Shown: piece by piece, positions 1 through 64,000 of the stretch | How positions within the stretch are numbered: the stretch's first letter is position 1 | Layout of the letters: each line of letters starts with the position of its first letter | Assembly: GCA_021787845.1 (NCBI GenBank) | Contig: JAJYLH010000014.1 | Location: 1 to 64,000, forward strand | Source of the DNA: Myxococcales bacterium | GTDB taxonomy: Bacteria > Myxococcota > Myxococcia > Myxococcales > JAJYLH01 | DNA: 64,000 nucleotides | Direction: 5' to 3' | Made by a program: the position numbers and the translations under genes | Notes under the pieces: model-generated | Told to the model about the DNA's origin: nothing | The model's input: the letters and a program-made list of their open reading frames with translations, nothing else | Databases searched by the model: none

Positions 1-150
1 GCACCCGGATCACCCGCTTCCCGCACCCGGATCACCCGCTTCCCGCACCCGGATCACCCGCTTCCCGCACCCGGATCACCCGCTTCCCGCACCCGGATCA
101 CCCGCTTCCCGCACCCGGATCACCCGCTTCCCGCACCCGGATCACCCGCC
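1..150. repeat. 22-bp tandem repeat array (at least 6.8 copies)
   Basis: A 22-bp unit beginning gcacccggatcacccgcttc recurs at 1, 23, 45, 67, 89 and 111, with a truncated copy at 133-150. The six full copies are identical. The array runs off the left edge of the window, so its true length is unknown. The period is not a multiple of three, so it is not a coding repeat. It is probably a minisatellite-type (VNTR) array. There are no unique spacers, which excludes CRISPR. Confidence 0.95.
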
Positions 151-164
151 CATCCGAAATGATC

Positions 165-198
165 ACTTCGCGAGCAGCTCCCGGCGGATGCCCTCGGC
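165..198 (-). pseudogene. 34-bp relic of a BrnA antitoxin 3' end
   Basis: These 34 bases are identical to 3158-3191, the last codons of the BrnA-like gene. Read on the minus strand they encode EGIRRELLAK followed by TGA; the intact gene ends in TAG. The rest of the gene is missing because the tandem array lies upstream and unrelated sequence follows. It looks like debris from a second BrnTA copy or a rearrangement. Confidence 0.65.
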
Positions 199-332
199 AG
201 TCAAGACGGGGAGGGTGGCCGCGCCGGTTTCCGACCCCTTGCACTTTCCCGCGGCGTGTGCTTGCCTGCCGGCGGCGGGAACATGGACCGCTCCTCCCGG
301 TCAGTCGCGGGACGAGCGGCGGGAGGCAGGCG

Positions 333-1943
333 ATGCGATTCGGGCGAATGCTGGCGCTCGCGGGCGCGTGTGCGCTGGCGGGGTGTGTCGTCTCCGGCGC
401 GCAGCCGCCGGTGCAGGCGGGCACGGGGCTTACGGACAACTCGGGCAAGATGTCCGTCGATGGCACGACGGTGCCGGTCCTGCCGTCGACCTGCGTCACC
501 GGCGACGTGGTGGTGAAGACTGCCGACGGATGGACGTGCCAGCCCCCGCCATCGCCGAACATCTGGCAGGACGGCCCGGGCATCCAGATCGCGAACCACG
601 CGATCTCGTTCTACGCGCCGACGGTGCCCGCGACCGACGTCTGGCCCGGGACGATGGACTACTCGCATCTCACCGACCAGCCCGCGCCGGCGTCGTGGTC
701 GAGCATCGCCTCGAGCGTGAAGGCCACCGACGCTTGGCCCGGGACGATGCCCTACTCGCAGTTGACCGATGCGCCGCCGGTGACCTGGCAGACCGTGGCG
801 TCGACGGTGCAGCGGACCGACATCTGGCCCGGGACGCTGAACTACTCGCAGCTCAACGGCGCGCCGGCCATCCCGCCCGCCGCGACGTGGAGCATCGTCA
901 AGCCCTCGGTGCAGTCCACCGACGCCTGGCCCGGGACGATGGACTACTCGCAGCTCAACGGCGCCCCGGCCATCCCGCCCGCCGCGACGTGGAGCATCGT
1001 CAAGCCCTCGGTGCAGACGACCGACGCCTGGCCTGGGACGATGGACTACTCGCAGCTCACGAACGCCCCGAGCGCTCCGTCGGTGCCGACCTGGAGCGAC
1101 GTCGGACCGACGGTCAAGCCGACCGACCCCTGGCCAGGAACGGTGGACTACGCGCATCTGACGAACCTGCCGGCGAACCTCGGCCGGGTGGCGTCCGACG
1201 TGACCACGCTCCAGGGTCAGATGACCACCGCCAACACGTCCATCACGAACCTCGGCACCAAGGAGTCGAGTGATGCGACGGCGATCGCCACCAACACGAC
1301 GGCAATCTCCACCAACACGACGGGCGTCGCCAACAATGCGGCGTCCATCTCGACGTTGAACGATGAGATGACTACTGCCAACACGGCGATCAAGGCACTC
1401 AATGACGCCGGGGGTAGTCAGCCACCCGGGATGGTGGCTTACTTCGCGCTGAGCGCCTGTCCATCGGGCTGGCTGGAAGCAGATGGCTCGCTCGTGTCCC
1501 GAACGACCTATGCCGCGCTCTTCAGCGCGATGGGCATGATGTTCGGCAACGGCGACGGGTCGACCACCTTCGCCCTCCCGGACCTCCGAGGCGAGTTCAT
1601 CCGAGGCTACGATCATGGCCGCGGAGCCGACCCCGACCGAGCCCTAGGCAGCTTCGAGTATGGATCGTCCATCGTCTTCCCCGGCTACGTCGACGGCGAC
1701 GCGTACCGCGCCACGGCCTCCGGCTTCGCCGACCGCCTTCACTGGAACGACCAGTTCGACCAAGGCTTCCAAGAGCTCGCGCCCGGTGCCCAAGTCAACG
1801 GCATCACCCTGCCCGCGGCCAATTCTGCAGAAACTCAGACGAACTACATCGACAGCAGCACATGGGGCAACCTGACGACCTACGACGCCTTCGTCGGCGT
1901 CCGCCCGCGCAACGTGGCCCTGCTCGTCTGCATCAAGACTTGA
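333..1943 (+). CDS. Lipoprotein with WPGT-DYS repeats and C-terminal phage tail-collar domain
   Basis: A 536-aa predicted surface lipoprotein. The chosen ATG follows gggaggcagg and gives a standard lipoprotein signal with lipobox LAG-C18; the longer open frame upstream has no signal sequence. Residues ~90-280 carry six repeats of about 30 aa built on T-D-x-W-P-G-T-M-D-Y-S-x-L, resembling the Y-S-x-L-T-x-x-P units of phage fibre and neck proteins. A Thr/Asn-rich segment (~285-360) with heptad-like TxxxNTT spacing probably forms a coiled coil. Residues ~363-435 match the phage tail-collar fold (PPGMVAYF, CPSGWLEADG, LPDLRGEFIRGYD). No other phage genes are nearby, so it is more likely a domesticated fibre-type adhesin than a prophage gene. 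Its binding partner is unknown. Confidence 0.8.
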   Translation: MRFGRMLALAGACALAGCVVSGAQPPVQAGTGLTDNSGKMSVDGTTVPVLPSTCVTGDVVVKTADGWTCQPPPSPNIWQDGPGIQIANHAISFYAPTVPATDVWPGTMDYSHLTDQPAPASWSSIASSVKATDAWPGTMPYSQLTDAPPVTWQTVASTVQRTDIWPGTLNYSQLNGAPAIPPAATWSIVKPSVQSTDAWPGTMDYSQLNGAPAIPPAATWSIVKPSVQTTDAWPGTMDYSQLTNAPSAPSVPTWSDVGPTVKPTDPWPGTVDYAHLTNLPANLGRVASDVTTLQGQMTTANTSITNLGTKESSDATAIATNTTAISTNTTGVANNAASISTLNDEMTTANTAIKALNDAGGSQPPGMVAYFALSACPSGWLEADGSLVSRTTYAALFSAMGMMFGNGDGSTTFALPDLRGEFIRGYDHGRGADPDRALGSFEYGSSIVFPGYVDGDAYRATASGFADRLHWNDQFDQGFQELAPGAQVNGITLPAANSAETQTNYIDSSTWGNLTTYDAFVGVRPRNVALLVCIKT

Positions 1944-2002
1944 TCCGAGCCAAGCTCTGAGCGCGGCAGGCGCGACCAAGCGCAAGCGAGACCGTACGCG
2001 AA

Positions 2003-2041
2003 AGGTTACGGCACCCGCTGCTGCATCGGAGGCTGACGCGC
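2003..2041. repeat. 39-bp direct repeat, copy 1
   Basis: Nearly identical (two mismatches) to 3875-3913 in the same orientation. Here it abuts the stop codon of the AlbA_2 ATPase 3' fragment. The two copies bracket the region with both toxin-antitoxin modules. The core is ctgctgcatcgg. It does not match the attC consensus. It may be a recombination site or part of a duplicated gene end. Confidence 0.8.
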
Positions 2042-2271
2042 TACCTCGCGGGTCGCGGGATGCGCACGACGAGCTCTTCGGCTTCCTCGGCGATGCCCAC
2101 GTCGCGGCCGGTCTGATCTCGGACGAGCTTGACCATCCGGAGCACCCCGCGGCCGATGTCGGTGACGAGCCCCATGCGAGCGAGCATCGCGAACACGGTG
2201 GGGTTTCGCGGCAGGTGCGCGGTGCCCAGGCGCATCGCCTCGATGCGCACCGAGCCCGGCCGTCCTGTCAT
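2041..2271 (-). pseudogene. C-terminal fragment of AlbA_2/RecG-like ATP-binding protein
   Basis: A 76-aa open frame matching only the C-terminal part of the AlbA_2 (divergent AAA-4)/HATPase_c_4 family: the conserved RNPTVF...LGLVTDIGRGVLRM block at residues ~22-48. Whole family members are usually several hundred residues. The matching N-terminal domain lies 1.6 kb away on the same strand at 3914-4107. Its apparent ATG overlaps the toxin stop codon by 4 bp, so family homology begins almost exactly where the toxin gene ends. This suggests the junction of an insertion or rearrangement. Probably non-functional. Confidence 0.7.
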
Positions 2272-2531
2272 CCGAAGTCGCGGTCGAAGTCGGCGTGAGA
2301 GCCAATCCAGAACCAGTAGAGCGTTTCGCCGTCCCGCCGGCAGAGCGCTCGATACGAAAGCGTCACGCGCACCGACCAGAGGTCCTGGTATCCGCGCAGC
2401 GGCTTGAAGCGGAGGCTCGGATGGGTCGGGTCCTCACGAAAGAGCAGGAACGCCCGCCTCGCCTCGGTCCGGATCTGTTCGGGCAGGGCGTCGTACAGCT
2501 TCCAGAACCGTGGCAGGCCGTGTGAGATCAC
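2268..2531 (-). CDS. ParE/RelE-fold toxin of a type II TA module
   Basis: An 87-aa protein of the small HigB/ParE-like toxin group, recognised from FWKLYDALPEQIR, HPSLRFK, WSVRVTLSYRA and the terminal WFWIGSHADFDR. The GTG start overlaps the antitoxin stop codon by 4 bp (GTGA), giving tight translational coupling. Antitoxin comes first and toxin second, the classical relBE/parDE order. By family it would be an mRNA interferase or a gyrase poison; the sequence does not settle which. It appears intact and sits between fragments of a broken ATPase gene. Confidence 0.82.
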   Translation of the reverse strand: MISHGLPRFWKLYDALPEQIRTEARRAFLLFREDPTHPSLRFKPLRGYQDLWSVRVTLSYRALCRRDGETLYWFWIGSHADFDRDFG

Positions 2532-2758
2532 AGTCGTTCCGGGTCGAGCGGCGTCGCCGCGCCCGAGTCCGCATCGCGCTTGGCGTCGACTGACGCCGCC
2601 GCGAGCTTGGAGGCATATCGCGGATCCCCGAGCTGACGATCCCAGTCCTCCTCATCGGCCTTGTCCGCCAGGTAGCGCGCGAACTCCACGAGGGCCTGGG
2701 CCTTCGAGGGAGGGAGGCTGTCGACGAGCCGAGCCGTTTCTTCTGCGAGCGCCGTCAT
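2528..2758 (-). CDS. Antitoxin partner of the ParE/RelE-like toxin
   Basis: A 76-aa acidic protein. It starts at the ATG at 2758 (MTALAEETARLVDSLP); longer upstream extensions of the frame look non-coding. The N-terminal half resembles the helical antitoxin segment found with this toxin group (LPPSKAQALVEFARYLAD); the C-terminal half is charged and probably unstructured until toxin binds. It is inferred to neutralise the toxin and repress the shared promoter. It overlaps the downstream toxin by 4 bp. Confidence 0.75.
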   Translation of the reverse strand: MTALAEETARLVDSLPPSKAQALVEFARYLADKADEEDWDRQLGDPRYASKLAAASVDAKRDADSGAATPLDPERL

Positions 2759-3155
2759 GGACACGAGTCTACCCCGCCGGAGCCGGTCGCGCAACCCACC
2801 GGGCTCGGGCATGGCGTCGCGCGAGCCGATGCCCCGGCCCGCGGGATGGGTGGAGCGCATCTGAGCGGCCCTTCGTCGCGCGCGCCAGAGACGAGCAGGG
2901 CATCCCAGAAGCTCACCGCCTGGCCGCCGACCACACGTGGAATATCGATGGGCAAGCAGGGACGTCCTCTGGTTCCTGGACAAGATGCTTATCGGGTTGA
3001 CCACACCAAGCCAGTTGGGCAATGCCGCTCATCCCGAGCGCAGTCGAGGGACGAGCGAGGTGCCGCACGGACCGCCCGTCCTTCGACTGCGCTCAGGACG
3101 AGCGGCCAGAAACGCGAGCGTGGTGTGGTGATCCCGATAAGCAGTCCTGGCGACT
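2759..3155. repeat. Gap with TCATCCYGAG-type inverted repeat (3027-3105)
   Basis: This 397-bp gap contains no convincing gene. An imperfect inverted repeat at 3027-3105 has arms gctcatcccgagcgcagtcg and cgactgcgctcaggacgagc, a dispersed repeat family that recurs inside coding sequence at 23205-23302 and 23793-23925. The remaining DNA probably contains the promoter of the toxin-antitoxin pair reading left; no clear -35/-10 boxes are visible. Confidence 0.7.
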
Positions 3156-3440
3156 CTACTTCGCGAGCAGCTCCCGGCGGATGCCCTCGGCGAGCCACGA
3201 GCGGATGAGCGTCTGGTACGGCATCGCCTTCTGGGTGGCAATCTTCCGGAGGGCCGCAATCTGTGCCGGGTCGAGCTTGATGGACACGTTCTTGAGCTTC
3301 CGGCGCCGGGCCCCCTTGAGAATCTGCGCGCGTAGCTCCTCGTCCAAGGCGAACGTCACGCGCGCGCCTTCCAGGTGCCCGAGAACCCCCTCGCGATCGT
3401 AGGCCGCCGCGAGGTCCTCTGGCGTCTTGGGCTTGCTCAT
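3156..3440 (-). CDS. brnA: BrnA-type antitoxin (ribbon-helix-helix/CopG family)
   Basis: A 94-aa protein starting MSKPKTPEDLA. The C-terminal half (ILKGARRRKLKNVSIKLD, then ALRKIATQKAMPYQTLIRSWLAEGI) is the ribbon-helix-helix DNA-binding domain typical of BrnA antitoxins. It lies directly downstream of the BrnT-like toxin, the usual brnT-brnA order, with a 4-bp ATGA overlap. BrnA proteins bind BrnT and autorepress the operon. The last 34 bases are duplicated at 165-198. Confidence 0.85.
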   Translation of the reverse strand: MSKPKTPEDLAAAYDREGVLGHLEGARVTFALDEELRAQILKGARRRKLKNVSIKLDPAQIAALRKIATQKAMPYQTLIRSWLAEGIRRELLAK

Positions 3441-3718
3441 CGTCGTCCTCCCGGTCGCGCTTGATAGTATCGTCGTTCGGCCGTGCTCATGTCCCAACCG
3501 GTGATCGGCCGCACGACCCCTCGCCCCTTGAGCTCGAAGACGACGACGAGCAGCCGCCCGGACGCCGTCGGACCGAACGCGGCGTAGTGCCCGCGCTTGG
3601 TCTTCCGGTAGAGCGGCGCTTCGGCGAAGACCTCCTCGACCTCATCGGGCTCGATGCCATGTCCCATGGCGAGATGCAGCTCGTTGCCTTCGTCCCACTC
3701 GAAGTCGGTGATCCGCAC
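3437..3718 (-). CDS. brnT: BrnT-type ribonuclease toxin
   Basis: A 93-aa protein with BrnT family landmarks: an N-terminal ITDFEWDEGNE, a central HGIEPDEVEEVF and a C-terminal VRPITGWDMSTAERRYY. BrnT toxins are RelE-fold ribonucleases that inhibit translation. I chose the GTG at 3716-3718 because GGAGGT lies four bases upstream; a TTG at 3766 would add 16 residues that the family does not have. The antitoxin gene follows with a 4-bp overlap. The module appears intact. Confidence 0.85.
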   Translation of the reverse strand: MRITDFEWDEGNELHLAMGHGIEPDEVEEVFAEAPLYRKTKRGHYAAFGPTASGRLLVVVFELKGRGVVRPITGWDMSTAERRYYQARPGGRR

Positions 3719-3807
3719 CTCGACCTCCGCGCACCGCCCGGTGATACATACCGCTCCCTTGGCCAAGGGTCAAGACACGCGGCACCCCGTTCGCCCCCTC
3801 CCCGACC

Positions 3808-4107
3808 CTAACCCGCGCGGGGGAGTCGCATCCAGCGCAGGACGAGCCCCGCCGTACGATCAGAACCGGGTTCGAGGTTACGGCGCCCGCTGCTGCATCG
3901 GGGGCTGACGCGCATCACGCGGTCGGTGTCGGCGACGCCGGATATCGTGCGATCGTCCGCGACCCCGACGAGAAGCTCGCCGCCGTCGGTGTTCGCGAAG
4001 GCGACCAGCGCCGCCGCCACGGCGTCCGGGTGCACCCGGGCCTCCTTGAACTCGGTGTGGATGTTCTCTCCGCGTTCGACTCGGTCGCCAAGCTCCATGG
4101 GCGTCAT
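3808..4107 (-). pseudogene. N-terminal fragment of AlbA_2-domain ATP-binding protein
   Basis: A 99-codon frame. The first ~64 residues are a good AlbA_2 domain (RGENIHTEFKEARVHPDAVA, FANTDGGELLVGVADD). After DTDRVMR the sequence switches at the 39-bp repeat (3875-3913) into unrelated residues and stops. The start has GGAGG upstream, so expression was once efficient. With the C-terminal relic at 2041-2271 it suggests a single gene that lost its middle to a rearrangement that brought in or retained the TA modules. AlbA_2 proteins include transcriptional regulators and defence-associated ATPases; which kind this was cannot be told. Confidence 0.7.
3875..3913. repeat. 39-bp direct repeat, copy 2
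   Basis: Second copy of the repeat at 2003-2041 in the same orientation, interrupting the AlbA_2 N-terminal fragment. The intervening 1.83 kb contains both TA modules. Confidence 0.8.
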
Positions 4108-4454
4108 GCATCCTCCCGACCGGCGGGAGGACAGCGGCCTTTGGGCCGAGAGTCGAGCCGCCGCGCTTGCATCGCGCGGGAGATGCGAGCGCACTAGCCC
4201 CCATCGCCACGGGCTTGCCATCGCCGATGGGCTTCGTTGCACTCCACCCATCCTACGGTTTGGGTTGCGGGCGCCGGCCCGTGCAGGGAGGCGTGGATAT
4301 CCAGCAACCGGATAGGCGTGAGCGATCGACCGGGTCGCGGGAGACGCCCGTGGGCGACCCGGACGATCCGCGCCGAAGCCATCGGAGCGTTCTTCAGCCG
4401 GCGGCCAGCGGAAAGAAACACCGGAGCCGGCCAGCAGCTCCGGTGCCACACCCG
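4108..4454. other. Gene-poor gap with half copy of ATGGGTGGA-type repeat
   Basis: This gap between the amtB 3' end and the AlbA_2 fragment has no supported gene. Positions 4226-4256 match one arm of the palindromic repeat at 7208-7291 (gatgggcttcg...cacccatcctac). The amtB terminator lies at 4411-4445. Confidence 0.6.
4411..4445 (-). terminator. Rho-independent terminator of amtB
   Basis: On the minus strand, shortly after the amtB stop codon, a perfect 9-bp stem (CACCGGAGC / GCTCCGGTG) with a 9-base loop is followed directly by TTTCTTTC. This is the clearest intrinsic terminator in the window. Confidence 0.85.
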
Positions 4455-5702
4455 TCAGGTCGCGCCGCCACCCAGGTCGTAGGCCGTCTCGCCGTGCAGC
4501 TCCTGGTCGAGCCCCTTGGTCTCGACGACCTCGTCGACCCGCACCGGCGTGAAGACGTTGATGACCTTCAAGAGCGCCATCGTGATGACGAAGGAGTAGA
4601 CCGCGGTGATGGCCGCGCCCGCGCACTGGACGCCGAACTGCTTCCAGTCGCCCTGGATGGCGCCCTTGACGCCGTTGACCGTCGCGACCGCGAAGGCGCC
4701 GGTGAGCACGATGCCGATGAAGCCGCCCACGCCGTGCACGCCCCAGACGTCGAGCGCGTCGTCCAAGCTGCGGCGCATGCGGAAGCGGACCGCCGCGTAG
4801 CACACGAGCGCCGAGGCGAGCCCGATGAGCACCGCCGCCCAGGGCCGCACGTAGCCAGCCGCCGGGGTCACCGTCGCGAGGCCCGCCACCGCGCCGGTGA
4901 GCGCGCCGGTCATCGTCGGCTTGCCCTCGCGCCACCAGGCGACGACGAGCCAGGTGATCATCGCGACCGAGCCGGCGATGTCGGTGTTGACGAACGCGGT
5001 CGCGGCGATGCCGTTCGCGGCGAGAGCGCTGCCGCCGTTGAAGCCGAACCAGCCGAACCACAACAGGCCCGTGCCCAAGGCCACGAAGGCGATGTTGTGC
5101 GGCGCCGTGCTCTCGCCGGGTGCGAGCTTGCGGCGGCCGACGAAGATGACCGAGGCCAGGGCGGCGATGCCGGCGCTCAGGTGGACCACGATGCCGCCGG
5201 CGAAGTCGACGAGCCCCCACTGGGCGAGGAAGCCGCCGCCCCAGATCCAGTGCGCGAACGGGATGTAGACGAGGAGGCTCCAGCCGACGAGGAACGCGAG
5301 GAAGGCTTTGAAGCTCACCCGGTCGGCGAAAGCCCCGGTGATGAGCGCCGGGGTGATGATGGCGAACATCTCCTGGTAGCCGAAGAAGACGAGGAACGGG
5401 ATGGTCGGCCCATGGGCGGGGTTCGGCGCCATCCCGACGTTGTGCAGCGCGAAGTACTGGAGCGGGTTGCCGATGAGCCCGTGGATGTCGCGCCCGAAGG
5501 CGAGGCTGAAGCCTCCGAGCACCCAGATCGCCGTGACGACGCCCATCGCGATGAAGCTCTGCATCATGATGGCGAGGACGTTCTTGCGCCGGACGAGACC
5601 GCCGTAGAAGAACGCGAGCCCTGGCGTCATCAGGGCGACGAGCGCCCCGCTCACGAGCACGAACGCGGTATCTCCGGGACTGATGTGGCCGATCGTTCCC
5701 AT
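4455..5702 (-). CDS. amtB: Ammonium transporter AmtB
   Basis: A 415-aa inner-membrane ammonium channel of the Amt/Mep/Rh family with about 11 hydrophobic segments. Seen are the N-terminal GDTAFVLVSGALVALMTPGL, FFYGGLVRRKN, the HWIWGGGFL region, LWFGWFGFNGGS, and DVWGVHGVGGFIG, where the pore histidine region lies. The start is fixed by GGAGGAA four bases upstream of the ATG. AmtB conducts ammonium and is usually gated by a PII protein from an adjacent glnK; no glnK is next to it here. Transcription ends at a strong terminator. Confidence 0.95.
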   Translation of the reverse strand: MGTIGHISPGDTAFVLVSGALVALMTPGLAFFYGGLVRRKNVLAIMMQSFIAMGVVTAIWVLGGFSLAFGRDIHGLIGNPLQYFALHNVGMAPNPAHGPTIPFLVFFGYQEMFAIITPALITGAFADRVSFKAFLAFLVGWSLLVYIPFAHWIWGGGFLAQWGLVDFAGGIVVHLSAGIAALASVIFVGRRKLAPGESTAPHNIAFVALGTGLLWFGWFGFNGGSALAANGIAATAFVNTDIAGSVAMITWLVVAWWREGKPTMTGALTGAVAGLATVTPAAGYVRPWAAVLIGLASALVCYAAVRFRMRRSLDDALDVWGVHGVGGFIGIVLTGAFAVATVNGVKGAIQGDWKQFGVQCAGAAITAVYSFVITMALLKVINVFTPVRVDEVVETKGLDQELHGETAYDLGGGAT

Positions 5703-5928
5703 GGTGTTCCTCCGTCCGATGCGCGGGACCTCCCGCTGGGCGCGGCTGTCTACCAGAAGCGCCCGGCGGCGGCAAGCCGCGGCGCGCAACGATGGTCCGA
5801 GGCGTCGGGTCGCTTCCGGCGCGCATCGGCATCCTCCCGGCGGGCGCCAGAGCCCCGTTCGGGGCGAAGACGTTGACCTGCGGGCAGGGGCGTGCGACAG
5901 TGCTCGGGGTTCGACGTCGGAGGACGCG

Positions 5929-6195
5929 ATGTCCGAGTTGGCGAGCAAGTCCCGTGGATGGCTGTGGCGCGTCGCGCTCGCAGCCGCCGGTGGCCTCGCG
6001 GCCCTCGCTGGCGCAGCCGGGTGCGGTCCGATCATGTACGGACCCGTGGCGTACGGCCCGCCGCCGGCGGTGTCCTGCACGAACGACCAGACCTGCGTCG
6101 ACGCGCGCGGCAGCACCTGGTACTGCGAGAAGCCGGCGGATGGCGGGACTGAGGGCGTCTGCCAACCGGGCCAGGCCGACGCGGGAACGCCGTGA
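5929..6195 (+). CDS. Small Cys-rich lipoprotein, family member 1 of 4
   Basis: An 88-aa predicted lipoprotein. ATG follows GGAGGACGCG. A basic n-region (KSRGWLWR), hydrophobic stretch and lipobox AAG-C precede a short mature part ending TWYCEKPADGGTEGVC. It is the first of four tandem paralogues sharing the signal peptide and the YCEKADGGTQG(I/V)C motif, the most divergent copy. Mature cysteines probably form disulfides in the periplasm or at the outer membrane. No function is known to me. Confidence 0.75.
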   Translation: MSELASKSRGWLWRVALAAAGGLAALAGAAGCGPIMYGPVAYGPPPAVSCTNDQTCVDARGSTWYCEKPADGGTEGVCQPGQADAGTP

Positions 6196-6252
6196 TCCTG
6201 ACACGCGCGCGGACGATGTGACGCCGCAGTGCAACCGGCCGTCGAGGACAGC

Positions 6253-6492
6253 ATGTCGAAGGTCGCTCGCAAGTCAGGAAGTCTCTTCGCCCGCGTCGGG
6301 CTCGCCGCCGCGACCGGCCTCGCGATGCTCTTGGGTGGCTGCGGTCCGACGGCGGTGTTGTACGGCCCGTGGCAATGCGGTGCCAACCCGCCACGCTCGT
6401 GCGTCAGCAACGTCGACTGCGTCAGGTGCGCCGGTACTGGCTGGTACTGCGAGAAGGCGGACGGCGGGACGCAGGGCATTTGCAAGCAGTAG
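6253..6492 (+). CDS. Small Cys-rich lipoprotein, family member 2 of 4
   Basis: A 79-aa lipoprotein starting MSKVARKSG, with gagga upstream and lipobox LGG-C. The mature part has four or more cysteines and ends GWYCEKADGGTQGIC. The N-terminus (MSKVARKSGSLFARVGLA) is nearly the same as in the two following genes, showing recent tandem duplication. Function unknown. Confidence 0.75.
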   Translation: MSKVARKSGSLFARVGLAAATGLAMLLGGCGPTAVLYGPWQCGANPPRSCVSNVDCVRCAGTGWYCEKADGGTQGICKQ

Positions 6493-6551
6493 ACCGATGC
6501 GAGAACGTCGGACGATGCGACGCCGAAGTGCAACGGGCCGCGGAGGCCAAC

Positions 6552-6818
6552 ATGTCGAGGGTCGCTCGTAAGTCGGGAAGGCTCCTCGCCCGCGTCGGGC
6601 TCGCGGTCGTCAGCGCCGTCGCCATGGTGGTCGGCGTTGGCTGCGGCCCGCCGACACCACTGTACGGTGTGGCGCCCTGTATCAACTTACCGGTCACCTG
6701 CGCCAGCGACAATGAATGCTCCCGCTGCTCCGGCGGCTCTGTTTGGTACTGCGAGAAGGCGGACGGCGGGACGCAAGGCGTATGTGCTCAAGGCCGGGCG
6801 GACGCAGGGACGCCGTGA
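6552..6818 (+). CDS. Small Cys-rich lipoprotein, family member 3 of 4
   Basis: An 88-aa lipoprotein (MSRVARKSGRLLARVGLA, lipobox GVG-C). The mature sequence has paired Cys motifs (CASDNECSRC) and the family signature VWYCEKADGGTQGVC near the end. Spacing to its neighbours is about 60 bp and the intervals are themselves similar, so the duplication unit includes the leader. Function unknown. Confidence 0.75.
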   Translation: MSRVARKSGRLLARVGLAVVSAVAMVVGVGCGPPTPLYGVAPCINLPVTCASDNECSRCSGGSVWYCEKADGGTQGVCAQGRADAGTP

Positions 6819-6875
6819 CCCTGCGACGCCCATGGACGATGTGACGCCGAAGTCTAATGGGCCAGTGAGGCCAGC

Positions 6876-7172
6876 ATGTCGAAGGCCGCGCGAAAGTCGA
6901 GAAGGTTTCTCGCCCGCGTCGGGCTCGCGGTCGTCAGCGCCGTCGCCATGGTGGTCGGCGTTGGTTGCGGGCTGTGGCCAATGGTCGAGTACGGTCCGCA
7001 CACCGACGCGTCATGCGGTGCTCCTGGCGCAACGTTTATGTGCTTCGACGATGCAAGCTGCGCGAACGCCGGATGTGGATCGGGCTGGTACTGCGAGAAA
7101 GCCGATGGCGGGACGCAGGGTATCTGCACCTACGGGAGCCGACCTGACGGTGGATCGCCGGATGGAAACTAG
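6876..7172 (+). CDS. Small Cys-rich lipoprotein, family member 4 of 4
   Basis: A 98-aa lipoprotein (MSKAARKSRRFLARVGLA, lipobox GVG-C). Its signal region is almost identical to member 3, but the mature region differs (MCFDDASCANAGCGSG) before the shared GWYCEKADGGTQGIC and a Gly/Asp tail. It lies 140 bp upstream of the radical SAM gene, separated by a palindromic repeat. Function unknown. Confidence 0.75.
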   Translation: MSKAARKSRRFLARVGLAVVSAVAMVVGVGCGLWPMVEYGPHTDASCGAPGATFMCFDDASCANAGCGSGWYCEKADGGTQGICTYGSRPDGGSPDGN

Positions 7173-7207
7173 CGCCGTGGCGACTGCCCTTCCCCTCGAA
7201 CCAACAC

Positions 7208-7291
7208 GTAGGATGGGTGGAGCGCCAGCGGAGCCCATCATGCGGCCATCGCTCGACGACGATGGGCTTCGCTCCGCTTCACCCATCCCAC
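7208..7291. repeat. Palindromic dispersed repeat (ATGGGTGGAGCG family)
   Basis: An inverted repeat with outer arms gtaggatgggtggagcg and cgctccgcttcacccatccc plus inner arms gagcccatc/gatgggcttc. A half copy lies at 4226-4256. It sits between the last small lipoprotein gene and the radical SAM gene and could form a hairpin in the transcript. Confidence 0.75.
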
Positions 7292-7312
7292 GCGACGTGC
7301 GCGACGGTCACG

Positions 7313-8440
7313 ATGGTGCCTTCGATGCCTGCTGAGTCCGGGCGGTTCGCGGAACGGCTCGGGTCGCTCGGGCGGGTCGTCCAGTGGGGCGTCCACGAGC
7401 TCGAGCTGGCCGCGCTCCGGCGCGCGCATCCTCTGCGCTACCTCTTCCTCGAGGTCACCCGCCGCTGCAACTTGCAGTGCGCCTACTGCGGCAGCTCCTG
7501 CGGGCCCGAGATCGAGCGCGACGAGCTCTCCATCGACCAGTGGAAGGAGGTCGTCCAGCAGATCGCCCGCGACTTCGAGGCGCCCCAGGTGATGGTGGCG
7601 ATTACCGGCGGCGAGCCGCTGATGAAGAAGGGCGTCATCGACCTGATGGCGGAGATCGATCGGCTCGGGTTTCCCTTCGGGATGGTGACCAACGGGCATC
7701 TGGTCTCCGCCAAGACCGCGGAGAAGCTCGTCGCCGCCGGCATCGATTCGATCACGCTCTCGATGGACGCGCCCCGTGCGCTCAACGACGAGCTGCGTGG
7801 CGCCGGCAGCGGCGAGGCGGTCGCGAAGGCGGTCGAGAACCTGCGCGCCGCGGGCTACCAGGGGATTCTCGAAATCTTCAGCACCGTGACGACGCCGGCG
7901 CTCGCCGAGCTCGGGCGGATGCGCGACCAGGTCGCGAAGATGCGCATCTCCCGCTGGCGGGTGTCGCCGGTGATGCCCATCGGGCGCGCCGCCCAGCGGC
8001 CGGACCTGGTGCCCGACGCCGCGGGCGTCCGCCGCCTGCTGGAGTTCGTTCGCACGTCCCGCGAGGACGGCCTCTTGCCGGTGCCCGAGTCCTGCGAGGA
8101 AGGTTTCCTCGGCCGGCGCTACGAAGGCAAGGTCCGTCCCTACCTCTGGGCGTGCCTCTCCGGCATCACCGTCGGCGGCATCCTCTGCGACGGCCGCATC
8201 GGCGCCTGCCCCGAGCTCGCCGACGCGTTCGTCCAGGGCGACGTCAAGCGCGAGCGGTTTCGCGACGTGTGGGAGAGCCGCTATCAGGCCCTGCGCGACC
8301 GCTCCTGGGCCACGAACGGGATTTGCCACGATTGCGAAGAGCTCCGTCGCTGCCAGGGCGGCGCGCTCCACCTCTACCGCTCGCAGGACGAAGAGCCGCT
8401 GCGCTGCCTCTACCAGATGGCGGTCGCCGGTCAGCCGTGA
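7313..8440 (+). CDS. Radical SAM/SPASM-domain enzyme
   Basis: About 375 aa from the ATG at 7313; an ATG at 7325 is also possible. The radical SAM cluster motif is TRRCNLQCAYC at residues ~49-59 (CxxxCxxC), followed by the GGEP motif (ITGGEPLMKKG). The C-terminal ~110 residues contain further cysteines (WACLSG, GACPEL, ICHDCEELRRCQGG, LRCLYQ) typical of a SPASM domain binding extra Fe-S clusters. Such enzymes modify peptides, maturate other enzymes or, in PqqE/NirJ-like groups, build cofactors. The substrate is not identifiable. Four Cys-rich peptides lie just upstream but have lipoprotein signals, unusual for RiPP precursors. Confidence 0.88.
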   Translation: MVPSMPAESGRFAERLGSLGRVVQWGVHELELAALRRAHPLRYLFLEVTRRCNLQCAYCGSSCGPEIERDELSIDQWKEVVQQIARDFEAPQVMVAITGGEPLMKKGVIDLMAEIDRLGFPFGMVTNGHLVSAKTAEKLVAAGIDSITLSMDAPRALNDELRGAGSGEAVAKAVENLRAAGYQGILEIFSTVTTPALAELGRMRDQVAKMRISRWRVSPVMPIGRAAQRPDLVPDAAGVRRLLEFVRTSREDGLLPVPESCEEGFLGRRYEGKVRPYLWACLSGITVGGILCDGRIGACPELADAFVQGDVKRERFRDVWESRYQALRDRSWATNGICHDCEELRRCQGGALHLYRSQDEEPLRCLYQMAVAGQP

Positions 8441-8632
8441 AGGGGTATCTCCTTCGTTCAGCTTCAGCGCGGGCTCTTCTCCCGTGGCACGGGCGTCCTC
8501 GCCCGTGGCCGCTTGGAGATCTGCCATGCCGGCGGTTCGGCGAGGCTTCCACGGGCGAGGACGCCCGTGCCACAGGAAAATGGGAGCCGGGCACCAACCT
8601 GAACGAAGCCGATACCCCCTCAGCCGTGAAGG
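8440..8632. repeat. Composite miniature inverted-repeat element
   Basis: The 455-bp gap 8441-8895 contains no gene. It holds a nested palindrome. The outer arms pair aggggtatc...cttcgttcag (from 8440) with its complement near 8598-8630. The inner arms, 8484-8507 and 8550-8573, are perfect inverted copies of gtggcacgggcgtcctcgcc(cgtg), and each arm is itself a hairpin. Copies of the inner part occur at ~39699-39797 and ~47266-47362, with a degenerate half at ~51577. The rest of the gap (8633-8895) shows nothing clear and probably contains the promoter of the long operon. Confidence 0.8.
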
Positions 8633-8895
8633 CGCGGCGCTGCCTTCCAGAATTCGCCTCGCCGGTGTTCCCGCTCAGCCCGAGCCCTTCGGCAAGCGCA
8701 GGATGTCGATTCGTCGGATGGCTCGGAGGCGCCATCCGTCGCGCATCGCCGTTCGCCCGTCCCCGCGAGCGAGGTTGGCGCGTCGACATTTCTTGACGGC
8801 ACCGTCAACATTTCGCGATGGACCGGTGTCAAGAGCAGCGCTCTCCTGTCGAACCTGTGCGGCGGGGGACAGTGTGTGTCGGGAGATCGGAAGCC

Positions 8896-9666
8896 ATGAT
8901 GGACCGAACTCGCTCGTGGCGGTCGCCCGTCGTCCTCGCAGCGGCGGTCAGCTTCGCCCTCGCGTGCGCGCCGGCGGGCACCGCCCCACCACCGGCCTGC
9001 ATCGACACCTGCCAGTCCACCGGCGCCCAGTGCGGCGAGGTCTGCGGCGTCTCCTGCGGCACGTGTCCCGGCGCCGGAGTCTGCCGAGAGGGCCGTTGCG
9101 TCTGCACCCCGCAGTGCGCGGGCAAGAGCTGCACCGACTCCGACGGCTGCGGCGGCACCTGCGGTCCCTGCGACGCCGACGTGACTTGCAAGGATTGCAA
9201 GCTGCGCCTCGTGCGGGTGGACCAGACCATCGTCCTCGGCGAAATCTCCCGCGCCACCATCGCGCTCGAATCGACCGCCACCGGACCCGACCCGCGCCTC
9301 GCGGACGTCCGCGTCGCCGTCGACCCGCCGATGGAGCTCCAGACCATCGAACCGGGACCACCGCTTCAGGCGGCCGGCAAGCGCCTCTACCGCTTCACCG
9401 AAACGAACCTGCCCTACTTCCAACTCGCCGACGGGAGCTTCCAGCTTCTCGTCTTCTCGCAGGACAAGGCGCTCTCCATCGACCCTGGTCGCTGGCTCAC
9501 GATGACCTTCGCGCGTCCACCCGGCGCGCACGGACCCGCGTACAAGACGGTCAGGTTCCACCTGGTCCACCGCGCACAGACCCTCGCGCCCATCGCGTCG
9601 GACGATGCGCTCCAAACGGGAGCCTGGGACGCGCCGCTCGCGATTTCCGCGGAGGCCCAGCCATGA
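8896..9666 (+). CDS. Cys-rich lipoprotein with C-terminal cohesin-like domain (operon gene 1)
   Basis: About 256 aa. Signal sequence MMDRTRSWRSPVVLAAAVSF with lipobox LAC. Residues ~30-95 carry a dense cysteine segment (CGEVCGVSCGTCPGAGVC, CTDSDGCGGTCGPC). Residues ~105-256 form a predicted beta-sandwich with cohesin-like spacing: an extracellular V-x-V strand pattern, FQLLVFSQDKALSIDPG and WLTMTFARPP. A second lipoprotein of similar plan is encoded at 23123. The stop codon overlaps the next start (ATGA), so it heads a translationally coupled series. The cohesin assignment is an inference from pattern; profile comparison would be needed. Confidence 0.7.
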   Translation: MMDRTRSWRSPVVLAAAVSFALACAPAGTAPPPACIDTCQSTGAQCGEVCGVSCGTCPGAGVCREGRCVCTPQCAGKSCTDSDGCGGTCGPCDADVTCKDCKLRLVRVDQTIVLGEISRATIALESTATGPDPRLADVRVAVDPPMELQTIEPGPPLQAAGKRLYRFTETNLPYFQLADGSFQLLVFSQDKALSIDPGRWLTMTFARPPGAHGPAYKTVRFHLVHRAQTLAPIASDDALQTGAWDAPLAISAEAQP

Positions 9667-12600
9667 GCCGCCTCGCGTGTTACGTGGTGCCGCTCCTCCT
9701 TCTCGTGCCCGCGGTGGCGCACGCGCGGCCGCTGTCGCTCGAGGAGATCGACACGCTGTCCGGGTGGCTCGACTGCAACGACGCCTGCGACGCGGGCCCG
9801 GCCGACAACGCTCAGGTCTGTCATCAGGCTTGCGGGCCGTCGCAGGACATCTGGGAGAAGGACGGGGTGCCGCCGGTCACCCGAAACGATCTCTACCTCG
9901 CCAAGCTGGAGTACGCGGACGCCGGCCGCGGCACCGAAATCTGCTACCGCGACAATGGCGCGGTGGTGGTGCCGGCGGCTCTGTGTCCCGGAGCGCTCTG
10001 CCTGAGCACGCCGGCGTGCTCGGCCTCCGACTGCGCCCAGCCCGAGGATTCGCGGCCGACCAACTGTCCCGACCTCGTGTGCCAGGCGATGCCCACCCGC
10101 GACGCCGCGAGCTGCGCCGACGACGGCGACGGCCTCCCGCAGTGGATCAAGGACTACGCCGGAAGCCAGGGCATGGCCGCCGGCGGGCCTTGTCAGACCG
10201 ACGCCGACTGCGATTTCCGTCACGCGTGTGGCCTCGATCCCAACTCGCAACTTCCGCTCTGCCTGCCTCGCCAGTGCAACGGCGCGTGTACCGCGTTCCA
10301 CCTGGAGCTGGAGTCGGCGGACGATCAACAGGCGCTCGTCCATGTCTTCTACGACTACTCGCCGATTCCCGCGCGCGTCCTGGACCTGCACATCGACTAC
10401 GACCGGCAAAACCTGCTCCTGCAGGACGCGCGGCCGCTGCCGAACTTGACCGCTTTCGGCAAGCAGCTCGCGGTGGAGCACACCTCGACCGGCGAGCTGC
10501 GGCTGACCGTCTACGACCCCGCGTCGTCCAGTCCGATTCCGACCGGACCCATCGTCGAGCTGGTCTTCCAGCGCATCGGCGATGGCGCCGCGAACGTCTC
10601 GTTCTCCACCGACCCCACGGCGATGACCGACGCCATCGCTCCGCTCCAGGGAGATCAGAACCGGCAGAACGATCTGTCGGACCGCATCTTGTGGGGCGCG
10701 CCGGTGACCATTCCCGCGCGTTCCGAGGAGCAGAACCAACGGCTCCTGCTCTGGTACGGCTTCGAGAGCGCGGACGCGCCGCAGTCCTACTCCAACGTGC
10801 CCGATGCGACCGCGCTGTGCGCCGAGGTCCCGACCTGCGCGCTGGAGACCGATCCGCAGCAGAAGGCCATCATCACCGCGCGGCTCGCGGCGCTCCAAGA
10901 AGGCACGGTCTCGACGGCCGGACGCATCGACGGGGTCGTGCGCGACGGCGCCTACCTCGATGGCACGGGCGACCACTTGGAGCTGCCGGTGCAGGTCTTG
11001 AGCCCGCTCGTCGCGTCGGGTCAGAGCTTCTCCTATTCGATGTGGTTCTACACCGAAGGAGACACGTCCGCCGACACCGCCGGCGAGCCGCAGATTCTCT
11101 TCAGCCACAACGGTCCCGACGAGCGTACCCACTTCGGGCTCGTCGTCGACTTCGCGCCGGACGACACGGCGAGCGTCTCGTTCTTCGCGGGCGATCTCGC
11201 GGCGGGCTACCACGTGGCGCGCACGACGATGGCCAAAGGACTAGCGCTGCGCACCTGGCACAACGTCGGCTTCACCCTCGATGCCGCGACCGGCGTCGTG
11301 AACCTCTACTTCGACGGCGCGGCCGCGGGCTCGACGCAGCTCACGACCGTTCCGCCTTCCATCGTCTGTCCGGCGTTCGCGAACGGCAGCGACGTCATCC
11401 TCCACCAGGAGGGCGACTTCATGGGAGGCCAGCCGCCCGAGGCCGTCTGGTACGCGGACCGGCAGAACGGGCTGTTCTCTGTCCGCCGCACCGATCCGAA
11501 CGGGCTACAGACGATGCCCGTCGTCAGCGACCCGGCGCACAACTTCCGCGACATCGACGTGAGCCCCGCCCTCGGGCTCATCGCCTACAGCTCCGACGTG
11601 AGCGGCTCGAGCGAAATCTGGATTGCCGACCTCGACGGCTCCAACGCGACGCAAGTGACGAAGGGCTTCGGCGACCAGTCGCGCGGCATCGAGGCGCGCC
11701 GTCCGAGGTGGGCGCCCGACGGCTCGGGGCTCATCTTCGAGAGCAACGTCTACAGCGTGCCCGACGAGCACAACACGAGCCGCGGCTACCAGCTCTACTT
11801 CGTCGGGTTCGACCCGGTGAACCGCGTCGTCTCCACCGACCTCGACGGGGGCGTCAAGGTCGCCCAGCTCGACTACGACGCGCTGCTCGCGAGCCAGAGC
11901 ATCGGGGCGGTCCAGCTCACGCGGTCCGACGGCAATCATCAGAACGCCTTCTGGGTCCACGGCCGCGGCGTTGGTGGGGTGCGCGGCAGGGTGCTCTTCG
12001 ATTCTTCCGACAGCTCGTTCGAGGGACACCAGGTGACCTGGCTCGACATCCCGCAGAACATTCGCGACTCCACCGTGACGCCGGTGACGGGGCTTTCGAC
12101 GAGCGCCGAGGAAGCGCGGCTCCTCGCGGCGTTCCGGCAGGCGCGCCCGGGCGCGACGCCGCCGGAGGTCGTCGAGGTCCTCTACGACAAGAGCACCACT
12201 CGGTACGCGGCATCGACCCAGTATGCGGCCGACGCGGTCGAAGGAGGTTCGACGGCGACGGTAAGCGTCCGGTTCACGCCGAGCGGGTACGACCCCAACT
12301 GCTGGGACACGAACCACAACCACGTCAAGGACGCCAACGAGGACTTGAATCACGACGGCGCCTGGGACGTGAAGGACTGCTACCCGAACGAGATCCACGA
12401 CCTCTACGTCGCGTTCGATCCGAGCACCTATCAGCCGCGCCTCCAGCCGGCGGACACGGCCGCGGCGGCGCAGGGCACCGTCGAGGCGGCCTTGGGCAAG
12501 CAACTCGTGTTGACGGAGCAGGATGGCTTGACCGGCTCGTTCGTCCGCGTGGAGGTGAAGACCGCCGACGGTGACGCGACGCCGCTCACGCCGGGATTGC

Positions 12601-15600
12601 TCGCGACGCTGAAGTTCGATCGCATCGAGTCCGGAACCGCTTCGCCAGCCTTCGCGGCGGACCAGCGCAAGCACGATTCGAAGCCCTTCGTCGCGAACCT
12701 CTCCACGGGCGCTGCGCCCACGGCGGTCGACCTCGCGGGGCTGCTCGATGATGTCGAGACAGGCGTCTTCTCCCCGGACGGCTCGCGGCTGCTCCTCTAT
12801 GGCACCAGCAACTCGCGGCCGCAGCTCGTGCGTAGCGCCTCGCTCACGACGCTCGCCGGCGGCACGCGCGTCGGCGCGCAGCCCGAGGACATCGAGGGAC
12901 TGACCTGGGTTCGGGAAGATCGCTACTACCCGTGCAACTGGGTCGGCGCCTATCTGAACCCGTCGAGCAAGCAGTACACGATGGCCCTGCACGGTGGCAT
13001 CGACGAGGTCAAGGTGTGGGCCGGCCTGCGTTCGCCCGAGGCGTTCGTCTCCGACGCGGCCGAGGGCTTCGAGCGACTCACGAAGGACGGCCGCGCGGGC
13101 CAGGTGCCATCGCTCCTTCCTTCCTGCGGAACCTCGAATCTCGACTGCCCGCCGTACTACGCCTGCGTCAACGCTCAATGCGTGATGGTCGCGTGCGACC
13201 CGAACGACGCCTACGCCTGCTCGACCACCGGGGGCCGTTGCTCGATGCGACCGGCCTCGACGAAGCAGGAGAATCCGGGCTACGGCTTCGTGTGCTCGAG
13301 CGATTGCGCGAGCGACCAACAGTGCTTCACGCAGACCTGCCTCAACGGTCCCTGCCGGTTCTGCGACACCGCGACCTCGACCTGCATGGAGTGTCGCAAC
13401 ACGACCGAGGACTACGGCTCGTTCCAGATCAGCACCGTGCAAGGCTGTCCCGATTCCAACGACTACTACTGCGACCACGGCGCCTGCCTCACCGAGTGCT
13501 TCGCGAACCAGGACGGGCACTCCGTGCCGCTGTGCGATCCGACGCTGGAGTACTGCTCGCACGGCCGGTGCGTGCTCCGAGACTGGGACTGGTCCGACTT
13601 CGCGCCCGCGTCGTTCGGCGGGCTGACCGAGACCGTCTACGCCAAGCTGCCGGACGGCATCCGGCGCACGGTGGCGCTGGGCGAGATGGAGCCGGTGACC
13701 ATCAAGGCGTACGGCATCGGCGACCGCGGCATTCCGCCGGAGCTGGTGGTCGAGGGCAAGCTCGAAGGCCAAGACGGAGCCCTGTACGGCGGCGACTGGT
13801 TCCGCATCGGGAAAGTCTTCGTGGACAACCGCACGCAGATCGAGGCGGAGGCAAACCCGTACGTCTTCGAGGTGCCGCATCCGATCACCTCGCTGCGGGC
13901 GCGGCTCATCGACTCGCCCTACCGCAACCTCGACTACGCCTCCGATGGCTTGGGTGCGGCCGACAAGGATTTCTGCCTGAACGATCTGGCGCTCTCGGCG
14001 GCCCGAGGCGGCGGCACGCCCGACCCAGCGCTCTGCCACGAACGGCCGCCCGGAAGCTCGTTCTACCTCGGCTACGACGGGGACATTCCCGACTACGTCG
14101 GCAACCTCGACTGCATCGACCACAGCGACACGGATTGCCAGAACCTCTCCGATCCGCTGCGCGAGTATCTGCCCGGCGGCTACCCCGCGGTGATCATCAC
14201 CGAAGCCGACGTCGGAAGCGCCCTCGCGCCGATTTCCACGAACATGGCTTGCTCGTACGAAGGCACGACCTCGCCCGTCGAGCCGGGCACCGGCCGCCAG
14301 CGCATGCTCTATTACGGGGATGTCACGAAGGAAGACTCGCCCGCGACGACGGCCTTCTGCGCCGGCGGCAACTGCACGCCTTCGGGCCTCATCGACTTCA
14401 CCGCGGCGACCGGCGGCGGCTACGGAATCCTCAACTGCAACTACAACGACGGCAACGGCACGCTCGCGGACGTCGAGTTCAGCGTGCCTCCGTACGTCCA
14501 GGGCTTCACGAACGGCACCATCACCGAGACCGCCAACGCCTGCACGGTGGAGCTGGACCAGAACCGCACCGAGCTCTGCTACGAAGCGATGGGCGGCGAC
14601 ATCTCCATCGACCCGCTGAACGACGACGTCAGTGTGTTCCAGACGCTCGAGTTCTCGATTCCGAAGGGCTTCGCCGACGACCAGGGCTTCACGAGCGCCG
14701 CGCTGCCGAGCTATCCATTGACCGCGACCGTGTCCGGCCTCACCTCGGGCAGCGTCGTGGTCTCCGACGGCGCCGAGCAGGTGACGCTGACCTCCTCGCG
14801 CCCGAGCGCGGCCTTCCCGACGCCGATCGGTCAAGGGAAGCGATTCGCGCTGTCCATCGTCTCGCAGCCCTCGTCTTCGGCGAATGTCTTCTGCGCGGTG
14901 GACGCGACGAGCGGTTCGGGCAACATGCCGTCCGGTGGCACGACCGCGAAAGTCGATTGCGGTCCGGTGGTCTATCTGAGCGGCACCGCCGACGGCATTC
15001 AGGGCGACCGCGCGCTCTTGCACTTGACGACCGATCAGTACGTGGCCGGGAGCATGGTCGCGATGAACGGCCGCTTCGACCTCGCGGTCAGCCGGAACGG
15101 CACGTTCCAGTTCGCGGCTCCGTTGCTCCAGGGCGTCGGCTGGACCGCAACCATCGAGAGCGCGCCGCGGGCTCCGACCGAAACGTGTACGCTCGCGCCG
15201 TCCAGCGGCACGATGCCGGCCGGCGGCGAGAGCGACCTCGTCCTGCACTGCGACATCGTCAAGCCGCGCGTCCTGGGCGGCACGCTCACCGGTCTACCCA
15301 CGGGCGATTCGATCACGCTCTCGAACTCGGCGACCAGCGAATCGCTGCCCTTGAGCGCCGACGGCGCGTTTTCGTTCGCCCAGAAGGTCGCGCCGGGCAA
15401 GGCGTATGCCGTGAGAATCTCCGCCGGCCCTTCGACGACCGGCGTCACGTGCGCCATCAGCAACGCCACCGGGACCATGCCGAACCAGGACGTCGCGAGC
15501 CTCGCGGTGAGCTGCTCGTCGCGGCAGACCTACCTCGTTTCCGCGACGACGACCGGACTCGAAGGAAAGAACCTGACGCTCTCGCTCAACGGTGCGCAGA

Positions 15601-16766
15601 CGCTCGCCGTCGCGGCCGATGGAACGCAGAGCTTCTCCACCGAGCTCCTCGACGCGGCCTCCTACTCGGTCACTGTTGCCACGCAACCCAACCTGCCCGA
15701 TCAGACCTGCCAGGTCATCAGCGGCAGCGGCACCATCCAGGGCGCGAACGCCTCGGTGCAGGTCGTCTGCACCAAGGTGGATACGACGAAGCTGTTCGCC
15801 ATCGGCGGCATCGTGTCCGGTGTGTCCGGCGCCGGGTTGAAGCTCTCGAACAACGGCGCCGACAACGCCACCATCACCCAGAACGGCGCCTTCGCCTTCC
15901 CCACCCCGGCGACGACGGGCAGCCTCTACAACGTGACCGTGGCCCAGCAGCCGGTTTCGCCCGTGCAGTTGTGTACCGTCCAGAACGCCAGCGGAACGGT
16001 GGGGACTGCTGATGTCACGAATATCCAGGTGGCTTGCGTCGATGCCTCGGCGGTGAAGCTGGAGGTCGGCGCGATCAGCTCGGCGGCGATCGACATCCGG
16101 GCGGTACTGATCTCGCAGGACACCGGCAGGCTCGTCGCGCGCACCGCCGATGGGGCCAAGGTGCCCGCGGGCGGCGGCGACATCATCCTCGTCGACCCCA
16201 GCCATGCCGGCGATTCCAGCCCGCCGCCGGAGACGGCGTTCCCGGCAGGCAAGTACCAGCTCTACGCGCTCTTCAACGTGAACCAGACCAAGGACAGCCT
16301 GGGGCATCCCGTCTGGAGCCCCGGCGATCCGGGTGTGTCGATGAGCCTGACCACGACCGCGGGGCAGGAGACGGTGCAGTCGATTCAGGTCTCCGACTTC
16401 GTCGCGACCGTGGACCCGTCCATCAAGATGACCGGCGGCAGCCCTGGCGACACGAGCCCGGCGCATTGCTACTGGAGCTATCCGACCGGCAAGCCGCTGC
16501 CCCTGCCGCCCTGGAGCGACTCGCCGGTGGTGGCGACGGACCAGCTCACCTGTCCGGCGGGCGGAAAGTGCTGGACCGGCGGAGGAGTCACCAACATCAA
16601 CGAGCCCCTGGTTCCCGGCAAGTACGACCTCGCCTGCTGGGTCGACGTGGGCCAGGGCGGAACCGATCCCAACGGCGTCCTCGATTCCCCCGACTACGTG
16701 GGCGTCAAACCCGGGGTAAGTGTCACCGCCGCCCAGGTGTCGGTCAGCCTGGTGGGTGCACCATGA
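9663..16766 (+). CDS. 2367-aa secreted multidomain protein: cohesin-like, LamG, beta-propeller, Ig-like repeats (operon gene 2)
   Basis: Signal peptide 1-21 (LLLLVPAVAHA). In order: a Cys-rich segment (~33-210); a cohesin-like sandwich (~211-350; GPIVELVFQRIGDG); a LamG/concanavalin-like domain (~360-586; WYGFES, GDHLELPV, YSMWFYT, WHNVGFTLD, VNLYFDG); TolB/PD40-type propeller blades (~590-850; SEIWIADLDGSNATQVT, RRPRWAPDGSGLIFES); a D-rich calcium-binding-like stretch (~880-905; DTNHNHVKDANEDLNHDGAW) inside a second sandwich; more Cys-rich sequence (~1150-1310); an unassigned region; and five beta-sandwich repeats of ~85 aa (~1685-2130), each ending with a Cys in (I/V)xC after a SGTM/SGT motif. 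The frame upstream of the ATG at 9663 is spurious: the ATG overlaps the preceding stop and starts the signal peptide. Likely a surface-binding protein. Confidence 0.85.
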   Translation: MSRLACYVVPLLLLVPAVAHARPLSLEEIDTLSGWLDCNDACDAGPADNAQVCHQACGPSQDIWEKDGVPPVTRNDLYLAKLEYADAGRGTEICYRDNGAVVVPAALCPGALCLSTPACSASDCAQPEDSRPTNCPDLVCQAMPTRDAASCADDGDGLPQWIKDYAGSQGMAAGGPCQTDADCDFRHACGLDPNSQLPLCLPRQCNGACTAFHLELESADDQQALVHVFYDYSPIPARVLDLHIDYDRQNLLLQDARPLPNLTAFGKQLAVEHTSTGELRLTVYDPASSSPIPTGPIVELVFQRIGDGAANVSFSTDPTAMTDAIAPLQGDQNRQNDLSDRILWGAPVTIPARSEEQNQRLLLWYGFESADAPQSYSNVPDATALCAEVPTCALETDPQQKAIITARLAALQEGTVSTAGRIDGVVRDGAYLDGTGDHLELPVQVLSPLVASGQSFSYSMWFYTEGDTSADTAGEPQILFSHNGPDERTHFGLVVDFAPDDTASVSFFAGDLAAGYHVARTTMAKGLALRTWHNVGFTLDAATGVVNLYFDGAAAGSTQLTTVPPSIVCPAFANGSDVILHQEGDFMGGQPPEAVWYADRQNGLFSVRRTDPNGLQTMPVVSDPAHNFRDIDVSPALGLIAYSSDVSGSSEIWIADLDGSNATQVTKGFGDQSRGIEARRPRWAPDGSGLIFESNVYSVPDEHNTSRGYQLYFVGFDPVNRVVSTDLDGGVKVAQLDYDALLASQSIGAVQLTRSDGNHQNAFWVHGRGVGGVRGRVLFDSSDSSFEGHQVTWLDIPQNIRDSTVTPVTGLSTSAEEARLLAAFRQARPGATPPEVVEVLYDKSTTRYAASTQYAADAVEGGSTATVSVRFTPSGYDPNCWDTNHNHVKDANEDLNHDGAWDVKDCYPNEIHDLYVAFDPSTYQPRLQPADTAAAAQGTVEAALGKQLVLTEQDGLTGSFVRVEVKTADGDATPLTPGLLATLKFDRIESGTASPAFAADQRKHDSKPFVANLSTGAAPTAVDLAGLLDDVETGVFSPDGSRLLLYGTSNSRPQLVRSASLTTLAGGTRVGAQPEDIEGLTWVREDRYYPCNWVGAYLNPSSKQYTMALHGGIDEVKVWAGLRSPEAFVSDAAEGFERLTKDGRAGQVPSLLPSCGTSNLDCPPYYACVNAQCVMVACDPNDAYACSTTGGRCSMRPASTKQENPGYGFVCSSDCASDQQCFTQTCLNGPCRFCDTATSTCMECRNTTEDYGSFQISTVQGCPDSNDYYCDHGACLTECFANQDGHSVPLCDPTLEYCSHGRCVLRDWDWSDFAPASFGGLTETVYAKLPDGIRRTVALGEMEPVTIKAYGIGDRGIPPELVVEGKLEGQDGALYGGDWFRIGKVFVDNRTQIEAEANPYVFEVPHPITSLRARLIDSPYRNLDYASDGLGAADKDFCLNDLALSAARGGGTPDPALCHERPPGSSFYLGYDGDIPDYVGNLDCIDHSDTDCQNLSDPLREYLPGGYPAVIITEADVGSALAPISTNMACSYEGTTSPVEPGTGRQRMLYYGDVTKEDSPATTAFCAGGNCTPSGLIDFTAATGGGYGILNCNYNDGNGTLADVEFSVPPYVQGFTNGTITETANACTVELDQNRTELCYEAMGGDISIDPLNDDVSVFQTLEFSIPKGFADDQGFTSAALPSYPLTATVSGLTSGSVVVSDGAEQVTLTSSRPSAAFPTPIGQGKRFALSIVSQPSSSANVFCAVDATSGSGNMPSGGTTAKVDCGPVVYLSGTADGIQGDRALLHLTTDQYVAGSMVAMNGRFDLAVSRNGTFQFAAPLLQGVGWTATIESAPRAPTETCTLAPSSGTMPAGGESDLVLHCDIVKPRVLGGTLTGLPTGDSITLSNSATSESLPLSADGAFSFAQKVAPGKAYAVRISAGPSTTGVTCAISNATGTMPNQDVASLAVSCSSRQTYLVSATTTGLEGKNLTLSLNGAQTLAVAADGTQSFSTELLDAASYSVTVATQPNLPDQTCQVISGSGTIQGANASVQVVCTKVDTTKLFAIGGIVSGVSGAGLKLSNNGADNATITQNGAFAFPTPATTGSLYNVTVAQQPVSPVQLCTVQNASGTVGTADVTNIQVACVDASAVKLEVGAISSAAIDIRAVLISQDTGRLVARTADGAKVPAGGGDIILVDPSHAGDSSPPPETAFPAGKYQLYALFNVNQTKDSLGHPVWSPGDPGVSMSLTTTAGQETVQSIQVSDFVATVDPSIKMTGGSPGDTSPAHCYWSYPTGKPLPLPPWSDSPVVATDQLTCPAGGKCWTGGGVTNINEPLVPGKYDLACWVDVGQGGTDPNGVLDSPDYVGVKPGVSVTAAQVSVSLVGAP

Positions 16767-18640
16767 GAACATCTCGCCCGATGCCCAAGACAGTAGGTTG
16801 GACGGTCCCTCCGCGCGCAGCAGGCGCAGAGGGCGGCTGTCCGACGCTCCCTGGCGATGGCTGTGCCACGACGGACAGCCGGTCGCGTGTCCATTCCACG
16901 GCCATGCCCGTATCGTGGGCGACGGGACTGTCCATCCTACTGACCTTGCTGGTGCCAGGTGTCGCCCGTGCCCAATCGGTCGCCTGCAATGGCGTGGGCG
17001 CGTTCCCGTGCGGCAATCAGATCGGCACCGCGCAAATCCAGCCGGTGCCGCAGCTCCTCCAGCTCCAGGCGCGCGTGTCGGAGGCGACGCTGCCCATCGC
17101 CGCCGGGGTCTTCAACAAGCTCATCGTCGAGCTCAAGCACGGCGACGAGTTGCTCTGCTCGGAAGAGTTCCACGACGTGCGCATCACCAACAGCACCATC
17201 AACCTGGAGATCGGCCGCAACATGAACTGCGACCTGGCCGAGACCGTGGCGACGAACGAGGACCTCGCGCTCCAGATTTGCATCGGTGGGACCGACAAGT
17301 GCCTGCGGCCCATCGACCTCGGCACGGTGCCCTACGCGCTCAAGAGCACCTACGCGCTCCTCGCGCAACAGGCGCACGAGGCCGACCTCGCCGGTCAGGC
17401 CTACTACGCGCACCGCGCCGCAGCCGACCGGAACCTGGAGCTGAGCAAGGAGCTGGGCACCGGCTATTTCGACTTCTCGACGCCCGATTCCGCGCCCGAG
17501 CTCTACCCGAACCCGGCGGACTTCGCGCCGTTCGCTCACGGCGGCTTCATCACTTGGACGCCCGAGCATGAGACGGCGCCGACCCTTCACATCGCCGCTC
17601 GGGACGCGGTTCGTGACACGCCGGTGCCGCTGGACAAGCTGCTCCTCGAAGCGAACAGCACCGAGACCCTGGGGCGGCTGGTCGTCAAGGCCAATGGGTT
17701 GCAGGTGACCGGAGCGTCATCGATCGATGGCGCGACCACGGTCATCGGGATGCTCAGCGTGAACGCGCCCGCCAACGGCGATCCTTCCGGCCTGGATGTG
17801 CAGGGGCCCGGCAGGTTCACCGGCACCTTGGACGTGGGCGGGCCGATGACCGTCGACAGCGGCGGCCTCCACGTGACTGGGGACTCCGACATCGATGGAA
17901 GCTTGTCGGTCACCGGAGCGCTCACTTCGGGCCCGCTGACCGTCCAGACGGGTGGCGCGAACATCACCGGTGACTTGACGCTGACCGGCGACGCGGACAT
18001 CGGAGGAAACCTGACCGCCTCCACCGCGAGCTTCACCGGCCTCGACGTCGGCGCGACCGGCATGACCGTCAACGGTTCGCTCACCCTGAACGGCCCGGCC
18101 TCCTTCTCCAGCGCCGTCCCGATGACCAGTGTGCCCGGCGACTTCAACGTCCCGGGAACGCTCACCGCGGGCGCCTTCCAGATGAGCACGCCGGTGACGC
18201 TCCCCAGCGTGGCCGCGACCGGGACCATCGGCTCCGCGGGGAAGAATCCGAGCAGCGGCATGCCGTCCGGTTGGGCCGGCGTGCACACGCAGGACGTCCT
18301 CGCGGAGGGCAACGTCGGCGCCGGCCCGAGCGGTGGTCCAGCAAAGGCGTACATCGACAGTAGCAGCATTCACGCACAGAGCGCCGTCATCAATGGCGAC
18401 CTGCAGGTCGCGACGATCAACGGGGTTGTTCCGGGCCCGGGCGGATCGCGCTTTTACTGGACGAGTGGCGACTGCGCTGCCGGCGACGTGCCCATCTCGT
18501 ACAAGCCCGATTGTGAAGGCACGCTGGTCGGCGGGGCGTCCCTTTCAGGCAACCACTTTGATGTCTATTGTTCATCCCTCGATGGGTCGTCGAGCTATTG
18601 GGAGGCTACCACTACGGGTTGCCTCTCGGGGCTGTGGTAA
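16763..18640 (+). CDS. Fibre-like secreted protein, paralogue 1 of 3 (operon gene 3)
   Basis: 625 aa from the ATG overlapping the previous stop. The signal core GLSILLTLLVPGVARA ends at ~residue 70; residues 10-60 are encoded by a dispersed repeat (16791-16942). An internal ATG at 16904 would give a 23-aa signal but has no Shine-Dalgarno. The mature protein begins QSVACNG. It has a conserved head (~71-200), the LGTVPYALKSTYALLAQQA motif seen ahead of fibre stems, and a long stem of VTG/L-x-V-x-G repeats (~300-520) likely to be a beta-helix or trimeric fibre. A short unique tip (~565-625) ends GCLSGLW. Paralogues follow at 18738 and 20834. Probably exported and surface exposed. Confidence 0.8.
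   Translation: MRTSRPMPKTVGWTVPPRAAGAEGGCPTLPGDGCATTDSRSRVHSTAMPVSWATGLSILLTLLVPGVARAQSVACNGVGAFPCGNQIGTAQIQPVPQLLQLQARVSEATLPIAAGVFNKLIVELKHGDELLCSEEFHDVRITNSTINLEIGRNMNCDLAETVATNEDLALQICIGGTDKCLRPIDLGTVPYALKSTYALLAQQAHEADLAGQAYYAHRAAADRNLELSKELGTGYFDFSTPDSAPELYPNPADFAPFAHGGFITWTPEHETAPTLHIAARDAVRDTPVPLDKLLLEANSTETLGRLVVKANGLQVTGASSIDGATTVIGMLSVNAPANGDPSGLDVQGPGRFTGTLDVGGPMTVDSGGLHVTGDSDIDGSLSVTGALTSGPLTVQTGGANITGDLTLTGDADIGGNLTASTASFTGLDVGATGMTVNGSLTLNGPASFSSAVPMTSVPGDFNVPGTLTAGAFQMSTPVTLPSVAATGTIGSAGKNPSSGMPSGWAGVHTQDVLAEGNVGAGPSGGPAKAYIDSSSIHAQSAVINGDLQVATINGVVPGPGGSRFYWTSGDCAAGDVPISYKPDCEGTLVGGASLSGNHFDVYCSSLDGSSSYWEATTTGCLSGLW
16791..16942. repeat. Dispersed inverted-repeat element A, copy 1, inside a signal-peptide n-region
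   Basis: A 152-bp element with near-matching inverted termini: cagtaggttggacggtcc on the left and ggactgtccatcctactg on the right. Inside are ggctgtcc...ggacagccggtcgcg palindromes. It keeps the frame and encodes residues 10-60, including the GLSILL part of the hydrophobic core. Copies 2 and 3 are at 18766-18942 and 35338-35483. Confidence 0.8.
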
Positions 18641-18737
18641 CGAGATGAGGCCGATGCTCACTGCCGTGCTACGCCAGATTGCTCTTCCCGCGAGGGACAC
18701 GGTGCCCGGATCGTTGCATCCTCATCCGAGGTGCGCC

Positions 18738-20705
18738 ATGAGAACATCTGGGTTCTCCCCGCAGACAGCAGGTCGGACAGGCCGGCCTTGCGCCGCACGC
18801 GCGACGGCCAGCTATCCGACTGCCGGAGCGATCGGCGCGGAAGACCTCTCCTGCGATCGCTCTGGAAGGACGGACAGCCGGTCGCGTGTCCATTTCTTGG
18901 CCGTGCCGGGCCTTTGGGCGACCGGACTGTCCATCCTACTGGCCTTGCTCGCGCCACGGGCTGGCCGCGCGCAGTCGGTCTCATGCAACGGCACCGGCGA
19001 CTTCCCGTGCGGCTATCAGGTGTCGAACCTGGGAATCCAGCCGGCGCCGAACATCCTCAAGTTCCAAGCGCGCATTTCTCAGGCGAAGCTCCCCACGGGC
19101 AACGGTGTCTTCAAGGAGATCATCGTCGCGCTCAAGCGCGGCAACGAGACGCTCTGCACGGAAGAGCTCCACGACGTGAGCGTCTCCGACAGCACCCTCA
19201 ACCTGGAAATCGGCCGCAACATGGACTGCGAGCTGGACCAGGTGGTGGCCGCGAACCAGGACCTCGCGCTCCAGATTTGCATCGGCGGCGCCGACGACTG
19301 CCTGCGGCCGATTCCGCTCGGAACGACGCCTGATGCGCTCAAGAGCTCCTTTGCGGTCGAGGCTGTGCAGGCGCACTCGGCGGACGTCGCCGGCCTGGCG
19401 AACTACGCACAGCGGGCGACCGCGGACCGCGACATGACAGTACGCAAGGAGCTGGGGATCGGCTACTTCGACTTCAGCACCCCGGGCTCCGCGCCGAGCC
19501 TCTACCCGAACGCCTCGGATTTCGCGCCGTACGCGCAGGGAGGTTTTCTGACCTGGATGCCGATGCAGGAGACGGCGCCGACGCTGAGCATCGCCGCGCG
19601 CGACCCGGCTCATGACACGCCGATTGCGTTGAGCCGGCTGTTCCTCGAATCGAACGACACCGAGACCCTCGGACGCCTCGTCGTCAAGTCCAAGGGTGTC
19701 CTGGTCACCGGCGCATCATCGATCGATGGGGCGACCACCATCGTCGGGATGCTCACCGTGAATCCGCCGAGCGGCAGCAATCCTTCCCTGGCGGTGCAGG
19801 GGCCCGGCACCTTCGGCGGCACGTTGACGGTCGGCGGACCAGCGACGGTCGTCGGCGGTGGCCTCCACGTGACGGGGGATTCCGATGAAGCTGGAAACCT
19901 GTCGCTGACCGGAGCGCTCACCTCCGGGGGCCCGCTCACCGTGACGAGCGGAGGCGCGAACGTTACAGGAAACATGACGCTGATCGGCAACCTCGATGCA
20001 ACGGGGACCATCAACGCGCCGTCCGCGAGTGTCGACGGGCTTTCGGTCGGCGCGACGGGCGCGACCATCGCTGGCCCGCTGACGGTGAACGGGCAGCTCG
20101 TCATGTCCGGCGCCGCGTCGATGAGCGGCGTCTCCGGTGACTTCAACGTACCGGGCACGCTCACCGCAGGCGCGCTCAAGGTGACCGGAGGCACAACCGT
20201 GCCAGGGATCACGGCGACAGGGAACATCGGCGCCGGGGGGAAAGATCCGAACAGCGGCTATCCGTCCGGGTGGACCGGGGGCCTGCACACCAAAGATCTC
20301 TACGCCGAGGGCTCCATCGGCGTCGGGCCGACGGGTGGCGCGTACATGGACAACAGCGGCACGGTCCACGCGCAGAGCGGCAACATCTCCGGGAACCTCC
20401 AGGTCAGCACCGTCAACGGCAAGGTGCCCGGCTCCGGCAGCGGCCAGCAGGTGACGTTCTACTGGTCGACCAACTGTAGCACCTATATGGATCAGTATTG
20501 GGGGCCATCGAGCGTGTGCAGCTGCGGAAGCGACACGGCTGTCACTTTCAGCTTCGCCTCCGTGTACCCGCTCCACATCGTGTGGCAGCAGACGGCTAGC
20601 AGTTTCAATCTTCAGTGCACGGATCCCACCAACAGCGACTGGACCAAGAACGGTCACACCTGCGGCGCCCCCGCGATCGGGTGCATGCGCGGGCTGTTGC
20701 CATGA
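18738..20705 (+). CDS. Fibre-like secreted protein, paralogue 2 of 3 (operon gene 4)
   Basis: 655 aa. Same plan as its neighbours: head (QSVSCNGTGDFPCGYQ), LGTTPDALKSSFAVEAVQA, a long VTG/GG-rich stem with SIDGATTIVGMLTV, and a distinct Cys-containing tip (~575-655; CSTYMDQYWGPSSVCSC, ending IGCMRGLLP). Residues 10-68 come from the second copy of element A, so the hydrophobic core lies unusually late (~61-78). GTG and TTG codons just before the core are possible alternative starts. It starts 97 bp after the previous gene and shares the leader CCATGAGAACATCT with it, indicating tandem duplication. Confidence 0.8.
   Translation: MRTSGFSPQTAGRTGRPCAARATASYPTAGAIGAEDLSCDRSGRTDSRSRVHFLAVPGLWATGLSILLALLAPRAGRAQSVSCNGTGDFPCGYQVSNLGIQPAPNILKFQARISQAKLPTGNGVFKEIIVALKRGNETLCTEELHDVSVSDSTLNLEIGRNMDCELDQVVAANQDLALQICIGGADDCLRPIPLGTTPDALKSSFAVEAVQAHSADVAGLANYAQRATADRDMTVRKELGIGYFDFSTPGSAPSLYPNASDFAPYAQGGFLTWMPMQETAPTLSIAARDPAHDTPIALSRLFLESNDTETLGRLVVKSKGVLVTGASSIDGATTIVGMLTVNPPSGSNPSLAVQGPGTFGGTLTVGGPATVVGGGLHVTGDSDEAGNLSLTGALTSGGPLTVTSGGANVTGNMTLIGNLDATGTINAPSASVDGLSVGATGATIAGPLTVNGQLVMSGAASMSGVSGDFNVPGTLTAGALKVTGGTTVPGITATGNIGAGGKDPNSGYPSGWTGGLHTKDLYAEGSIGVGPTGGAYMDNSGTVHAQSGNISGNLQVSTVNGKVPGSGSGQQVTFYWSTNCSTYMDQYWGPSSVCSCGSDTAVTFSFASVYPLHIVWQQTASSFNLQCTDPTNSDWTKNGHTCGAPAIGCMRGLLP
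18766..18942. repeat. Dispersed inverted-repeat element A, copy 2, inside a signal-peptide n-region
   Basis: A 177-bp copy. The right end (ggactgtccatcctactg) is identical to copy 1 and the left end is diverged (cagcaggtcggacagg). It stays open in the reading frame of the host gene and provides residues 10-68. Confidence 0.75.
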
Positions 20706-20833
20706 CTGAGGACCGGGCCGATGCCCTCCGCCTTCCGCCTCATCCGTCGTGCAAGCGCCGCGTCGGCAGCGGCCGTGAAGGATGGGATCGTGTACGTGGG
20801 GCCCTTCGCTCCGCCGACCACTCTGGGTGCACC

Positions 20834-23035
20834 ATGAGAATCACGCTGGCGTTGCTTTCTCTTTGCGCGGTCCTTCTCGCGGCCGGCGCCGCCCGCGCGC
20901 AGTCGGTCTTCTGCGACGGCGCGGGCGACTTCCCGTGCGGATACCGGATCTCGAATGTGCAGATCCAGCCGGCACCGCTCCTGTTCAACTTCCAGGTGCG
21001 CCTGTCCCAGGCCAAGCTTCCCTTGGGCGACACCATCTTGAGCAGGGTCGTCGTCAAGATCAAGCGCGGCGCCGAGACGCTCTGCACGGAGGATTTCCAT
21101 AACGTGCGGGTCTCGTACAGCACCATCAACCTGGTGATCGGACACAACATCGATTGCGACCTGAACCATGTGGTGGCCACGAACGAGGATCTCGCGTTCC
21201 AGGCTTGCGTCGGTGGGACCGGCAACTGTCTGAGGCCGGTCGCGTTTGGAACGGTGCCCTATTCGCTCAAGAGCTCGTACGCGGCCCTCGCGCAACAGGC
21301 ACAGGTAGTCGACATCGCCGACGAGGCGAACTACGCGGAGCGCTTCAGCGCCGACCGCGACATGCTCCTGCGCAGGGAGATCGAGACGGGTTACTTCGAC
21401 ATGAGCACGCCCGCCTCAGCGCCCAGCCTCTACGCGAATCCGACCGACTTCGCGCCGTTCGCCAACGGAGGCTTTCTGACTTGGACGCCGTTGCACGAGA
21501 GCGCGCCCACGCTGCACATTTCCGCCCGCGACGCGGCCCGAGACACTCCGGTCCCGCTGGACAGATTGCTCCTCGAATCGAACGACACCGAAACCCTGGG
21601 CAACCTGGTCGTGAAATCCAACGGGATGCAGGTCACCGGAGCGTCGTCGATCAACAGTGCGACCACCATCCTTGGAATGCTCACCGTGAATTCGCGCAGC
21701 GATGGCGGCCTCTCGGGCCTGAAGGTGCAGGGGACCGGCACCATCAGCGGCACGTTGGATGTCGGCGGGGCGGCGACGATCGCCAGTGGCGGCGTTCACG
21801 CCGTTGGCGATTCCGATGAGACCGGGAGCTTGTCGGTCACCGGGGCGCTCACCTCTGGAGGCCCCCTCACCGTCTCGACCAGCGGCGGGCACATCACAGG
21901 AGACCTCACGCTCAGCGGCGACCTGAACGCCTCGGGATCTGTCAGCGCGCCAGCGGCGAGCTTCGATGACCTTACTGTTGGCTCGACGGGTGCGACCATC
22001 AACGGTCCGATCACGGTGACCGGCCAGGTCTCCATCCCCGGCGGCGTCTCGATGAGCGGCGTGACCGGCGACTTCAACGTTCCGGGCACGCTCACGGCCG
22101 GTGCCCTCCAGGTGAGCGGGGCGACGACCTTGGCCAGCGCGTCCTTGAGCGGCAACCTCGGCAGCGCGGGGAAGGACCCGAACACTGGCTATCCGACCGG
22201 ATGGACCGGCGGCCTGCACACGCAGGATGTCTACGCGGAGGGCTCCATCGGCGTCGGGCCGAGCGGCGGGCCGGCGAGAGCGTACATCGACAGCGGTGGC
22301 ACGATCCAGGCGCAGAAGGCCGTCATCGCCAACAACCTGCAGGTCGGGACGATCAACGGACACGCGCCTGGGAGCGGAGGCAGTGGGATGAGCGTGCAAT
22401 GGCAGAGCTGCCAACAGGGCTCCAGCCAGTGCTATTGCAACAACGGCGGCGAGGCTATCGCCTTCGCGTGGAGTGGGCCGGTTTACAGCGGGTCAGACCG
22501 GGGCGGTGACATCAACACCGATTATCAAATCCCGAGCAACGGCTCGGCGTGGCAGTACCAATGTGGGGCTTACTTTCCCCAGGGCACGTGGGGGTACTGG
22601 AACGGCGCCGCATGCTCGGGCCCGGAGATTGCCTGCCTCGCTGGAGCAAATGTGCTGCCGACATGCACCTTGCCGAGCGGCACCTATTCTGGGGCATGCA
22701 CCAACTGCTCCGTCTCGGGCTCGGGCTGTTCGCTGCTGTCGTGCCAATGCGCGGACACATACGGCTCGTACCACGGGACCTCGCTCGGGCTGCCGTGTTA
22801 CGCGGACATCGCGGACTGCAACGGCAACCTGACCTGTGGGTCTTGTGCGCCCCCGCCGACCTGCAGCGCGCCGAGCGGCACCTATTCTGCGACCTGCACC
22901 GGCTGCTCCGTCTCGGGCTGCACGCTGTCGTGTTCCTGCAAGGACGTAAACGGCGTCTACCACTCGGCCTCGCTCGCGCTGCCGTGTAACTCCGCCTCGA
23001 ACTGCAACGGCAGCCTGGTCTGTGGGTTCTGTTGA
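20834..23035 (+). CDS. Fibre-like secreted protein, paralogue 3 of 3, with two cyanovirin-N-like lectin domains (operon gene 5)
   Basis: 733 aa with an ordinary 22-aa signal (MRITLALLSLCAVLLAAGAA, then RA). This copy lacks the n-region repeat and shows the ancestral start. Head and stem align with the two upstream paralogues (LGDTILSRVVVKIKRG, FGTVPYSLKSSYAALAQQA). The tip region (~515-605) ends PEIACLAG like the other tips, but is extended by two tandem ~60-aa domains (~610-672 and 673-733). Each has the CVNH pattern: PSGTYSATC, (N/G)CSVSG, tL-x-C-x-C, Y-H-x-x-S-L-x-LPC, then DCNGNL or NCNGSL and C. CVNH domains bind high-mannose glycans, so this fibre probably recognises carbohydrate. Confidence 0.82.
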   Translation: MRITLALLSLCAVLLAAGAARAQSVFCDGAGDFPCGYRISNVQIQPAPLLFNFQVRLSQAKLPLGDTILSRVVVKIKRGAETLCTEDFHNVRVSYSTINLVIGHNIDCDLNHVVATNEDLAFQACVGGTGNCLRPVAFGTVPYSLKSSYAALAQQAQVVDIADEANYAERFSADRDMLLRREIETGYFDMSTPASAPSLYANPTDFAPFANGGFLTWTPLHESAPTLHISARDAARDTPVPLDRLLLESNDTETLGNLVVKSNGMQVTGASSINSATTILGMLTVNSRSDGGLSGLKVQGTGTISGTLDVGGAATIASGGVHAVGDSDETGSLSVTGALTSGGPLTVSTSGGHITGDLTLSGDLNASGSVSAPAASFDDLTVGSTGATINGPITVTGQVSIPGGVSMSGVTGDFNVPGTLTAGALQVSGATTLASASLSGNLGSAGKDPNTGYPTGWTGGLHTQDVYAEGSIGVGPSGGPARAYIDSGGTIQAQKAVIANNLQVGTINGHAPGSGGSGMSVQWQSCQQGSSQCYCNNGGEAIAFAWSGPVYSGSDRGGDINTDYQIPSNGSAWQYQCGAYFPQGTWGYWNGAACSGPEIACLAGANVLPTCTLPSGTYSGACTNCSVSGSGCSLLSCQCADTYGSYHGTSLGLPCYADIADCNGNLTCGSCAPPPTCSAPSGTYSATCTGCSVSGCTLSCSCKDVNGVYHSASLALPCNSASNCNGSLVCGFC

Positions 23036-23122
23036 CATGACATCATCGACGCCACGATGGAACGTCTGCGCCGGGGGCCTCTCGCGGTCCCGCAGGGACC
23101 CACGTACTTGAGGACTAAGCCG

Positions 23123-23743
23123 ATGCTCACCTCACGCCATCCCGCTATTCTCGCCTCCGCCGCGCTCGCGCTGGCGCTCGCTGCGTGCTCGAAGCCCGCG
23201 CCCGCTCATCCTGAGGGGCTCCCCTCCGCTCATCCTGGGCGCTCCACCCCCGCTCATCCTGAGCGCTCCACCCCCGCTCATCCTGAGCGCAGTCGAAGGA
23301 CGCCGGCGAACGCCATCGAGCATCTGCCGCCGGTGCTGGGCCTTCAACCGCAACCCACGGTGGTCGATGGCGAGGTGGCCGTCACGATCAGCTACGCCCG
23401 CCCGGCCGACGAGCCCGCGCCGCGGCTGGCCGAATTCCATTTCCAGGTCGGCTCCGGGCTCACCTTCGTGCGCGCCGAACCGCTCGACGCCGTGGTCAAG
23501 GCGGGCAAGCAGCTCGTCGCGCAGGTGCATCCTGGCAACGTCTTGCGGCTTCTCATCTTCTCCACCGCGAACCTGAACACGCTGGACAGCGGACCTCTCG
23601 CGACGCTCGTCTTTCAGCGCACCGGCACCGGACCGACGACCCTCGACCTGCTCGACCAGCGGCCCATCTTCGCGCCGCCCGAGGCCGACCTCGCCGTCGG
23701 GCCGCTCGGTGAAATCTCCGTCCACGCGGAGGCTAAGCCATGA
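23123..23743 (+). CDS. Cohesin-like lipoprotein with AHPERSTP repeat (operon gene 6)
   Basis: 206 aa. The ATG lies after TTGAGGACTAAGCCG. Lipobox LAAC at ~22. Immediately after the lipidated Cys come four 8-aa repeats (AHPEGLPS, AHPGRSTP, AHPERSTP, AHPERSRR) encoded by 24-bp copies of a dispersed repeat. Residues ~75-206 form a cohesin-like sandwich: VDGEVAVTISYARP, EFHFQVGSGLTFVRAEPLD, NVLRLLIFS, LDSGPLATLVFQRTG. Many type I cohesins show this SG-x-L-x-T-L-x-F pattern. The stop overlaps the next start (ATGA), coupling it to the protein carrying a dockerin-like motif. Assignment is by pattern only. Confidence 0.72.
   Translation: MLTSRHPAILASAALALALAACSKPAPAHPEGLPSAHPGRSTPAHPERSTPAHPERSRRTPANAIEHLPPVLGLQPQPTVVDGEVAVTISYARPADEPAPRLAEFHFQVGSGLTFVRAEPLDAVVKAGKQLVAQVHPGNVLRLLIFSTANLNTLDSGPLATLVFQRTGTGPTTLDLLDQRPIFAPPEADLAVGPLGEISVHAEAKP
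23205..23302. repeat. Four 24-bp in-frame repeats (TCATCCTGAG family)
   Basis: Period 24 bp with core gctcatcctgagcgctccac. It is the same dispersed sequence as in the gap at 3027-3105. As eight codons it keeps frame whatever the copy number, so repeat-number change would alter linker length without frameshift. Confidence 0.85.
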
Positions 23744-26700
23744 AACGGGACTGTCACTTGTCTCCCGGGCATGTTTCAGTGCCTATTTCCGCTCATCCTG
23801 AGGGGAGGCCGACGGTTCTTGGTCGGCCGGACTCGAAGGATGAGCGTTGGCGCAAACCGCCCGGCCTTGGAGTCCGCTCGCAAAGGGCGCTCGCTCCCCT
23901 CAGGACGAGCGGTTTGCTGAGCCTCGATGAAGTCCACAGCCCCTCGCTGGCGTGTCGAGCGTTCAGCTACGGTATCTTCGCCTTGGTGCTCCTCTTCGCT
24001 AGCGTCGCCCGCGCTGGGGACGGCACGACGACGAGCGTTCCCAACGAGTGTACGTCCGCCGGGGGCACCGGCATGGGCTGCGGGACCGACGCCCAGTGCG
24101 CCAACAACGCCTACGCGACGAGGTGTGTGCAGCTCGTCGCCGGTGACGCCACGAGCCGCCACTGCGAAATCCCTTGCGACTCCGACACCGGGACCGCCGT
24201 CGAGTCGGAGTGCGCCGTCGGCGAGACCTGCGTCACCGCGGGCGGCGACGGCTCTCACTACTGCCAGGCATCCCGGTTCCGCGTCGATTTGAACCTCGTC
24301 GACCTTGCGATCACCGACTTCCTGACCGGCAACCAGCCGCTCTTGGGCAGTGACGATCAGTGCTCGCTGGAGGCGAACCTCGACAAGCTCCTCGATCAGA
24401 ACGGCGACGGCAAGTTCGACATCTTCGACATGGATCTGATCATCCAGGCGCTCCTCGACGAGCCGAAGTGCGACCCGACGACCGGCACCTGTCCGTCGGA
24501 CGACTTGGTCTTCTGCAACGCCGACTCGGACTGCGGCTCCGGGCTCCACTGCGACACGAGCCGCAACGTCTGCGAGCGCGAGTGCGGCCTCGTCGCGAGC
24601 CGCGAGATGGGTTTCGCCGACATCGATCGCCAGTGCGCCGAGCCGTTGACGACCTGCGACTACAGCAAGGGCACCTGCGTCCCGGTCGACCTGTCGCAAA
24701 CGAGCTGCCAGGTGGACCAGGAGTGTCCCGCCGGCGCCTACTGCTTCCTCGGCCAGTGCGCGCCGCTGTGTTACCGCAGCATCGACTGTCCGGGCTCCGA
24801 CTGGTACTGCACCGACAACAACCGCTGCCGCACGCTGCCCTCGCCCAACGCCCAGCCCGGCTTCGTCTTCATTCCGAAGAACTACGCGCTCCTCTTCGGG
24901 GAGCCGGCCGTCTCGCTCAACGATGTCCAGACCGACTCGTCGGACCCGATCCTCATCATGGACCTCATCACCAAGCGGCAGGTGGCGACGAACCCCTCCG
25001 TCAGCTTCGGCTATCGGGTCGAGGTCACCTACAATCTCAAGGACGATCCGAAGTGTCGCCAGGACCCGTCGCAGTGGTCCGACGCCGACCGGGCCGACTG
25101 CATCCTCGGCGATGACAAGCACTTCGTGATGCCGGTCGCTCCGTTCGGGACCGTGTTCGCCGTCGGAAATCCGAAGATGCCGGTCAGCCTCGACCCGGTC
25201 GCGGCGAGCCACCTGACTCCGGGCAAGTACTCTGCGAACTTCCGCGTCATCTTCGACAACGGCAGCTCCGACTCGTTCCAGGTGCTCTACGAAAAGACGA
25301 CGCCCTCCGGCGAGTACACCGGCACCTACTCGGTGGCGCTGGGCGGCGCGGACAACAACCTCGCGCCGAACCTGCCGCTGAACCTGGCGATGAAGCTGCA
25401 CATCGAGGACACCCAGGAGTCCTGGACCCAGCTCCTCGAGGATCAAGGCATCCAGGCGACTTCGCAGGACTACACGAACCTCTCCAGCGGCTACGTGGTC
25501 AAGGGTCTCGTCCACGGCGACCAGTCCCTGGCCTTCGCCAACACCACCGATCCGACCGGCAAGAACGAGATTCCCCTGACTGGGCTCTACTCGCCCGAGC
25601 TGGGATGGATGCGCCTGTTGTGGATCGTGGACCTGCCAGCGGGCTTCTGCGTCGACGAGAACGGCGTCTGTCCCTCGACCGGCGCCACGACCAACCTGGT
25701 CGCGGACAACGTCTTCGGCCGTCGCATCCGGCGCGTCGTGCAGCTTTTCGGAACCTATGACGACGCGGCCAAGCGCTTCTACGGCATCTACCGCGAGGCC
25801 ATCAGCGGCCTCGTCCCGCAGGCGACCGACCTGACGCTGAATGGCAGCTTCCTCTTGACTCAGGCTGTCCACGACGAGTCGGATTTCGATGTCGGTCCGG
25901 TGCTCCCGGCCGATGCGCCGGCGACGGTTTCGTATCCCGCCGTCGACGTGGTCACGTCCGAGCTCGATCAAGAGATCGAGACGGCGTGCGGCGCGGTGGT
26001 GGCCGAAGGTGCCGCAGCGGATGCGAGCGCGACCGCCGTGACGAACGCCAAGGACGCGCAGACCGCGCAAGCGAAGTTGGCCTCTCAAACCGCGTTGACG
26101 AGCTACCTGGCGAGCCTGGCTTCCGGCGGCTCGGCGGTCTTTCCGAAGCTGGTTTCGTTCGAGCAGCAGATCAGCGACGCGCTGGCCGCGCTGGGCACCA
26201 ACGGCACCTCCGGGAACGGCGTCGGCCCGTCGGCGGCGTCCAACGACACGCTTTCCATCTACGACTTCCTCTCGGGTCAAATCACGATTTGCGGCACGGA
26301 CCAGAACCAGGGACCGGAGTCGACGCCGACGCCGGCCTGCATCGACGAGAACGTCGCCGAGTGCGGGCTCGCGCTCTACCGCCGGGCCATCGTGGGCGGC
26401 TGGGTGCCGCCGTTCGCCACCAGCGACACCGGCAACCACCAGCTCTTCTGCTCGCAGACGCTTCCGACCGCGGACTGCGAGAACACGCAGAATCAGGCCC
26501 TCGAGGCGCTCCACGAGTACACCCGCTTCGACCAGCAGCTCGCCCAGGCGCGCAAGTTCCAAGCGGACCACGACCTCTCCGATGCGTTCTACGCGCTCTA
26601 CCGCAACCAGGTGAACCCGTTCGGCAAGGGCGAGGCGCTGTCCTTCAAGCAGGAGAAGCTCGAGTCGTCGGTGCAGTTCTACAACGAGCTCTTGGAGAAC

Positions 26701-29283
26701 ATGGTGGGTCCCGCGCCGACCGATGTCCTCTTCGGATGGCCGGTGCAACGCTTCCAGGGCGACGGCTCCGAATGGGTACAGGAGATGGAGTCGATTCTGA
26801 CCGACCGGCTGAACGCCTTGCAGCAGCTCGTCGACCTGCACCGGCGGGTCCTGGAGACCTCGGGGCTGTCGGATCGCCCGCTGGCGGAGCAGCTCGCGCA
26901 GGAAGAGTATCTCGTCAGCGTCTACCTCCTCGCGCTCCAGCGGCAGTGGGCGGGGCCGAACTTCACCTACGACGGCATCGGCGACACCCTGTTGCAGAGG
27001 ATGCAGAGCATCCTCTTGCAGCTCGACGACGCCAAGAACCCGCTCGGCATCAGCCCGAATCTCGTCTTCTTCGAGAACTCGAACCTGAACCTCTCCAACT
27101 GGCAGAACTACCGGCAGGAGCTGGTCGGCGACGACGGCCAGAGCGGGCTCCTCGGTGAGGCCAACACCGAAATCAGCCAGGCCGTGGACAATCTCAAGGC
27201 GTCGCTCAGCGACATGGACACCTTCGAGGCGAACCTCTCGAACGCCACGGGCGCTTACCAGAACACCATCCAGTCGTTGTGTGGAGTGCCGACGACGCGG
27301 GCAAACGAGTGCGCCGCGCTCGAGGCTCAGATCGCGAAGGACGACATCGCCGGCACGATGGACGAGCGGAAATGCACGGTGGAAGGCGGCCAGTGGGACA
27401 GCGCGAGCTCGACGTGCTCGGGCGTCCCGCAGTGCGATTCCGCGTCCGCCCTCAACCTCGGCGACCCCGACGTCTGCAAGCAGGTGACGGATTACTTCAC
27501 GACCAACGGCGCCAACACCTCGGGCAACCTGAGCAATCTGTCGTGCCCCTACGACGGCAACTACGAGTCGATCAAGGTCGACGGCGCCGACGTTCCCTGC
27601 GTCGGCGGCACGATGGGAGGGCTGCTCGGCCAGAAGGAAGACCTGGTCATGCAAGTCAAGAACCTCGACGCCCAGGTGGGGAACATCCTGGCGAACGTGC
27701 GCAACATGACCGCCTACATCAAGGCCAAGAACGACGCGACCAACAGCTTCAATACCACCATCACCGGGCTCCAGGCCGCGTCGGCGGCGCTCGAGCTCGC
27801 GGTTTCCATCACCGATCGCGTGTTCGACAGCATCGACGCGTTCTCGAAGGATCCGGACTGCATGATCATCGTGGGCTTCTCGGACGGAACCGACTGTCCA
27901 GGGCACATTGTCGCGCAATCGATCGACGGCACCGAGAAGGTTGTGCAGAGCGCCATCGACGGGGCGCTGGAGACCGCCGACAAGGGTCTGACGACGGCCA
28001 TCGATCCGCTCAGCCGCGCGAACGACCAGACGTTGGACCAGCTTTCCGACAAGAACACTCTGGAAGACATGTTGGCTCAGCTCCAGGGCATCGGCACCCA
28101 GTACCAAGCGGCGCTGGAGGACCTCTTGAGCGTCTACTCGCAGATGGAGCAGGTCCAGCTCCAGGCTCAGGCGGCGTCGGACGGTCAGGCCCAGAGCATC
28201 GACTACGTCATCAACCATCTCATCGGGCGCGAGAACGGCAGCGTCCTGCTCGGCAACTACCTGGTGTCGAAGTCCGCGGACACCTTCCGCCAGGCGCTCG
28301 ACACCACCTACCGCATGGTGATGGCTTTCGCCCACCAGTACAACCTCTCCGACGCCCAGCTCGAGGCGCTCGAAAGTCAGGTCTACCAAGCCATCACCGT
28401 CGAGGACCTGCAGGCCGTCGTAACGCAGCTCGACCAGACGGCGCGCGACTACTGCGGCCAGGAGGCCATCGACTGCGACGCCTTCAACAACCTCTCGGTC
28501 CTGCGGCTGTCCTTGCGCGACGCGCTCTTCCCGAACCTCCGCGACGTGGTCGACCCGACGACCGGTCAGGTGGTCACCAAGGGACAGCAGTTCTTCAACC
28601 TCATCACGGAGCCGCCGTTCCTGAAGCGGCGCATCGTGGGAACGCACACCGTCGACCAAATCGAGCTCCCCTTCGTCATCTGGCTCCCGGAGACCGGCGA
28701 CCCCGGCAACCAGAGCTGGATGGTCAACCCGCTCGAGTGCAACCACACCCTCGACTGGGAGCCCAACGCCCAGGGCGACGGCCCCGCCACCGCGGGCGAC
28801 GTGGCGGTGAACTTCGTCGGAGATAACCTCGACAAGACCACGGAAACGATTCACTACCAGCTCGAGCGCGGCGACGTCGACTGGCTGCGCGCCTGCCACC
28901 CGGTGGCGACGACGCAGGAGCTGGGGACCGCTCCCGTGCTCCAGTATCCGATCGACACCTACCTCATCGGCTACGCGCCGCAAAGCCAATTCGGGCAGGA
29001 GTCGCAGCCGCCGACCTTCTACAGCCTTTCGAGCAACCTCGCCGGGTGCCTCGATTCGGCCGAGAGCAACGGCGCCCCCGAGGACAATTGCTGGCAGCTC
29101 TTCGCCCGCGACCGCAGCCTCGCGGCGCCGGACTGGAAGGTCATCATTCCGCTTTGGGTCGACGGGGCGGACGCCGGCAACGCCTGGATCGCCGGCGCGG
29201 GGTTGCCCGACGCCAAGAAGCCGGTCGTCTCCGACATCGTGCTCTACCTGCGGTACCGGACCCGGCCGATTTCGGAGCAGTGA
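23740..29283 (+). CDS. 1847-aa secreted protein with dockerin-like motif and long helical region (operon gene 7)
   Basis: Starts at the ATG overlapping the previous stop. The signal core is ~77-92 (FALVLLFASVARA); residues 18-62 are repeat-encoded, and a TTG at ~59 is the only alternative start past the repeat. The mature N-terminus (~95-370) is rich in Cys pairs (CNADSDCGSGLHC, CQVDQECPAGAYC). Residues ~219-243 hold DQNGDGKFDIFDMDLIIQAL, matching the calcium-loop-plus-helix pattern of a dockerin (D-x-N-x-D-G-x-x-D-x-x-D). A beta-rich region follows (~380-720). Residues ~730-1650 are Ala/Gln/Leu-rich and mostly helical, with probable coiled coils (LDAQVGNILANVRNMTAYIK). The final ~150 residues look globular. 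Possible partner of the cohesin-like lipoproteins. Confidence 0.78.
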   Translation: MKRDCHLSPGHVSVPISAHPEGRPTVLGRPDSKDERWRKPPGLGVRSQRALAPLRTSGLLSLDEVHSPSLACRAFSYGIFALVLLFASVARAGDGTTTSVPNECTSAGGTGMGCGTDAQCANNAYATRCVQLVAGDATSRHCEIPCDSDTGTAVESECAVGETCVTAGGDGSHYCQASRFRVDLNLVDLAITDFLTGNQPLLGSDDQCSLEANLDKLLDQNGDGKFDIFDMDLIIQALLDEPKCDPTTGTCPSDDLVFCNADSDCGSGLHCDTSRNVCERECGLVASREMGFADIDRQCAEPLTTCDYSKGTCVPVDLSQTSCQVDQECPAGAYCFLGQCAPLCYRSIDCPGSDWYCTDNNRCRTLPSPNAQPGFVFIPKNYALLFGEPAVSLNDVQTDSSDPILIMDLITKRQVATNPSVSFGYRVEVTYNLKDDPKCRQDPSQWSDADRADCILGDDKHFVMPVAPFGTVFAVGNPKMPVSLDPVAASHLTPGKYSANFRVIFDNGSSDSFQVLYEKTTPSGEYTGTYSVALGGADNNLAPNLPLNLAMKLHIEDTQESWTQLLEDQGIQATSQDYTNLSSGYVVKGLVHGDQSLAFANTTDPTGKNEIPLTGLYSPELGWMRLLWIVDLPAGFCVDENGVCPSTGATTNLVADNVFGRRIRRVVQLFGTYDDAAKRFYGIYREAISGLVPQATDLTLNGSFLLTQAVHDESDFDVGPVLPADAPATVSYPAVDVVTSELDQEIETACGAVVAEGAAADASATAVTNAKDAQTAQAKLASQTALTSYLASLASGGSAVFPKLVSFEQQISDALAALGTNGTSGNGVGPSAASNDTLSIYDFLSGQITICGTDQNQGPESTPTPACIDENVAECGLALYRRAIVGGWVPPFATSDTGNHQLFCSQTLPTADCENTQNQALEALHEYTRFDQQLAQARKFQADHDLSDAFYALYRNQVNPFGKGEALSFKQEKLESSVQFYNELLENMVGPAPTDVLFGWPVQRFQGDGSEWVQEMESILTDRLNALQQLVDLHRRVLETSGLSDRPLAEQLAQEEYLVSVYLLALQRQWAGPNFTYDGIGDTLLQRMQSILLQLDDAKNPLGISPNLVFFENSNLNLSNWQNYRQELVGDDGQSGLLGEANTEISQAVDNLKASLSDMDTFEANLSNATGAYQNTIQSLCGVPTTRANECAALEAQIAKDDIAGTMDERKCTVEGGQWDSASSTCSGVPQCDSASALNLGDPDVCKQVTDYFTTNGANTSGNLSNLSCPYDGNYESIKVDGADVPCVGGTMGGLLGQKEDLVMQVKNLDAQVGNILANVRNMTAYIKAKNDATNSFNTTITGLQAASAALELAVSITDRVFDSIDAFSKDPDCMIIVGFSDGTDCPGHIVAQSIDGTEKVVQSAIDGALETADKGLTTAIDPLSRANDQTLDQLSDKNTLEDMLAQLQGIGTQYQAALEDLLSVYSQMEQVQLQAQAASDGQAQSIDYVINHLIGRENGSVLLGNYLVSKSADTFRQALDTTYRMVMAFAHQYNLSDAQLEALESQVYQAITVEDLQAVVTQLDQTARDYCGQEAIDCDAFNNLSVLRLSLRDALFPNLRDVVDPTTGQVVTKGQQFFNLITEPPFLKRRIVGTHTVDQIELPFVIWLPETGDPGNQSWMVNPLECNHTLDWEPNAQGDGPATAGDVAVNFVGDNLDKTTETIHYQLERGDVDWLRACHPVATTQELGTAPVLQYPIDTYLIGYAPQSQFGQESQPPTFYSLSSNLAGCLDSAESNGAPEDNCWQLFARDRSLAAPDWKVIIPLWVDGADAGNAWIAGAGLPDAKKPVVSDIVLYLRYRTRPISEQ
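23793..23925. repeat. TCATCCTGAG-family inverted repeat inside a signal-peptide n-region
   Basis: Arms such as gctcatcctgagggg...ctcgaaggatgagcg and ccgctcgcaaagg...cccctcaggacgagcgg form overlapping hairpins. The block is in frame, encodes residues ~18-62 of the gene starting at 23740, and contains no stop. Confidence 0.7.
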
Positions 29284-32200
29284 TGAACATGCCTGGCTTC
29301 ATGCCCGTTGCATCGAAGAGTCACGGGCCTTTGGGTCCGCTCGGTAGGGCAGGGACTTGTCCCCTGCCGAGCGAAGCACCCGTTCGCAGGCCGGTGGGGG
29401 ACGAGCCCCCGCCCTACGGGGTCCCAATCAGACCGATCAGTCGGATCCGACCGATCGGTCTGATCGGCGGGAATCTACGGCGGTGCGCAGCGGGGCCTGA
29501 GGCCATCCGCCCGCATCGCCTCGCGCCTTCCTCTCTGCTCCTTCTGGCGCTCGCCGCTGGTACCCTTTCCGCCTGCGCGAAAGCGCCTTCGCTCATCGCG
29601 ACTCCGGTCGACGGAGCCGTGCTCTCGACTGGCCCGCACGATGTCGCCATCGTCCTCGATGCTTCCAGGTCCGCCTCCTCAGACCAGATACACGAGCGCG
29701 TCGCCACCGTGCGGGCCTTCTTGCGCGTTTTCGGAAAGGCCGATGCTCCGCAGCTCGCGCTCGTCACGGTCCGGGAAGACGCTTCGCTGGTGGTGCCCTT
29801 GACCAAGGACTTCTCGCCGCTCGCGCCGGTCCTGGACTCGCTGGACGGATCGGACGGTCGCGGCTCCGGTTCGCTCACCTGCGGGCTCGAAGCGGCGCTG
29901 AACGAGCTGATGGGCTCGCGCTCGCGCCCGACGGCCCAGCCGCTGGTCCTGATTCTCGGATCGGCTGCGCTTCCGGCCGACTCCGTTTCTCAGGCCGCCG
30001 CCGACGGGGTCGCGCTCGTTCGCGTCGCCGCTCCTGGCGACAAGCTTCCGGCTCTCGGGAACCACGAAACCGGCTTCGCCTTCGCGAGCGACGATGATCT
30101 GAACGGCGCCCTTCCGAGCGAGCTGCTCTCGCTCACCGATTCGCCGGTCGACTTCTGGCTCAAGGCGCCAAACGACAAGGCGCAGCGGGCGATTCTCACG
30201 ATCACGGACGAGCACGGCGCCATCGTGAACGGCACGTCGAGCGACACGCTGCCGTTCGAGGCGAAGATGTCTCTCCCCGCGACGGGCGAGCCGCAACGCT
30301 GGACAATCACCGCGATGGCTTTCGACGGGAACGATCGAGTCGCCGAAGAGACCGCGCACGTGCTCGCCGTTCCCACCGATCGATCGCCGCAAATCGTGTC
30401 GGTGCAAGCGCCGCAGGTCAAGGGCCTATGGTACACCGGACCGGTGGCGTCACCCGGCGACCAGGTCACGGTCACCGGCCGCTTCTTCTCCGCCTCCGCC
30501 GTCGATGAAACTCTAATCATGGGTGATGCCAGCACGGCGGCCGATTCCGCCGCCAAGAACAAGCTCGTCTTCCACGTTCCGCCCAGCGCCACCGACGGCG
30601 AGCTCGTGGTTCGGGTGCTCGGGCACGCCTCCACCGCCGCCGAGCTGCGCATCGATACCGATCACGACGGCATCCCCGACGCGGTCGAGCAGCAGCTCGG
30701 CACGAACCCGTACAACGCCGACACCGACGACGACGGCTTCCCCGACAACCAGGACGCCTGCCCCCTGTCGAAGCCCGGCCGCGACGGGCAGCTCATCGTC
30801 GACGACAAAGGCTGCGATCTCTGCGAAAACGGCAAGCTCGACCCGCAGGAGACCGACGTGGACTGTGGCGGTCGCTGCCAGCCCTGCGCCGCCAACAAGA
30901 GCTGCCGCGCCGACGACGACTGCGATTCCAACAAGTGCTTCGACGGCAAGTGCCTCGCCGCTCACTGCCTGGACGGTCAGCTCTCGCAAGACGAAACCGA
31001 CGTGGACTGCGGCGGCGAGTGTGCTCCCTGCGCGGACACGAAAGCCTGCGCCGTCGACGCCGATTGTCAAAGCGACCTCTGCGTGTCGGGGCGCTGCCTT
31101 CCCGCGACTTGCGCGGACAAGAAACAAGACGGCGACGAGACCGACGTCGACTGCGGCGGCTCCTGCCCTCCGTGTCGGCCGAACGCCGGCTGCAACGTCG
31201 CGGCCGACTGCACGAGCGGCATCTGCGCGGGCGGCATCTGCGCGATTCCGGCCTGCAACGATGGCGTGAAGAACGGCGTGGAGACCGACGTCGACTGCGG
31301 CGGCGACGACTCTTGCCGTCGCTGCGCGCCGGGCCGATTCTGCACTGCGAGTAGCGACTGCGACAGCGGCGTGTGCTCGGGCGGTCGTTGTGCCTTCCCG
31401 ACCTGCACCGACCAGGTGAAGAACGCTCGCGAGACCGACGTCGACTGCGGCGGGCCCGACTGTCCGAAATGCGCTCAGGACAAGCGCTGTCTGGTGGACG
31501 GCGACTGCGCGACCGGCGTCTGCGCTCACGGCCTGTGCGCGCCCGCCACCTGCGCCGACGGGAAGACCGACAACGGCGAGAGCGACGTGGACTGCGGCGG
31601 GCCTTGCACCGGTTGCCGGGGCGGGCACCCGTGCCTCGTCAACGACGATTGCGCGAGCAACGACTGCAACACCCGTGTCTGCTACGCGCCTCGCTGCGAC
31701 GACCATATCAAGAACGGCACCGAGTCCGACGTCGACTGCGGCGGATCGGCGTGCAGCCCCTGCGGCATCGGCAAACAGTGCGCGAAGCCCGACGACTGCG
31801 CGAGCCAGGACTGCGGCAAGCGCGGCTGCATCCCGGCGACCTGCGCCGACGGCGTGAAGGACGGCAACGAGACGGGCGTCGACTGCGGTGGTTCCTGCGA
31901 TGCCTGCCCCAACGGCGAAGGCTGCGTCAAAGGCGCCGACTGCGCGACCGGCATTTGCCAGCGAGGCCTTTGCGTGCCCGCGGCGTGTACCGACGAGAAG
32001 AAGGACGGCGACGAGACCGATGTCGATTGCGGCGGCCCCATCTGCGCTCCCTGCGCCGTCGGCGGGGCTTGTCGAGACAAACGCGACTGCGCGAGCGGCG
32101 TTTGCGCCGGTGGACGGTGCGTCCAGGCTTCGTGCTCGGATGGAGTCGAGAACGGCGACGAGACCGATGTCGATTGCGGCGGCTCGTGCGGGCCATGCGC

Positions 32201-35200
32201 GCTCGGCGCCGCGTGCAAAGTCGACCAGGACTGCCGGAGCGGGCTGTGTACGAACGGCGTCTGCCTCGTGGCGACCTGCGGCAACGGCGCGAAGGACGGC
32301 GTCGAAACCGATGTCGACTGCGGCGGCTCCTGCCTGCCCTGCTCGACCGGCCTGGGCTGCGCGTCGGCCGCGGATTGCCAGAGCGGCGTGTGTCAAGCGG
32401 GGGTGTGCGAGGCGCCTCGTTGCGACGACGGCGTGACGAACGGCGCGGAGAGCGACGTGGACTGCGGAGGGACTTGCGCTCCTTGTCCCGTCGCCCGCCG
32501 CTGCCGCGCGCCCGCGGATTGCGCGAGCGGCGTCTGCACGTCAGGAAGATGCGCCGCGCCCTCGTGCGTGGACGGCGTGAAGAACGGCGACGAGACCGAT
32601 GTCGATTGCGGTGGAACCTGCCCGGCTTGCAAGGACGGCTCGGTCTGCGATGCGAACATGGACTGCGCGAGCGGCGTCTGCTCCTTGGGCCGCTGCGTTC
32701 CCAACGCCTGCACGAGCGGTGTCTTGGAAACCGGCGAGACCGACGTCGGCTGCGGCGGCATCTGCGCGCCGTGCGCCGACGGCAAACGCTGCGCGGAGTC
32801 CATCGACTGCACGAGCGGCGTGTGCGACCATGATGTCTGTCAGTCGCCCGCCTGCACCGATGGCGTCAAGAACGGCACCGAGACGGACGTCGATTGCGGC
32901 GGATCGTGCGACCCGTGCGCGGTCGGCCTGCGCTGCACGGCGGGCGCGGACTGCGCGACCGGCTCCTGCCAGGCCGGCGTCTGCGCCGCGCCGTCTTGCA
33001 GCGACGGGGTCGAGAACGGAACCGAGACCGACGTCGACTGCGGCGGCTCCTGCCCACCGTGCGCCGCGGACGCCGGCTGCAAGGCGAACAAGGACTGCGT
33101 GACCGGTGATTGCTTCCAAGATGTCTGCGACGTTCCGACGTGCACGGATGGTCGCAAGGATGGCCTCGAAACCGACGTCGACTGCGGCGGCAACTGCCCG
33201 CCTTGCGACACCGGCCAAGGGTGCCTCGTCAACGCCGATTGCCAGAGCTCGAACTGCACGGCGACAGGCTATGGCAGCGCCGGATCGGCGTCGGACGACG
33301 GCGGAGTCGTCTCCGACGACGGCGGATCGATCTCCGACGATGGTGGCACGACCTCCGACGGCGGCGGATCGATCTCCGGCGATGGTGGCACGCTCTCCGA
33401 TGACGGCGGATCGATGTCCGGCGATGGTGGCACGACCTCCGACGGCGGCGGATCGATCTCCGGCGATGGTGGCACGATCTCCGATGACGGCGGATCGATC
33501 TCCGGCGATGGTGGCACGACCTCCGATGACGGCGGATCGACCGCCGGAGGCTTGACCTGCGCCGCGCCGACCTGCTCCGACGGAATCAAGAACGGAGACG
33601 AGTCCGATGTCGATTGCGGCGGCTCGTGTCCCGACCCCTGCGCACAAGGCCAACGTTGCGGCAGTGGCACCGACTGCCAGTCGCTGGTGTGCGGCGGACC
33701 CTCGGGCGCGACGGTGTGTCTGGCTCCTTCGTGTACCGACGGCGCGAAGAACGGCGACGAGACCGACCTCGACTGCGGCGGCTCGTGTCCTCCGTGCGTC
33801 GACGGTGACGGCTGCGCGGTAGCCGCGGACTGCGTGAGCGGCGTCTGTGCCGGCGCGCCGCTCGCGTGCGCCGTTCCCGCGTGCAACGACGGCGTCGAGA
33901 ACGGCGGCGAGACCGATGTGGACTGTGGCGGACCCTGCGCTCCCTGCGCGGACGGCAAGGGCTGCGCGCTCCCGGCCGACTGCGTCAGCGGCGTGTGCGA
34001 CCCGGGTACGAACGTCTGCCTCGCGCCGACCTGTTCAGACGGCGTGAAGAACGAGGGCGAGACCGACTTGGACTGCGGCGGGCCCTGCGCGCCGTGCGCG
34101 GACGGCGAGGGCTGCGCCGCGGCGGCCGACTGCGTCAGCGGCGTTTGCGATCCGAGCGCGCACGTCTGCTCGGCGCCGACCTGCGTGGACGGCGTGAAGA
34201 ACGGGAGCGAGACCGATCTCGACTGTGGCGGCTCGTGTCCTCCATGCGCGGATGGTAAGAGTTGCGCCGTGGCTTCCGACTGCACGAGCGGTGTCTGCAC
34301 GGGCACCCCGCTCGCCTGCGCCGCGCCATCGTGCTCCGACGGCGTCAAGAACGGGAGCGAAAGCGACGTCGATTGCGGCGGCACCTGCGGCGGATGCACG
34401 AATGGCCAAGCGTGCAAGACCGGCGGCGACTGTGCTTCAGGCCGCTGCTCGAACGGCGCTTGCGTCGAAGACACCTGCAATGATGGCAAGCTCGATGGCA
34501 CCGAATCGGACGTGGACTGTGGCGGCGCGTGCGCGCCCTGCGCGGTGGGGCTCAAGTGCGCTACCGGAGATGACTGCGCGACCGGCTACTGTGCGACCGG
34601 CGTCTGCGGGTTCGCGCCGACCTGCCTCGCGTTGCGCGCTAGCGAGAAGTCTCCCTCCGACGGCGCCTATCGACTCGAACCCTCCGGACTCGACGCGCCG
34701 GTCACGGTCTGGTGCGATCAGACAACCGATGGAGGAGGTTGGACGCTCGTCTCTGCCGCGGCGAACGCCGCTCCATCGGATGTCGCGACGACCTGGTGGA
34801 ACGGCTTGACTTCGACCTCGCCGACGGATGCCGCGCCGGGTGTTTGGAATGGCCTGCGCGCGCAGATCATCTCCGCGCCGACCGATGTCCGCTTCTCGTG
34901 CCGCGCCCACGCGAGCGAGAGCGCGAACGACGTCGATCTCTCGTTCTACTCCGTGGACTGGTACGACGTGGTGACCCGTGGCACGGACGCCGACAGTTGC
35001 TTCAACGTCCCCGGCGGCACGCCAGGACCGAACCAGCTCTTCGCGCAACCCGCGCGCAAGAACAACTTGACCGGCGACGTCCTCGCGGGGGGCAGCCCCT
35101 GGGCGACGGCCGACGGCAATCCCTTGGGCGAGCTGACCTGCGACGATCCGCAAGATTTCTGCGTCGACTACGCCGGCTCGGGACCCGGCTCGGCCGACGG

Positions 35201-35297
35201 CACCGGCTGGGGAGAAGACACCGGCAAGTCGAAGTGCGGTTCCGTTTACACGACCGACGGCGTGTGGCTGATGTGGGTCCGCGAGAGTGCGCAATGA
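29283..35297 (+). CDS. 2004-aa lipoprotein: VWA, IPT-like, 24 Cys-rich repeats, fibrinogen-like C-terminus (operon gene 8)
   Basis: The start (TGATG) shares one base with the previous stop. Lipobox LSAC98 follows an 81-residue n-region made largely of repeat sequence; no ATG/GTG/TTG lies between the repeat and the core. Domains: VWA-like (~112-255; MIDAS DASRS); IPT/TIG-like sandwich (~375-460); a TSP3-like Asp segment (~460-495; DHDGIP, DTDDDGFPDNQD); 24 repeats of ~47 aa with eight Cys (DGxKNGxETDVDCGGxCxPC, then DCxSGVC, ~515-1770), split after repeat 17 by a Ser/Asp/Gly linker of about twelve 7-aa units; a fibrinogen-like end (~1780-2004; VTVWCDQTTDGGGWTLVSAA). It resembles eukaryotic-style adhesins and probably projects from the outer membrane. 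Confidence 0.88.
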   Translation: MNMPGFMPVASKSHGPLGPLGRAGTCPLPSEAPVRRPVGDEPPPYGVPIRPISRIRPIGLIGGNLRRCAAGPEAIRPHRLAPSSLLLLALAAGTLSACAKAPSLIATPVDGAVLSTGPHDVAIVLDASRSASSDQIHERVATVRAFLRVFGKADAPQLALVTVREDASLVVPLTKDFSPLAPVLDSLDGSDGRGSGSLTCGLEAALNELMGSRSRPTAQPLVLILGSAALPADSVSQAAADGVALVRVAAPGDKLPALGNHETGFAFASDDDLNGALPSELLSLTDSPVDFWLKAPNDKAQRAILTITDEHGAIVNGTSSDTLPFEAKMSLPATGEPQRWTITAMAFDGNDRVAEETAHVLAVPTDRSPQIVSVQAPQVKGLWYTGPVASPGDQVTVTGRFFSASAVDETLIMGDASTAADSAAKNKLVFHVPPSATDGELVVRVLGHASTAAELRIDTDHDGIPDAVEQQLGTNPYNADTDDDGFPDNQDACPLSKPGRDGQLIVDDKGCDLCENGKLDPQETDVDCGGRCQPCAANKSCRADDDCDSNKCFDGKCLAAHCLDGQLSQDETDVDCGGECAPCADTKACAVDADCQSDLCVSGRCLPATCADKKQDGDETDVDCGGSCPPCRPNAGCNVAADCTSGICAGGICAIPACNDGVKNGVETDVDCGGDDSCRRCAPGRFCTASSDCDSGVCSGGRCAFPTCTDQVKNARETDVDCGGPDCPKCAQDKRCLVDGDCATGVCAHGLCAPATCADGKTDNGESDVDCGGPCTGCRGGHPCLVNDDCASNDCNTRVCYAPRCDDHIKNGTESDVDCGGSACSPCGIGKQCAKPDDCASQDCGKRGCIPATCADGVKDGNETGVDCGGSCDACPNGEGCVKGADCATGICQRGLCVPAACTDEKKDGDETDVDCGGPICAPCAVGGACRDKRDCASGVCAGGRCVQASCSDGVENGDETDVDCGGSCGPCALGAACKVDQDCRSGLCTNGVCLVATCGNGAKDGVETDVDCGGSCLPCSTGLGCASAADCQSGVCQAGVCEAPRCDDGVTNGAESDVDCGGTCAPCPVARRCRAPADCASGVCTSGRCAAPSCVDGVKNGDETDVDCGGTCPACKDGSVCDANMDCASGVCSLGRCVPNACTSGVLETGETDVGCGGICAPCADGKRCAESIDCTSGVCDHDVCQSPACTDGVKNGTETDVDCGGSCDPCAVGLRCTAGADCATGSCQAGVCAAPSCSDGVENGTETDVDCGGSCPPCAADAGCKANKDCVTGDCFQDVCDVPTCTDGRKDGLETDVDCGGNCPPCDTGQGCLVNADCQSSNCTATGYGSAGSASDDGGVVSDDGGSISDDGGTTSDGGGSISGDGGTLSDDGGSMSGDGGTTSDGGGSISGDGGTISDDGGSISGDGGTTSDDGGSTAGGLTCAAPTCSDGIKNGDESDVDCGGSCPDPCAQGQRCGSGTDCQSLVCGGPSGATVCLAPSCTDGAKNGDETDLDCGGSCPPCVDGDGCAVAADCVSGVCAGAPLACAVPACNDGVENGGETDVDCGGPCAPCADGKGCALPADCVSGVCDPGTNVCLAPTCSDGVKNEGETDLDCGGPCAPCADGEGCAAAADCVSGVCDPSAHVCSAPTCVDGVKNGSETDLDCGGSCPPCADGKSCAVASDCTSGVCTGTPLACAAPSCSDGVKNGSESDVDCGGTCGGCTNGQACKTGGDCASGRCSNGACVEDTCNDGKLDGTESDVDCGGACAPCAVGLKCATGDDCATGYCATGVCGFAPTCLALRASEKSPSDGAYRLEPSGLDAPVTVWCDQTTDGGGWTLVSAAANAAPSDVATTWWNGLTSTSPTDAAPGVWNGLRAQIISAPTDVRFSCRAHASESANDVDLSFYSVDWYDVVTRGTDADSCFNVPGGTPGPNQLFAQPARKNNLTGDVLAGGSPWATADGNPLGELTCDDPQDFCVDYAGSGPGSADGTGWGEDTGKSKCGSVYTTDGVWLMWVRESAQ
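29344..29464. repeat. Two palindromic repeats inside a signal-peptide n-region
   Basis: First, an inverted repeat with arms gtagggcagggacttgtccc and its near complement gggacgagcccccgccctac. Second, at 29427-29464, a near palindrome, atcagaccgatcagtcggat joined to ccgaccgatcggtctgat. The second recurs at 59409-59450. Both are in frame in the lipoprotein gene and must be translated. Confidence 0.85.
33285..33545 (+). repeat. 21/42-bp coding tandem repeat, SxSxDGG linker
   Basis: About twelve 21-bp units (for example ggatcgatctccggcgatgg), alternating as a 42-bp higher-order repeat, encode SISGDGG/TTSDGGG heptads within the 2004-aa lipoprotein (~residues 1334-1421). All units are multiples of three, so length change keeps the frame. 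The cysteine-free linker divides the Cys-rich repeats 17 + 7. Confidence 0.9.
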
Positions 35298-37204
35298 GGT
35301 TCAAGGTGTTTGGCGCTGATTCTGGGCCAACAAGAGCCAGTAGGATGGACAGTCCGGTCGCCTGGGAAATGGACGCAGCGACGGAAGGATCTCGCGACCG
35401 GCTGTCCATCCTTGCACCGCGATCGCTCGGGAGCGTCGGACAGCCGATCGCGCGCCGATCGGCGCTCGGTTGGACGGTCCAACCCAATGCTTCTTGCCGT
35501 CTGCGGCATGGCGCTATCGCGGTCCTGACCGTTGCGTTCATCCTGCTCATCGCGTCGGCGGCGCGGGCGCAGGCGCCGGACCCTTCCTACGACCTGGACC
35601 GGCTGACGCTCGACCCGTCTGGCGAAGGCACGCTGCTTTCGGACGCGGGGCGGGTGCTCCCCCCTGGCGCGTTGCGCTTTGCCGGCGCGATGGAGTATCA
35701 GCACGACCCGCTCATGCTGCCCGGCGAGAGCGGGCCGGCCGCGCTGGTGTCGAACCGGCTCGCGCTCCACCTCCTGGCGGCGTACGGTGTCTCCAAGGAT
35801 CTCGAGGTGACGGCGTGGCTCCCGGTCGTCGCGGTGCAAGGCGGCGATGACCTGTCGCGCTTGGGCTACGTCTCGCCCGACGCGGCCGGCATCGCGAACC
35901 CGGCGATTGGACTGCGTTACGCGTTGCTGCGCCGGCCGACCTACGATTTGGCGGCGAGGCTCGGGTTGGGGTTGCCGCTAGGCATGGCGGGTCTGTCCGA
36001 CGGCACCGGTTGGCAGAAGGCACAACTCGAGCCGGGCTTGGAAGCCGGCGCGGCGATGGGGCCGGTGCGGACCGCCCTCGACGTCGATCTCCTCTTTGCG
36101 CCGTTCGACGCGTCCCGGCCCGCGCGCGAGGTGGCGATCCAGGCCGCCGCCCAGCTCGCAACCAATGCCTTCCATCCCGAGCTGACGTTGCGCGCGCTCG
36201 TGCCGTTCGACGGCGCTGCGGGATTCGAGGCATGGCTCGGAGCGCGTCACTCACTCGGTTCGCTGCCGCTTCAAGTCTTCGCGCTGGCCGGCGCGGCGGC
36301 GGGCGACCTCGCGGGTCTTCCTGGTTTCCGCGTGCTGGCCGGCGTCACCTGGTCCCCCGGCCTCGCGACGCCGGTCGTCGAGAGGCCGATCAAGAAGGCG
36401 CCGGAAGTGGTCGCGGTCGAGAAGGTGGTCAAGGAGGCGCCCCCAAAGACGGTCGTTCCCAAGAAAGTGAAACCGCCGCCGTCCAACCCTTGCGCTCCCG
36501 GACAGCATCACTCACCCGCGCAGTGCCCGAACAACGACGACGATGGCGACGGCCTCATCAACAAGAATGATCGCTGCCCGCTGGAGAAGGGCCCCGCGTC
36601 CAATGACGGCTGTCCGCTTGCCGACCACGACCGCGACGGAGTGCCCGACCTGGTCGATGCTTGTCCCGACTCTCCGGGACCCGCCTCGAATCTCGGCTGC
36701 CCGGTCACCGATACCGATCACGACGGCGTGCCGGACGTCGTCGACAACTGTCCCGACGTGCCGGGACCGGCGACCAATCATGGTTGTCCGATGTCGGACC
36801 CGCAGCACGTCTACATCGTGCGCGAAGTCGCTCGGCAGATTCGCTCCCGACTCAAGTTCTCGACAAACATCCTGTTCGCGTTCGGCGACACGCAAGTCAG
36901 CCCCGAATCTCGCGCCATGCTGGACCAACTCGTTCGAATGCTGGCGCGCCATCCCGAGCTCACCCACCTGCGCGTCGAGGGATACACGGACAACGTCGGG
37001 AGGCCCGAGAAGAACCTGAAGCTGTCGCAGGCGCGCGCCCAGGCGGTGATGGCCTATCTGGAGAGTCGTGGCATCGCCAAGGCTCGGCTGAGCGCCAAGG
37101 GTTTCGGGTCGGAGAAGCCGGTCGATGCGAACACGACCCCCGAGGGCCGGGCGCGCAATCGGCGAGTCGAGCTCGTGTCGACCGACGCCTGCGGGGGAAC
37201 CTGA
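35294..37204 (+). CDS. OmpA-family protein with barrel-like N-domain and TSP3 repeats (operon gene 9)
   Basis: 636 aa from the ATG overlapping the preceding stop. The signal core is ~73-92 (AVLTVAFILLIASAARA), and residues ~16-63 are encoded by element A copy 3. No ATG/GTG/TTG follows the repeat before the core. Residues ~100-360 are beta-rich with Gly and aromatic residues, consistent with an outer-membrane barrel. A Pro/Lys hinge (~365-400) precedes three TSP3-type calcium repeats (DDDGDGLINKNDRCP, DHDRDGVPDLVDACPD, DTDHDGVPDVVDNCPD). The C-terminal ~120 residues are an OmpA/MotB domain (VEGYTDNVG, LSQARAQAVMAYL, RNRRVEL) that binds peptidoglycan. It likely anchors the surface proteins encoded upstream and is the last gene of the series. 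Confidence 0.9.
   Translation: MRFKVFGADSGPTRASRMDSPVAWEMDAATEGSRDRLSILAPRSLGSVGQPIARRSALGWTVQPNASCRLRHGAIAVLTVAFILLIASAARAQAPDPSYDLDRLTLDPSGEGTLLSDAGRVLPPGALRFAGAMEYQHDPLMLPGESGPAALVSNRLALHLLAAYGVSKDLEVTAWLPVVAVQGGDDLSRLGYVSPDAAGIANPAIGLRYALLRRPTYDLAARLGLGLPLGMAGLSDGTGWQKAQLEPGLEAGAAMGPVRTALDVDLLFAPFDASRPAREVAIQAAAQLATNAFHPELTLRALVPFDGAAGFEAWLGARHSLGSLPLQVFALAGAAAGDLAGLPGFRVLAGVTWSPGLATPVVERPIKKAPEVVAVEKVVKEAPPKTVVPKKVKPPPSNPCAPGQHHSPAQCPNNDDDGDGLINKNDRCPLEKGPASNDGCPLADHDRDGVPDLVDACPDSPGPASNLGCPVTDTDHDGVPDVVDNCPDVPGPATNHGCPMSDPQHVYIVREVARQIRSRLKFSTNILFAFGDTQVSPESRAMLDQLVRMLARHPELTHLRVEGYTDNVGRPEKNLKLSQARAQAVMAYLESRGIAKARLSAKGFGSEKPVDANTTPEGRARNRRVELVSTDACGGT
35338..35483. repeat. Dispersed inverted-repeat element A, copy 3, inside a signal-peptide n-region
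   Basis: A 146-bp copy inverted relative to copies 1 and 2: it begins cagtaggatggacagtcc and ends ggttggacggtccaacc. Internal ctgtcc/ggacagc and cgatcg palindromes are kept. It is in frame and encodes residues ~16-63 of the OmpA-family protein. Confidence 0.8.
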
Positions 37205-37246
37205 ACGCGGGCGGGTTCGACTGGTGTTCGCCTGCTTCCAGACCGG

Positions 37247-37272
37247 AGATCCAACCATGTGAGGTTGGATCT
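37247..37272 (+). terminator. Hairpin after the long operon
   Basis: A perfect 10-bp stem (AGATCCAACC / GGTTGGATCT) with a 6-base loop lies 43 bp after the OmpA-family stop codon. It lacks a U-tract, so it may be a weak terminator or an mRNA-stabilising structure. Confidence 0.5.
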
Positions 37273-38221
37273 TCCGCGAGCTCTGATTTCCCAAGCCACG
37301 AAAGCCTCGCGCCATGCGCAGATTCTCGACGCCGGCTGGCACTACTGATGGGAAGCTCGATGATTGGAGTTGCGGGGGCAAGCCCGCGCCGAGCGGAGGA
37401 CGGCAGGAGCGGCCGCCCGTCGACAGGTTCAGGGTGAGCGTGAAGGGCCGGCTCGGGAGATCCTCTCGATGCCCGCCCTCCGAGCAGCCGGCAACTGGAG
37501 CATTTCTTTGCGGCGCCGGAGTGATGTGGCGGCGCTACCAGTGCACGGTGAGCGCCCACCCCGCGTGCGGCGAGGCCACCCAGTGCCGCGCTCGAGCCTG
37601 CGCCGAGAAGGCTCCTCGTCGCGCGATCGGCTTATCACGCTCGCCTCGAGCTGGTTTCTCCGCGTCTCGGCGTCGCGCCGCGACACCCTGCTCTTGCGCT
37701 ACTGATGCGTGCAGGGCGTCTATCCGCGAGAAGCGAGATACGCTCACGCCGTTTCCTGCAAGACAAGCGGCCCCGGTGTGTCCATATCGACGACCAGACC
37801 ATCGCTCGAGAAGTACGGAAACAAGACGCTGCCGCCGGCGCCGAGAACCCACCCGGACCGGAGCTGCCAAGCGTATCGGAGCCCAACGCCGCCGAAGAAG
37901 TGCGTGAACGCCGCCGTCGATGAGGCACCGGAGTCGCCCCTCATGTCGTGCGCGAGCCCCGCCACGACGGCCGCGTTGACGGTGATGGAGAAGCTGATCC
38001 AGTCGATCGGTCTTCGCGTGCCGGCAGCGGTCCTGCTTTGCGCGAGGGCCGCCCGCGAGCGCGACCGCTCCCGAGGCCAAGATCCCGAATCAAACGCCGA
38101 TCGACATCGCTAATGCCTTGCTCTTACGCTCCTACCCCAATCTCGATCCTGTCGCCGCCGCGTGGTCGGCTCCACCGCTGTCGCTCACCGGCACCGATTC
38201 CGTTCCCATGCGGGGCCTCCC
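37273..38221. other. Gene-poor region with dispersed repeats
   Basis: About 950 bp with no intact gene. It includes pieces of known repeats (cgaaagcctcgcgcc...gcgcagattctcgacgcc near 37297, related to the 39.6 and 47.2 kb repeats) and a possible decayed outer-membrane protein on the minus strand. Confidence 0.55.
37744..38015 (-). pseudogene. Possible decayed outer-membrane barrel protein
   Basis: An open stretch on the minus strand encodes about 90 residues with alternating hydrophobic and aromatic residues (WISFSITVNAAVVAGL, HFFGGVGLRYAWQLRSGWVL, GAGGSVLFPYF), as in beta-barrel strands. No credible start or signal peptide is in frame upstream, and it ends early at QETA. It might be the tail of a frameshifted barrel gene, or chance. 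Confidence 0.3.
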
Positions 38222-38539
38222 TCACAGCCCGAAGGCGTGCGCCGTCTGGAACACCGCGACCGCCGCGATGCGCGCGGCAAGCCGCCGGTCGAGAGCGAAC
38301 TCGCCCCCCGACCGGGTGCGCACGTGCAGAGGCCCACCGAACACCGCCCGCCGCAGGACGCGCAGCCGCTCCCCTTCGAAAATCCCCACCGCCCGCACCC
38401 AGTCGAGCTCGGCTCGTTCGAGATGGAGCGCTTCCACCCGCGCCTCTCGGCCGATGCCGAGCCGGTCCAACGTTCGCCGCGAGCGCGGCGGAGCGACGAC
38501 TTTGGGTTGCGCGGGTGCGCGCTGTGGCCAGGCCAACAT
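38222..38539 (-). CDS. feoA: FeoA-domain protein
   Basis: 105 aa from the ATG preceded by GGGAGG. Residues ~24-95 match the SH3-like FeoA fold: TLDRLGIGREARVEALH, a glycine turn (VGIFEGERLRVLRRA), then FGGPLHVRTRSGGEFALDRRLA and I. FeoA is a small cytoplasmic partner of the FeoB ferrous iron channel. There is no feoB next to it, so it is an orphan here. A Fur-box-like palindrome lies just upstream, consistent with iron-responsive expression. Confidence 0.82.
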   Translation of the reverse strand: MLAWPQRAPAQPKVVAPPRSRRTLDRLGIGREARVEALHLERAELDWVRAVGIFEGERLRVLRRAVFGGPLHVRTRSGGEFALDRRLAARIAAVAVFQTAHAFGL

Positions 38540-38552
38540 CGCGATGCCTCCC

Positions 38553-38580
38553 TGAGAAGCGATTCTGAGAATCACTCTCA
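38553..38580 (-). promoter_or_regulatory. Fur-box-like overlapping palindrome upstream of feoA
   Basis: On the minus strand TGAGAGTGATTCTCA overlaps GATTCTGAGAATC-type sequence ending GCTTCTCA. This resembles two overlapping 7-1-7 Fur sites (consensus TGATAATnATTATCA), 14-41 bp before the feoA start. No sharp -35/-10 is visible. It would imply repression by Fur-Fe(II). Confidence 0.7.
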
Positions 38581-38761
38581 GGGTCGAGGCGTATACGCCA
38601 GCCGACCGGCCCCTGTCAAGCCACGCGAGAACCGGGTGTTCGGAAGCCATTCGCGGTCGAATCGGAACCGCCGACGGCACCGCTCGCCAACGTCTGGTTC
38701 GGCAGGAAGCACCTGGTCTCGTGGCTACCTGGAACGCTTACGCCACCCGGGATGGCTGCTG

Positions 38762-39082
38762 CTAGGCGAGTGGACGCGCGCGCAGGAGCCAGGCAGCCCA
38801 CAGCGTGAACGCGATCACCGCGGAAAGGATGGCGACGAGGCGTATCCAGGGCTCGCCGAGGACGAGCCGTTGGTGGACCTCCTGTGCGACCGTCCAGCCC
38901 CAGAGGCCCGCCGCCAGGACCAGGACCCAGCGCACGCCGGTTTGGGCGGAGGGCCGTGCCACGAAGAGCGGCACGAGCAGCAGGAGGCAAAGCCCGACCA
39001 GCACCAGGTGGCCGAAACGCAGGAAGTGCGCGCCGAGCAGGAGCAGGGCGAGAAGCGCGGGAATTCGGCGTGCGACGGACAA
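38762..39082 (-). CDS. Small four-helix membrane protein, unknown function
   Basis: 106 aa with about four hydrophobic helices (IPALLALLLLGAHFLRF, LVLVGLCLLLLVPLFVA, WVLVLAAGLWGWTVA, LVAILSAVIAFTLWAAWLL). I chose a TTG start at 39082 because GGAGGAGGCACC lies directly upstream; no ATG is available in frame near the first helix. No catalytic motif is evident. It is not obviously part of an operon with feoA, which has its own regulated promoter. Confidence 0.65.
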   Translation of the reverse strand: MSVARRIPALLALLLLGAHFLRFGHLVLVGLCLLLLVPLFVARPSAQTGVRWVLVLAAGLWGWTVAQEVHQRLVLGEPWIRLVAILSAVIAFTLWAAWLLRARPLA

Positions 39083-40070
39083 GGTGCCTCCTCCGCTGTC
39101 AACCGCGTCCTGGCTCCGGCCGAGAGGTCGGTTCCGGTCCGATCTCGCGCGCGGGAGGTGCAGTACCCGTGCCACCGCGATGCCGCAGACTGGCGGGCGT
39201 TGCCGGGCCACGGCCGCGCGCCAATGCTCCGAAATGGGACCGCAGTCGAACCGACCGACGGTGCGGCGCATCCGAATGATCCATTTGCAGGCGGCTGATC
39301 GTTCTAGGAGTGGTCTCAAGATCTTCTTGTTCCATCTTGGCCCACACGGTCTCGTTTCCTCCGCGGCCCTGTCGAGGCCCCTCGAAGAAGGCGCCGCCTC
39401 GCCCGCGGGGAGGTCCGGCGTCGCGGGCCGGCAACGGGGTGAAGATTCGGCGGCGCGACATGCGGCCCGCCCGCACCCGTTCATTTCCGTGGTGCCGTGG
39501 ACGTGATCAGGAGCTTTCGCCGACGACGGGTGGGGCGCCCGCCATCGTACTTACGGGCGAGGAGGCCAGGCGCTCCGCTTGGGACACACGCTACGATAGC
39601 CGACGTCTTCATGGCGAACCGGAAAGCCCCTTGATCCACTAAGCCGCGAAAGGCTCTCGCGCCGCGCGCAGATTCTCGGCGCCACGTAGCACGACTTCGT
39701 GGCACGGGCGTCCCCGCCCGTGAGCGCTTGGGGACCTGCCATGCCAGCGGGCTCGACTGGGCTTTCACGGGCGAGGACGCCCGTGCCACGATTCCGATCG
39801 TCTCCAAGGTCGAGCTTGGGTTGCGGGCGTCAGCCCGCGCTATGAAGAGTCGCTGGCATCACGGCTTGCCGCACCCGGTGCGTCTGAACGCTTGACACGC
39901 GTTGTAGTGTCGCGCCGGAGGTGGTCGAGATCGCGAAGCCCAACCCGCTCCCCGGTCGTCGACCGCGGCCACCAGCCTGCGGGTCGGCCCGCTGTGATGC
40001 TCTTGGCCATGGACCGCGTCCTCGCGAAGACGCCCTCTCTTCTGACCCACGCCTCGCGCCACGGAGCCCG
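39083..40070. repeat. Long gap with ~200-bp dispersed repeat (39639-39841)
   Basis: No supported gene in 988 bp. Positions 39639-39841 are nearly identical to 47206-47406: both run aagccgcgaaagg-like start, gcgcgcagattctcg, cacgtagcacgacttcgtgg, then the hairpin pair gtggcacgggcgtccccgcc ... gcgaggacgcccgtgccac, and end ttgcgggcgt(c)agcccgcgct. The remainder (39083-39638, 39842-40070) shows nothing recognisable. Confidence 0.75.
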
Positions 40071-40592
40071 ATGAGCCCTCCCGACGCCAACGCCGTGCGC
40101 GCTCTCTCGTCGGCGCAGACCTTTCTCAACAAGGTTCTCGTCCCTGGCGTCATCGTGCCGTTGACCGGCGTCGGCACCCTGCTCATGTGGGTCGGTCCGA
40201 CCGGCGGTCCGCCCGCCGCGCCGCCGCCCGAGGTCATCCGCTGGCTGCTCACGGCGCTGTGGCTGGTGGGGTCGGCCGTCGGCGTCGCGACCGGCGTCGG
40301 TCTCAAGCGCGTCCGACTCGCCGGTCCGGCGCTTCTGGTTTCGAACTACCGGAGGGAGATTTCCGTCCCGGTCGCCAGCATCGTCGCCATCGAGGAGAGC
40401 CGCTGGGTCGCCATCCACCCGGTGACGCTGCGCCTGCGCGAACAGACGCGGTTTGGTCGCAGCATCCGCTTCATGCCGGCGATGCGCGGGTGGGGTCACT
40501 GGCGGCCGCACCCGGTCGTGGCAGAGCTCGCGGCGCTCGCCGGCATCGTTTCCCATGGCCGGGTCGCGGCCCCCGACGGTTGCGATGCCTGA
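40071..40592 (+). CDS. Membrane protein with PH-like C-terminal domain, unknown function
   Basis: 173 aa from ATG at 40071. Two hydrophobic helices (~20-42 VLVPGVIVPLTGVGTLLMWV and ~58-80 LLTALWLVGSAVGVATGVGL) are followed by a cytoplasmic beta-rich domain (LLVSNYRREISVPVASIVAIEES, VTLRLREQTRFG), which resembles the small bacterial PH-like domains of membrane proteins. The upstream extension of the frame is Arg/Pro-rich and non-coding in character. No operon partner is apparent. Confidence 0.6.
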   Translation: MSPPDANAVRALSSAQTFLNKVLVPGVIVPLTGVGTLLMWVGPTGGPPAAPPPEVIRWLLTALWLVGSAVGVATGVGLKRVRLAGPALLVSNYRREISVPVASIVAIEESRWVAIHPVTLRLREQTRFGRSIRFMPAMRGWGHWRPHPVVAELAALAGIVSHGRVAAPDGCDA

Positions 40593-40714
40593 GAGGCGAC
40601 GGGCTCTTCGCCAGGGCCGGGGCTCGAACGAGACACCGCGCGTTCGCACCGACTCGACCTCGTCGATGTCCCCCCGAGCAAGCGCGCCTTCTCCGCCCAT
40701 GGCGCCGAGCGGCT

Positions 40715-40943
40715 GGGTGGCGCGCGTGGCACTCGCCGATGACCTTGCCCGTCACGATGTCCAGCGCTGCGAGCGACATCGTGCCATGACGCTCGCAGCC
40801 GGGCGTACGCCGCTCAGCCTGTCCCGCCGCAGCGGTGACAGCGGTTGCGCCCGGTCGAGGGCTTGGGTCTGCGACTGCTCGTCGACGCGCAGGACCACGG
40901 CATCGTCCGGCGGCGCCAGGTAGACGCCGACGATGTCGCGATC
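40715..40943 (-). pseudogene. IS630-family transposase relic
   Basis: Reading the minus strand from directly after the pmbA stop gives RDIVGVYLAPPDDAVVLRVD, EQSQTQALDRAQPLSPLR, matching the central IS630 DDE region (typical DEKSQIQALDRTQP). After a frameshift the match resumes as MSLAALDIVTGKVIGECHAR. Both ends of the gene are missing and there are no intact inverted repeats. A 31-bp segment (40719-40749) is shared with 59600-59630. Positions 40593-40714 show nothing else. Confidence 0.8.
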
Positions 40944-42326
40944 CTAGGACACCGTCAGCCGGACCAGGAGGTGCGGAAGGAGGGCGGAACCGGTGAAGGT
41001 GAGCTCCCGGCCGGGCTCGGCGGCCTGGAGGAGGCCGGGTTCGCCGTCGCCCGGCAGCACCCGTCCCGAGACGTTCCAGCGCCCCGGCGCCAGGCGGCCG
41101 GCCACCTTCCCGCGAACGACGGCGAGGCCGTCGGCGACCGTCGCCGAGAACGCGGTCCGCGCCCGGTCGGCGCCGTGGATGCCGAGCAGCGACCGCACGA
41201 CGATCACCCGGTCGGCGGCACGCATCAGCTCGGCGGTCGGCCGTTCGCCCGGGTCCATCGCCAGGCCGAGCAAGGTGTCCCGCACCGGCGCCTCGTTGTC
41301 GTCCTCGGCGAGGATGGGGCGACGCACTCCGTTACCGGTCTCGGGGAGCCCCGTTTCCATCGCGCTCTGGCGCGAGGTGACATAGGCGCCGAACCGGCCG
41401 CGGTCGAGGAGGACCGTCTCGCCGCGGGCGCAGAGCTCGTCGTCGAAATCGCGGGCCAGCTCGTTCGGGCGGCCGGTGTCGACGAGGCGCAGGCGCGGGT
41501 CGGCGAGCGCCTCGCCCGGCTCGTGGCTCGCGAGACCGGCCTCGAGCGAGCTCGCGAGGAAGTGGTCGTGCGCCGGATAGCGAAAGAACGACTCCACCAC
41601 CTCCGGGTCGCACAGCGCCAAGACCTCGGTGCCCGCCTCGATTTCCCAATCGACCGGCGCGACGGCTTTCGGCGGGAGCGCCCGCACCGCCCGGGCGCCG
41701 ACGTCGCGGACCGACGTCTCGTCGGCCGGCCAGACGCGAAACACCTCCCGTTCGGCCCGGGCGGAGTTGGCTTCCGCGCTCACCACCGTCATCGACTCCA
41801 GAGCAGCGCCGCCGCCCTCCTTCGTCGCGATCACCCGCCAGCGCGTCTGGGCGGCCACCCGCCCCACGAGGCTGTCGACCTCCGGCCGCTTCTCCGCCTC
41901 GGCCAAGGCCCGGTCGCGCACGTCCACGGCGAGGGACTGCAGCGCTCTCGGCTCCCGAAGGAGCCGCGCCACCCCCTCGTCGAACGCGCGGGTGGTCGGG
42001 TCGAGCCGGAGCGGCGAGAAGCGGGCGAGCCGCGTCGGGCGCGCGACCGGCACCGCCGCCTTGAGGGCGGAGACGTTCTCGTCGACCGCGAAGGAGGTCG
42101 TTGCCGCGACGGCGAGCTTGCTCCCCTTCAGGCCCCTGAGCCCCACCTGGAGCCGGCCCAGCTTCAGCTCCGGCGCCAGCGTCCGGTTCTCGATGGCGAA
42201 GGCCACCTGGTCCAAGCGGGTGACCCACACCTCGACGTCGTCCAGGTGCGCTGCCGCCTTGCGCGCGACATCGGAGGCGAACGACTGCAGCTCGCCGAGA
42301 ATCGACCGTTCTTGCGGAGCTCCCAT
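40944..42326 (-). CDS. pmbA: TldE/PmbA-family metalloprotease subunit
   Basis: 460 aa from ATG at 42326 (an upstream ATG at 42380 is possible). It belongs to the PmbA/TldD superfamily: the N-terminal ~200 residues carry KGSKLAVAATTSF, and the C-terminal domain a diverged barrel (RFGAYVTSRQSAMETGLPET, LRAADRVIVV region). The HExxxH motif is absent, as expected of the TldE subunit, which pairs with the catalytic TldD. It lies 94 bp downstream of tldD. TldD/TldE heterodimers degrade or process peptides, including modified peptides and some antitoxins. The gene ends at the boundary of an IS630 relic but its length is normal for the family. Confidence 0.85.
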   Translation of the reverse strand: MGAPQERSILGELQSFASDVARKAAAHLDDVEVWVTRLDQVAFAIENRTLAPELKLGRLQVGLRGLKGSKLAVAATTSFAVDENVSALKAAVPVARPTRLARFSPLRLDPTTRAFDEGVARLLREPRALQSLAVDVRDRALAEAEKRPEVDSLVGRVAAQTRWRVIATKEGGGAALESMTVVSAEANSARAEREVFRVWPADETSVRDVGARAVRALPPKAVAPVDWEIEAGTEVLALCDPEVVESFFRYPAHDHFLASSLEAGLASHEPGEALADPRLRLVDTGRPNELARDFDDELCARGETVLLDRGRFGAYVTSRQSAMETGLPETGNGVRRPILAEDDNEAPVRDTLLGLAMDPGERPTAELMRAADRVIVVRSLLGIHGADRARTAFSATVADGLAVVRGKVAGRLAPGRWNVSGRVLPGDGEPGLLQAAEPGRELTFTGSALLPHLLVRLTVS

Positions 42327-42420
42327 GCGGTCTTCAAGCCTCTTCGGTTGATCATGGCCCGGGCGCCCAGCCGGCGCCAACGAGCGCGAGCTCCCGGTCC
42401 CTCCCTCGACGTCCGCCCGT

Positions 42421-43956
42421 TCAAAAGCCGAGCGTGATCGCCGGCGTCGCCCGCAGCTTGGTCACCGGCCCGCCCTCGGTCACGGTCTTCGTCTGCCCCT
42501 TGCCGCAGAAGCCGACGCCGTCCAAGCGAAGCGGCCCGGCGAACCCTTCCACGCTCTTGAGCGAGTCGCGGGTGACGACCGAGAGGTTCGCCGGGAGGAG
42601 CACCTCGTCGGTCAGGCGCCCGTCGCGGATGACCCGGCCGAACTGGATGGTGGTGCTCATCCCGTCGCGGCTGACCGCGCCTCCCAGCGAACCCTCGAGG
42701 AAGACGCCGAACGTCACGTCGCCGATCAGGTCCTCGAGCGAGGAGCACCAGCCCTCCTGCCCGGCGGGAAGGAGGTAGGTGTTGGTCATCCGCACGAGGC
42801 GCTTGTCGCCCAGCTCGGAGAAGCCGTGGCCGTTGGGCTTCTCGCCGAAGTGGTGGGCGGTCTCCCGGTTGTGGAGCTTGCCGGTGATGCGCCCGCCCTG
42901 GACGAGCCGCACCGGCTTGAGCTCCACCCCCTCGTCGTCGATGAAGTGGGTGCCGAAGCCGGCCGTCTCGTCGAACCCGCCGTCGGCCTTCAGAATCTGC
43001 CCGTCCCAGACGTCGACCAGCGCGCTCGCGAAAGGGTCGTCGGCCGGGCAGCCGTCCTTGTGGAAGAGCCCGCTCGTGCCCTGCTGAATCAGGTCGGCCT
43101 CGAAGTTGTGGCCCTCGGCCTCGTGGACGAAGACCATCGCCGTCGGCGCCAGGACGTAATGCGTGAGGGCGCTCAGCTCCGCTCCCGATAGGCGGCGGCC
43201 CTTCTGCTGGGCGACCGCCCGGCGGGTGCAGTCGGAGAGGCCCTCGACGAAGTCGCGCCGCAAGCCGTGGGCCGGGTGTCCGTCGGCGAAGAAAAAGCCG
43301 AGCGGCTGGGTGTCGCCGAGCCGGGTGCGCTGCCTCGTCGTCTTGCCGGTCGACGGGTCGCGGGCGATGGCGGTCATCTGGAGGAACGTCGAGGGCAGCA
43401 CCTGGGTCTTGAACAGCCCCTCGGTGTCGAGGACGAGCTTCTCCTCGACCTGCGCGTAGCACCACAGCTCGGTCCGGACTTCGACCGTGCCGCCGTCGGC
43501 GACGCGGGTGCAGACCTGGTCCACCTCGCGAGCGAGGGTGTCGAAGGCGAGAAGCACGTCCTCGCTGGAGAGGTCCCCGGGGCTCGCTACCCCGTAGCGC
43601 ACCCGCTCGGCGTTGGGGACCGGCGCGAGGCCGTAACGCGGGTCGGGCTCCTGGAGGGCGAGCGCCTCGAGGGCATAATCGATGCCGGGGAGCAGCTCCG
43701 CTTCCGGAAGGAGTCCGAAGCTGACCGAGAGGTGGCGCCCCTCCTCGCCGACGAGCCTGAGCTGGACCGCTCCCTTTCGGGAGAAGGGCTTCACCACCTC
43801 GTCGCCGCCGACGAGCCGCGTGTACTCGACCTTGGTCACCTCCTCGACGAGGAGGTCGGCGTACCGCACCCGGGGACGCGCTCGCTCCAGCATCGCGCGG
43901 GCGAGCTCGAGCTTGTCCGCCTCGTCTCGCAGCGCCAGCTCCTGTTGCGCCTGCAT
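42421..43956 (-). CDS. tldD: TldD-family metalloprotease, catalytic subunit
   Basis: 511 aa from the ATG at 43956 (MQAQQELALRDEADK). It contains the zinc-binding HEAEGHNFEAD (HExxxH) at ~315 and the family C-terminal G-rich domain (STTIQFGRVIRDGRLT, VGFCGKGQTKTV). Slightly longer than E. coli TldD (481 aa). TldD cleaves unfolded peptides inside a chamber formed with TldE, encoded just downstream by pmbA; the two are probably one operon. The predicted location is cytoplasmic. Confidence 0.92.
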   Translation of the reverse strand: MQAQQELALRDEADKLELARAMLERARPRVRYADLLVEEVTKVEYTRLVGGDEVVKPFSRKGAVQLRLVGEEGRHLSVSFGLLPEAELLPGIDYALEALALQEPDPRYGLAPVPNAERVRYGVASPGDLSSEDVLLAFDTLAREVDQVCTRVADGGTVEVRTELWCYAQVEEKLVLDTEGLFKTQVLPSTFLQMTAIARDPSTGKTTRQRTRLGDTQPLGFFFADGHPAHGLRRDFVEGLSDCTRRAVAQQKGRRLSGAELSALTHYVLAPTAMVFVHEAEGHNFEADLIQQGTSGLFHKDGCPADDPFASALVDVWDGQILKADGGFDETAGFGTHFIDDEGVELKPVRLVQGGRITGKLHNRETAHHFGEKPNGHGFSELGDKRLVRMTNTYLLPAGQEGWCSSLEDLIGDVTFGVFLEGSLGGAVSRDGMSTTIQFGRVIRDGRLTDEVLLPANLSVVTRDSLKSVEGFAGPLRLDGVGFCGKGQTKTVTEGGPVTKLRATPAITLGF

Positions 43957-44075
43957 GCCAGAAGCCCTCCGTCTCGGAACCGCCGTCGGCCGCGCAACAT
44001 AGCCCGCGTGAAATCGTTCCGCCACCGCCGAAGCGGGGATCGCGCGGGTGCGAACCGTCGCTATACTGGCCGGCC

Positions 44076-44897
44076 GTGGCCGAGCCTTCCGACAACGTGC
44101 CCGCCAAGACCCCGGCGGACGACGGCGAGGCGCTCAGGCGGCAGGTGGCGGCGCTCCTCGCCGAGAACGAGGAGCTCAAGCAGGAGGCGCGCTCGCGCGG
44201 CGACTTCCTGCAGAACCTCGCGCACGAGCTGGCGACTCCGCTGACGCCGCTCGTCGGCTACTTGAAGCTGTTGAAGAGCGGACGGCTGGGCCCGCTCGCG
44301 GAGCAGCAGCAGAAGGTGATCGAGGCGATGGTCGGCGCGACCGACCGCATCGAACGGTCGCTCGACAACCTGGTCGACCTGGCGGCGATGGAAACGGGGC
44401 AGTACCGCCTGCACTCGACGCAGCTCGACCTTTCCCAGCTCGTGCAGGAGATCGCGCAGGAATCTCTGGCGAAGGCGCGGGAGAAGCACGTGCGGGTGGA
44501 GCTCGTGAAGCCGGAGCGCCTGGAGCTGCCGGGCGACGTGCGCAAGCTCCGGCAGGCGATTTCCGCGGTCCTGGACAACGCCATCCGGTTTTCGCCGCAT
44601 GGCGGGCACGTGCTCGTCACCGCCGAAGAGCGCGACGAGCGGGCGTTGGTCTGCGTTTTCGACCAGGGGCCCGGCATCCCGCCCGAGGACCTGAACAACC
44701 TGCTCCTCGCCCGCGGCGACCACCACGCGCCGGGCAGCGCCGGTCTCGGTCTGCCGGTCGCGCGGCAAATCATCGAGGCGCACGGCGGCCACCTGACCCT
44801 CGAGAGCCCTCCCAAGGAGCAGCCTCTGATGCGGGAGCTGTTCTCCGGGACCCGGGTCTCGTTGGCGTTGCCGCTGGGCGCGCCGGCACGCGGATAA
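44076..44897 (+). CDS. Soluble sensor histidine kinase
   Basis: 273 aa with a GTG start. A short N-terminal coiled coil (EALRRQVAALLAENEELKQE) leads into HisKA with H-box FLQNLAHELATPLTPLVGY, then HATPase_c with N-box LDNAIRFSP, G1 DQGPGIPPED and G2 GSAGLGLPVARQI. No membrane segment, PAS or GAF sensor domain is present, so the input must come through protein contact. No response-regulator gene is adjacent: an orphan kinase. It is divergent from tldD with a 119-bp gap. Confidence 0.92.
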   Translation: MAEPSDNVPAKTPADDGEALRRQVAALLAENEELKQEARSRGDFLQNLAHELATPLTPLVGYLKLLKSGRLGPLAEQQQKVIEAMVGATDRIERSLDNLVDLAAMETGQYRLHSTQLDLSQLVQEIAQESLAKAREKHVRVELVKPERLELPGDVRKLRQAISAVLDNAIRFSPHGGHVLVTAEERDERALVCVFDQGPGIPPEDLNNLLLARGDHHAPGSAGLGLPVARQIIEAHGGHLTLESPPKEQPLMRELFSGTRVSLALPLGAPARG

Positions 44898-45081
44898 GAC
44901 CACCTGGCCGGCCGGCCACCACGAGGCATGAAAACGACTCCGAGCGCGGCCTGCCCGCCCGCACCCCGTTCGACGTGGGAAGGCCGGGCGCGGGCGCGAC
45001 GTTGGGAAAGGGAGCGAATCTGCCTGGGCTCTCGTCGATCGATTTCCATTCGAGCGCGCCCTCCGGCGCCGAAAGAGGAGC

Positions 45082-46260
45082 ATGAGCCACATTCTCGACA
45101 GCGTGTCCTTCGGGGCGATCGTCCAGGTGCGCGATCGGCTGCTCGAGCAGCAGGCGGCAGGCCGCAGGATCTTCCGGCTGGAGAGCGGCGACCCGTCGTT
45201 CGACACGCCGCCCCACGTGAGGGAAGCGACAGCGCTAGCGCTCGCCAAGGGCCACACCCACTACACCGCGTCGACGGGTATCCAGCCCTTGCGCGAGGCG
45301 ATCGTGCTCAAGGTCCGGCGCGACAACCGCCTCCCCATCGACCGCGCCGACCAGGCCATCGTCACCAACGGCGCCATGCACGGGCTCTACCTGACGTTCC
45401 GGGCGCTCTTGGACCCGGGCGACGAGGTGGTGCTGCCCGACCCGATGTGGACGGAAATCGCCGAGAACGTCCGGCTCGCCGGCGGGGTCCCGGTGCGCTG
45501 TCCGCTGGATTTCGACGCGCCCGTGCCCTACAGCGCCGCTGCCATCGAGCGGCACCTCTCGCCCCGGACGAAAGCGGTCTTCCTCAACACGCCGCACAAC
45601 CCGACCGGGGCGGTGATTCCGAAAGAGGAGCTCGAGCGCGTCGTCGAACTGGCGGCGCGACGAGACCTACGGATCGTCAGCGACGAGGCCTACGAGCACG
45701 TGATCTTCGATGGCCGCGAGCACGTCTCCATCGGCTCCCTGCCCGGCGCCGAGGAGCGGACGATCACGCTCTTCTCGACCTCGAAGAGCTACGCGATGAG
45801 CGGGCTGCGCGTCGGCTACATCGTCAGCCGCGACGCGCACTTCCTCGAGCGGGTGAAGAAGCTCCTGCGCTGCACGACGAACGGCGTCAACTCGATCAGC
45901 CAGCACGGCGCGACGGCGGCGCTGACCGGCCCGCAGGAGGCGACGAAAGCGATGCGCGACGAGTACCAGGCCCGGCGCGACATGCTCTTGCGCGGCCTCG
46001 CCGGGCTGACCGTGCTCCATCCCGTCGTGCCGCAGGGCTCGTTCTTCCTCTGGGCGCGCATCGACCCGTCCTGGCGCGGCTACCAGGGCGCGAGCGACGA
46101 CTGGGCGATGACCAACTACCTCATCGACCGGGGCGGGGTCGGCTCGTCCCCCGGCACCGCTTTCGGTCCCTCCGGCGAACGGTGCGTGCGCTTCGCTTTC
46201 TCCTGCGACAGCCGCCAGGTCGAGGGAGCGGTGGACGTGGTGCGCGGCTTGCTCTCCTAG
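45082..46260 (+). CDS. PLP-dependent class I/II aminotransferase
   Basis: 392 aa fold-type I aminotransferase: RLESGDPSFDTPPHV at the N-terminus, NTPHNPTGAVIPKEEL, SDEAYEHVIFDG and the PLP lysine in FSTSKSYAMSGLRVGY. ATG follows aaagaggagc. It is followed after 18 bp by an omega-amidase-like hydrolase, so the pair may use glutamine (or a related amide) as amino donor: the transaminase yields an alpha-keto-amide, which the amidase hydrolyses to drive the reaction. This would fit methionine salvage or aromatic amino-acid transamination. Exact substrate is not determinable. Confidence 0.92.
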   Translation: MSHILDSVSFGAIVQVRDRLLEQQAAGRRIFRLESGDPSFDTPPHVREATALALAKGHTHYTASTGIQPLREAIVLKVRRDNRLPIDRADQAIVTNGAMHGLYLTFRALLDPGDEVVLPDPMWTEIAENVRLAGGVPVRCPLDFDAPVPYSAAAIERHLSPRTKAVFLNTPHNPTGAVIPKEELERVVELAARRDLRIVSDEAYEHVIFDGREHVSIGSLPGAEERTITLFSTSKSYAMSGLRVGYIVSRDAHFLERVKKLLRCTTNGVNSISQHGATAALTGPQEATKAMRDEYQARRDMLLRGLAGLTVLHPVVPQGSFFLWARIDPSWRGYQGASDDWAMTNYLIDRGGVGSSPGTAFGPSGERCVRFAFSCDSRQVEGAVDVVRGLLS

Positions 46261-46278
46261 AGCGCCGCCGAGGTCCAG

Positions 46279-47067
46279 ATGCCCAAGCTGTCGGTCGCGC
46301 TGGTGCAGCAGGACACCGCTTGGCACGACCCGAGGACCAACCTCGCGCGTGCGCGGGAGGCGGCAGCGCAGGCGGCGAGCGGCGGCGCTCAGGTGGTCGC
46401 GTTCTGCGAGCTCTTCACGACGGGCTTCACCATGAGCCCCGAGCCGTTCGCCGAGCCGATTCCGGGGCCGACGACCGACGCGATGGCGAAAGTCGTGAAG
46501 GAGCTGGGGGTCTGGATTGTCGCGAGCGGCGTCGAGTGGCACGCGCCTTTGCCCCGCAACGCTGCCTTCGCGATTCGCCCCGACGGAACCCTCGCCGCGA
46601 CCTACCGGAAGATCCATCCGTTCTCGTTCGGCGACGAGAACCGGCACTATTCCGGCGGCGACGACTGCCCGGTGTTCGAGCTCGACGGCGTCCGGGCTGG
46701 GCTCCAGATCTGCTACGACCTGCGGTTTCCCGAGACCTTTCGCCGCCTTTCCCAGCGCGGCGCCGAGCTCGTCTTCGTACCGGCGAACTGGCCCGCGCGC
46801 CGCGCGACGCACTGGTTGACCCTCCTCGCCGCCCGCGCCATCGAGAACCAGATGATCGTCTGCGGGATCAACCGCGTCGGGCACGACCCGACCGTCGAAT
46901 ATCCCGGGCTCTCCGCCATTCACGACGCGAGGGGAGAAGCGCTCTCGAGGGGCGACGGCCGGCCGGGGCTCGTCCTGGCCACCGTCGACCTCGACGACCT
47001 GCGCGCCTGGCGCCAAGAGTTTCCCGCGCTCAAGGACCGCCGGCCGGAGGTCTACGCGACGCTTTAG
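46279..47067 (+). CDS. Carbon-nitrogen hydrolase, omega-amidase type
   Basis: 262 aa nitrilase-superfamily enzyme with the Glu-Lys-Cys triad: E in VAFCELFTTGF, K in YRKIHPFSFG, C in LQICYDLRFPE. The sequence around the cysteine resembles omega-amidase/YafV (Nit2-like) members rather than true nitrilases. It probably hydrolyses alpha-ketoglutaramate or alpha-ketosuccinamate made by the adjacent aminotransferase. Cytoplasmic. Ends before a repeat-rich gap. Confidence 0.9.
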   Translation: MPKLSVALVQQDTAWHDPRTNLARAREAAAQAASGGAQVVAFCELFTTGFTMSPEPFAEPIPGPTTDAMAKVVKELGVWIVASGVEWHAPLPRNAAFAIRPDGTLAATYRKIHPFSFGDENRHYSGGDDCPVFELDGVRAGLQICYDLRFPETFRRLSQRGAELVFVPANWPARRATHWLTLLAARAIENQMIVCGINRVGHDPTVEYPGLSAIHDARGEALSRGDGRPGLVLATVDLDDLRAWRQEFPALKDRRPEVYATL

Positions 47068-47205
47068 GTGAGCCGCTACCGCTGTGGCTCCGCGGTCCCG
47101 GTACGAGGGAACCGGGCGACGGGATGCTCTCGAGCCGGCCTGCTCGAGCGACGCGGTGGCTGCAGCGGACCTCCGGTTGGCCGCCGGCACGGAATTCCCT
47201 GATCT

Positions 47206-47600
47206 ACTAGGCCGCGAAAGGCCCGCGCCGCGCGCAGATTCTCGACGCCACGTAGCACGACTTCGTGGCACGGGCGTCCCCGCTGTGAGCGCTTGGGGAC
47301 CTGCCATGCCAGCGGGTCCGACTGGGCTTTCACGGGCGAGGACGCCCGTGCCACGATTCCGATCGTCTCCAAAGTCGAGCTTGGGTTGCGGGCGTCGGCC
47401 CGCGCTGAGCAGAGTTCGCGCCCTTCGACTGCGCGTAGCGCGGGGCTGACGCCCGCAACCCAATCGCACGAGCCACGACCAGCAGTGCCCGCCCTCTGGC
47501 CGGGCACGACGACGCCGGGCCAGAGCGCCGGCACTACTATCGCGACGCTGTGCGTCGAGAATCTGCGCGCGCCGGCAATATTCTCGGGGTTGGTCGCTCA
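47206..47600. repeat. Composite dispersed repeat region
   Basis: The 47068-47733 gap has no gene. 47206-47406 is a near copy of 39639-39841. Then come further inverted repeats: ttgcgggcgtcggcccgcgc pairing with gcgcggggctgacgcccgca (to ~47460), and agtgcccgccctctggccgg pairing with ccgggccagagcgccggcac (~47485-47537). Several miniature elements have inserted into or beside each other here. Confidence 0.8.
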
Positions 47601-47733
47601 TGGCGAGCGGTTCTGGCCCATGCTCTGCGCCTGCATCTGGCTACACCCCCTTAGAAACGGAGCCGCCCCCTTATCGCTGTCGCGGGGCTGCGCGAAGGCA
47701 CCGTCCGAACACGGATTCGCCGGCCCAAGCGCC

Positions 47734-49557
47734 TCACGCAGGTGCCACGAGCGCTTGCGTCGCTGGCGCTTCCCTGAACTGCTTGCGGACCAGCTCGGCG
47801 TAGAGTCCGCCCGCCTCGAGCAGCTCGTCGTGGGCGCCCTGCTCGACCAGCCGCCCGTGGTCGATCACCAGAATCACGTCCGCGTGGCGGATGGTGCTCA
47901 GCCGGTGGGCGATGACCAAGCTCGTCCGGCCCGCGAGGAGCGTCGCCAGCGCCTCCTGAATCAACGCCTCGGTCCTGGTGTCGACGTTGGAGGTCGCCTC
48001 GTCGAGAATCAGGATGCGGGGGTCCGCGAGCACCGCCCGGGCGAAGGCGACGAGCTGCCGCTGCCCGTGGCTCAGGGTGCCGCCCGCCTCCCCGATGACC
48101 GTGTCGTAGCCCCGGGCGAGCCCGGCGATGAACCCGTGGATCCCCACCGTCCGCGCCGCCGCCTCGACCTCGTCGCGGGTCGCCCCCGGCTGCCCGTAGG
48201 CGATGTTGTCCGCCAGCGTTCCTGCAAAGAGGAAGGGCTCCTGGGGTACGATGGCGAGCTGCCGGCGCAGGCTCTCCCTTTGGACTCCCCTGACGTCCCG
48301 GCCGTCGAGACGGACCGCGCCGGAGGCGACGTCGTAGAACCGCGGAATCAGGCTGGCGATGGTGGTCTTTCCGGCACCGGTTCTGCCGACCACCGCCACC
48401 AACTTTCCCGGCGCGAGGTCGAAGCTCAGGTCCCGCAGGACCGGACGCCCCTCGTCGTAGGCGAAGACCACGTGGTCGAACGTGATGCGCCCGGCGACGC
48501 TGCCGAGCTCAACGGCACCGCTCTCGTCCAGCGGCTCGGGCGTCTCGTCGAGGATGGCGTAGATGCGCTCGCTGCCGGCGAAAGCGGACTGCATCAGGGT
48601 GTAGATGCTCGCCGCGATCTGCACCGGCCGGAAGAACTCCTGCACGTAGATGAGGAACGCCACCAAGAGGCCGATGCTGAGCTGCCGATTCCAGGCGAGC
48701 CAGCCGCCGTAGCCGATGACCAGTGCGGTCGCCAGGGTCGAGAGCACGTCCAGGGCCGGCGAGAAAGCGCTCGTGATGCCGACCGCGGCGACGTTCGCGT
48801 CCCGGTTGGCGGCGTTTCGAGCCCGGAAGCGCTCCAGGTTCAGGTCGGTCCGGTTGAAGGCGCGCGCCTCGCGGATGCCGACGATGCCCTCCTGCAGGTC
48901 GGCGGTCACCTCGCCCACCGTCTCGCGGGTCTTGCGGAAGGCGGTCCGGGCGCGCGCCGCGAAGACCGCGGTCGTCAGGAGCATCACCGGCACCAGGGTG
49001 AAGCAGACGAGGGCGAGCCGCGCGTTCAAGAGGAGCATCGCGAGGAGGATGCCGGCGAGGCTGAAGACCGCGCCGACGAGCTGGCTCAGGCCCTGCGAGA
49101 GGAACTGGTTCAGCGTCCCCACGTCGCTGACGACGCGGCTCATCAGGTCGCCGACCGGATGGCGGTCGAAATAGCCGAGCGGCAGCCGCTGCATCTGCTC
49201 GAAGAGCTTCTGGCGCAATCCGGCGAGCATTCGCTGCCCGGAACCGCTGATGGAGAGCGTCTGTGCCTGCTGGGCCAGCGAGCGAACGGCGTAGATGGCG
49301 AAGAGGGCCAGCATCGACCAGCCGAGGCCCGTCAGGCTCCGGTGGCCAACGATGTCGCGATCGATCGCCCGGCTGATGACCCACGGCGCGACGCCCTGCG
49401 CGACCGAAGTGACGACCACGAGGGCGAGCCCCACCGCAATCGCCCTGCGAAAGGGCTTCAGCTCACCGACGAGCCGGCGCAGCACCCGCCCGCGGTCCTG
49501 CGGCTGCTCCTCGATCATCGCCGCCATCGCCTGGATGCTGCCCGGCCGCCGGCTCAT
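47734..49557 (-). CDS. ABC exporter half-transporter (variant signature, catalytic Glu present)
   Basis: 607 aa: a six-helix ABC_membrane domain (~30-330) and an ATPase domain (~355-590) with Walker A VVGRTGAGKTT, Q-loop QEPFLFAGT, signature LSHGQRQ (variant of LSGGQ), Walker B ILILDEATSN with catalytic Glu, and H-loop IAHRLSTI. The start overlaps the stop of the upstream half-transporter gene by 4 bp (ATGA), implying a 1:1 heterodimer. Paired with the partner's perfect LSGGQ, this subunit's Walker A/B makes the hydrolysing site. Likely a lipid, peptide or drug exporter in the inner membrane. Confidence 0.93.
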   Translation of the reverse strand: MSRRPGSIQAMAAMIEEQPQDRGRVLRRLVGELKPFRRAIAVGLALVVVTSVAQGVAPWVISRAIDRDIVGHRSLTGLGWSMLALFAIYAVRSLAQQAQTLSISGSGQRMLAGLRQKLFEQMQRLPLGYFDRHPVGDLMSRVVSDVGTLNQFLSQGLSQLVGAVFSLAGILLAMLLLNARLALVCFTLVPVMLLTTAVFAARARTAFRKTRETVGEVTADLQEGIVGIREARAFNRTDLNLERFRARNAANRDANVAAVGITSAFSPALDVLSTLATALVIGYGGWLAWNRQLSIGLLVAFLIYVQEFFRPVQIAASIYTLMQSAFAGSERIYAILDETPEPLDESGAVELGSVAGRITFDHVVFAYDEGRPVLRDLSFDLAPGKLVAVVGRTGAGKTTIASLIPRFYDVASGAVRLDGRDVRGVQRESLRRQLAIVPQEPFLFAGTLADNIAYGQPGATRDEVEAAARTVGIHGFIAGLARGYDTVIGEAGGTLSHGQRQLVAFARAVLADPRILILDEATSNVDTRTEALIQEALATLLAGRTSLVIAHRLSTIRHADVILVIDHGRLVEQGAHDELLEAGGLYAELVRKQFREAPATQALVAPA

Positions 49558-51338
49558 GCCGCGTTCTTCTTCGTTCCCGACCGGAGCTGGGAGCTCAGGA
49601 TCTCGTGGTACAGCTCGCTCGTCGCCAAGAGCTCCTCGTGCCGTCCCTGGGCGGCGATCCGGCCGTCGTCGAGGACCAGAATCAGGTCCGCGTCCCGAAC
49701 CGTGCTGATGCGCTGCGCGATGACGAAAGCGGTGCAGCTCATCGTCTTGACCAGCCGGTCGAGCGCCGCCTGCAGGGCCGCCTCGGTCTGGGCGTCGACC
49801 GCCGAGGTGCTGTCGTCGAGAATCAACAGCCTCGGCCTCGTCAGGAGCGCTCTCGCAATGGCGATGCGCTGCCGCTGGCCGCCGGAGAGCCCGACCCCGC
49901 GCTCGCCGACGACGGTGTCGTACCCCTGGGGGAGCCCCTCGATGAAGCTCGCCGCTTGCGCCGCCCGGGCCGCCTCCCGCACCTCGTCGAGGGTCGCGGC
50001 CGGCCGCCCGTACGCGATGTTGTCTCGCACCGTGCCCGAGAAGAGCAGCGCCTCCTGCAGGACCACCCCGATCTGCCCGCGCAGGCTCGCCTGGGTCACC
50101 TGGCGCACGTCGAAGCCGTCGAGGCGGACCGCGCCGCCGGTCACGTCGTAGAAGCGCGGGATGAGGTTGGTGATGGTGCTCTTCCCCGACCCGGTGGTGC
50201 CCAGGAGCGCTACCGTCTGGCCCGGAGCGGCGGTGAAGCTCACCCCGCGCAGGATTTCTTTTTCCGCGCCGGCGTAGCGGAAGCGAACGTCGTCGAACTC
50301 GACCCGGCCTTGCAGCGGCGGCAGGGGCACCGCGTCGGGCGCGTCGGTCAGCTCGATCGGCGTGTCCAAGAGCTCGAAGACGCGCACGCCCGACACACCC
50401 GCCCGGGAAATCAAGGACGCGATGAAGCCGAGCGTCATCACCGGCATCAGGAGGAACGCGAGGTAGCTGTTGAACGCCAACAGCTCGCCCAGCGTCAGGT
50501 GCTGGTGGAGAATCTCGTAGCCGCCGAAGCCGACCACCGCGAGGGTCCCGAGGTTCGCGAAGAAGTTGACGTACGGGAAGTTGCGCGAGATCGCCGTCAC
50601 CAGGTGCAGGTTCAGCCCGAGCAGCTCCTCGTTCTCGCGCCCGTAGCGGGCCGCTTCCCGGGCCTCGCCTCGAAAGGCACGCACCACTTTCAATCCTTGC
50701 AAATCTTCCTGCAATACCGAGAAGAGCTTCGACAGCGTCGCTTGCACCCGCATGAACAGCGGGCCCACGCGGGCGACGAAGGCGCGGATGAGCAGGTAGA
50801 TCGGCGCGATGGCGACGAGGGCCACCACCGCGAGCGGCGGGTTGAGGAGCACGAGCAGGGCGGCAGCGCCGACGAGCATCACGATCGCCGCCACGAGCTG
50901 GATGACCCCCGTGCCGACGAACATCCGCACCTGCTCGACGTCGTTCGTCAGGCGGGTCAGGAGCTGGCCGGTCTGCGCCTGGTCGTAGTAGCTGAACGAC
51001 AGCCTCTGGATGCGCTCGTACAACGCGCCGCGCAGGTCGAAAGCGACGCCCTGCGACGCCTTCTCGGCCAGGTACCCGCGCAGGAAGTTCAAGAGGCCGC
51101 GCGCGATGGCGATGGCGACGAGCCCGCCGACCGCGACGAGGACCACGTGGAACCGCCGCTTCCCGAGACCGCCGTCGATCGCCAGCCGGATCATCTGCGG
51201 CGCTGCCAGGCTCGCCGCGGAAGCCAGGACCAACGCCGCGACGGCGCCGAAAGCATCTGCCCGGTAGCGCTTCAGGTAACCGAGAGCACGCCAGAGCGCC
51301 TTGCCGCCGCCTGGCACCCCTCCTGGCTTGCGAGCCAT
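49554..51338 (-). CDS. ABC exporter half-transporter (degenerate catalytic Glu)
   Basis: 594 aa: membrane domain (~20-310) and ATPase domain (~345-575) with Walker A LLGTTGSGKST, signature LSGGQRQ, Walker B LLILDDSTSA in which Asp replaces the catalytic Glu, and H-loop IAQRIST, where Gln replaces the usual His. Both changes mark a degenerate site, as in LmrCD/BmrCD and TM287/288-type heterodimers. First gene of the two-gene operon, with a 4-bp overlap to its partner. Substrate unknown. Confidence 0.93.
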   Translation of the reverse strand: MARKPGGVPGGGKALWRALGYLKRYRADAFGAVAALVLASAASLAAPQMIRLAIDGGLGKRRFHVVLVAVGGLVAIAIARGLLNFLRGYLAEKASQGVAFDLRGALYERIQRLSFSYYDQAQTGQLLTRLTNDVEQVRMFVGTGVIQLVAAIVMLVGAAALLVLLNPPLAVVALVAIAPIYLLIRAFVARVGPLFMRVQATLSKLFSVLQEDLQGLKVVRAFRGEAREAARYGRENEELLGLNLHLVTAISRNFPYVNFFANLGTLAVVGFGGYEILHQHLTLGELLAFNSYLAFLLMPVMTLGFIASLISRAGVSGVRVFELLDTPIELTDAPDAVPLPPLQGRVEFDDVRFRYAGAEKEILRGVSFTAAPGQTVALLGTTGSGKSTITNLIPRFYDVTGGAVRLDGFDVRQVTQASLRGQIGVVLQEALLFSGTVRDNIAYGRPAATLDEVREAARAAQAASFIEGLPQGYDTVVGERGVGLSGGQRQRIAIARALLTRPRLLILDDSTSAVDAQTEAALQAALDRLVKTMSCTAFVIAQRISTVRDADLILVLDDGRIAAQGRHEELLATSELYHEILSSQLRSGTKKNAA

Positions 51339-51682
51339 TGCGCCTCTCGTCCCCTTCGTCCCGCGGCGAAAGCGCGGGGGCGAGAGCCTAACAGCGGGTT
51401 CGCTCGAGCGCTCGCGCGTCGTCCGTCGGCGACCGACGACGAGCGTCCCCGCGACCCGTTCGCGTCCGGAGGGAGAGCCAGGCCCGGTCGTCCGGCTCCG
51501 GTGGTTTGATCGGCGCCTATCCGGTTCACACCACCCGCCACGGCTTCGGCGCGTCAGTGCTCCGATTCGGAATCCTGTGGCACCGGCGTCCCGCCCGCGA
51601 AATCAGCCCGGCTTCCACCGGTAAAGAACGCCTCCGCCACGGATCCGGAGTGTGTCGACCGGGGTGGGCCTGGTTCGGAGCT
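51339..51682. other. Gap between ABC operon and TPR gene
   Basis: No gene seen. Near 51577 gtggcaccggcgtcccgccc is a degraded half of the gtggcacgggcgtcc repeat family. The promoter of the ABC operon should lie in the right-hand part, but no clear boxes are visible. Confidence 0.5.
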
Positions 51683-54600
51683 TCAGCCCACCGCCGTCCG
51701 CAGGCGGCCGCGCAGGGCGAGGTGCTCGTCGCTGAGCGCGAAGCCGACCAGCTCCACCAGGTCTGGGCGCTCGAGGAGCGCCGCCGGGCTCTTCTCGTCC
51801 CGGGCGAGCACGCGGATGGCCGCCGCCAGGTCGCCCGCCGCCACCAGGCCGAAGCGATGAGAGCTGAAGGCCATCCCCTGAGTAGCGGCGCCAAAGGAGA
51901 CCGTCCCGGCGAACTTCGGCACCAGCGCCTCCAACGCCTTGCGCTCCGCCCGTCCGACCGCGCGCCCGACCGCTTGCGCGAGCTCGGGGCTCTTCGTTCC
52001 GAAGCGCGAGAAAGCCGGGTCCGCCTGCCGCAGCGCTTCGGCCACCAGGTTCGCCACCTCGATCGGCTGCGCGAAAAAGGCGGCGTGGGTGCCGAGCCGC
52101 ACCCGGCCGAGGAGCATCCCCAAGGTGAACAGGAGCTCTCCCGGTTCCCCCGCCAGCCGCGTCGCTCCCACCACCAGGCTCGGCGGCACCGTGTTCTCCA
52201 CCCACGCCTGGTTCTGAGCCGGGCTGGACCGGTATAGCTCGAAGGGACCGGTGCCGAAGAGCTTCGCGAGCCGATCCGCCGCCGCCCGGCCCTCGCCCCG
52301 GAACCGGTCGTTCTTTCCGAGGCCATGCCGCTCGAGCGACCCGGGCACGATCTTCGGGAGCGCCGCCGCGAGCGCCACGAATGCCTCGCGAATCGGGGCC
52401 GCGCGCTCGAGCGGGTGCACGCACAGCTCGACGTCCGCCGGCGAGAGCGCCCCGACGGGCTCCCGGCGCGCCTTCGCCGCCTGCGCGTGCCGCAGGCTCT
52501 CCTCCTCGGTGGCGGCGCCGAGGCCGACCAGGGCGGCGAGCGCGAGGAACGCCCCGTCGGGCTGCCCGCTCGCCGCAAAGAGAGAAGCAAGCTCTCGCAA
52601 CGCATTCAACGACAGCGGCGCTTGCGAAACGAGCAGACGTAGCTCATTGAGCGCGCGCGCCCGCGTCGTCGGCGCGCGGCCGAGAAAACGCGCGAAGGAG
52701 AGCCGCAGCGCAGAGCTGCCCGGGTCCGCCTGGAGCGCGCGCTCGAACATCGCGGTCGCCCGGTCCGAGGTGCCCGCCGCTTCCCACGCCTGCGCCGCTT
52801 GGGCGAGATAGGCGACCGCGTCCGCGGGTCGGAGCGCCTCGGACCCGGCCAGGGTCTCGTACGCGCCCGCGAGCCCAGCGGAATCGCCGCTGGAGAGATA
52901 GAGCGCTTCCAACCCTTGCAGTGCCTCCGTGTCGCCGGGCAGGAGCTCCACCGCCCGGCGGAACAGGGCGGCAGCGCCGTCGGTATCCTTTTGAGCCTGC
53001 TTGCACCTCGCGGCCTGCCGCGCGAAGCGAGCACCGCTCGCGGGATCCCGCGCGGTCTGCAAGAGCCGGTCGAACGCTGCCTGGGCGAGCTGGTGCTCGC
53101 CCGCCGCCATCGCCGCCCGCGCGACGAGCTCCAGCCGCTCGGCCGTGCGCTTCTCCTCGAAGGCCGCTCGGGCCGCCACCAGCGCCTCGGCGCCCTGGCC
53201 CGCGGCGAGGTGCGCGTCGGCCAGCCGGACCTGGAGGCGAGCGCGATCGGCGCCGGCGACCTCGAGCGCTTTCGTCAACGGCTCGACCGCCGCCGCGGGA
53301 TTGCCCGCGACCAAAGCGTAGTCGGCCTTCATCTCCAAGGCGGTCAAGTCCAGGGGAGCACGCGCCAGCGCCTGCTCGAGCGCCTCGGCCTCGCGCGCCC
53401 GGTCGCCGAGCTTCTCGTGCTGGAGCCGCGCGACCCGCAAGAACAGCGCCGCGCTCTTCGCGGCGTCGGGCTCGCTCGCGGCCGCGGCCTCCAGGAGCGC
53501 CGCCAGGTCAGCGAAGCGGTCCTGTTGTCCGAAGAGCGCGTCGAGGGCCGCCAGCGCTCGGCCGTCGGCCGGACGCGCGGCCAGGGTCTGCCGCAACGCC
53601 GCCTCGAACCGCGCGAGGTCGCCGTGCTCCCGCGCGACCGTCGCCGCGTCGAAGTGTAGCCCGGCAGCGGTCTCGGGGCCCGATTGCGCTTGCGCTTCCC
53701 GCGTGAGGAGGTCGACCACCTCGCGCCAGGCGCCCGCGGCCCCGTGCAGCCGCGCGGCCGCGCGCATCGCCGGAACGAGCTTGGGGTCGAGCGCGAGCGC
53801 GTCCTCGAACGCCTTGAGGGCGAGCGCCGCTTGCCCCGCCGCCTGGTGGAGCTTCCCGCGGGAGAAGGCGAGAAACGCCTGCGACTCGAGGTCGAGGTAG
53901 GGCGCCCGGCGCAGGTAGAGGTCGACGAGGCCGGCGTGGTCGGGCTTCTGTCGCAGCGCGACCTGCACCTCGTCCAAAGCGAAGCGGATGCGTCCGTCGA
54001 CGGCGAGGGCCCGCCGGTACTCGTTGATCGCGCCGTCGGGGTCGCCCGCGGTCGCCCGGTCCAGAGCGGCGGCGGTCCTGAGGTAGGCCGCCGCGCGCAC
54101 GTCGCGGCAGCGCGCCGCGAGCCGGCCCCGTATCTCCGCGCTCTTCAAACGGTCGCCGGTCAGGAGGTGGAGCCGGTCCAGCTCGGCCATCGTCGCGAGG
54201 TCGGAGCCGTCCTCTTCGAGGCTCTCCCGATAGAGCTCGATGGCGCGCCCGGGTTCGCCGAACCGGTCCGCGACCAGGGCGGCGAGGCGGCGCAACGCGA
54301 CCGTCCGGTCCTTGAGCTGGGCGACCTGGACCTCCTGCTCCAGCGCCTGCCGGGCCCGGGAGTGGTCCGCCTTCGCGAGAGCGAGGCGGGAGAGCATCCG
54401 CCAAGCGGAGGCCTGCCGCGGCGCCGCCGCCACCGCCGCTTCGGTGAGCGCCAGCGCTCTTGCTGGGTCGAAGAGCTGCTCCTCGGCGATCTCCGCCGCC
54501 CGCTGCAGCGCCTCCGCCTTCGCGATGGGGTCGGTCAAGAGCCCGGCGTACTTCTCCCACGCGGCGGCGGCGCCGGAAGGATCGCCGCGGGCGGTCGCGG

Positions 54601-56551
54601 CGCGGGCGAGGTCGGCCCAGGCGGTCGGATGGCCCGGATGCTTCTCCAGGAGCGCCGAGAGCGACGTCGCCGCCCCGTCCCAGGACTTCGCCGCCAATTG
54701 CTTCGCCGCCTCCCGCTCCCGCGCGCGGCCAGCGGCGTCCTCGGGGGACAGCACCAGCTCCGGGCGAACGCGCGCGACCAGCTCGAGCCCCCGCAACGCC
54801 GGGACGTAGCCCTTCTGCTCGCCGAGAACGCTCTTGTAGAGCCGGACCGCTTCCTTCAAGTTGCCCAGCGCCCGCGCCTGGAGGTCGGCCGCCCGCTGCA
54901 AGAGCCCGGGCTTGCGCTCGGGCACCTCGGCGACCTCCGCCTCCTTCTCCAGGCCCGCCGCCGCCTCCCGCCAGTCCTTCGCGGCCAGCGCGCACCGGAC
55001 GAGCGCGCGCGACACCGGCATCGAGGGGTCCATCTCCAGCGCGAGCCGGTAGGCGGCCTGGGCGCTCGCCGGCTCGCCGAGCTTCGACTCCGCGAGCTCC
55101 GCCATGTCCAACAAGACCGCCCGCTTTCCCTCGCGGCTTCCCGCGAGGAGGTAGTCCTTTTCATAGAGCTGCGAGAGCGGTGCCCACTTCTCGGTCCGGG
55201 CGTAGACCGCGCAGAGCGCGTCGTGGGCCGCGAGGTGGGTGGGCGCATGCACGAGCGCCTCGAGGTAAGCGCCGATCGCCTCGTCGAACCGGCCGAGCTC
55301 TTCCAGGAGGAGGCCCGAGCGGCAGGCGAGGTCGGCCCGAGCCGCCGGGTCCGCCGCCTGACCCAGCGCCGCGCGGGTCTCCGTCAGCTCCTCGTCGACG
55401 GTCTTCAACGGCGCTTTCGCTTCGGTAGCCGCGAGTGCTTCCGGGTGGTTCGGAACCAGCTCCAGCACCCGGGCGTAGTGCGCGGCCGCCTCGTCCGGAC
55501 GCCCGGCGTGGTCGAGATGGCGAGCGAGCCGGAGCGCGGCGCCGGCCTTGTCGAGCGGGTCCCGCGCGGTCTCCAGGCGCGCGGCGAGGCTCGACTCCAG
55601 CGCCGCGTCGTCGCCCGCCCGGGTCGCGTGGTCGATGAACGCCTCCAGCGCGAGCCCGTCGCGGGGATTGATCTCGCGCGCGGCCCCCAACAGCTCCCGC
55701 GCCTCGTCGCCGTCCTCGCCGCGTCCCTCGACGAGCCGCGCGAGCCGGACCCGCGCCGCTGTCCCGCTGGAGGCGGCCACTTCCGCCCGGGCGATGCGCT
55801 CCAAGGTGGCCTGGTCGCCGGCCTTGAAGAGCCCGGCGAGGCACGTCGCCTGGGCCTCGAGATCGAGGGGCGCGAGCGCGATGAGCTCGCGGCGCAAGCC
55901 GGAAGCGGTCTCGGCGTCGCGCTGCTTCTCCGCCGCGAACGCCGCCCGCGATAGGTTACGGGCCTTGAGCGTGTCGTCGGTCAGCGCCTGTCCCAAGCGC
56001 GCCCGGAGCGAAACCTCGTCGGCCGCGTCCTGCCTCGCGGTGGCGGCGACGATGGCGCGTTCCAGCAGAACCGGGTGGTCGGGCACCAGGGTTTGGGCCT
56101 CGGCGAGCACCTTTGCGGCTCGCTCGGGCTGGCCGAGCTTCTGTTCGTACACCGCCGCCTCGGCGCGGAGGATCTCGAATCGCTCGGCGGTGTCGGTCAC
56201 CGTCTCGAGCTCCTGGCGGTAGAGCTCGGCCACCCGCTCCCACTCGCCGGTCTCGGCGAGGAGCGAGCGTAGCGAGTCCCGTGCCGGCTGGTAGGAGGGC
56301 TCTCGCTCCCTCGCGGCGGTGAAGCAGCGCTCGGCGGAGGCGCGATCCTGCCGGTCGAGCCAGCGCCACCCGGCTTCGACCCAGAGCCGTGGGGCGACCG
56401 GACCGGTGGCGCGCGCGGCCTCGTCCTCGAGGCGACGAGGGTCGGCGCGGTCGTCGGGGGCCGGAGCGGTGCCGGCGGGCTCGGAGGCGGTGGTGGGTGG
56501 AGGAGCGGCGCTGGGCACGGGCGCAGGAGCAAGCGGGCCTGGGTCGGACAT
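51683..56551 (-). CDS. Giant tetratricopeptide-repeat protein
   Basis: 1622 aa, starting MSDPGPLAP with GGAGGG five bases upstream. After a Pro/Ala-rich N-terminal tail (~1-35) nearly the whole length is Ala/Leu/Glu-rich helical hairpins of about 34 residues with TPR spacing (W-x-x-L/Y...A-x-x-x-Y/F...P). Examples are AAHYARVLELVPNHPEALAA, AQAAYRLALEMDPSMPVSRA and ALKAFEDALALDPKLVPAMR. No signal peptide or membrane span is evident, so it is probably cytoplasmic. The last ~250 residues are less repetitive. TPR scaffolds of this size are common in myxobacteria; partner unknown. Transcribed divergently from aspS. Confidence 0.9.
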   Translation of the reverse strand: MSDPGPLAPAPVPSAAPPPTTASEPAGTAPAPDDRADPRRLEDEAARATGPVAPRLWVEAGWRWLDRQDRASAERCFTAAREREPSYQPARDSLRSLLAETGEWERVAELYRQELETVTDTAERFEILRAEAAVYEQKLGQPERAAKVLAEAQTLVPDHPVLLERAIVAATARQDAADEVSLRARLGQALTDDTLKARNLSRAAFAAEKQRDAETASGLRRELIALAPLDLEAQATCLAGLFKAGDQATLERIARAEVAASSGTAARVRLARLVEGRGEDGDEARELLGAAREINPRDGLALEAFIDHATRAGDDAALESSLAARLETARDPLDKAGAALRLARHLDHAGRPDEAAAHYARVLELVPNHPEALAATEAKAPLKTVDEELTETRAALGQAADPAARADLACRSGLLLEELGRFDEAIGAYLEALVHAPTHLAAHDALCAVYARTEKWAPLSQLYEKDYLLAGSREGKRAVLLDMAELAESKLGEPASAQAAYRLALEMDPSMPVSRALVRCALAAKDWREAAAGLEKEAEVAEVPERKPGLLQRAADLQARALGNLKEAVRLYKSVLGEQKGYVPALRGLELVARVRPELVLSPEDAAGRAREREAAKQLAAKSWDGAATSLSALLEKHPGHPTAWADLARAATARGDPSGAAAAWEKYAGLLTDPIAKAEALQRAAEIAEEQLFDPARALALTEAAVAAAPRQASAWRMLSRLALAKADHSRARQALEQEVQVAQLKDRTVALRRLAALVADRFGEPGRAIELYRESLEEDGSDLATMAELDRLHLLTGDRLKSAEIRGRLAARCRDVRAAAYLRTAAALDRATAGDPDGAINEYRRALAVDGRIRFALDEVQVALRQKPDHAGLVDLYLRRAPYLDLESQAFLAFSRGKLHQAAGQAALALKAFEDALALDPKLVPAMRAAARLHGAAGAWREVVDLLTREAQAQSGPETAAGLHFDAATVAREHGDLARFEAALRQTLAARPADGRALAALDALFGQQDRFADLAALLEAAAASEPDAAKSAALFLRVARLQHEKLGDRAREAEALEQALARAPLDLTALEMKADYALVAGNPAAAVEPLTKALEVAGADRARLQVRLADAHLAAGQGAEALVAARAAFEEKRTAERLELVARAAMAAGEHQLAQAAFDRLLQTARDPASGARFARQAARCKQAQKDTDGAAALFRRAVELLPGDTEALQGLEALYLSSGDSAGLAGAYETLAGSEALRPADAVAYLAQAAQAWEAAGTSDRATAMFERALQADPGSSALRLSFARFLGRAPTTRARALNELRLLVSQAPLSLNALRELASLFAASGQPDGAFLALAALVGLGAATEEESLRHAQAAKARREPVGALSPADVELCVHPLERAAPIREAFVALAAALPKIVPGSLERHGLGKNDRFRGEGRAAADRLAKLFGTGPFELYRSSPAQNQAWVENTVPPSLVVGATRLAGEPGELLFTLGMLLGRVRLGTHAAFFAQPIEVANLVAEALRQADPAFSRFGTKSPELAQAVGRAVGRAERKALEALVPKFAGTVSFGAATQGMAFSSHRFGLVAAGDLAAAIRVLARDEKSPAALLERPDLVELVGFALSDEHLALRGRLRTAVG

Positions 56552-56727
56552 CGATTCCCTCCAGCTCAAGGGAGCGCGGTTCTAGGCGCGGCGCGGTCTT
56601 CGGCACAAGGATTTCGCCGCCCGCCCCCGGCGAGCCGGTCTTCCTTCGAGCGAGGCCGAACCAGGCGCGTTATCGTACGCGCCTTTTCGTGCCGCCAGGG
56701 CGGATTCGGAAGCGGCAGGGGACCGAG

Positions 56728-58602
56728 GTGTCAGTGGGCCAGTTCATCAGCGAGGTCAAGCGGACGCACCGGTGCGGCGAGCTGACCGGGAAGAACGTGG
56801 GCGAGCGGGCGGTGCTCTTCGGCTGGGTGCACACCCGGCGGGACCACGGGGGCGCGGTGTTCATCGACATGCGCGACCGGACCGGGTTGACGCAGGTGGT
56901 GTTCGACCCGTCGCTCGCGAACGTTCCCGAGCCGCTGCGCTCGACGCTCGATGGCGCCTCGGTGGCCGCGGCGCACCAACTCGCGCACGCGCAACTGCGC
57001 AGCGAGTTCTGCTTCGGCGTCGAAGGGGTGGTCGTCAGCCGGGGCGAGAACGTGAACCCGAAGATGAAGACGGGCGAGATCGAGGTGGTCGCGGTCCGCC
57101 TGGAGATCTTCAACCGCTCGGAGGCGGTGCCGTTCCCCCTGGACGACGACATCGACACCGCGGAGGACAAGCGGCTCGCCTATCGCTACCTCGACCTCAG
57201 GCGGCGGCCGCTGCAGGAGGCGCTCGTCCAGCGCTCGCGGGCGAACCGGATCGTCCGGTCGTACTTCGGCGAGCGGGAGTTCGTGGAGCTGGAGACGCCG
57301 TTCCTCGTCAAGTACACGCCGGGTGGGGCGCGCAACTTCCTCGTCCCCGCGCGGCTGAGCCCGGGCAAGTTCTACGCCCTCGCGGAGAGCCCACAGCTCT
57401 TCAAGCAGCTCTTCATGGTCGCCGGCTTCGACCGCTACTTCCAGCTCGTCAAGTGCTTTCGGGACGAGGACCTGCGCCTCGACCGGCAGCCGGAGTTCAC
57501 GCAGATCGACGTGGAGATGTCCTTCGTCAGCCAGGACGACGTGTTCACGGAAATCGAGGGGCTCCTCCGGCGCCTGTGGAAAGAGCTTCTGAATGTGGAG
57601 CTGCCGGTACCCTTCCCGCGAATGGCCTTCGACGAGTCGATGCGCCGGTTCGGGAACGACAAGCCGGACCTGCGCTTCGGGCTCGAGCACGTCGAGCTGA
57701 CCGAGGTGATCAAGGCGCATCCCGAAGGCGGGCTGCCGCTGTTCGTGGAGGCGGTGGAGCAGGGCGGCATCGCCAAGGCCATCCGGGTGCCCGCCCGCCA
57801 TCCGCTCTCGCGCAAGGAGCAGGACGAGCTGGAGACGGTCTGCAAGGGGATGGGCGCGAAGGGGCTCGCGCGGGCGAAGGTCGGCGAGAGCGGCGAGTGG
57901 ACGCAGAGCCCGCTCGCGAAGACGGTGACCCCCGGCCTGCGCCAGGCGATCAACGCGGCGACGGGGGCCGAGGCGGGCGACCTCCTGCTCTTCCAGTTCG
58001 GCAAGGAGAGCGTCGTCCACACGGTGCTCGCGAACCTCCGCCTCCACCTGGGCAAGAAGCTCAAGCTGATTCCCGAGCACGGCACCGACGGCCGCTGGAA
58101 TTTCCTCTGGGTGGTCGACCCGCCGCTGTTCGAATACGACGAGGAGCAAGAGCGCTACGTGGCGGCGCATCACGCCTTCACCCGGCCGCACGACGAGGAC
58201 GTGCCGCTCCTCGAGACCGACCCCGGCAAGGTGAAGTGCTACCGCTACGACTGCGTGCTCAACGGCTTCGAGATCGGCGGCGGCTCGATTCGGCTGCACG
58301 ACCCGGAGGTGCAGGCGCGGGTGTTCCAGGCCCTGGGCATCTCGGAGGCGGAGGCGCAAGAGAAGTTCGGCTTCCTCCTGCAGGCGCTCAAGTTCGGGGC
58401 GCCGCCGCACGGGGGCATCGCGCTGGGCATGGACCGGCTGGCGATGTTGATGGCCGGCGCGCCCAGCTTGCGCGACGTGATTCCGTTCCCGAAGACGCAG
58501 AAGGGCACCGACCTGATGACCGACGCGCCCGGGTCGGTCTCGGCGGAGCAGCTCGCCGAGCTCAAGGTGCGCACGCTCGCGGTCGAGCCGCCGAGAGAGT
58601 AG
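56728..58602 (+). CDS. aspS: Aspartyl-tRNA synthetase
   Basis: 624 aa class II synthetase: OB-fold anticodon domain (~20-110; LFGWVHTRRDHGGAVFIDMR), motif 2 FRDEDLRLDRQPEFTQID, a bacterial-type GAD insertion (~285-430), and motif 3 GIALGMDRLAMLM. The GTG at 56728 has AGGGGA upstream; a GTG six bases later is also possible, and the long upstream frame is not conserved. The RRDHGG loop has His where discriminating bacterial AspRSs tend to have another residue, a weak hint of a non-discriminating enzyme that also charges tRNA-Asn. truA follows 34 bp later. Confidence 0.95.
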   Translation: MSVGQFISEVKRTHRCGELTGKNVGERAVLFGWVHTRRDHGGAVFIDMRDRTGLTQVVFDPSLANVPEPLRSTLDGASVAAAHQLAHAQLRSEFCFGVEGVVVSRGENVNPKMKTGEIEVVAVRLEIFNRSEAVPFPLDDDIDTAEDKRLAYRYLDLRRRPLQEALVQRSRANRIVRSYFGEREFVELETPFLVKYTPGGARNFLVPARLSPGKFYALAESPQLFKQLFMVAGFDRYFQLVKCFRDEDLRLDRQPEFTQIDVEMSFVSQDDVFTEIEGLLRRLWKELLNVELPVPFPRMAFDESMRRFGNDKPDLRFGLEHVELTEVIKAHPEGGLPLFVEAVEQGGIAKAIRVPARHPLSRKEQDELETVCKGMGAKGLARAKVGESGEWTQSPLAKTVTPGLRQAINAATGAEAGDLLLFQFGKESVVHTVLANLRLHLGKKLKLIPEHGTDGRWNFLWVVDPPLFEYDEEQERYVAAHHAFTRPHDEDVPLLETDPGKVKCYRYDCVLNGFEIGGGSIRLHDPEVQARVFQALGISEAEAQEKFGFLLQALKFGAPPHGGIALGMDRLAMLMAGAPSLRDVIPFPKTQKGTDLMTDAPGSVSAEQLAELKVRTLAVEPPRE

Positions 58603-58636
58603 GGCGGGGTCGATTCGCCCAGCGGGAGCGGCGCCG

Positions 58637-59410
58637 GTGCCCACCTGGAAGCTCACGCTCGAGTACGACGGCCGCGGCTTCGTGGGGTGGCAGCGCCAGC
58701 CGAACGGGACGAGCGTGCAGGAGGTCGTCGAGGGGGCGCTGGCGAGCCTCCATGCGGGCGAGCCGATCCCGGTGACGGCGGCCGGGCGGACCGACGCGGG
58801 CGTGCACGCGCGCGGGCAGGTGGTGTCGTTCTCGACCTCGAAAGCTCTGCCGGTCTCGGCGTACCAGCTCGGACTGAACGGGCGGTTGCCGCGCACCATC
58901 GCGGTGCGCGACGCCCAGCTCGCGCCGGACGGCTTCGACGCCCGCCGCTGGGCGCGGGGGAAGCGCTACGTCTATCGCGTCCTGCAGAGCCGCTTTCGCT
59001 CCCCCTTGCGGGAGGGGCGGGTATGGCTCCTCCATCGGCCGCTGGAGGTGGCCGCGATGCGCGAGGCGGCCGGGCACCTCGTCGGCGCGCACGACTTCTC
59101 GGCGTTTCGCGCGGCGGACTGCGAGGCGAAGAACCCGGTGCGGGAGGTGCGGCGGCTGGAGGTCGAGGCGCGGGGCGACGAGGTCGTCTTCACCGTCGAG
59201 GCGACGGCGTTCTTGAAGCACATGGTCCGGAACCTGGTCGGCACCCTGGTCGAGGTCGGGCAGCACAAGCGTGCGCCCGAGGCGATGCCGGGGCTGCTCG
59301 CCTCGTGCGACCGCGCGCAGGCGGGCCGCACCGCTCCCGCGGAAGGCCTGTGCCTGGACGAGGTCTTCTACGACCTCGCCGCGGGCTCGCCGCTCGACCG
59401 TCGCACTTGA
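58637..59410 (+). CDS. truA: tRNA pseudouridine(38-40) synthase TruA
   Basis: 257 aa with a GTG start. The catalytic Asp lies in TAAGRTDAGVHARGQVVSF; other family blocks are LTLEYDGRGFVGWQRQP, the HDFSAFRAADCEAKNPVR segment and FLKHMVRNLVGTLVEVG. It isomerises uridines 38-40 in the tRNA anticodon stem-loop. Probably co-transcribed with aspS. A palindromic repeat overlaps the very end of the gene and its 3' flank. Confidence 0.95.
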   Translation: MPTWKLTLEYDGRGFVGWQRQPNGTSVQEVVEGALASLHAGEPIPVTAAGRTDAGVHARGQVVSFSTSKALPVSAYQLGLNGRLPRTIAVRDAQLAPDGFDARRWARGKRYVYRVLQSRFRSPLREGRVWLLHRPLEVAAMREAAGHLVGAHDFSAFRAADCEAKNPVREVRRLEVEARGDEVVFTVEATAFLKHMVRNLVGTLVEVGQHKRAPEAMPGLLASCDRAQAGRTAPAEGLCLDEVFYDLAAGSPLDRRT

Positions 59411-59450
59411 TCGGACCGATCAGTCCGATCCGACCGATCGGTCTGATCAG
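59409..59450. repeat. GATCGGACCGATC palindromic repeat
   Basis: A near-perfect palindrome made of gatcggaccgatcagtccga and tccgaccgatcggtctgatc pieces, right at the truA stop codon. A near copy lies at 29427-29464 inside the signal-peptide region of the 2004-aa lipoprotein. It may serve as a transcript hairpin here. Confidence 0.8.
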
Positions 59451-59599
59451 TCGTTGGGCGCGCCCGGATGCCTTCGCCGGTCTCTGACACCTGGCTATCC
59501 GTTGACGCACTTGCCCCGATGGTGGACCCGATTTCGACGAACGGGTCGGCGCCAAGGCACGTGTTTCTCGATGCGGTCGAGGGAGATCCAGGCGTCGGC

Positions 59600-59630
59600 G
59601 GCGCGCGTGGCACTCGCTGATGACCTTGCC
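59600..59630 (-). pseudogene. Short IS630 transposase fragment
   Basis: 31 bases match 40719-40749 with one difference and encode GKVISECHAR on the minus strand, part of the IS630 transposase. Sequence on either side no longer aligns. The rest of 59451-59678 shows no gene. Confidence 0.6.
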
Positions 59631-59678
59631 ACCCCCATCCGCGCAGGGGGGCCCCCGGAGGGGCGGCGAGCCGATGGG

Positions 59679-60362
59679 CTAGTGTAGTATGGGAGCGCTG
59701 CTGGCCGGCTTGAGCGGCGCCGGTGTCAGCGCGGGAGCCGGCGCCTTGGCCGTGGCGCGGGCGCGCCAGAGGTCGATGCTGGTGTAGACGACTTCAGTGG
59801 TGGAGAGCTTGCGCGCGTCGGTCCGGTGTTCCTTCTTCACCTCCGCCGCGGGCGTTCGGTCGACGCGGAGCTGAATCAGGGTGGTCCCGTCGGTCCAGCC
59901 GACCAGGTCGACCGCCACGCCCGTCCGCGGGTCCATCATGCCCGGAATGGGCGCTCCCGGACCGTACTTGGCCACCACCATCCGGTACAGCTCGTCGTAA
60001 CCCCGCGCGTAATCGTCGGTGAAGTGCGGGACGAAGACCGCGCGCAGGAGCTTCCCCTTCCAGAAATAGGCCTCGATGCGCTTGATGGTGGGCTTCTGGT
60101 CCGGCCCGGGCACTGCGAACAACTCGCGCACGAGGTCGGGGCTTCCGGGCGCCGGCCCTCTTTCGATCGGGGTCCCGAAGCGCTTCTCCACATCGGCAGC
60201 GCTCATGCCCCATTTGGCGCCCTTGTAGCCATCGCCGAAGTCGCGCGGGTGCGGAGTGGGAATCACCGCCGGCGCCGACTTGGTCGGCGGCTGGACCCGA
60301 GGCTTGCAGGCGGGCACGGCGAGAACGACCGCGGCGAGGACCGCCAGAGCAGAACGGGTCAC
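59679..60362 (-). CDS. Lipoprotein of unknown function in the Tol/Ton-like cluster
   Basis: 227 aa with GTG start (GGGAG upstream) and a short lipoprotein signal, lipobox VPAC at ~19. The mature part has a Pro-rich linker, then a compact domain (~45-190; GYKGAKWGMSAADVEKRFG, FWKGKLLRAVFVPHFTDDY, DLVGWTDGTTLIQLRVD) and an Ala/Pro-rich tail. The WGMSxxxVxxxF motif recurs in small secreted proteins of proteobacteria, but I cannot name a function. It lies 56 bp after the TonB-like gene, in the place where tolB or pal usually follow. Confidence 0.75.
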   Translation of the reverse strand: MTRSALAVLAAVVLAVPACKPRVQPPTKSAPAVIPTPHPRDFGDGYKGAKWGMSAADVEKRFGTPIERGPAPGSPDLVRELFAVPGPDQKPTIKRIEAYFWKGKLLRAVFVPHFTDDYARGYDELYRMVVAKYGPGAPIPGMMDPRTGVAVDLVGWTDGTTLIQLRVDRTPAAEVKKEHRTDARKLSTTEVVYTSIDLWRARATAKAPAPALTPAPLKPASSAPILH

Positions 60363-60418
60363 GGGTGGCTCCCAAACGAGCTGCCTCGGTGCGGCCGTCG
60401 TCCGGCCCGCGGTCGAGG

Positions 60419-61213
60419 TCAAGGGTGGTAGTTCAACTGGAATCCGTCGGGGTACTGCGCGAGAAAGCCCGGCGGCGGCGCCGGGAGCGTCATCCGCTTG
60501 AGCGCGCTGGAGATGGCGTCGTCGAACTGGGTGTTGCCGCTCGATTTCGCCAGGCGCGCCTCGATGATCCGGCCGTCGGCGCCGATCTGCATGTTGACCA
60601 CCGCTTGCAGGTACATCCGCTCCTTCTCGCCGATGGTCTGCGGCAAGACGAAGTTGCGCCGGAGAGTCGCCTGGACCAGCGCCAGATACCGGTCGCCCGC
60701 CGCCGCGGTGTCGGCGTTGCCGTTGGCGTCCCCGTCCGCCTCGCCGACCGGCGGCTCTACCGTCTTGCCGGTGGGCCCCTGGGGGGCAGGACCGATGTGG
60801 CCTAGCGCATCCGCCAGTCGCTGCTGCGCCTGGAGGATGCGGCGGGCCTTCTCCTCGAGCGCGCGCTCCTTCACCGCGGCGGGGTTCGGCACCGCTCCCG
60901 GGGTAGGCACCGGCGCGACGCGCGAGGTCGACGGCGACCGGGTCGGGCTCGGGAGCCGCGGCAGGAGGCGCTTGTTGCGCGGCGTCCCCAGCCGCACGAG
61001 CTTGGCGATGATCGGCTGCTCCACTCTCACCCGGGGCGGCGCGAGGCGGGCGTAGGCGAGGGCGCCGCCAAACATCGCGACGTGGGCGGCGAGGCTGACC
61101 GCGAGGCCGGTCCTGATGCCGACCCGCGAGCGCCCCACCAGCCGATAGCGCTCGCGAAAGCCGGCGCCCGCCGTCGGTTGGTCCCGCCCGGCGCTGGCGC
61201 TGCCGGTCACCAT
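60419..61213 (-). CDS. TonB/TolA-type energy-transduction protein
   Basis: 264 aa. One N-terminal membrane anchor (~35-58; TGLAVSLAAHVAMFGGALAYA), a Pro/Lys/Ala-rich periplasmic region (~65-180), and a C-terminal TonB_C-like domain (~180-264; LRRNFVLPQTIGEKERM, AVVNMQIGADGRIIEARL, FDDAISSALKRM). Encoded 6 bp downstream of the ExbD/TolR gene, it should transmit proton-motive force from the TolQR/ExbBD motor to the outer membrane. Whether it works as TonB (importer gating) or TolA (envelope constriction) cannot be settled from sequence. Confidence 0.88.
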   Translation of the reverse strand: MVTGSASAGRDQPTAGAGFRERYRLVGRSRVGIRTGLAVSLAAHVAMFGGALAYARLAPPRVRVEQPIIAKLVRLGTPRNKRLLPRLPSPTRSPSTSRVAPVPTPGAVPNPAAVKERALEEKARRILQAQQRLADALGHIGPAPQGPTGKTVEPPVGEADGDANGNADTAAAGDRYLALVQATLRRNFVLPQTIGEKERMYLQAVVNMQIGADGRIIEARLAKSSGNTQFDDAISSALKRMTLPAPPPGFLAQYPDGFQLNYHP

Positions 61214-61219
61214 CTCGGT

Positions 61220-61642
61220 CTACGGAACCTCCGGCGGCGCGGTGATCATTCCGATGCTCTCGACGCCCGCCGCTTGCGCGAGCGACATCACCTGGATCAC
61301 CACGCCGTACTTCAGGCTCTGGTCCGCGCGGATGTAGAGCGTGCGGTCCTGTTTGAGCTTCATGTTGGTCGAGAGCTTCTCGCCCAGCTCGTTCTTGGGA
61401 ATCTCGGTGTCGCCCAGGTACAGCTTGTAGTCGTCACCGACCTTCTGAATCGCCAGGACCAGCGGCTGCTTCTTCGACTGCACCTCCGGGGTCTTCTCCT
61501 TCGGCAGGTCGATCTTCACGCCGGTCTGTAGGAGCGGTGCCGCCACCATGAAGATGATCAGCAAGACCAGCATCACGTCGACCAGCGGCGTGACGTTGAT
61601 TTCCGCGAGCGCGCGCCGATTCCCGCCGGACGAGAACGCCAT
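61220..61642 (-). CDS. ExbD/TolR-family motor protein
   Basis: 140 aa with one membrane helix (~18-38; NVTPLVDVMLVLLIIFMVAAP) holding the conserved proton-carrying Asp in PLVDVMLVLLI, and a periplasmic ExbD/TolR domain (IQKVGDDYKLYLGDTEIP, LYIRADQSLKYGVVIQVM). It partners the ExbB/TolQ protein encoded 11 bp upstream and the TonB-like protein downstream. Confidence 0.93.
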   Translation of the reverse strand: MAFSSGGNRRALAEINVTPLVDVMLVLLIIFMVAAPLLQTGVKIDLPKEKTPEVQSKKQPLVLAIQKVGDDYKLYLGDTEIPKNELGEKLSTNMKLKQDRTLYIRADQSLKYGVVIQVMSLAQAAGVESIGMITAPPEVP

Positions 61643-61653
61643 CGCTAAAGCCT

Positions 61654-62397
61654 CTAGCCCTTCAAGAAGTGGCGCTTGACGATGTTCAAGAAGTCCGCGC
61701 CGAAGTTCGTCATCTCGTTCTCCAGCGTCCGGATGCGGGCGGAGAAGAAGTTGTAGGCGACCACCGCCGGAATCGCCGCGAAGAGCCCGACCGCGGTGGC
61801 GATCAGCGCCTGGGAAATCGGCGCCCCGACCGTCACCAGGGAGGCGTTCCCGGCGGCGGAGATGTCGTGGAAGGCGCCCATGATGCCCCAGACGGTGCCG
61901 AAGAGGCCGACGAAGGGGGCGGCAGCGGCGGTGGTCGCCAGGAACGGCACCGTCTCCTCGAGGTGCCCCAGCTCGGCGTTGGTCGCCCGTTTCAGGGCCC
62001 GCTCGACGTTCTCCATCCCGCCGAGCTGCTGGCTCATCGAGTCCTCGGCGGTGTCGGTCTCCGTCACCTTGGACAGCTCGACGTAGCCCGCGCGGAAGAC
62101 CTGGGAAATCGGCGACAAGGGGAGCGCTTCCGCTTCCGAGTAGATGGCGTCGAGCCGCCGCGCGTTCCAGAACGTCTCCAAGAAGCTCGCGCTCTGCCGT
62201 TCCGCCGCCTTCAGGTGCAGCCACTTGCGCACGATGATCGCCCACGAGGCGATCGACGCGGCGAAGAGGAGGGCGAGGACGCTGACCTCGACGGGACCGC
62301 CGCCGGTGACCACGTGCCAGTAGTTGATGCCGCCGGTCGCAGCAGGCGGGAGTACCGCGGCGTCGGCGAGGAGCAGGAGCGAGGGGTTGAACAGCAT
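61654..62397 (-). CDS. tolQ: ExbB/TolQ-family motor protein
   Basis: About 247 aa; the ATG at 62397 is preferred over a GTG at 62412, though both have weak ribosome-binding sites. Three membrane helices: ~38-58, ~128-155 (ATTAAAAPFVGLFGTVWGIM, the MotA/TolQ/ExbB signature) and ~170-195. The cytoplasmic loop carries LEETVPFLAT. First gene of the motor operon running leftwards. The lack of adjacent tolB and pal makes assignment as Tol versus Ton uncertain; TolQ is favoured slightly on length and motifs. Confidence 0.88.
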   Translation of the reverse strand: MLFNPSLLLLADAAVLPPAATGGINYWHVVTGGGPVEVSVLALLFAASIASWAIIVRKWLHLKAAERQSASFLETFWNARRLDAIYSEAEALPLSPISQVFRAGYVELSKVTETDTAEDSMSQQLGGMENVERALKRATNAELGHLEETVPFLATTAAAAPFVGLFGTVWGIMGAFHDISAAGNASLVTVGAPISQALIATAVGLFAAIPAVVAYNFFSARIRTLENEMTNFGADFLNIVKRHFLKG

Positions 62398-62654
62398 GAG
62401 TCCCGGTAGCACGCGACGCCCGACAGGGTCAACGAACGGGCGGCTGGAGTGCCGCTCTCGTCGTCGCGCTGGTCGTTGAACGCCAGTGGCCGCGCGCGGG
62501 ATCTGTGACCCGGGTCACGGCGCCGTTGCCCGAAGCGGCCCCGGCCCATCGCACGTCAGCCGCGATCCGGCGTACCATGCGCCGCTTGAATGCCGGCGGA
62601 CGTCGACCGTCCGACCGGACTGCGCGCAGGACGAGGGCGCGCATCGAGGGACAC

Positions 62655-63677
62655 ATGCGACATCTTCTGTGGGGCCTGGGAGCGGTGCTGGTCGCCAGCA
62701 CGATGAGCGGCTGCATCATCAACGCCAACGGCGGCGACAGCAATCCGGACATGAACCTCGACGTCACCTTCGCGGGTCAGGGGTGCCAGGACGCGAACGT
62801 CGGGTCGGTGCGGCTGACGTTCGTCAACCCCGTTTTCGGCCAGCCGGAGGACTTCCCCTGCACCGATCCGCAAGGGCTGCTCATCAAGGTGCCGAGCGTG
62901 CCGCCCGACAGCTACCGCATCCGGCTCGACGCCTACGACGCCACGAACACCAGCACCATCACCTTTTCGAGCGCTTTCTCCCTCAACCAGACCCAGACCG
63001 GGAGCGACGAGTTCGCGCTCGACCTGGTGGGCACGACCGAGGTGGTGACCGACTTCACCTTCGCCGGCTACGTGCACCAGGACGGCACCACCGAAACCGG
63101 GATGACCTGCCAGGAGGCGGGGGTCAGCACGGTCAGCCTCTCCGTCGACGGCCAGCAGAACTTCGCGAACCTGCCCTGCCACGACGCTTCGAGCGGCCGC
63201 GACGCGGCGAGCCTCACCGGCATCCAGCCGGGGAACCACGACTTCACCGTCGACGCCTTCGACTCCTCGGGGAATAAGCTCTATTCATCGACTTTCCAGA
63301 ACGTCTCCGTCCAGCAGGGCTCGAACGAGCTCACCTTCGACGTGCTCGCGCTGCAACACGCGACCAGCGGCCTCAAGGTCGCTTTCACCTTCGGCGCCAG
63401 CGAATCCGACTGCTCTGGGGCTGGCGTGCAGTCGGTCGATTTCCTGCTCTTCGACCAGTCCCACTCGACGACGCCGATCTACGACACGACCCAGAACAAC
63501 GCCCCCTACACCTGCGGCGACTCCTCGGCGGGCGTGACCCAATTGCCGGTCGGCGTCTATTTCCTGACCGCGAGCGGCACCAACGGCGCCGGTACGACCT
63601 ACCAGACGCCGACGAACGGCGTGCGGGTCTACGCCCCCGCGGGCGCGACGCCCACCTTCACGGTCAACCTGCAGTAG
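62655..63677 (+). CDS. Lipoprotein with three beta-sandwich repeats
   Basis: 340 aa, ATG after GAGGGA, lipobox MSGC at ~20. The mature part is built of three similar ~105-residue units, each opening with V(T/A)F(T/A)FAG or GASE plus a C-(Q/S)-x-A-G/N-V pattern (CQDANVGSVRLTFV, CQEAGVSTVSLSVD, CSGAGVQSVDFLLF), then (P)C-x-D/H and a G-x-Y/H-x-(I/F)-x-(L/V)-x-A segment. Disulfides are likely between the paired cysteines. It resembles the small Ig-like or carboxypeptidase-regulatory repeats of secreted proteins. Function unknown. Confidence 0.82.
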   Translation: MRHLLWGLGAVLVASTMSGCIINANGGDSNPDMNLDVTFAGQGCQDANVGSVRLTFVNPVFGQPEDFPCTDPQGLLIKVPSVPPDSYRIRLDAYDATNTSTITFSSAFSLNQTQTGSDEFALDLVGTTEVVTDFTFAGYVHQDGTTETGMTCQEAGVSTVSLSVDGQQNFANLPCHDASSGRDAASLTGIQPGNHDFTVDAFDSSGNKLYSSTFQNVSVQQGSNELTFDVLALQHATSGLKVAFTFGASESDCSGAGVQSVDFLLFDQSHSTTPIYDTTQNNAPYTCGDSSAGVTQLPVGVYFLTASGTNGAGTTYQTPTNGVRVYAPAGATPTFTVNLQ

Positions 63678-63731
63678 CGCGGCCTTCCCGCCGGCGAGCG
63701 TCGGCACGTCGCGTGCTACGTTGCGCGCGGC

Positions 63732-64000
63732 ATGGATGTGGATTCTGCGATCGGCGTGTTCGACTCGGGCGTGGGCGGGCTGACGGTTCTGCGCGCGCTC
63801 CACGAACGGCTCCCGCACGAGGACACGATCTACTTGGGCGACACCGCCCGCGTGCCCTACGGCACCCGTTCGCCGGCGACGGTCACCCGCTACGCGCTCG
63901 GAAACGCGCGGTTTCTCGTCGAGCGCGGCATCAAGCTCCTGGTCGTCGCCTGCAACACGGTCAGCGCCGAAAGCCTGCCGGCGCTCCGCGAAGCGTTCGA
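63732..64000 (+). CDS. murI: Glutamate racemase, 5' part
   Basis: The first ~89 codons, truncated by the window edge. Begins [20 protein letters not shown] with the substrate-binding DSG motif, then [15 protein letters not shown] and [10 protein letters not shown], where the first catalytic Cys lies. MurI converts L-glutamate to D-glutamate for peptidoglycan synthesis. The ATG at 63732 gives the standard N-terminus. Confidence 0.95.

Follow-up and report, generated by a model that had tools for sequence, protein, structure and literature searches.

The DNA analysed, referred to here as the window, is a 64,000-nucleotide stretch of contig JAJYLH010000014.1 from a Myxococcales bacterium. As the first-pass annotation had described, four tandem genes for small Cys-rich lipoproteins (5929–7172) lie upstream of a gene for a radical SAM/SPASM enzyme (7313–8440). 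The features of the locus are as follows.

5929–6195, + strand: lipoprotein 1, Cys-rich, with two X-Y-G sites (88 aa; lipobox AAGC; Cys-rich unit, E 4.3e-13)
6034–6042, + strand: MYG site of lipoprotein 1 (from sequence)
6049–6057, + strand: AYG(PPP) site of lipoprotein 1 (from sequence; aligned with relatives)
6253–6492, + strand: lipoprotein 2 (79 aa; ORF list and Cys-rich-unit search)
6358–6366, + strand: LYG site of lipoprotein 2 (from sequence)
6552–6818, + strand: lipoprotein 3 (88 aa; ORF list, Cys-rich-unit search, and structure model)
6660–6668, + strand: LYG site of lipoprotein 3 (from sequence)
6876–7172, + strand: lipoprotein 4 (98 aa; ORF list and Cys-rich-unit search)
6987–6995, + strand: EYG site of lipoprotein 4 (from sequence)
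7208–7291, no strand: inverted-repeat (REP-like) element with a strong hairpin, in the gap between lipoprotein 4 and the enzyme (RNA fold and repeat count)
7313–8440, + strand: radical SAM/SPASM enzyme, predicted Y-G modifier (375 aa from the ATG at 7313; Pfam, TIGR04133, AF2)
7466–7501, + strand: CNLQCAYCGSSC, the SAM-cluster cysteines and CGSxC extension (aligned relatives)

The spacers between the four lipoprotein genes are 57, 59, and 57 bases. The enzyme gene starts 140 bases 3′ of lipoprotein 4, and its frame stays open upstream to a GTG at 7217. RNA folding of the segment 7190–7312 gives a z of −6.09, and the 16-mer end of the REP-like element is present in 166 copies in the genome, allowing one mismatch at most. 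A promoter scan of 5700–8950 found no promoter-like site; two terminator-like sites in the scanned segment overlap each other inside lipoprotein 3, against a chance expectation of 0.9. The four lipoprotein genes and the enzyme gene are probably one operon.

By their sequences, the four small proteins each begin with a positively charged segment, followed by a hydrophobic stretch and Gly-Cys, and the lipobox suggests that each is retained as a lipoprotein. They have in common a C-terminal WYCEK..DGGT.G.C; the narrower YCEKADGGTQG(I/V)C, earlier ascribed to all four, does not extend to copy 1, which reads YCEKPADGGTEGVC. The earlier description of the genes as recently duplicated fits copies 3 and 4, the only close pair, with 90.6% identity over the first 32 codons, but not the set as a whole, for which pairwise coding-DNA identity ranges from 54.3 to 72.2%. 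In the variable middle, extending from the lipobox Cys-Gly to the next invariant Cys, Y and G are the sole invariant residues in the four proteins. This invariant pair went unmentioned in the first-pass annotation. The fold model of lipoprotein 3 is of low confidence (mean pLDDT 58), and it places YG close to the lipid anchor, in a linker that is itself modeled with low confidence.

The enzyme has the Pfam domains Radical_SAM (1.8e-20) and SPASM (1.5e-07). Its best NCBIfam family, by a lead of 171 bits, is TIGR04133, “rSAM_w_lipo”, at 283.4 bits, which is under the curated cut-off of 425 bits. Since this best family is rSAM_w_lipo, lipoprotein partners are normal for such an enzyme, and the earlier argument that the lipoprotein signals speak for a different role is not sustained. 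NCBIfam assigns TIGR04133 a number but no reaction. Mycofactocin maturase is the second-best model, at 112 bits. TIGR04103, the name of which is “nif11-class peptide radical SAM maturase 3”, ranks sixth, after TIGR04133, mycofactocin, heme b, TIGR04053, and NirJ2, with 89.3 bits against a cut-off of 725.

A clade with a support of 99 unites the window enzyme with relatives that match TIGR04133; this placement and the four adjacent Y-G lipoproteins identify it as a member of the TIGR04133-like clade. All 60 aligned clade members match TIGR04133, and residues C52, C56, C59, G60, S61, and C63 are invariant in the 60 enzymes, window included. The neighboring clade consists of TIGR04103-like (PlpX-type) enzymes, and the fork uniting the two has a support of only 54, in a tree that was built quickly and in which the outgroup branches are long. 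A window-family profile, built from 8 rows, gives TIGR04103-like enzymes 152–193 bits and the small set of other radical SAM proteins at most 126. The comparison group held radical SAM ORFs of loci L230 and L232 from the start, and L236 was added after the tree; L236 scores 132 bits, and its tree position is outside the TIGR04103-like group. Residues E47, G60, S61, W215, and G264 are common to the window and TIGR04103-like families and are rare in 10 others. In its AF2 model (pLDDT 93.1), the enzyme has a single N-terminal helix and no separate RRE domain.

Relatives were sought in genome contigs. A single-sequence scan with the window enzyme gave no match, and an eight-row alignment scan gave 227 confirmed loci. 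Because the best 80 of the 227 were taken, the 93 distinct loci examined, window included, are a sample of nearest relatives, not a census. Among them, TIGR04133-type enzymes are mostly from Bacteroidales, many from animal guts. Phylum-level searches covered 195 genomes, and 20 random regions of 20 kb, with 51 lipoprotein-like ORFs, were the control.

What the partners of the family share is the Tyr-Gly motif X-Y-G-(x)-P, not cysteine. Among lipoprotein-like ORFs adjacent to the enzyme in the 93 listed loci, 82 of 90 contain YG and 66 of 90 contain YG.?P, versus 2/51 and 0/51, respectively, in the random regions. Counted by locus, YG.?P is found in 62 of the 93, versus 1–8 for each of eleven control motifs. 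On the strand of the enzyme, 72 of the listed loci have a lipobox-type YG ORF no more than 500 bases away and 21 have none; of the 70 loci for which at least 700 bases are available on each side, 52 have a lipoprotein with YG.?P at a distance of up to 1.5 kb. In the listed loci the motif usually comes close after the lipidated Cys, with C-Y-G at the start in 30 of 82 cases. The partner bodies are otherwise unlike: transthyretin-like domains, KYGGPP repeats, short tails, and, in the window, Cys-rich units. This common motif over unlike bodies gives TIGR04133-type enzymes a definite candidate substrate site.

In these phylum searches, the motif-bearing lipoproteins are confined to neighbors of the enzyme. 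Three of the 195 phylum genomes have strong matches (E < 1e-9) to the YGP-Cys-rich unit, in every case next to the enzyme, which supports the first-pass comparison with RiPP loci, in which a radical SAM/SPASM enzyme modifies small precursors encoded beside it. KYGGPP lipoproteins occur in two of the 195, both beside the enzyme, with frames read in all 17 genomes that carry the DNA pattern. In a motif search of the fetched stretches, none of 16 other radical SAM ORFs of the same genome has YG.?P beside it. TldD/TldE, earlier brought in as possible processing enzymes, are represented by a PmbA/TldD domain in one of seven scanned ORFs (42421–44025, − strand), with no link to the locus seen.

Radical SAM/SPASM enzymes form Cys thioethers in other systems, and the Cys-rich partners of the window would suit a sactipeptide- or ranthipeptide-like activity. 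We hold this reading to be very improbable: the KYGGPP and YGVPP repeat partners of relatives are almost devoid of Cys, and the enzyme has 66.2 bits with the sactipeptide maturase model NF045574, for which the cut-off is 625. Cysteine as the modification target, the earlier suggestion, was rejected because the partners of relatives do not share it; many have no Cys other than the lipidated one.

An enzyme-associated modification predicted at YG of the lipoproteins is well supported by these comparisons. It is unlikely, in our estimation, that YG is a docking or sorting signal only, with the catalytic target elsewhere and the lipoproteins mere neighbors of the enzyme. Such a signal would suit the modeled linker near the anchor, and modification of the lipoproteins is itself a prediction; however, few ordinary lipoprotein-like ORFs contain YG, YG.?P is repeated up to eight times in a single partner among the listed loci, and YG.?P also occurs in a TIGR04103 precursor that is no lipoprotein.

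One class of small peptides made by bacteria is known to lose part of a tyrosine from the backbone at Tyr-Gly. For splicease, the site is given as XYG, with MYG and LYG as the natural forms and RPLYGLPI as an example of a tag, and tyramine excision as a mass decrease of 135.0757 Da at each site (PMC10533398). In Nostoc, the Nif11 precursor at a locus with the annotation “nif11-class peptide radical SAM maturase 3” ends in ALYGLPPELF, and several TIGR04103-like enzymes have YGLPP-type precursors. By eye, a YG precursor is present at about half of 32 TIGR04103-like loci, the remainder having no recognizable one; the plain motif test gives a weak result there, with YG.?P in 13 of 31 versus 1–11 of 31 for control motifs. 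We lean, by a little, toward the proposal that the window locus is a substrate-and-enzyme set, a splicease-like system acting on lipoproteins at Tyr-Gly, whose enzyme probably removes a portion of the tyrosine (tyramine) from the backbone.

Our inferences on the chemistry, on its timing with respect to export, and on the role of the products are as follows. The lipoproteins would be made as a signal peptide, a short flexible X-Tyr-Gly(-Pro) linker, and a small Cys-rich domain. The cytoplasmic enzyme would bind the linker before export and act at Tyr-Gly, and lipidation at the lipobox Cys would come after. The electrophilic linker would then be displayed near the membrane, where it may be protease-resistant or protease-inhibiting.

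The motif evidence at YG would also fit an enzyme that modifies Tyr-Gly(-Pro) by other chemistry, namely a Tyr cross-link, decarboxylation, or epimerization. SkfB, SuiB, anSME, and PqqE are among the solved folds nearest to the enzyme model, and mycofactocin maturase, as noted, is its second-best family, which would suit such chemistry. PqqE and MftC act on Tyr, but their targets are not known to be X-Y-G. X-Y-G followed by Pro closely matches the published splicease sites and the Nostoc precursor, and we judge other chemistry an appreciable but distinctly lesser prospect.

PlpX works together with PlpY. No such partner is evident in the ORF list of the window, and conservation of any third gene extends to 4 of the 93 listed loci at most (BLAST, E 1e-8), a search that a short divergent PlpY could escape. 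A broader proposal, which we put forward tentatively as somewhat short of probable, is that a splicease family acting without a partner protein installs α-keto-β-amino acids near the lipid anchor of a widespread lipoprotein class. The class would span Bacteroidota, Myxococcota, Fibrobacterota, Spirochaetota, and a MAG of Campylobacterota, with Bacillota as a less clear case. Where the partner begins C-Y-G, it is the lipidated cysteine that would be spliced, and the window would be a four-substrate, Cys-rich version. If this is true, backbone-edited electrophilic residues would be normal in many bacterial surface lipoproteins, and a splicease that acts without PlpY would offer a convenient way of introducing α-keto-β-amino acids into proteins.

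Three known groups invite comparison. The body of the window lipoproteins resembles the generic CxxDxxC...C modules of other Myxococcota proteins, among which 19 match it weakly, with E between 1e-4 and 1e-2. Eighteen lie in frames of 182–1536 aa, none on an enzyme contig, and omit the Tyr because they start at model position 4 or later. The nineteenth starts at model position 2; it is in genome G165, some 1.3 kb upstream of the partner gene of that genome, and may itself be a further partner.

Splicease PlpXY, which we take to be TIGR04103, likewise has a radical SAM/SPASM enzyme next to X-Y-G-(x)-P precursors. The X-Y-G sites of the window (MYG, AYG, LYG, LYG, and EYG) conform to the splicease substrate site, and TIGR04103-like enzymes share CxxCGS, W215, and other residues with the window enzyme. 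PlpXY differs in forming a separate clade and in having PlpY, which was not found in the window. Splicease substrates have Nif11/NHLP leaders, whereas those of the window have lipoprotein signal peptides, with no NCBIfam leader match. PlpXY and the spliceotides correspond to IPR026482 (PMC11002830).

The closest counterpart is the TIGR04133/TIGR04134 pair. A search of the window lipoproteins for membership in TIGR04134 gave no match at E up to 1, and a search of the whole locus gave none at E up to 10. Of the 195 phylum genomes, 24 match TIGR04134 at E ≤ 0.001, only one of them above the cut-off; four matches are beside the enzyme (G194, G165, G154, and G015), and the others are partial and mostly inside large frames. 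A literature search found no paper naming TIGR04133, or TIGR04134 and its synonyms, and searches on radical SAM with lipoprotein, the YG motif or TIGR04103, and splicease with lipoprotein listed no title on the pairing. The TIGR04133-type family may already be covered by Scott et al. 2022 (Chem 8:2659). In Treponema and Parabacteroides, an annotated “radical SAM-associated putative lipoprotein” adjoins a TIGR04133 enzyme. The pair and the window have the same gene order, with the lipoprotein directly upstream of the enzyme, and Y-G soon after the lipobox. Unlike the pair, the window has four partner genes, and their products have a Cys-rich rather than a transthyretin-like body.

The locus consists of four tandem lipoprotein genes and a radical SAM/SPASM gene, laid out as follows.

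5929–6195, + strand, lipoprotein gene 1
6253–6492, + strand, lipoprotein gene 2
6552–6818, + strand, lipoprotein gene 3
6876–7172, + strand, lipoprotein gene 4
7208–7291, hairpin-forming palindromic REP-like element between lipoprotein gene 4 and the enzyme gene, with ends GTAGGATGGGTGGAGC
7313 (ATG)–8440, + strand, radical SAM/SPASM gene

Successive genes are 57, 59, 57, and 140 bases apart. With no sigma-70-like promoter found in a scan of 5700–8950, and with a hairpin-forming repeat ahead of the enzyme gene, co-transcription of the four lipoprotein genes with the enzyme gene is likely. The 16-mer GTAGGATGGGTGGAGC has 166 copies in the genome (at most one mismatch) versus 0 for the reversed control, and many of the listed copies are inverted pairs with about 60–70 bases between them. 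This REP-like end also occurs in the window at 2841–2856 and 4241–4256. The segment 3′ of the enzyme gene, 8898–16766 (+), holds a further Cys-rich lipoprotein-like ORF without a Pfam match and a very large Cys-rich ORF of secreted type. A PmbA/TldD metallopeptidase-like protein, encoded at 42421–44025 (−), about 34 kb from the enzyme, shows no sign of a tie to the locus.

The four lipoprotein genes have pairwise coding identities of 54.3–72.2%, with genes 3 and 4 reaching 90.6% over their first 96 bases. Their products share the N-terminal region, the lipobox, and a C-terminal WYCEK..DGGT.G.C. From the lipobox Cys-Gly to the next invariant Cys, the only invariant residues are a Tyr and a Gly. 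In the AF2 model of lipoprotein 3 (mean pLDDT 58), the pair, Y38-G39, lies within a low-confidence stretch, and the Cys-rich part is of moderate confidence.

The top NCBIfam model for the enzyme is TIGR04133 (rSAM_w_lipo), at 283.4 bits against a cut-off of 425, with the runner-up at 112.3 bits. The enzyme gene is the sole one of its kind in the 6.24-Mb genome, where the next of 21 matches scores 66.6 bits. Relatives are present in 5 of 147 class genomes (E 1e-40 or better) and 12 of 195 phylum genomes (E 1e-60 or better), the window's own counted in both. The predicted model (pLDDT 93.1) has a single long helix preceding the radical SAM part and no separate peptide-binding (RRE) domain; the closest solved folds include SkfB, SuiB, anSME, and PqqE.

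Each of the seven other places in the class has a lipoprotein with a Tyr-Gly site next to the enzyme, and the bodies of these partners differ: CYGIPY stands with a transthyretin-like part and YYGPxP with Cys-rich units, and other partners have repeats of KYGGPP or AYGGPPGLDA. A sample of 97 loci, made up of the best 80 of 227 from a contig profile scan and 17 from the phylum, came to 93 once four duplicates were removed, the window's locus included. Lipobox-type ORFs (40–300 residues, on the enzyme's strand, at most 1.5 kb away) contain YG in 73 of the 93 loci and YG.?P in 62, versus 1–8 for eleven rearranged or substituted control motifs; where at least 700 bases are present on both sides, YG.?P is found in 52 of 70 loci. 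When a lipobox is not required, small ORFs with YG.?P occur in 69 of 93 loci versus 9–21 for ten control motifs. In the window's own genome, the surroundings of 16 other radical SAM ORFs give 0/16. At the protein level, 90 lipoprotein-like ORFs within 500 bases of the enzyme were compared with 125 others of the same loci, further tandem partners among them, and with 51 from twenty 20-kb regions of five phylum genomes. YG is present in 82, 33, and 2 of these, respectively, and YG.?P in 66, 14, and 0; the rows are mutually related, which makes the Fisher value too optimistic, but the contrast itself is large. The residues most often preceding YG are C, K, E, L, and M, Pro is the second residue past the Gly in 81 of 135 sites, and the lipidated Cys directly precedes the Tyr in 30 of 82 partners.

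The first-pass annotation named lipoprotein families common apart from the enzyme as counter-evidence, and within the phylum this was not found: across 195 genomes, neither the YGP-Cys-rich unit nor the KYGGPP form is widespread apart from it. A model of the unit, based on an alignment of the window with three relatives, matched at E < 1e-9 in three genomes only (G000, G139, and G165), in genes directly adjoining the enzyme. There were 19 weaker matches (E 1e-4 to 1e-2), of which 18 start at model position 4 or later, and thus lack the Tyr, in frames of 182–1536 residues. The nineteenth (G165, contig C311, 39992–40075, E 0.002) is possibly one more partner, lying some 1.3 kb upstream of that genome's partner gene. 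A DNA pattern for KYGGPP matched in 17 of the 195 genomes; among the frames read, it lies in lipoproteins only in G084 and G138, in both adjoining the enzyme.

All ORFs of at least 50 residues around the enzyme at the 93 loci were clustered by BLAST. Since the sole family exceeding four loci is a transthyretin-like lipoprotein (53 of 93), the system seems to comprise lipoprotein(s) and the enzyme, although a short, divergent third protein could escape the BLAST threshold. Tandem partner arrays recur beyond the window, and loci L033, L035, and L127 have three Y-G sites within one gene, where each site may or may not have a Cys-rich unit. A Bacteroidota MAG (L038, 551–2439) has four tandem lipoproteins, all different and with YGV-type sites, before the enzyme, paralleling the window's array.

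TIGR04103, which we take to be IPR026482, offers a comparison. At E 1e-40 or better, 53 of the 195 phylum genomes encode TIGR04103-like enzymes, none exceeding the curated cut-off. PlpX, the known splicease, belongs to IPR026482 and has the RRE protein PlpY as its partner (PMC11002830); the natural splicease sites are MYG and LYG, the tags RP[L/G]YGLPI, and the mass loss 135.0757 Da (PMC10533398). Among 32 of the listed TIGR04103-like places, with precursors judged by reading, about half have small YG precursors close by and the remainder show none. Their forms include AKYGIPP, DYGLPPP, RYGLPP, IYGLPPP, CEYGVPPP, and repeats of MRYGLRPP and KYGGP. The plain YG.?P count is weak (13 of 31 loci versus 1–11 for controls), and this case rests on peptide form. 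A Nostoc plasmid bears a locus with the annotation "nif11-class peptide radical SAM maturase 3"; its Nif11 precursor ends ALYGLPPELF, and a 71-residue protein is encoded directly downstream. At L221 (3635–4711), four short peptides in tandem come after the TIGR04103-like enzyme and bear repeats such as MYGVEPP and LYGVDRYG; the enzymes of L237 and L238 adjoin proteins with PMYGIF, AMYGVV, ALYGVF, or PLYGVF sites; and that of L259 adjoins three genes annotated DUF1843, one of which, translated, is without YG.

In a 76-row quick tree, enzymes of the window's type form one clade (support 99) and TIGR04103-like enzymes another (support 99, one outlier, L236); the two are neighbours at weak support (54), with long outgroup branches. 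The window's enzyme falls in a five-row clade with L033, L034, L035, and L127 (support 100). Residues E47, G60-S61 of CxxCGS, W215, and G264 are common to the window-type (60 rows) and TIGR04103-like (31 rows) enzymes and mostly absent from ten other radical SAM proteins. From the precursor forms, the neighbouring clades, and these shared residues, we infer that the window-type enzyme probably carries out the splicease reaction. Two observations count against this reaction: the enzyme scores low on the TIGR04103 model itself, and no PlpY is recognisable.

If the splicease reaction takes place, an α-ketoamide placed in a surface lipoprotein's linker could inhibit proteases, resist proteolysis, or bind a target covalently. 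A review attributes potent protease-inhibiting activity of spliced peptides to their β-residues (PMC10373908), and a research paper describes spliceotide products as protease inhibitors (PMC11117315), each with reference to Scott et al. 2022. Tat-like signals (RR or KR, then xF) are present in the partners of L105, L112, L115, and L125, where they would suit modification before export, and in none of the remaining Y-G partner lipoproteins.

The TIGR04133/TIGR04134 pair is already known by name, as is splicease chemistry. New, as far as the literature searched goes, are the single Y-G site uniting unlike partners, the Cys-rich multi-gene version of the lipoprotein/enzyme set, and the proposed tie of the TIGR04133-type enzyme family to the spliceases.

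Follow-up and report, generated by a model that had tools for sequence, protein, structure and literature searches.

A predicted cysteine-rich CVNH domain at the C-terminus of the third of three tandem fibre paralogues in a Myxococcales bacterium

Introduction

CVNH domains are best known from cyanobacteria and fungi. In cyanovirin-N itself the canonical cysteines pair as Cys8-Cys22 and Cys58-Cys73. The protein is made of two sequence repeats, residues 1-50 and 51-101, whose limits differ from those of its two glycan-binding domains (PMC4926178). Fungal CVNH-LysM lectins (PDB 2l9y) and other multidomain CVNH proteins carry the domain as a module in a larger protein. A second group of relevance is formed by the trimeric fibres that end in Peptidase_S74, phage tailspikes and their bacterial relatives, in which a conserved base and a repetitive shaft bear an exchangeable tip. 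In phage fibres, Peptidase_S74 is an intramolecular trimerisation chaperone.

Here we describe a locus that combines features of both groups. The stretch analysed (the window) covers the initial 64 kb of a contig of 90.9 kb in a 6.24-Mb Myxococcales genome; other sampled members of the same order include 12-Mb genomes. Three fibre genes lie in tandem on the forward strand between 16904 and 23035, and the third ends in a CVNH domain. As in the multidomain lectins, CVNH is here a module, but its partner is a bacterial secreted fibre and the domain is C-terminal, without an inserted domain. The base, shaft and tip resemble the Peptidase_S74 fibres, whereas the window fibres have signal peptides and non-phage neighbours, and Peptidase_S74 is absent from all three. 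This kind of fibre and this lectin family are already known; a second instance of their fusion did not turn up in the searches described below.

Architecture of the third fibre and its paralogues

The third fibre gene (20834-23035, + strand; likely ATG start at 20834, stop at 23035) encodes 733 residues, which the open reading frame and the paralogue alignment divide into a signal peptide, an N-terminal base domain, a shaft, a cysteine-containing tip and the CVNH domain. The signal peptide, MRITLALLSLCAVLLAAGAARA (20834-20899, + strand), was read from the sequence, with cleavage predicted as likely before QSV. The base domain (residues 23-250; 20900-21583, + strand) contains six cysteines. It is followed by a shaft of 258 residues (residues 251-508; 21584-22357, + strand) with a repetitive G-x-hydrophobic pattern and no cysteine, and by a tip domain (residues 509-607; 22358-22654, + strand) with six. 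The remaining tail of 125 residues (609-733; 22658-23032, + strand) holds twenty. The shaft has a periodicity of about 6, 12, 25 and 37 residues, which is consistent with a β-helix or β-prism fibre, and PDB profile searches relate it weakly (E 0.004-0.03) to receptor-binding proteins of phage baseplates and to short tail fibre proteins.

Paralogues 1 (16904-18640) and 2 (18903-20705), both on the + strand, lack CVNH. All three copies share the base (61-64% identity), shaft (63-65%) and tip, the last at only 29-33% identity; by this comparison the tip is the fast-diverging part of the fibre and the base and shaft are conserved. The CVNH domain of copy 3 starts directly after its tip, at the point where paralogues 1 and 2 end, and a profile search of the genome finds CVNH a single time, on copy 3 only. 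An earlier interpretation, made from the DNA letters without database searches (the sequence-only reading), had remarked that the other two paralogues stop where the third continues, and the alignment bears this out. Its further proposal, that lectin domains were added to an existing fibre, holds for a CVNH-type addition to one of three tandem paralogues, but the addition is one domain rather than several.

A single CVNH domain with two internal repeats

The same reading had described the tail as two tandem CVNH-like domains of ~60 residues, quoting motifs that are indeed present (PSGTYSATC, CSVSG, L-x-C-x-C, SL-x-LPC, CNGNL/CNGSL). Two tandem units are found, repeat 1 spanning residues 609-671 (22658-22846, + strand) and repeat 2 residues 675-733 (22856-23032, + strand), as delimited by the PF08881 profile and by comparison of the repeats; they share 61% amino-acid and 77% nucleotide identity, and we propose that they were recently duplicated. 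However, each repeat alone fills only positions 1-49 of the PF08881 model, half of it, and both together fill positions 1-101/102. Since cyanovirin-N itself consists of two sequence repeats, the tail is one CVNH domain with two internal repeats, and two separate CVNH domains are ruled out.

The PF08881 scores are modest. A Pfam search, the check suggested for the original claim, gave 27.2 bits with the C-terminal 130 residues and 25.3 bits in the genome search, both above the cut-off of 24.5 bits, and 24.3 bits with the full-length 733-residue protein, 0.2 bits below it. The NCBIfam model NF052356, named 'mannose-binding lectin', matched with an E-value of 4.5e-9 at 36.9 bits, short of its curated cut-off of 80 bits. 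Searching the PDB with the tail returned cyanovirin-N chains, with a best E-value of 3e-7. A profile that included four CVNH domains from other genomes recovered all known CVNH structures, as such a profile should.

Modest scores and a very high cysteine content could also mean that the tail is a small cysteine-rich repeat of another kind, with a likeness to CVNH that is due to chance in composition and motif. We weighed the match against shuffled sequences, using a hidden Markov model built only on the four CVNH domains that G042, G072 and G073, from the same order, contribute, with the tail itself left out. The tail scored 15.1 bits; a model this small (four domains, three genomes) yields low bit scores, and it is the contrast with the shuffles that counts. 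The best full shuffle reached 10.1 bits (~19,600 shuffles) and the best with cysteines held in place 11.0 bits (~19,700), so that none of the ~39,300 shuffles, half with fixed cysteines, attained the score of the real tail. Thus, neither composition nor cysteine spacing alone accounts for the match.

Alignment to cyanovirin-N places its canonical cysteines 8, 22, 58 and 73 at C14, C31, C80 and C94 of the tail (numbering of the 125 residues), and the NG-L hairpin motif also aligns. The likeness to cyanovirin-N thus covers the whole model, two repeats of ~50-60 residues, the four canonical cysteines and the hairpin. The tail differs in its sixteen further cysteines, which have no counterpart in cyanovirin-N, in a proline-containing linker between the repeats, in repeats that are more alike (61%) than those of cyanovirin-N, and in its position at the end of a fibre.

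Structure prediction, also named as a check for the original claim, gave a divided answer. With CVNH rows in the alignment, AlphaFold2 returned a low-confidence model (mean pLDDT 51) with five strands per repeat, ordered as in CVNH. Its 22 top-ranking hits in the PDB were without exception cyanovirins (E from 9e-5, TM of about 0.4), although the CVNH rows bias this model. A single-sequence model made without relatives (pLDDT 44) had no significant structural match in the PDB. The predictions are weak, and support a CVNH fold without settling it. The single-sequence result fits a chance resemblance, which we nevertheless regard as quite unlikely, given a match over the complete two-repeat model, the score beyond all shuffles and the aligned cysteines and hairpin. 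On these comparisons the tail is very probably homologous to CVNH.

Predicted sugar sites and function of the tail

In site B of cyanovirin-N, only Asn42, Thr57 and probably Glu41 contact the sugar by their side chains, the remaining contacts going to backbone carbonyls; N42A abolishes binding and T57A leaves binding in the low-millimolar range (PMC8091458). When the tail is aligned to cyanovirin-N, site B keeps Thr57 but has Asp for Asn42 and Ala for Glu41, and site A keeps Asn93 with Ala in place of Thr7. Asp44 and Asp95 are both replaced by Asn. Each predicted pocket therefore retains one of two key sugar-contacting side chains. The loss of one direct-contact side chain per pocket makes mannose specificity doubtful, and we regard it as unlikely; the binding of mannose glycans suggested by the sequence-only reading does not find support in these residues. 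Binding of glycans of some kind is probable.

These substitutions are also what would be seen if the tail had kept the CVNH fold and lost sugar binding, its many disulfides making it a robust structural cap, or a lock for the trimer, where the fibre ends. The twenty cysteines of the tail and the cysteine-containing tips of the neighbouring fibres would suit such a cap, as would the change of Asn42, given the effect of N42A in cyanovirin-N (PMC8091458). Yet paralogues 1 and 2 do without the CVNH tail, one key side chain survives in each pocket, and cyanovirin-N makes much of its contact with sugar through backbone carbonyls (PMC8091458). We consider the cap improbable.

The account that we favour, and hold to be probable, is that the third fibre is a secreted, probably trimeric surface fibre ending in one complete glycan-binding CVNH domain with disulfide-rich repeats. 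A carbohydrate-recognising surface fibre is the best reading of the locus, close to the carbohydrate-sensing adhesin imagined earlier. We propose that the fibre would be exported through the Sec pathway, that the conserved base may attach either to the cell surface or to proteins encoded by the conserved genes nearby, and that the shaft would keep the tip away from the cell. The CVNH domains, three per trimer with up to six sugar sites, could then bind glycans on prey, kin or matrix. More speculatively, the tail may belong to a CVNH subclass that is armoured with disulfides and serves as an exchangeable tip, its closely similar repeats pairing across trimer chains, in the manner of domain-swapped cyanovirin-N, into a multivalent head for a bacterial surface glycan other than high-mannose, for example on prey or kin; we see this as a long shot.

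If the domain does bind glycans, it would hint at the targets of these fibres, and the three paralogues, divergent at their tips, would offer a natural series, if a small one, in which to test target choice. A CVNH variant so rich in cysteine may also serve as a stable lectin scaffold.

Distribution of CVNH in the phylum

A profile survey of 195 genomes of the phylum found CVNH in four, all from this order. The cyanobacteria, fungi and ferns listed as sources in the sequence-only reading are thus incomplete, since the three other genomes of this bacterial order carry the domain as well. There (G042, G072 and G073; loci L002-L005) it occurs in small secreted proteins or lipoproteins. These share the domain and secretion with the window protein, but they are small, have the usual cysteines and in no case form part of a fibre. 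L002 and L003 each have one CVNH domain on a predicted lipoprotein, and L004/L005, from G042, contain a secreted open frame of 289 residues with two. In that 12.5-Mb genome the frame holds two complete CVNH domains, hence four repeats, which is the look of a true tandem.

Relatives of the cysteine-rich tail were found neither in genome contigs (two pattern-based scans) nor in viral contigs (one such scan), plasmids or phages. The alignment behind the patterns included a copy of the tail with its repeats swapped and one invented consensus row, whose sole use was to make the patterns looser; neither counts as evidence. No other fusion of a fibre to CVNH was found among the 195 genomes of the phylum or in the contig, plasmid and phage scans.

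Fibre homologues and the conserved gene cluster

Homologues of the fibre occur in two other genomes of the phylum, G155 (two copies) and G171. Both genomes have the base domain; the tips of these homologues are unlike one another, and CVNH is absent from all. In the G171 homologue (L023, 6120-9455) the end is formed by a Peptidase_S74 chaperone domain and a stretch resembling a coiled coil. Since Peptidase_S74 is typical of trimeric fibres, the window fibres are probably trimeric as well, by analogy with this distant relative.

The Peptidase_S74 homologue and the weak likeness of the shaft to phage fibre proteins raise the question of a phage origin, with the fibre as part of a phage or of a particle derived from one and CVNH as its receptor-binding tip. 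Each of the three fibres, however, begins with a Sec-type signal peptide, read from the sequence, and the surrounding genes encode predicted lipoproteins and large secreted proteins, with Laminin_G_3 and vWA domains among them. There was no PHROG match, and neither 50,697 phage records nor the pattern-based scan of viral contigs gave a hit. A phage origin is very unlikely, and we rejected it on the signal peptides, the neighbours and the empty phage searches.

The fibres of the window belong to a conserved cluster (9663-35297). The product of gene A (9663-16766, + strand) is large and secreted, carries a Laminin_G_3 domain and is 38-42% identical to the protein encoded upstream of the G155 fibre. 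Downstream of the fibres, gene C (23123-23743, + strand) encodes a small predicted lipoprotein (LAAC) that is conserved beside the fibre in G155. It is followed by gene D (23740-29283, + strand), for a secreted protein of ~1850 residues that has a cysteine-rich part and a single EF-hand-like loop (NGDGKFDIFDMD) and shares 42-44% identity with its G155 counterparts, and by gene E (29283-35297, + strand), which domain searches and cluster comparison identify as a vWA-domain predicted lipoprotein with many CxDGxxNGxETDVDCGG repeats. The order A-fibre-C-D-E is kept at both G155 loci (L021 1-16001 and L022 1-16001), with a Laminin_G_3 protein, a fibre, a lipoprotein-like protein, a cysteine-rich protein of ~1770 residues and a vWA protein; the window departs from them in having three fibres. 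G171 (L023) has part of the cluster, with counterparts of the large protein, of the fibre and of the cysteine-rich protein. To our knowledge, no system of this composition has been described. Conservation of the cluster around a varying fibre points to a surface assembly of which the fibre is the varied part. The locus thus presents a bacterial surface fibre, duplicated in tandem within a conserved, uncharacterised Myxococcota-type cluster, one copy of which has gained a lectin module.

Several minor features of the neighbouring genes were also recorded. The loop of gene D (NGDGKFDIFDMDLII) is EF-hand/dockerin-like, as recorded for the window (24382-24480) and the L022 protein (9933-15263); its PDB match to EF-hands is weak (E 0.013). 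Genes A and C looked cohesin-like by eye, but a cohesin/dockerin pairing was discarded, as neither Pfam nor the PDB supported cohesin. The repeats of gene E take the longer form CxDGxxNGxETDVDCGGxCxxC, and the protein has a Fibrinogen_C-like end. Within gene C, at 23200-23300, a short near-repeat (GCTCATCCTGAGCGCTCCACCCC) gives a repeated AHPERSTP stretch, and a similar string lies near 23740-23850.
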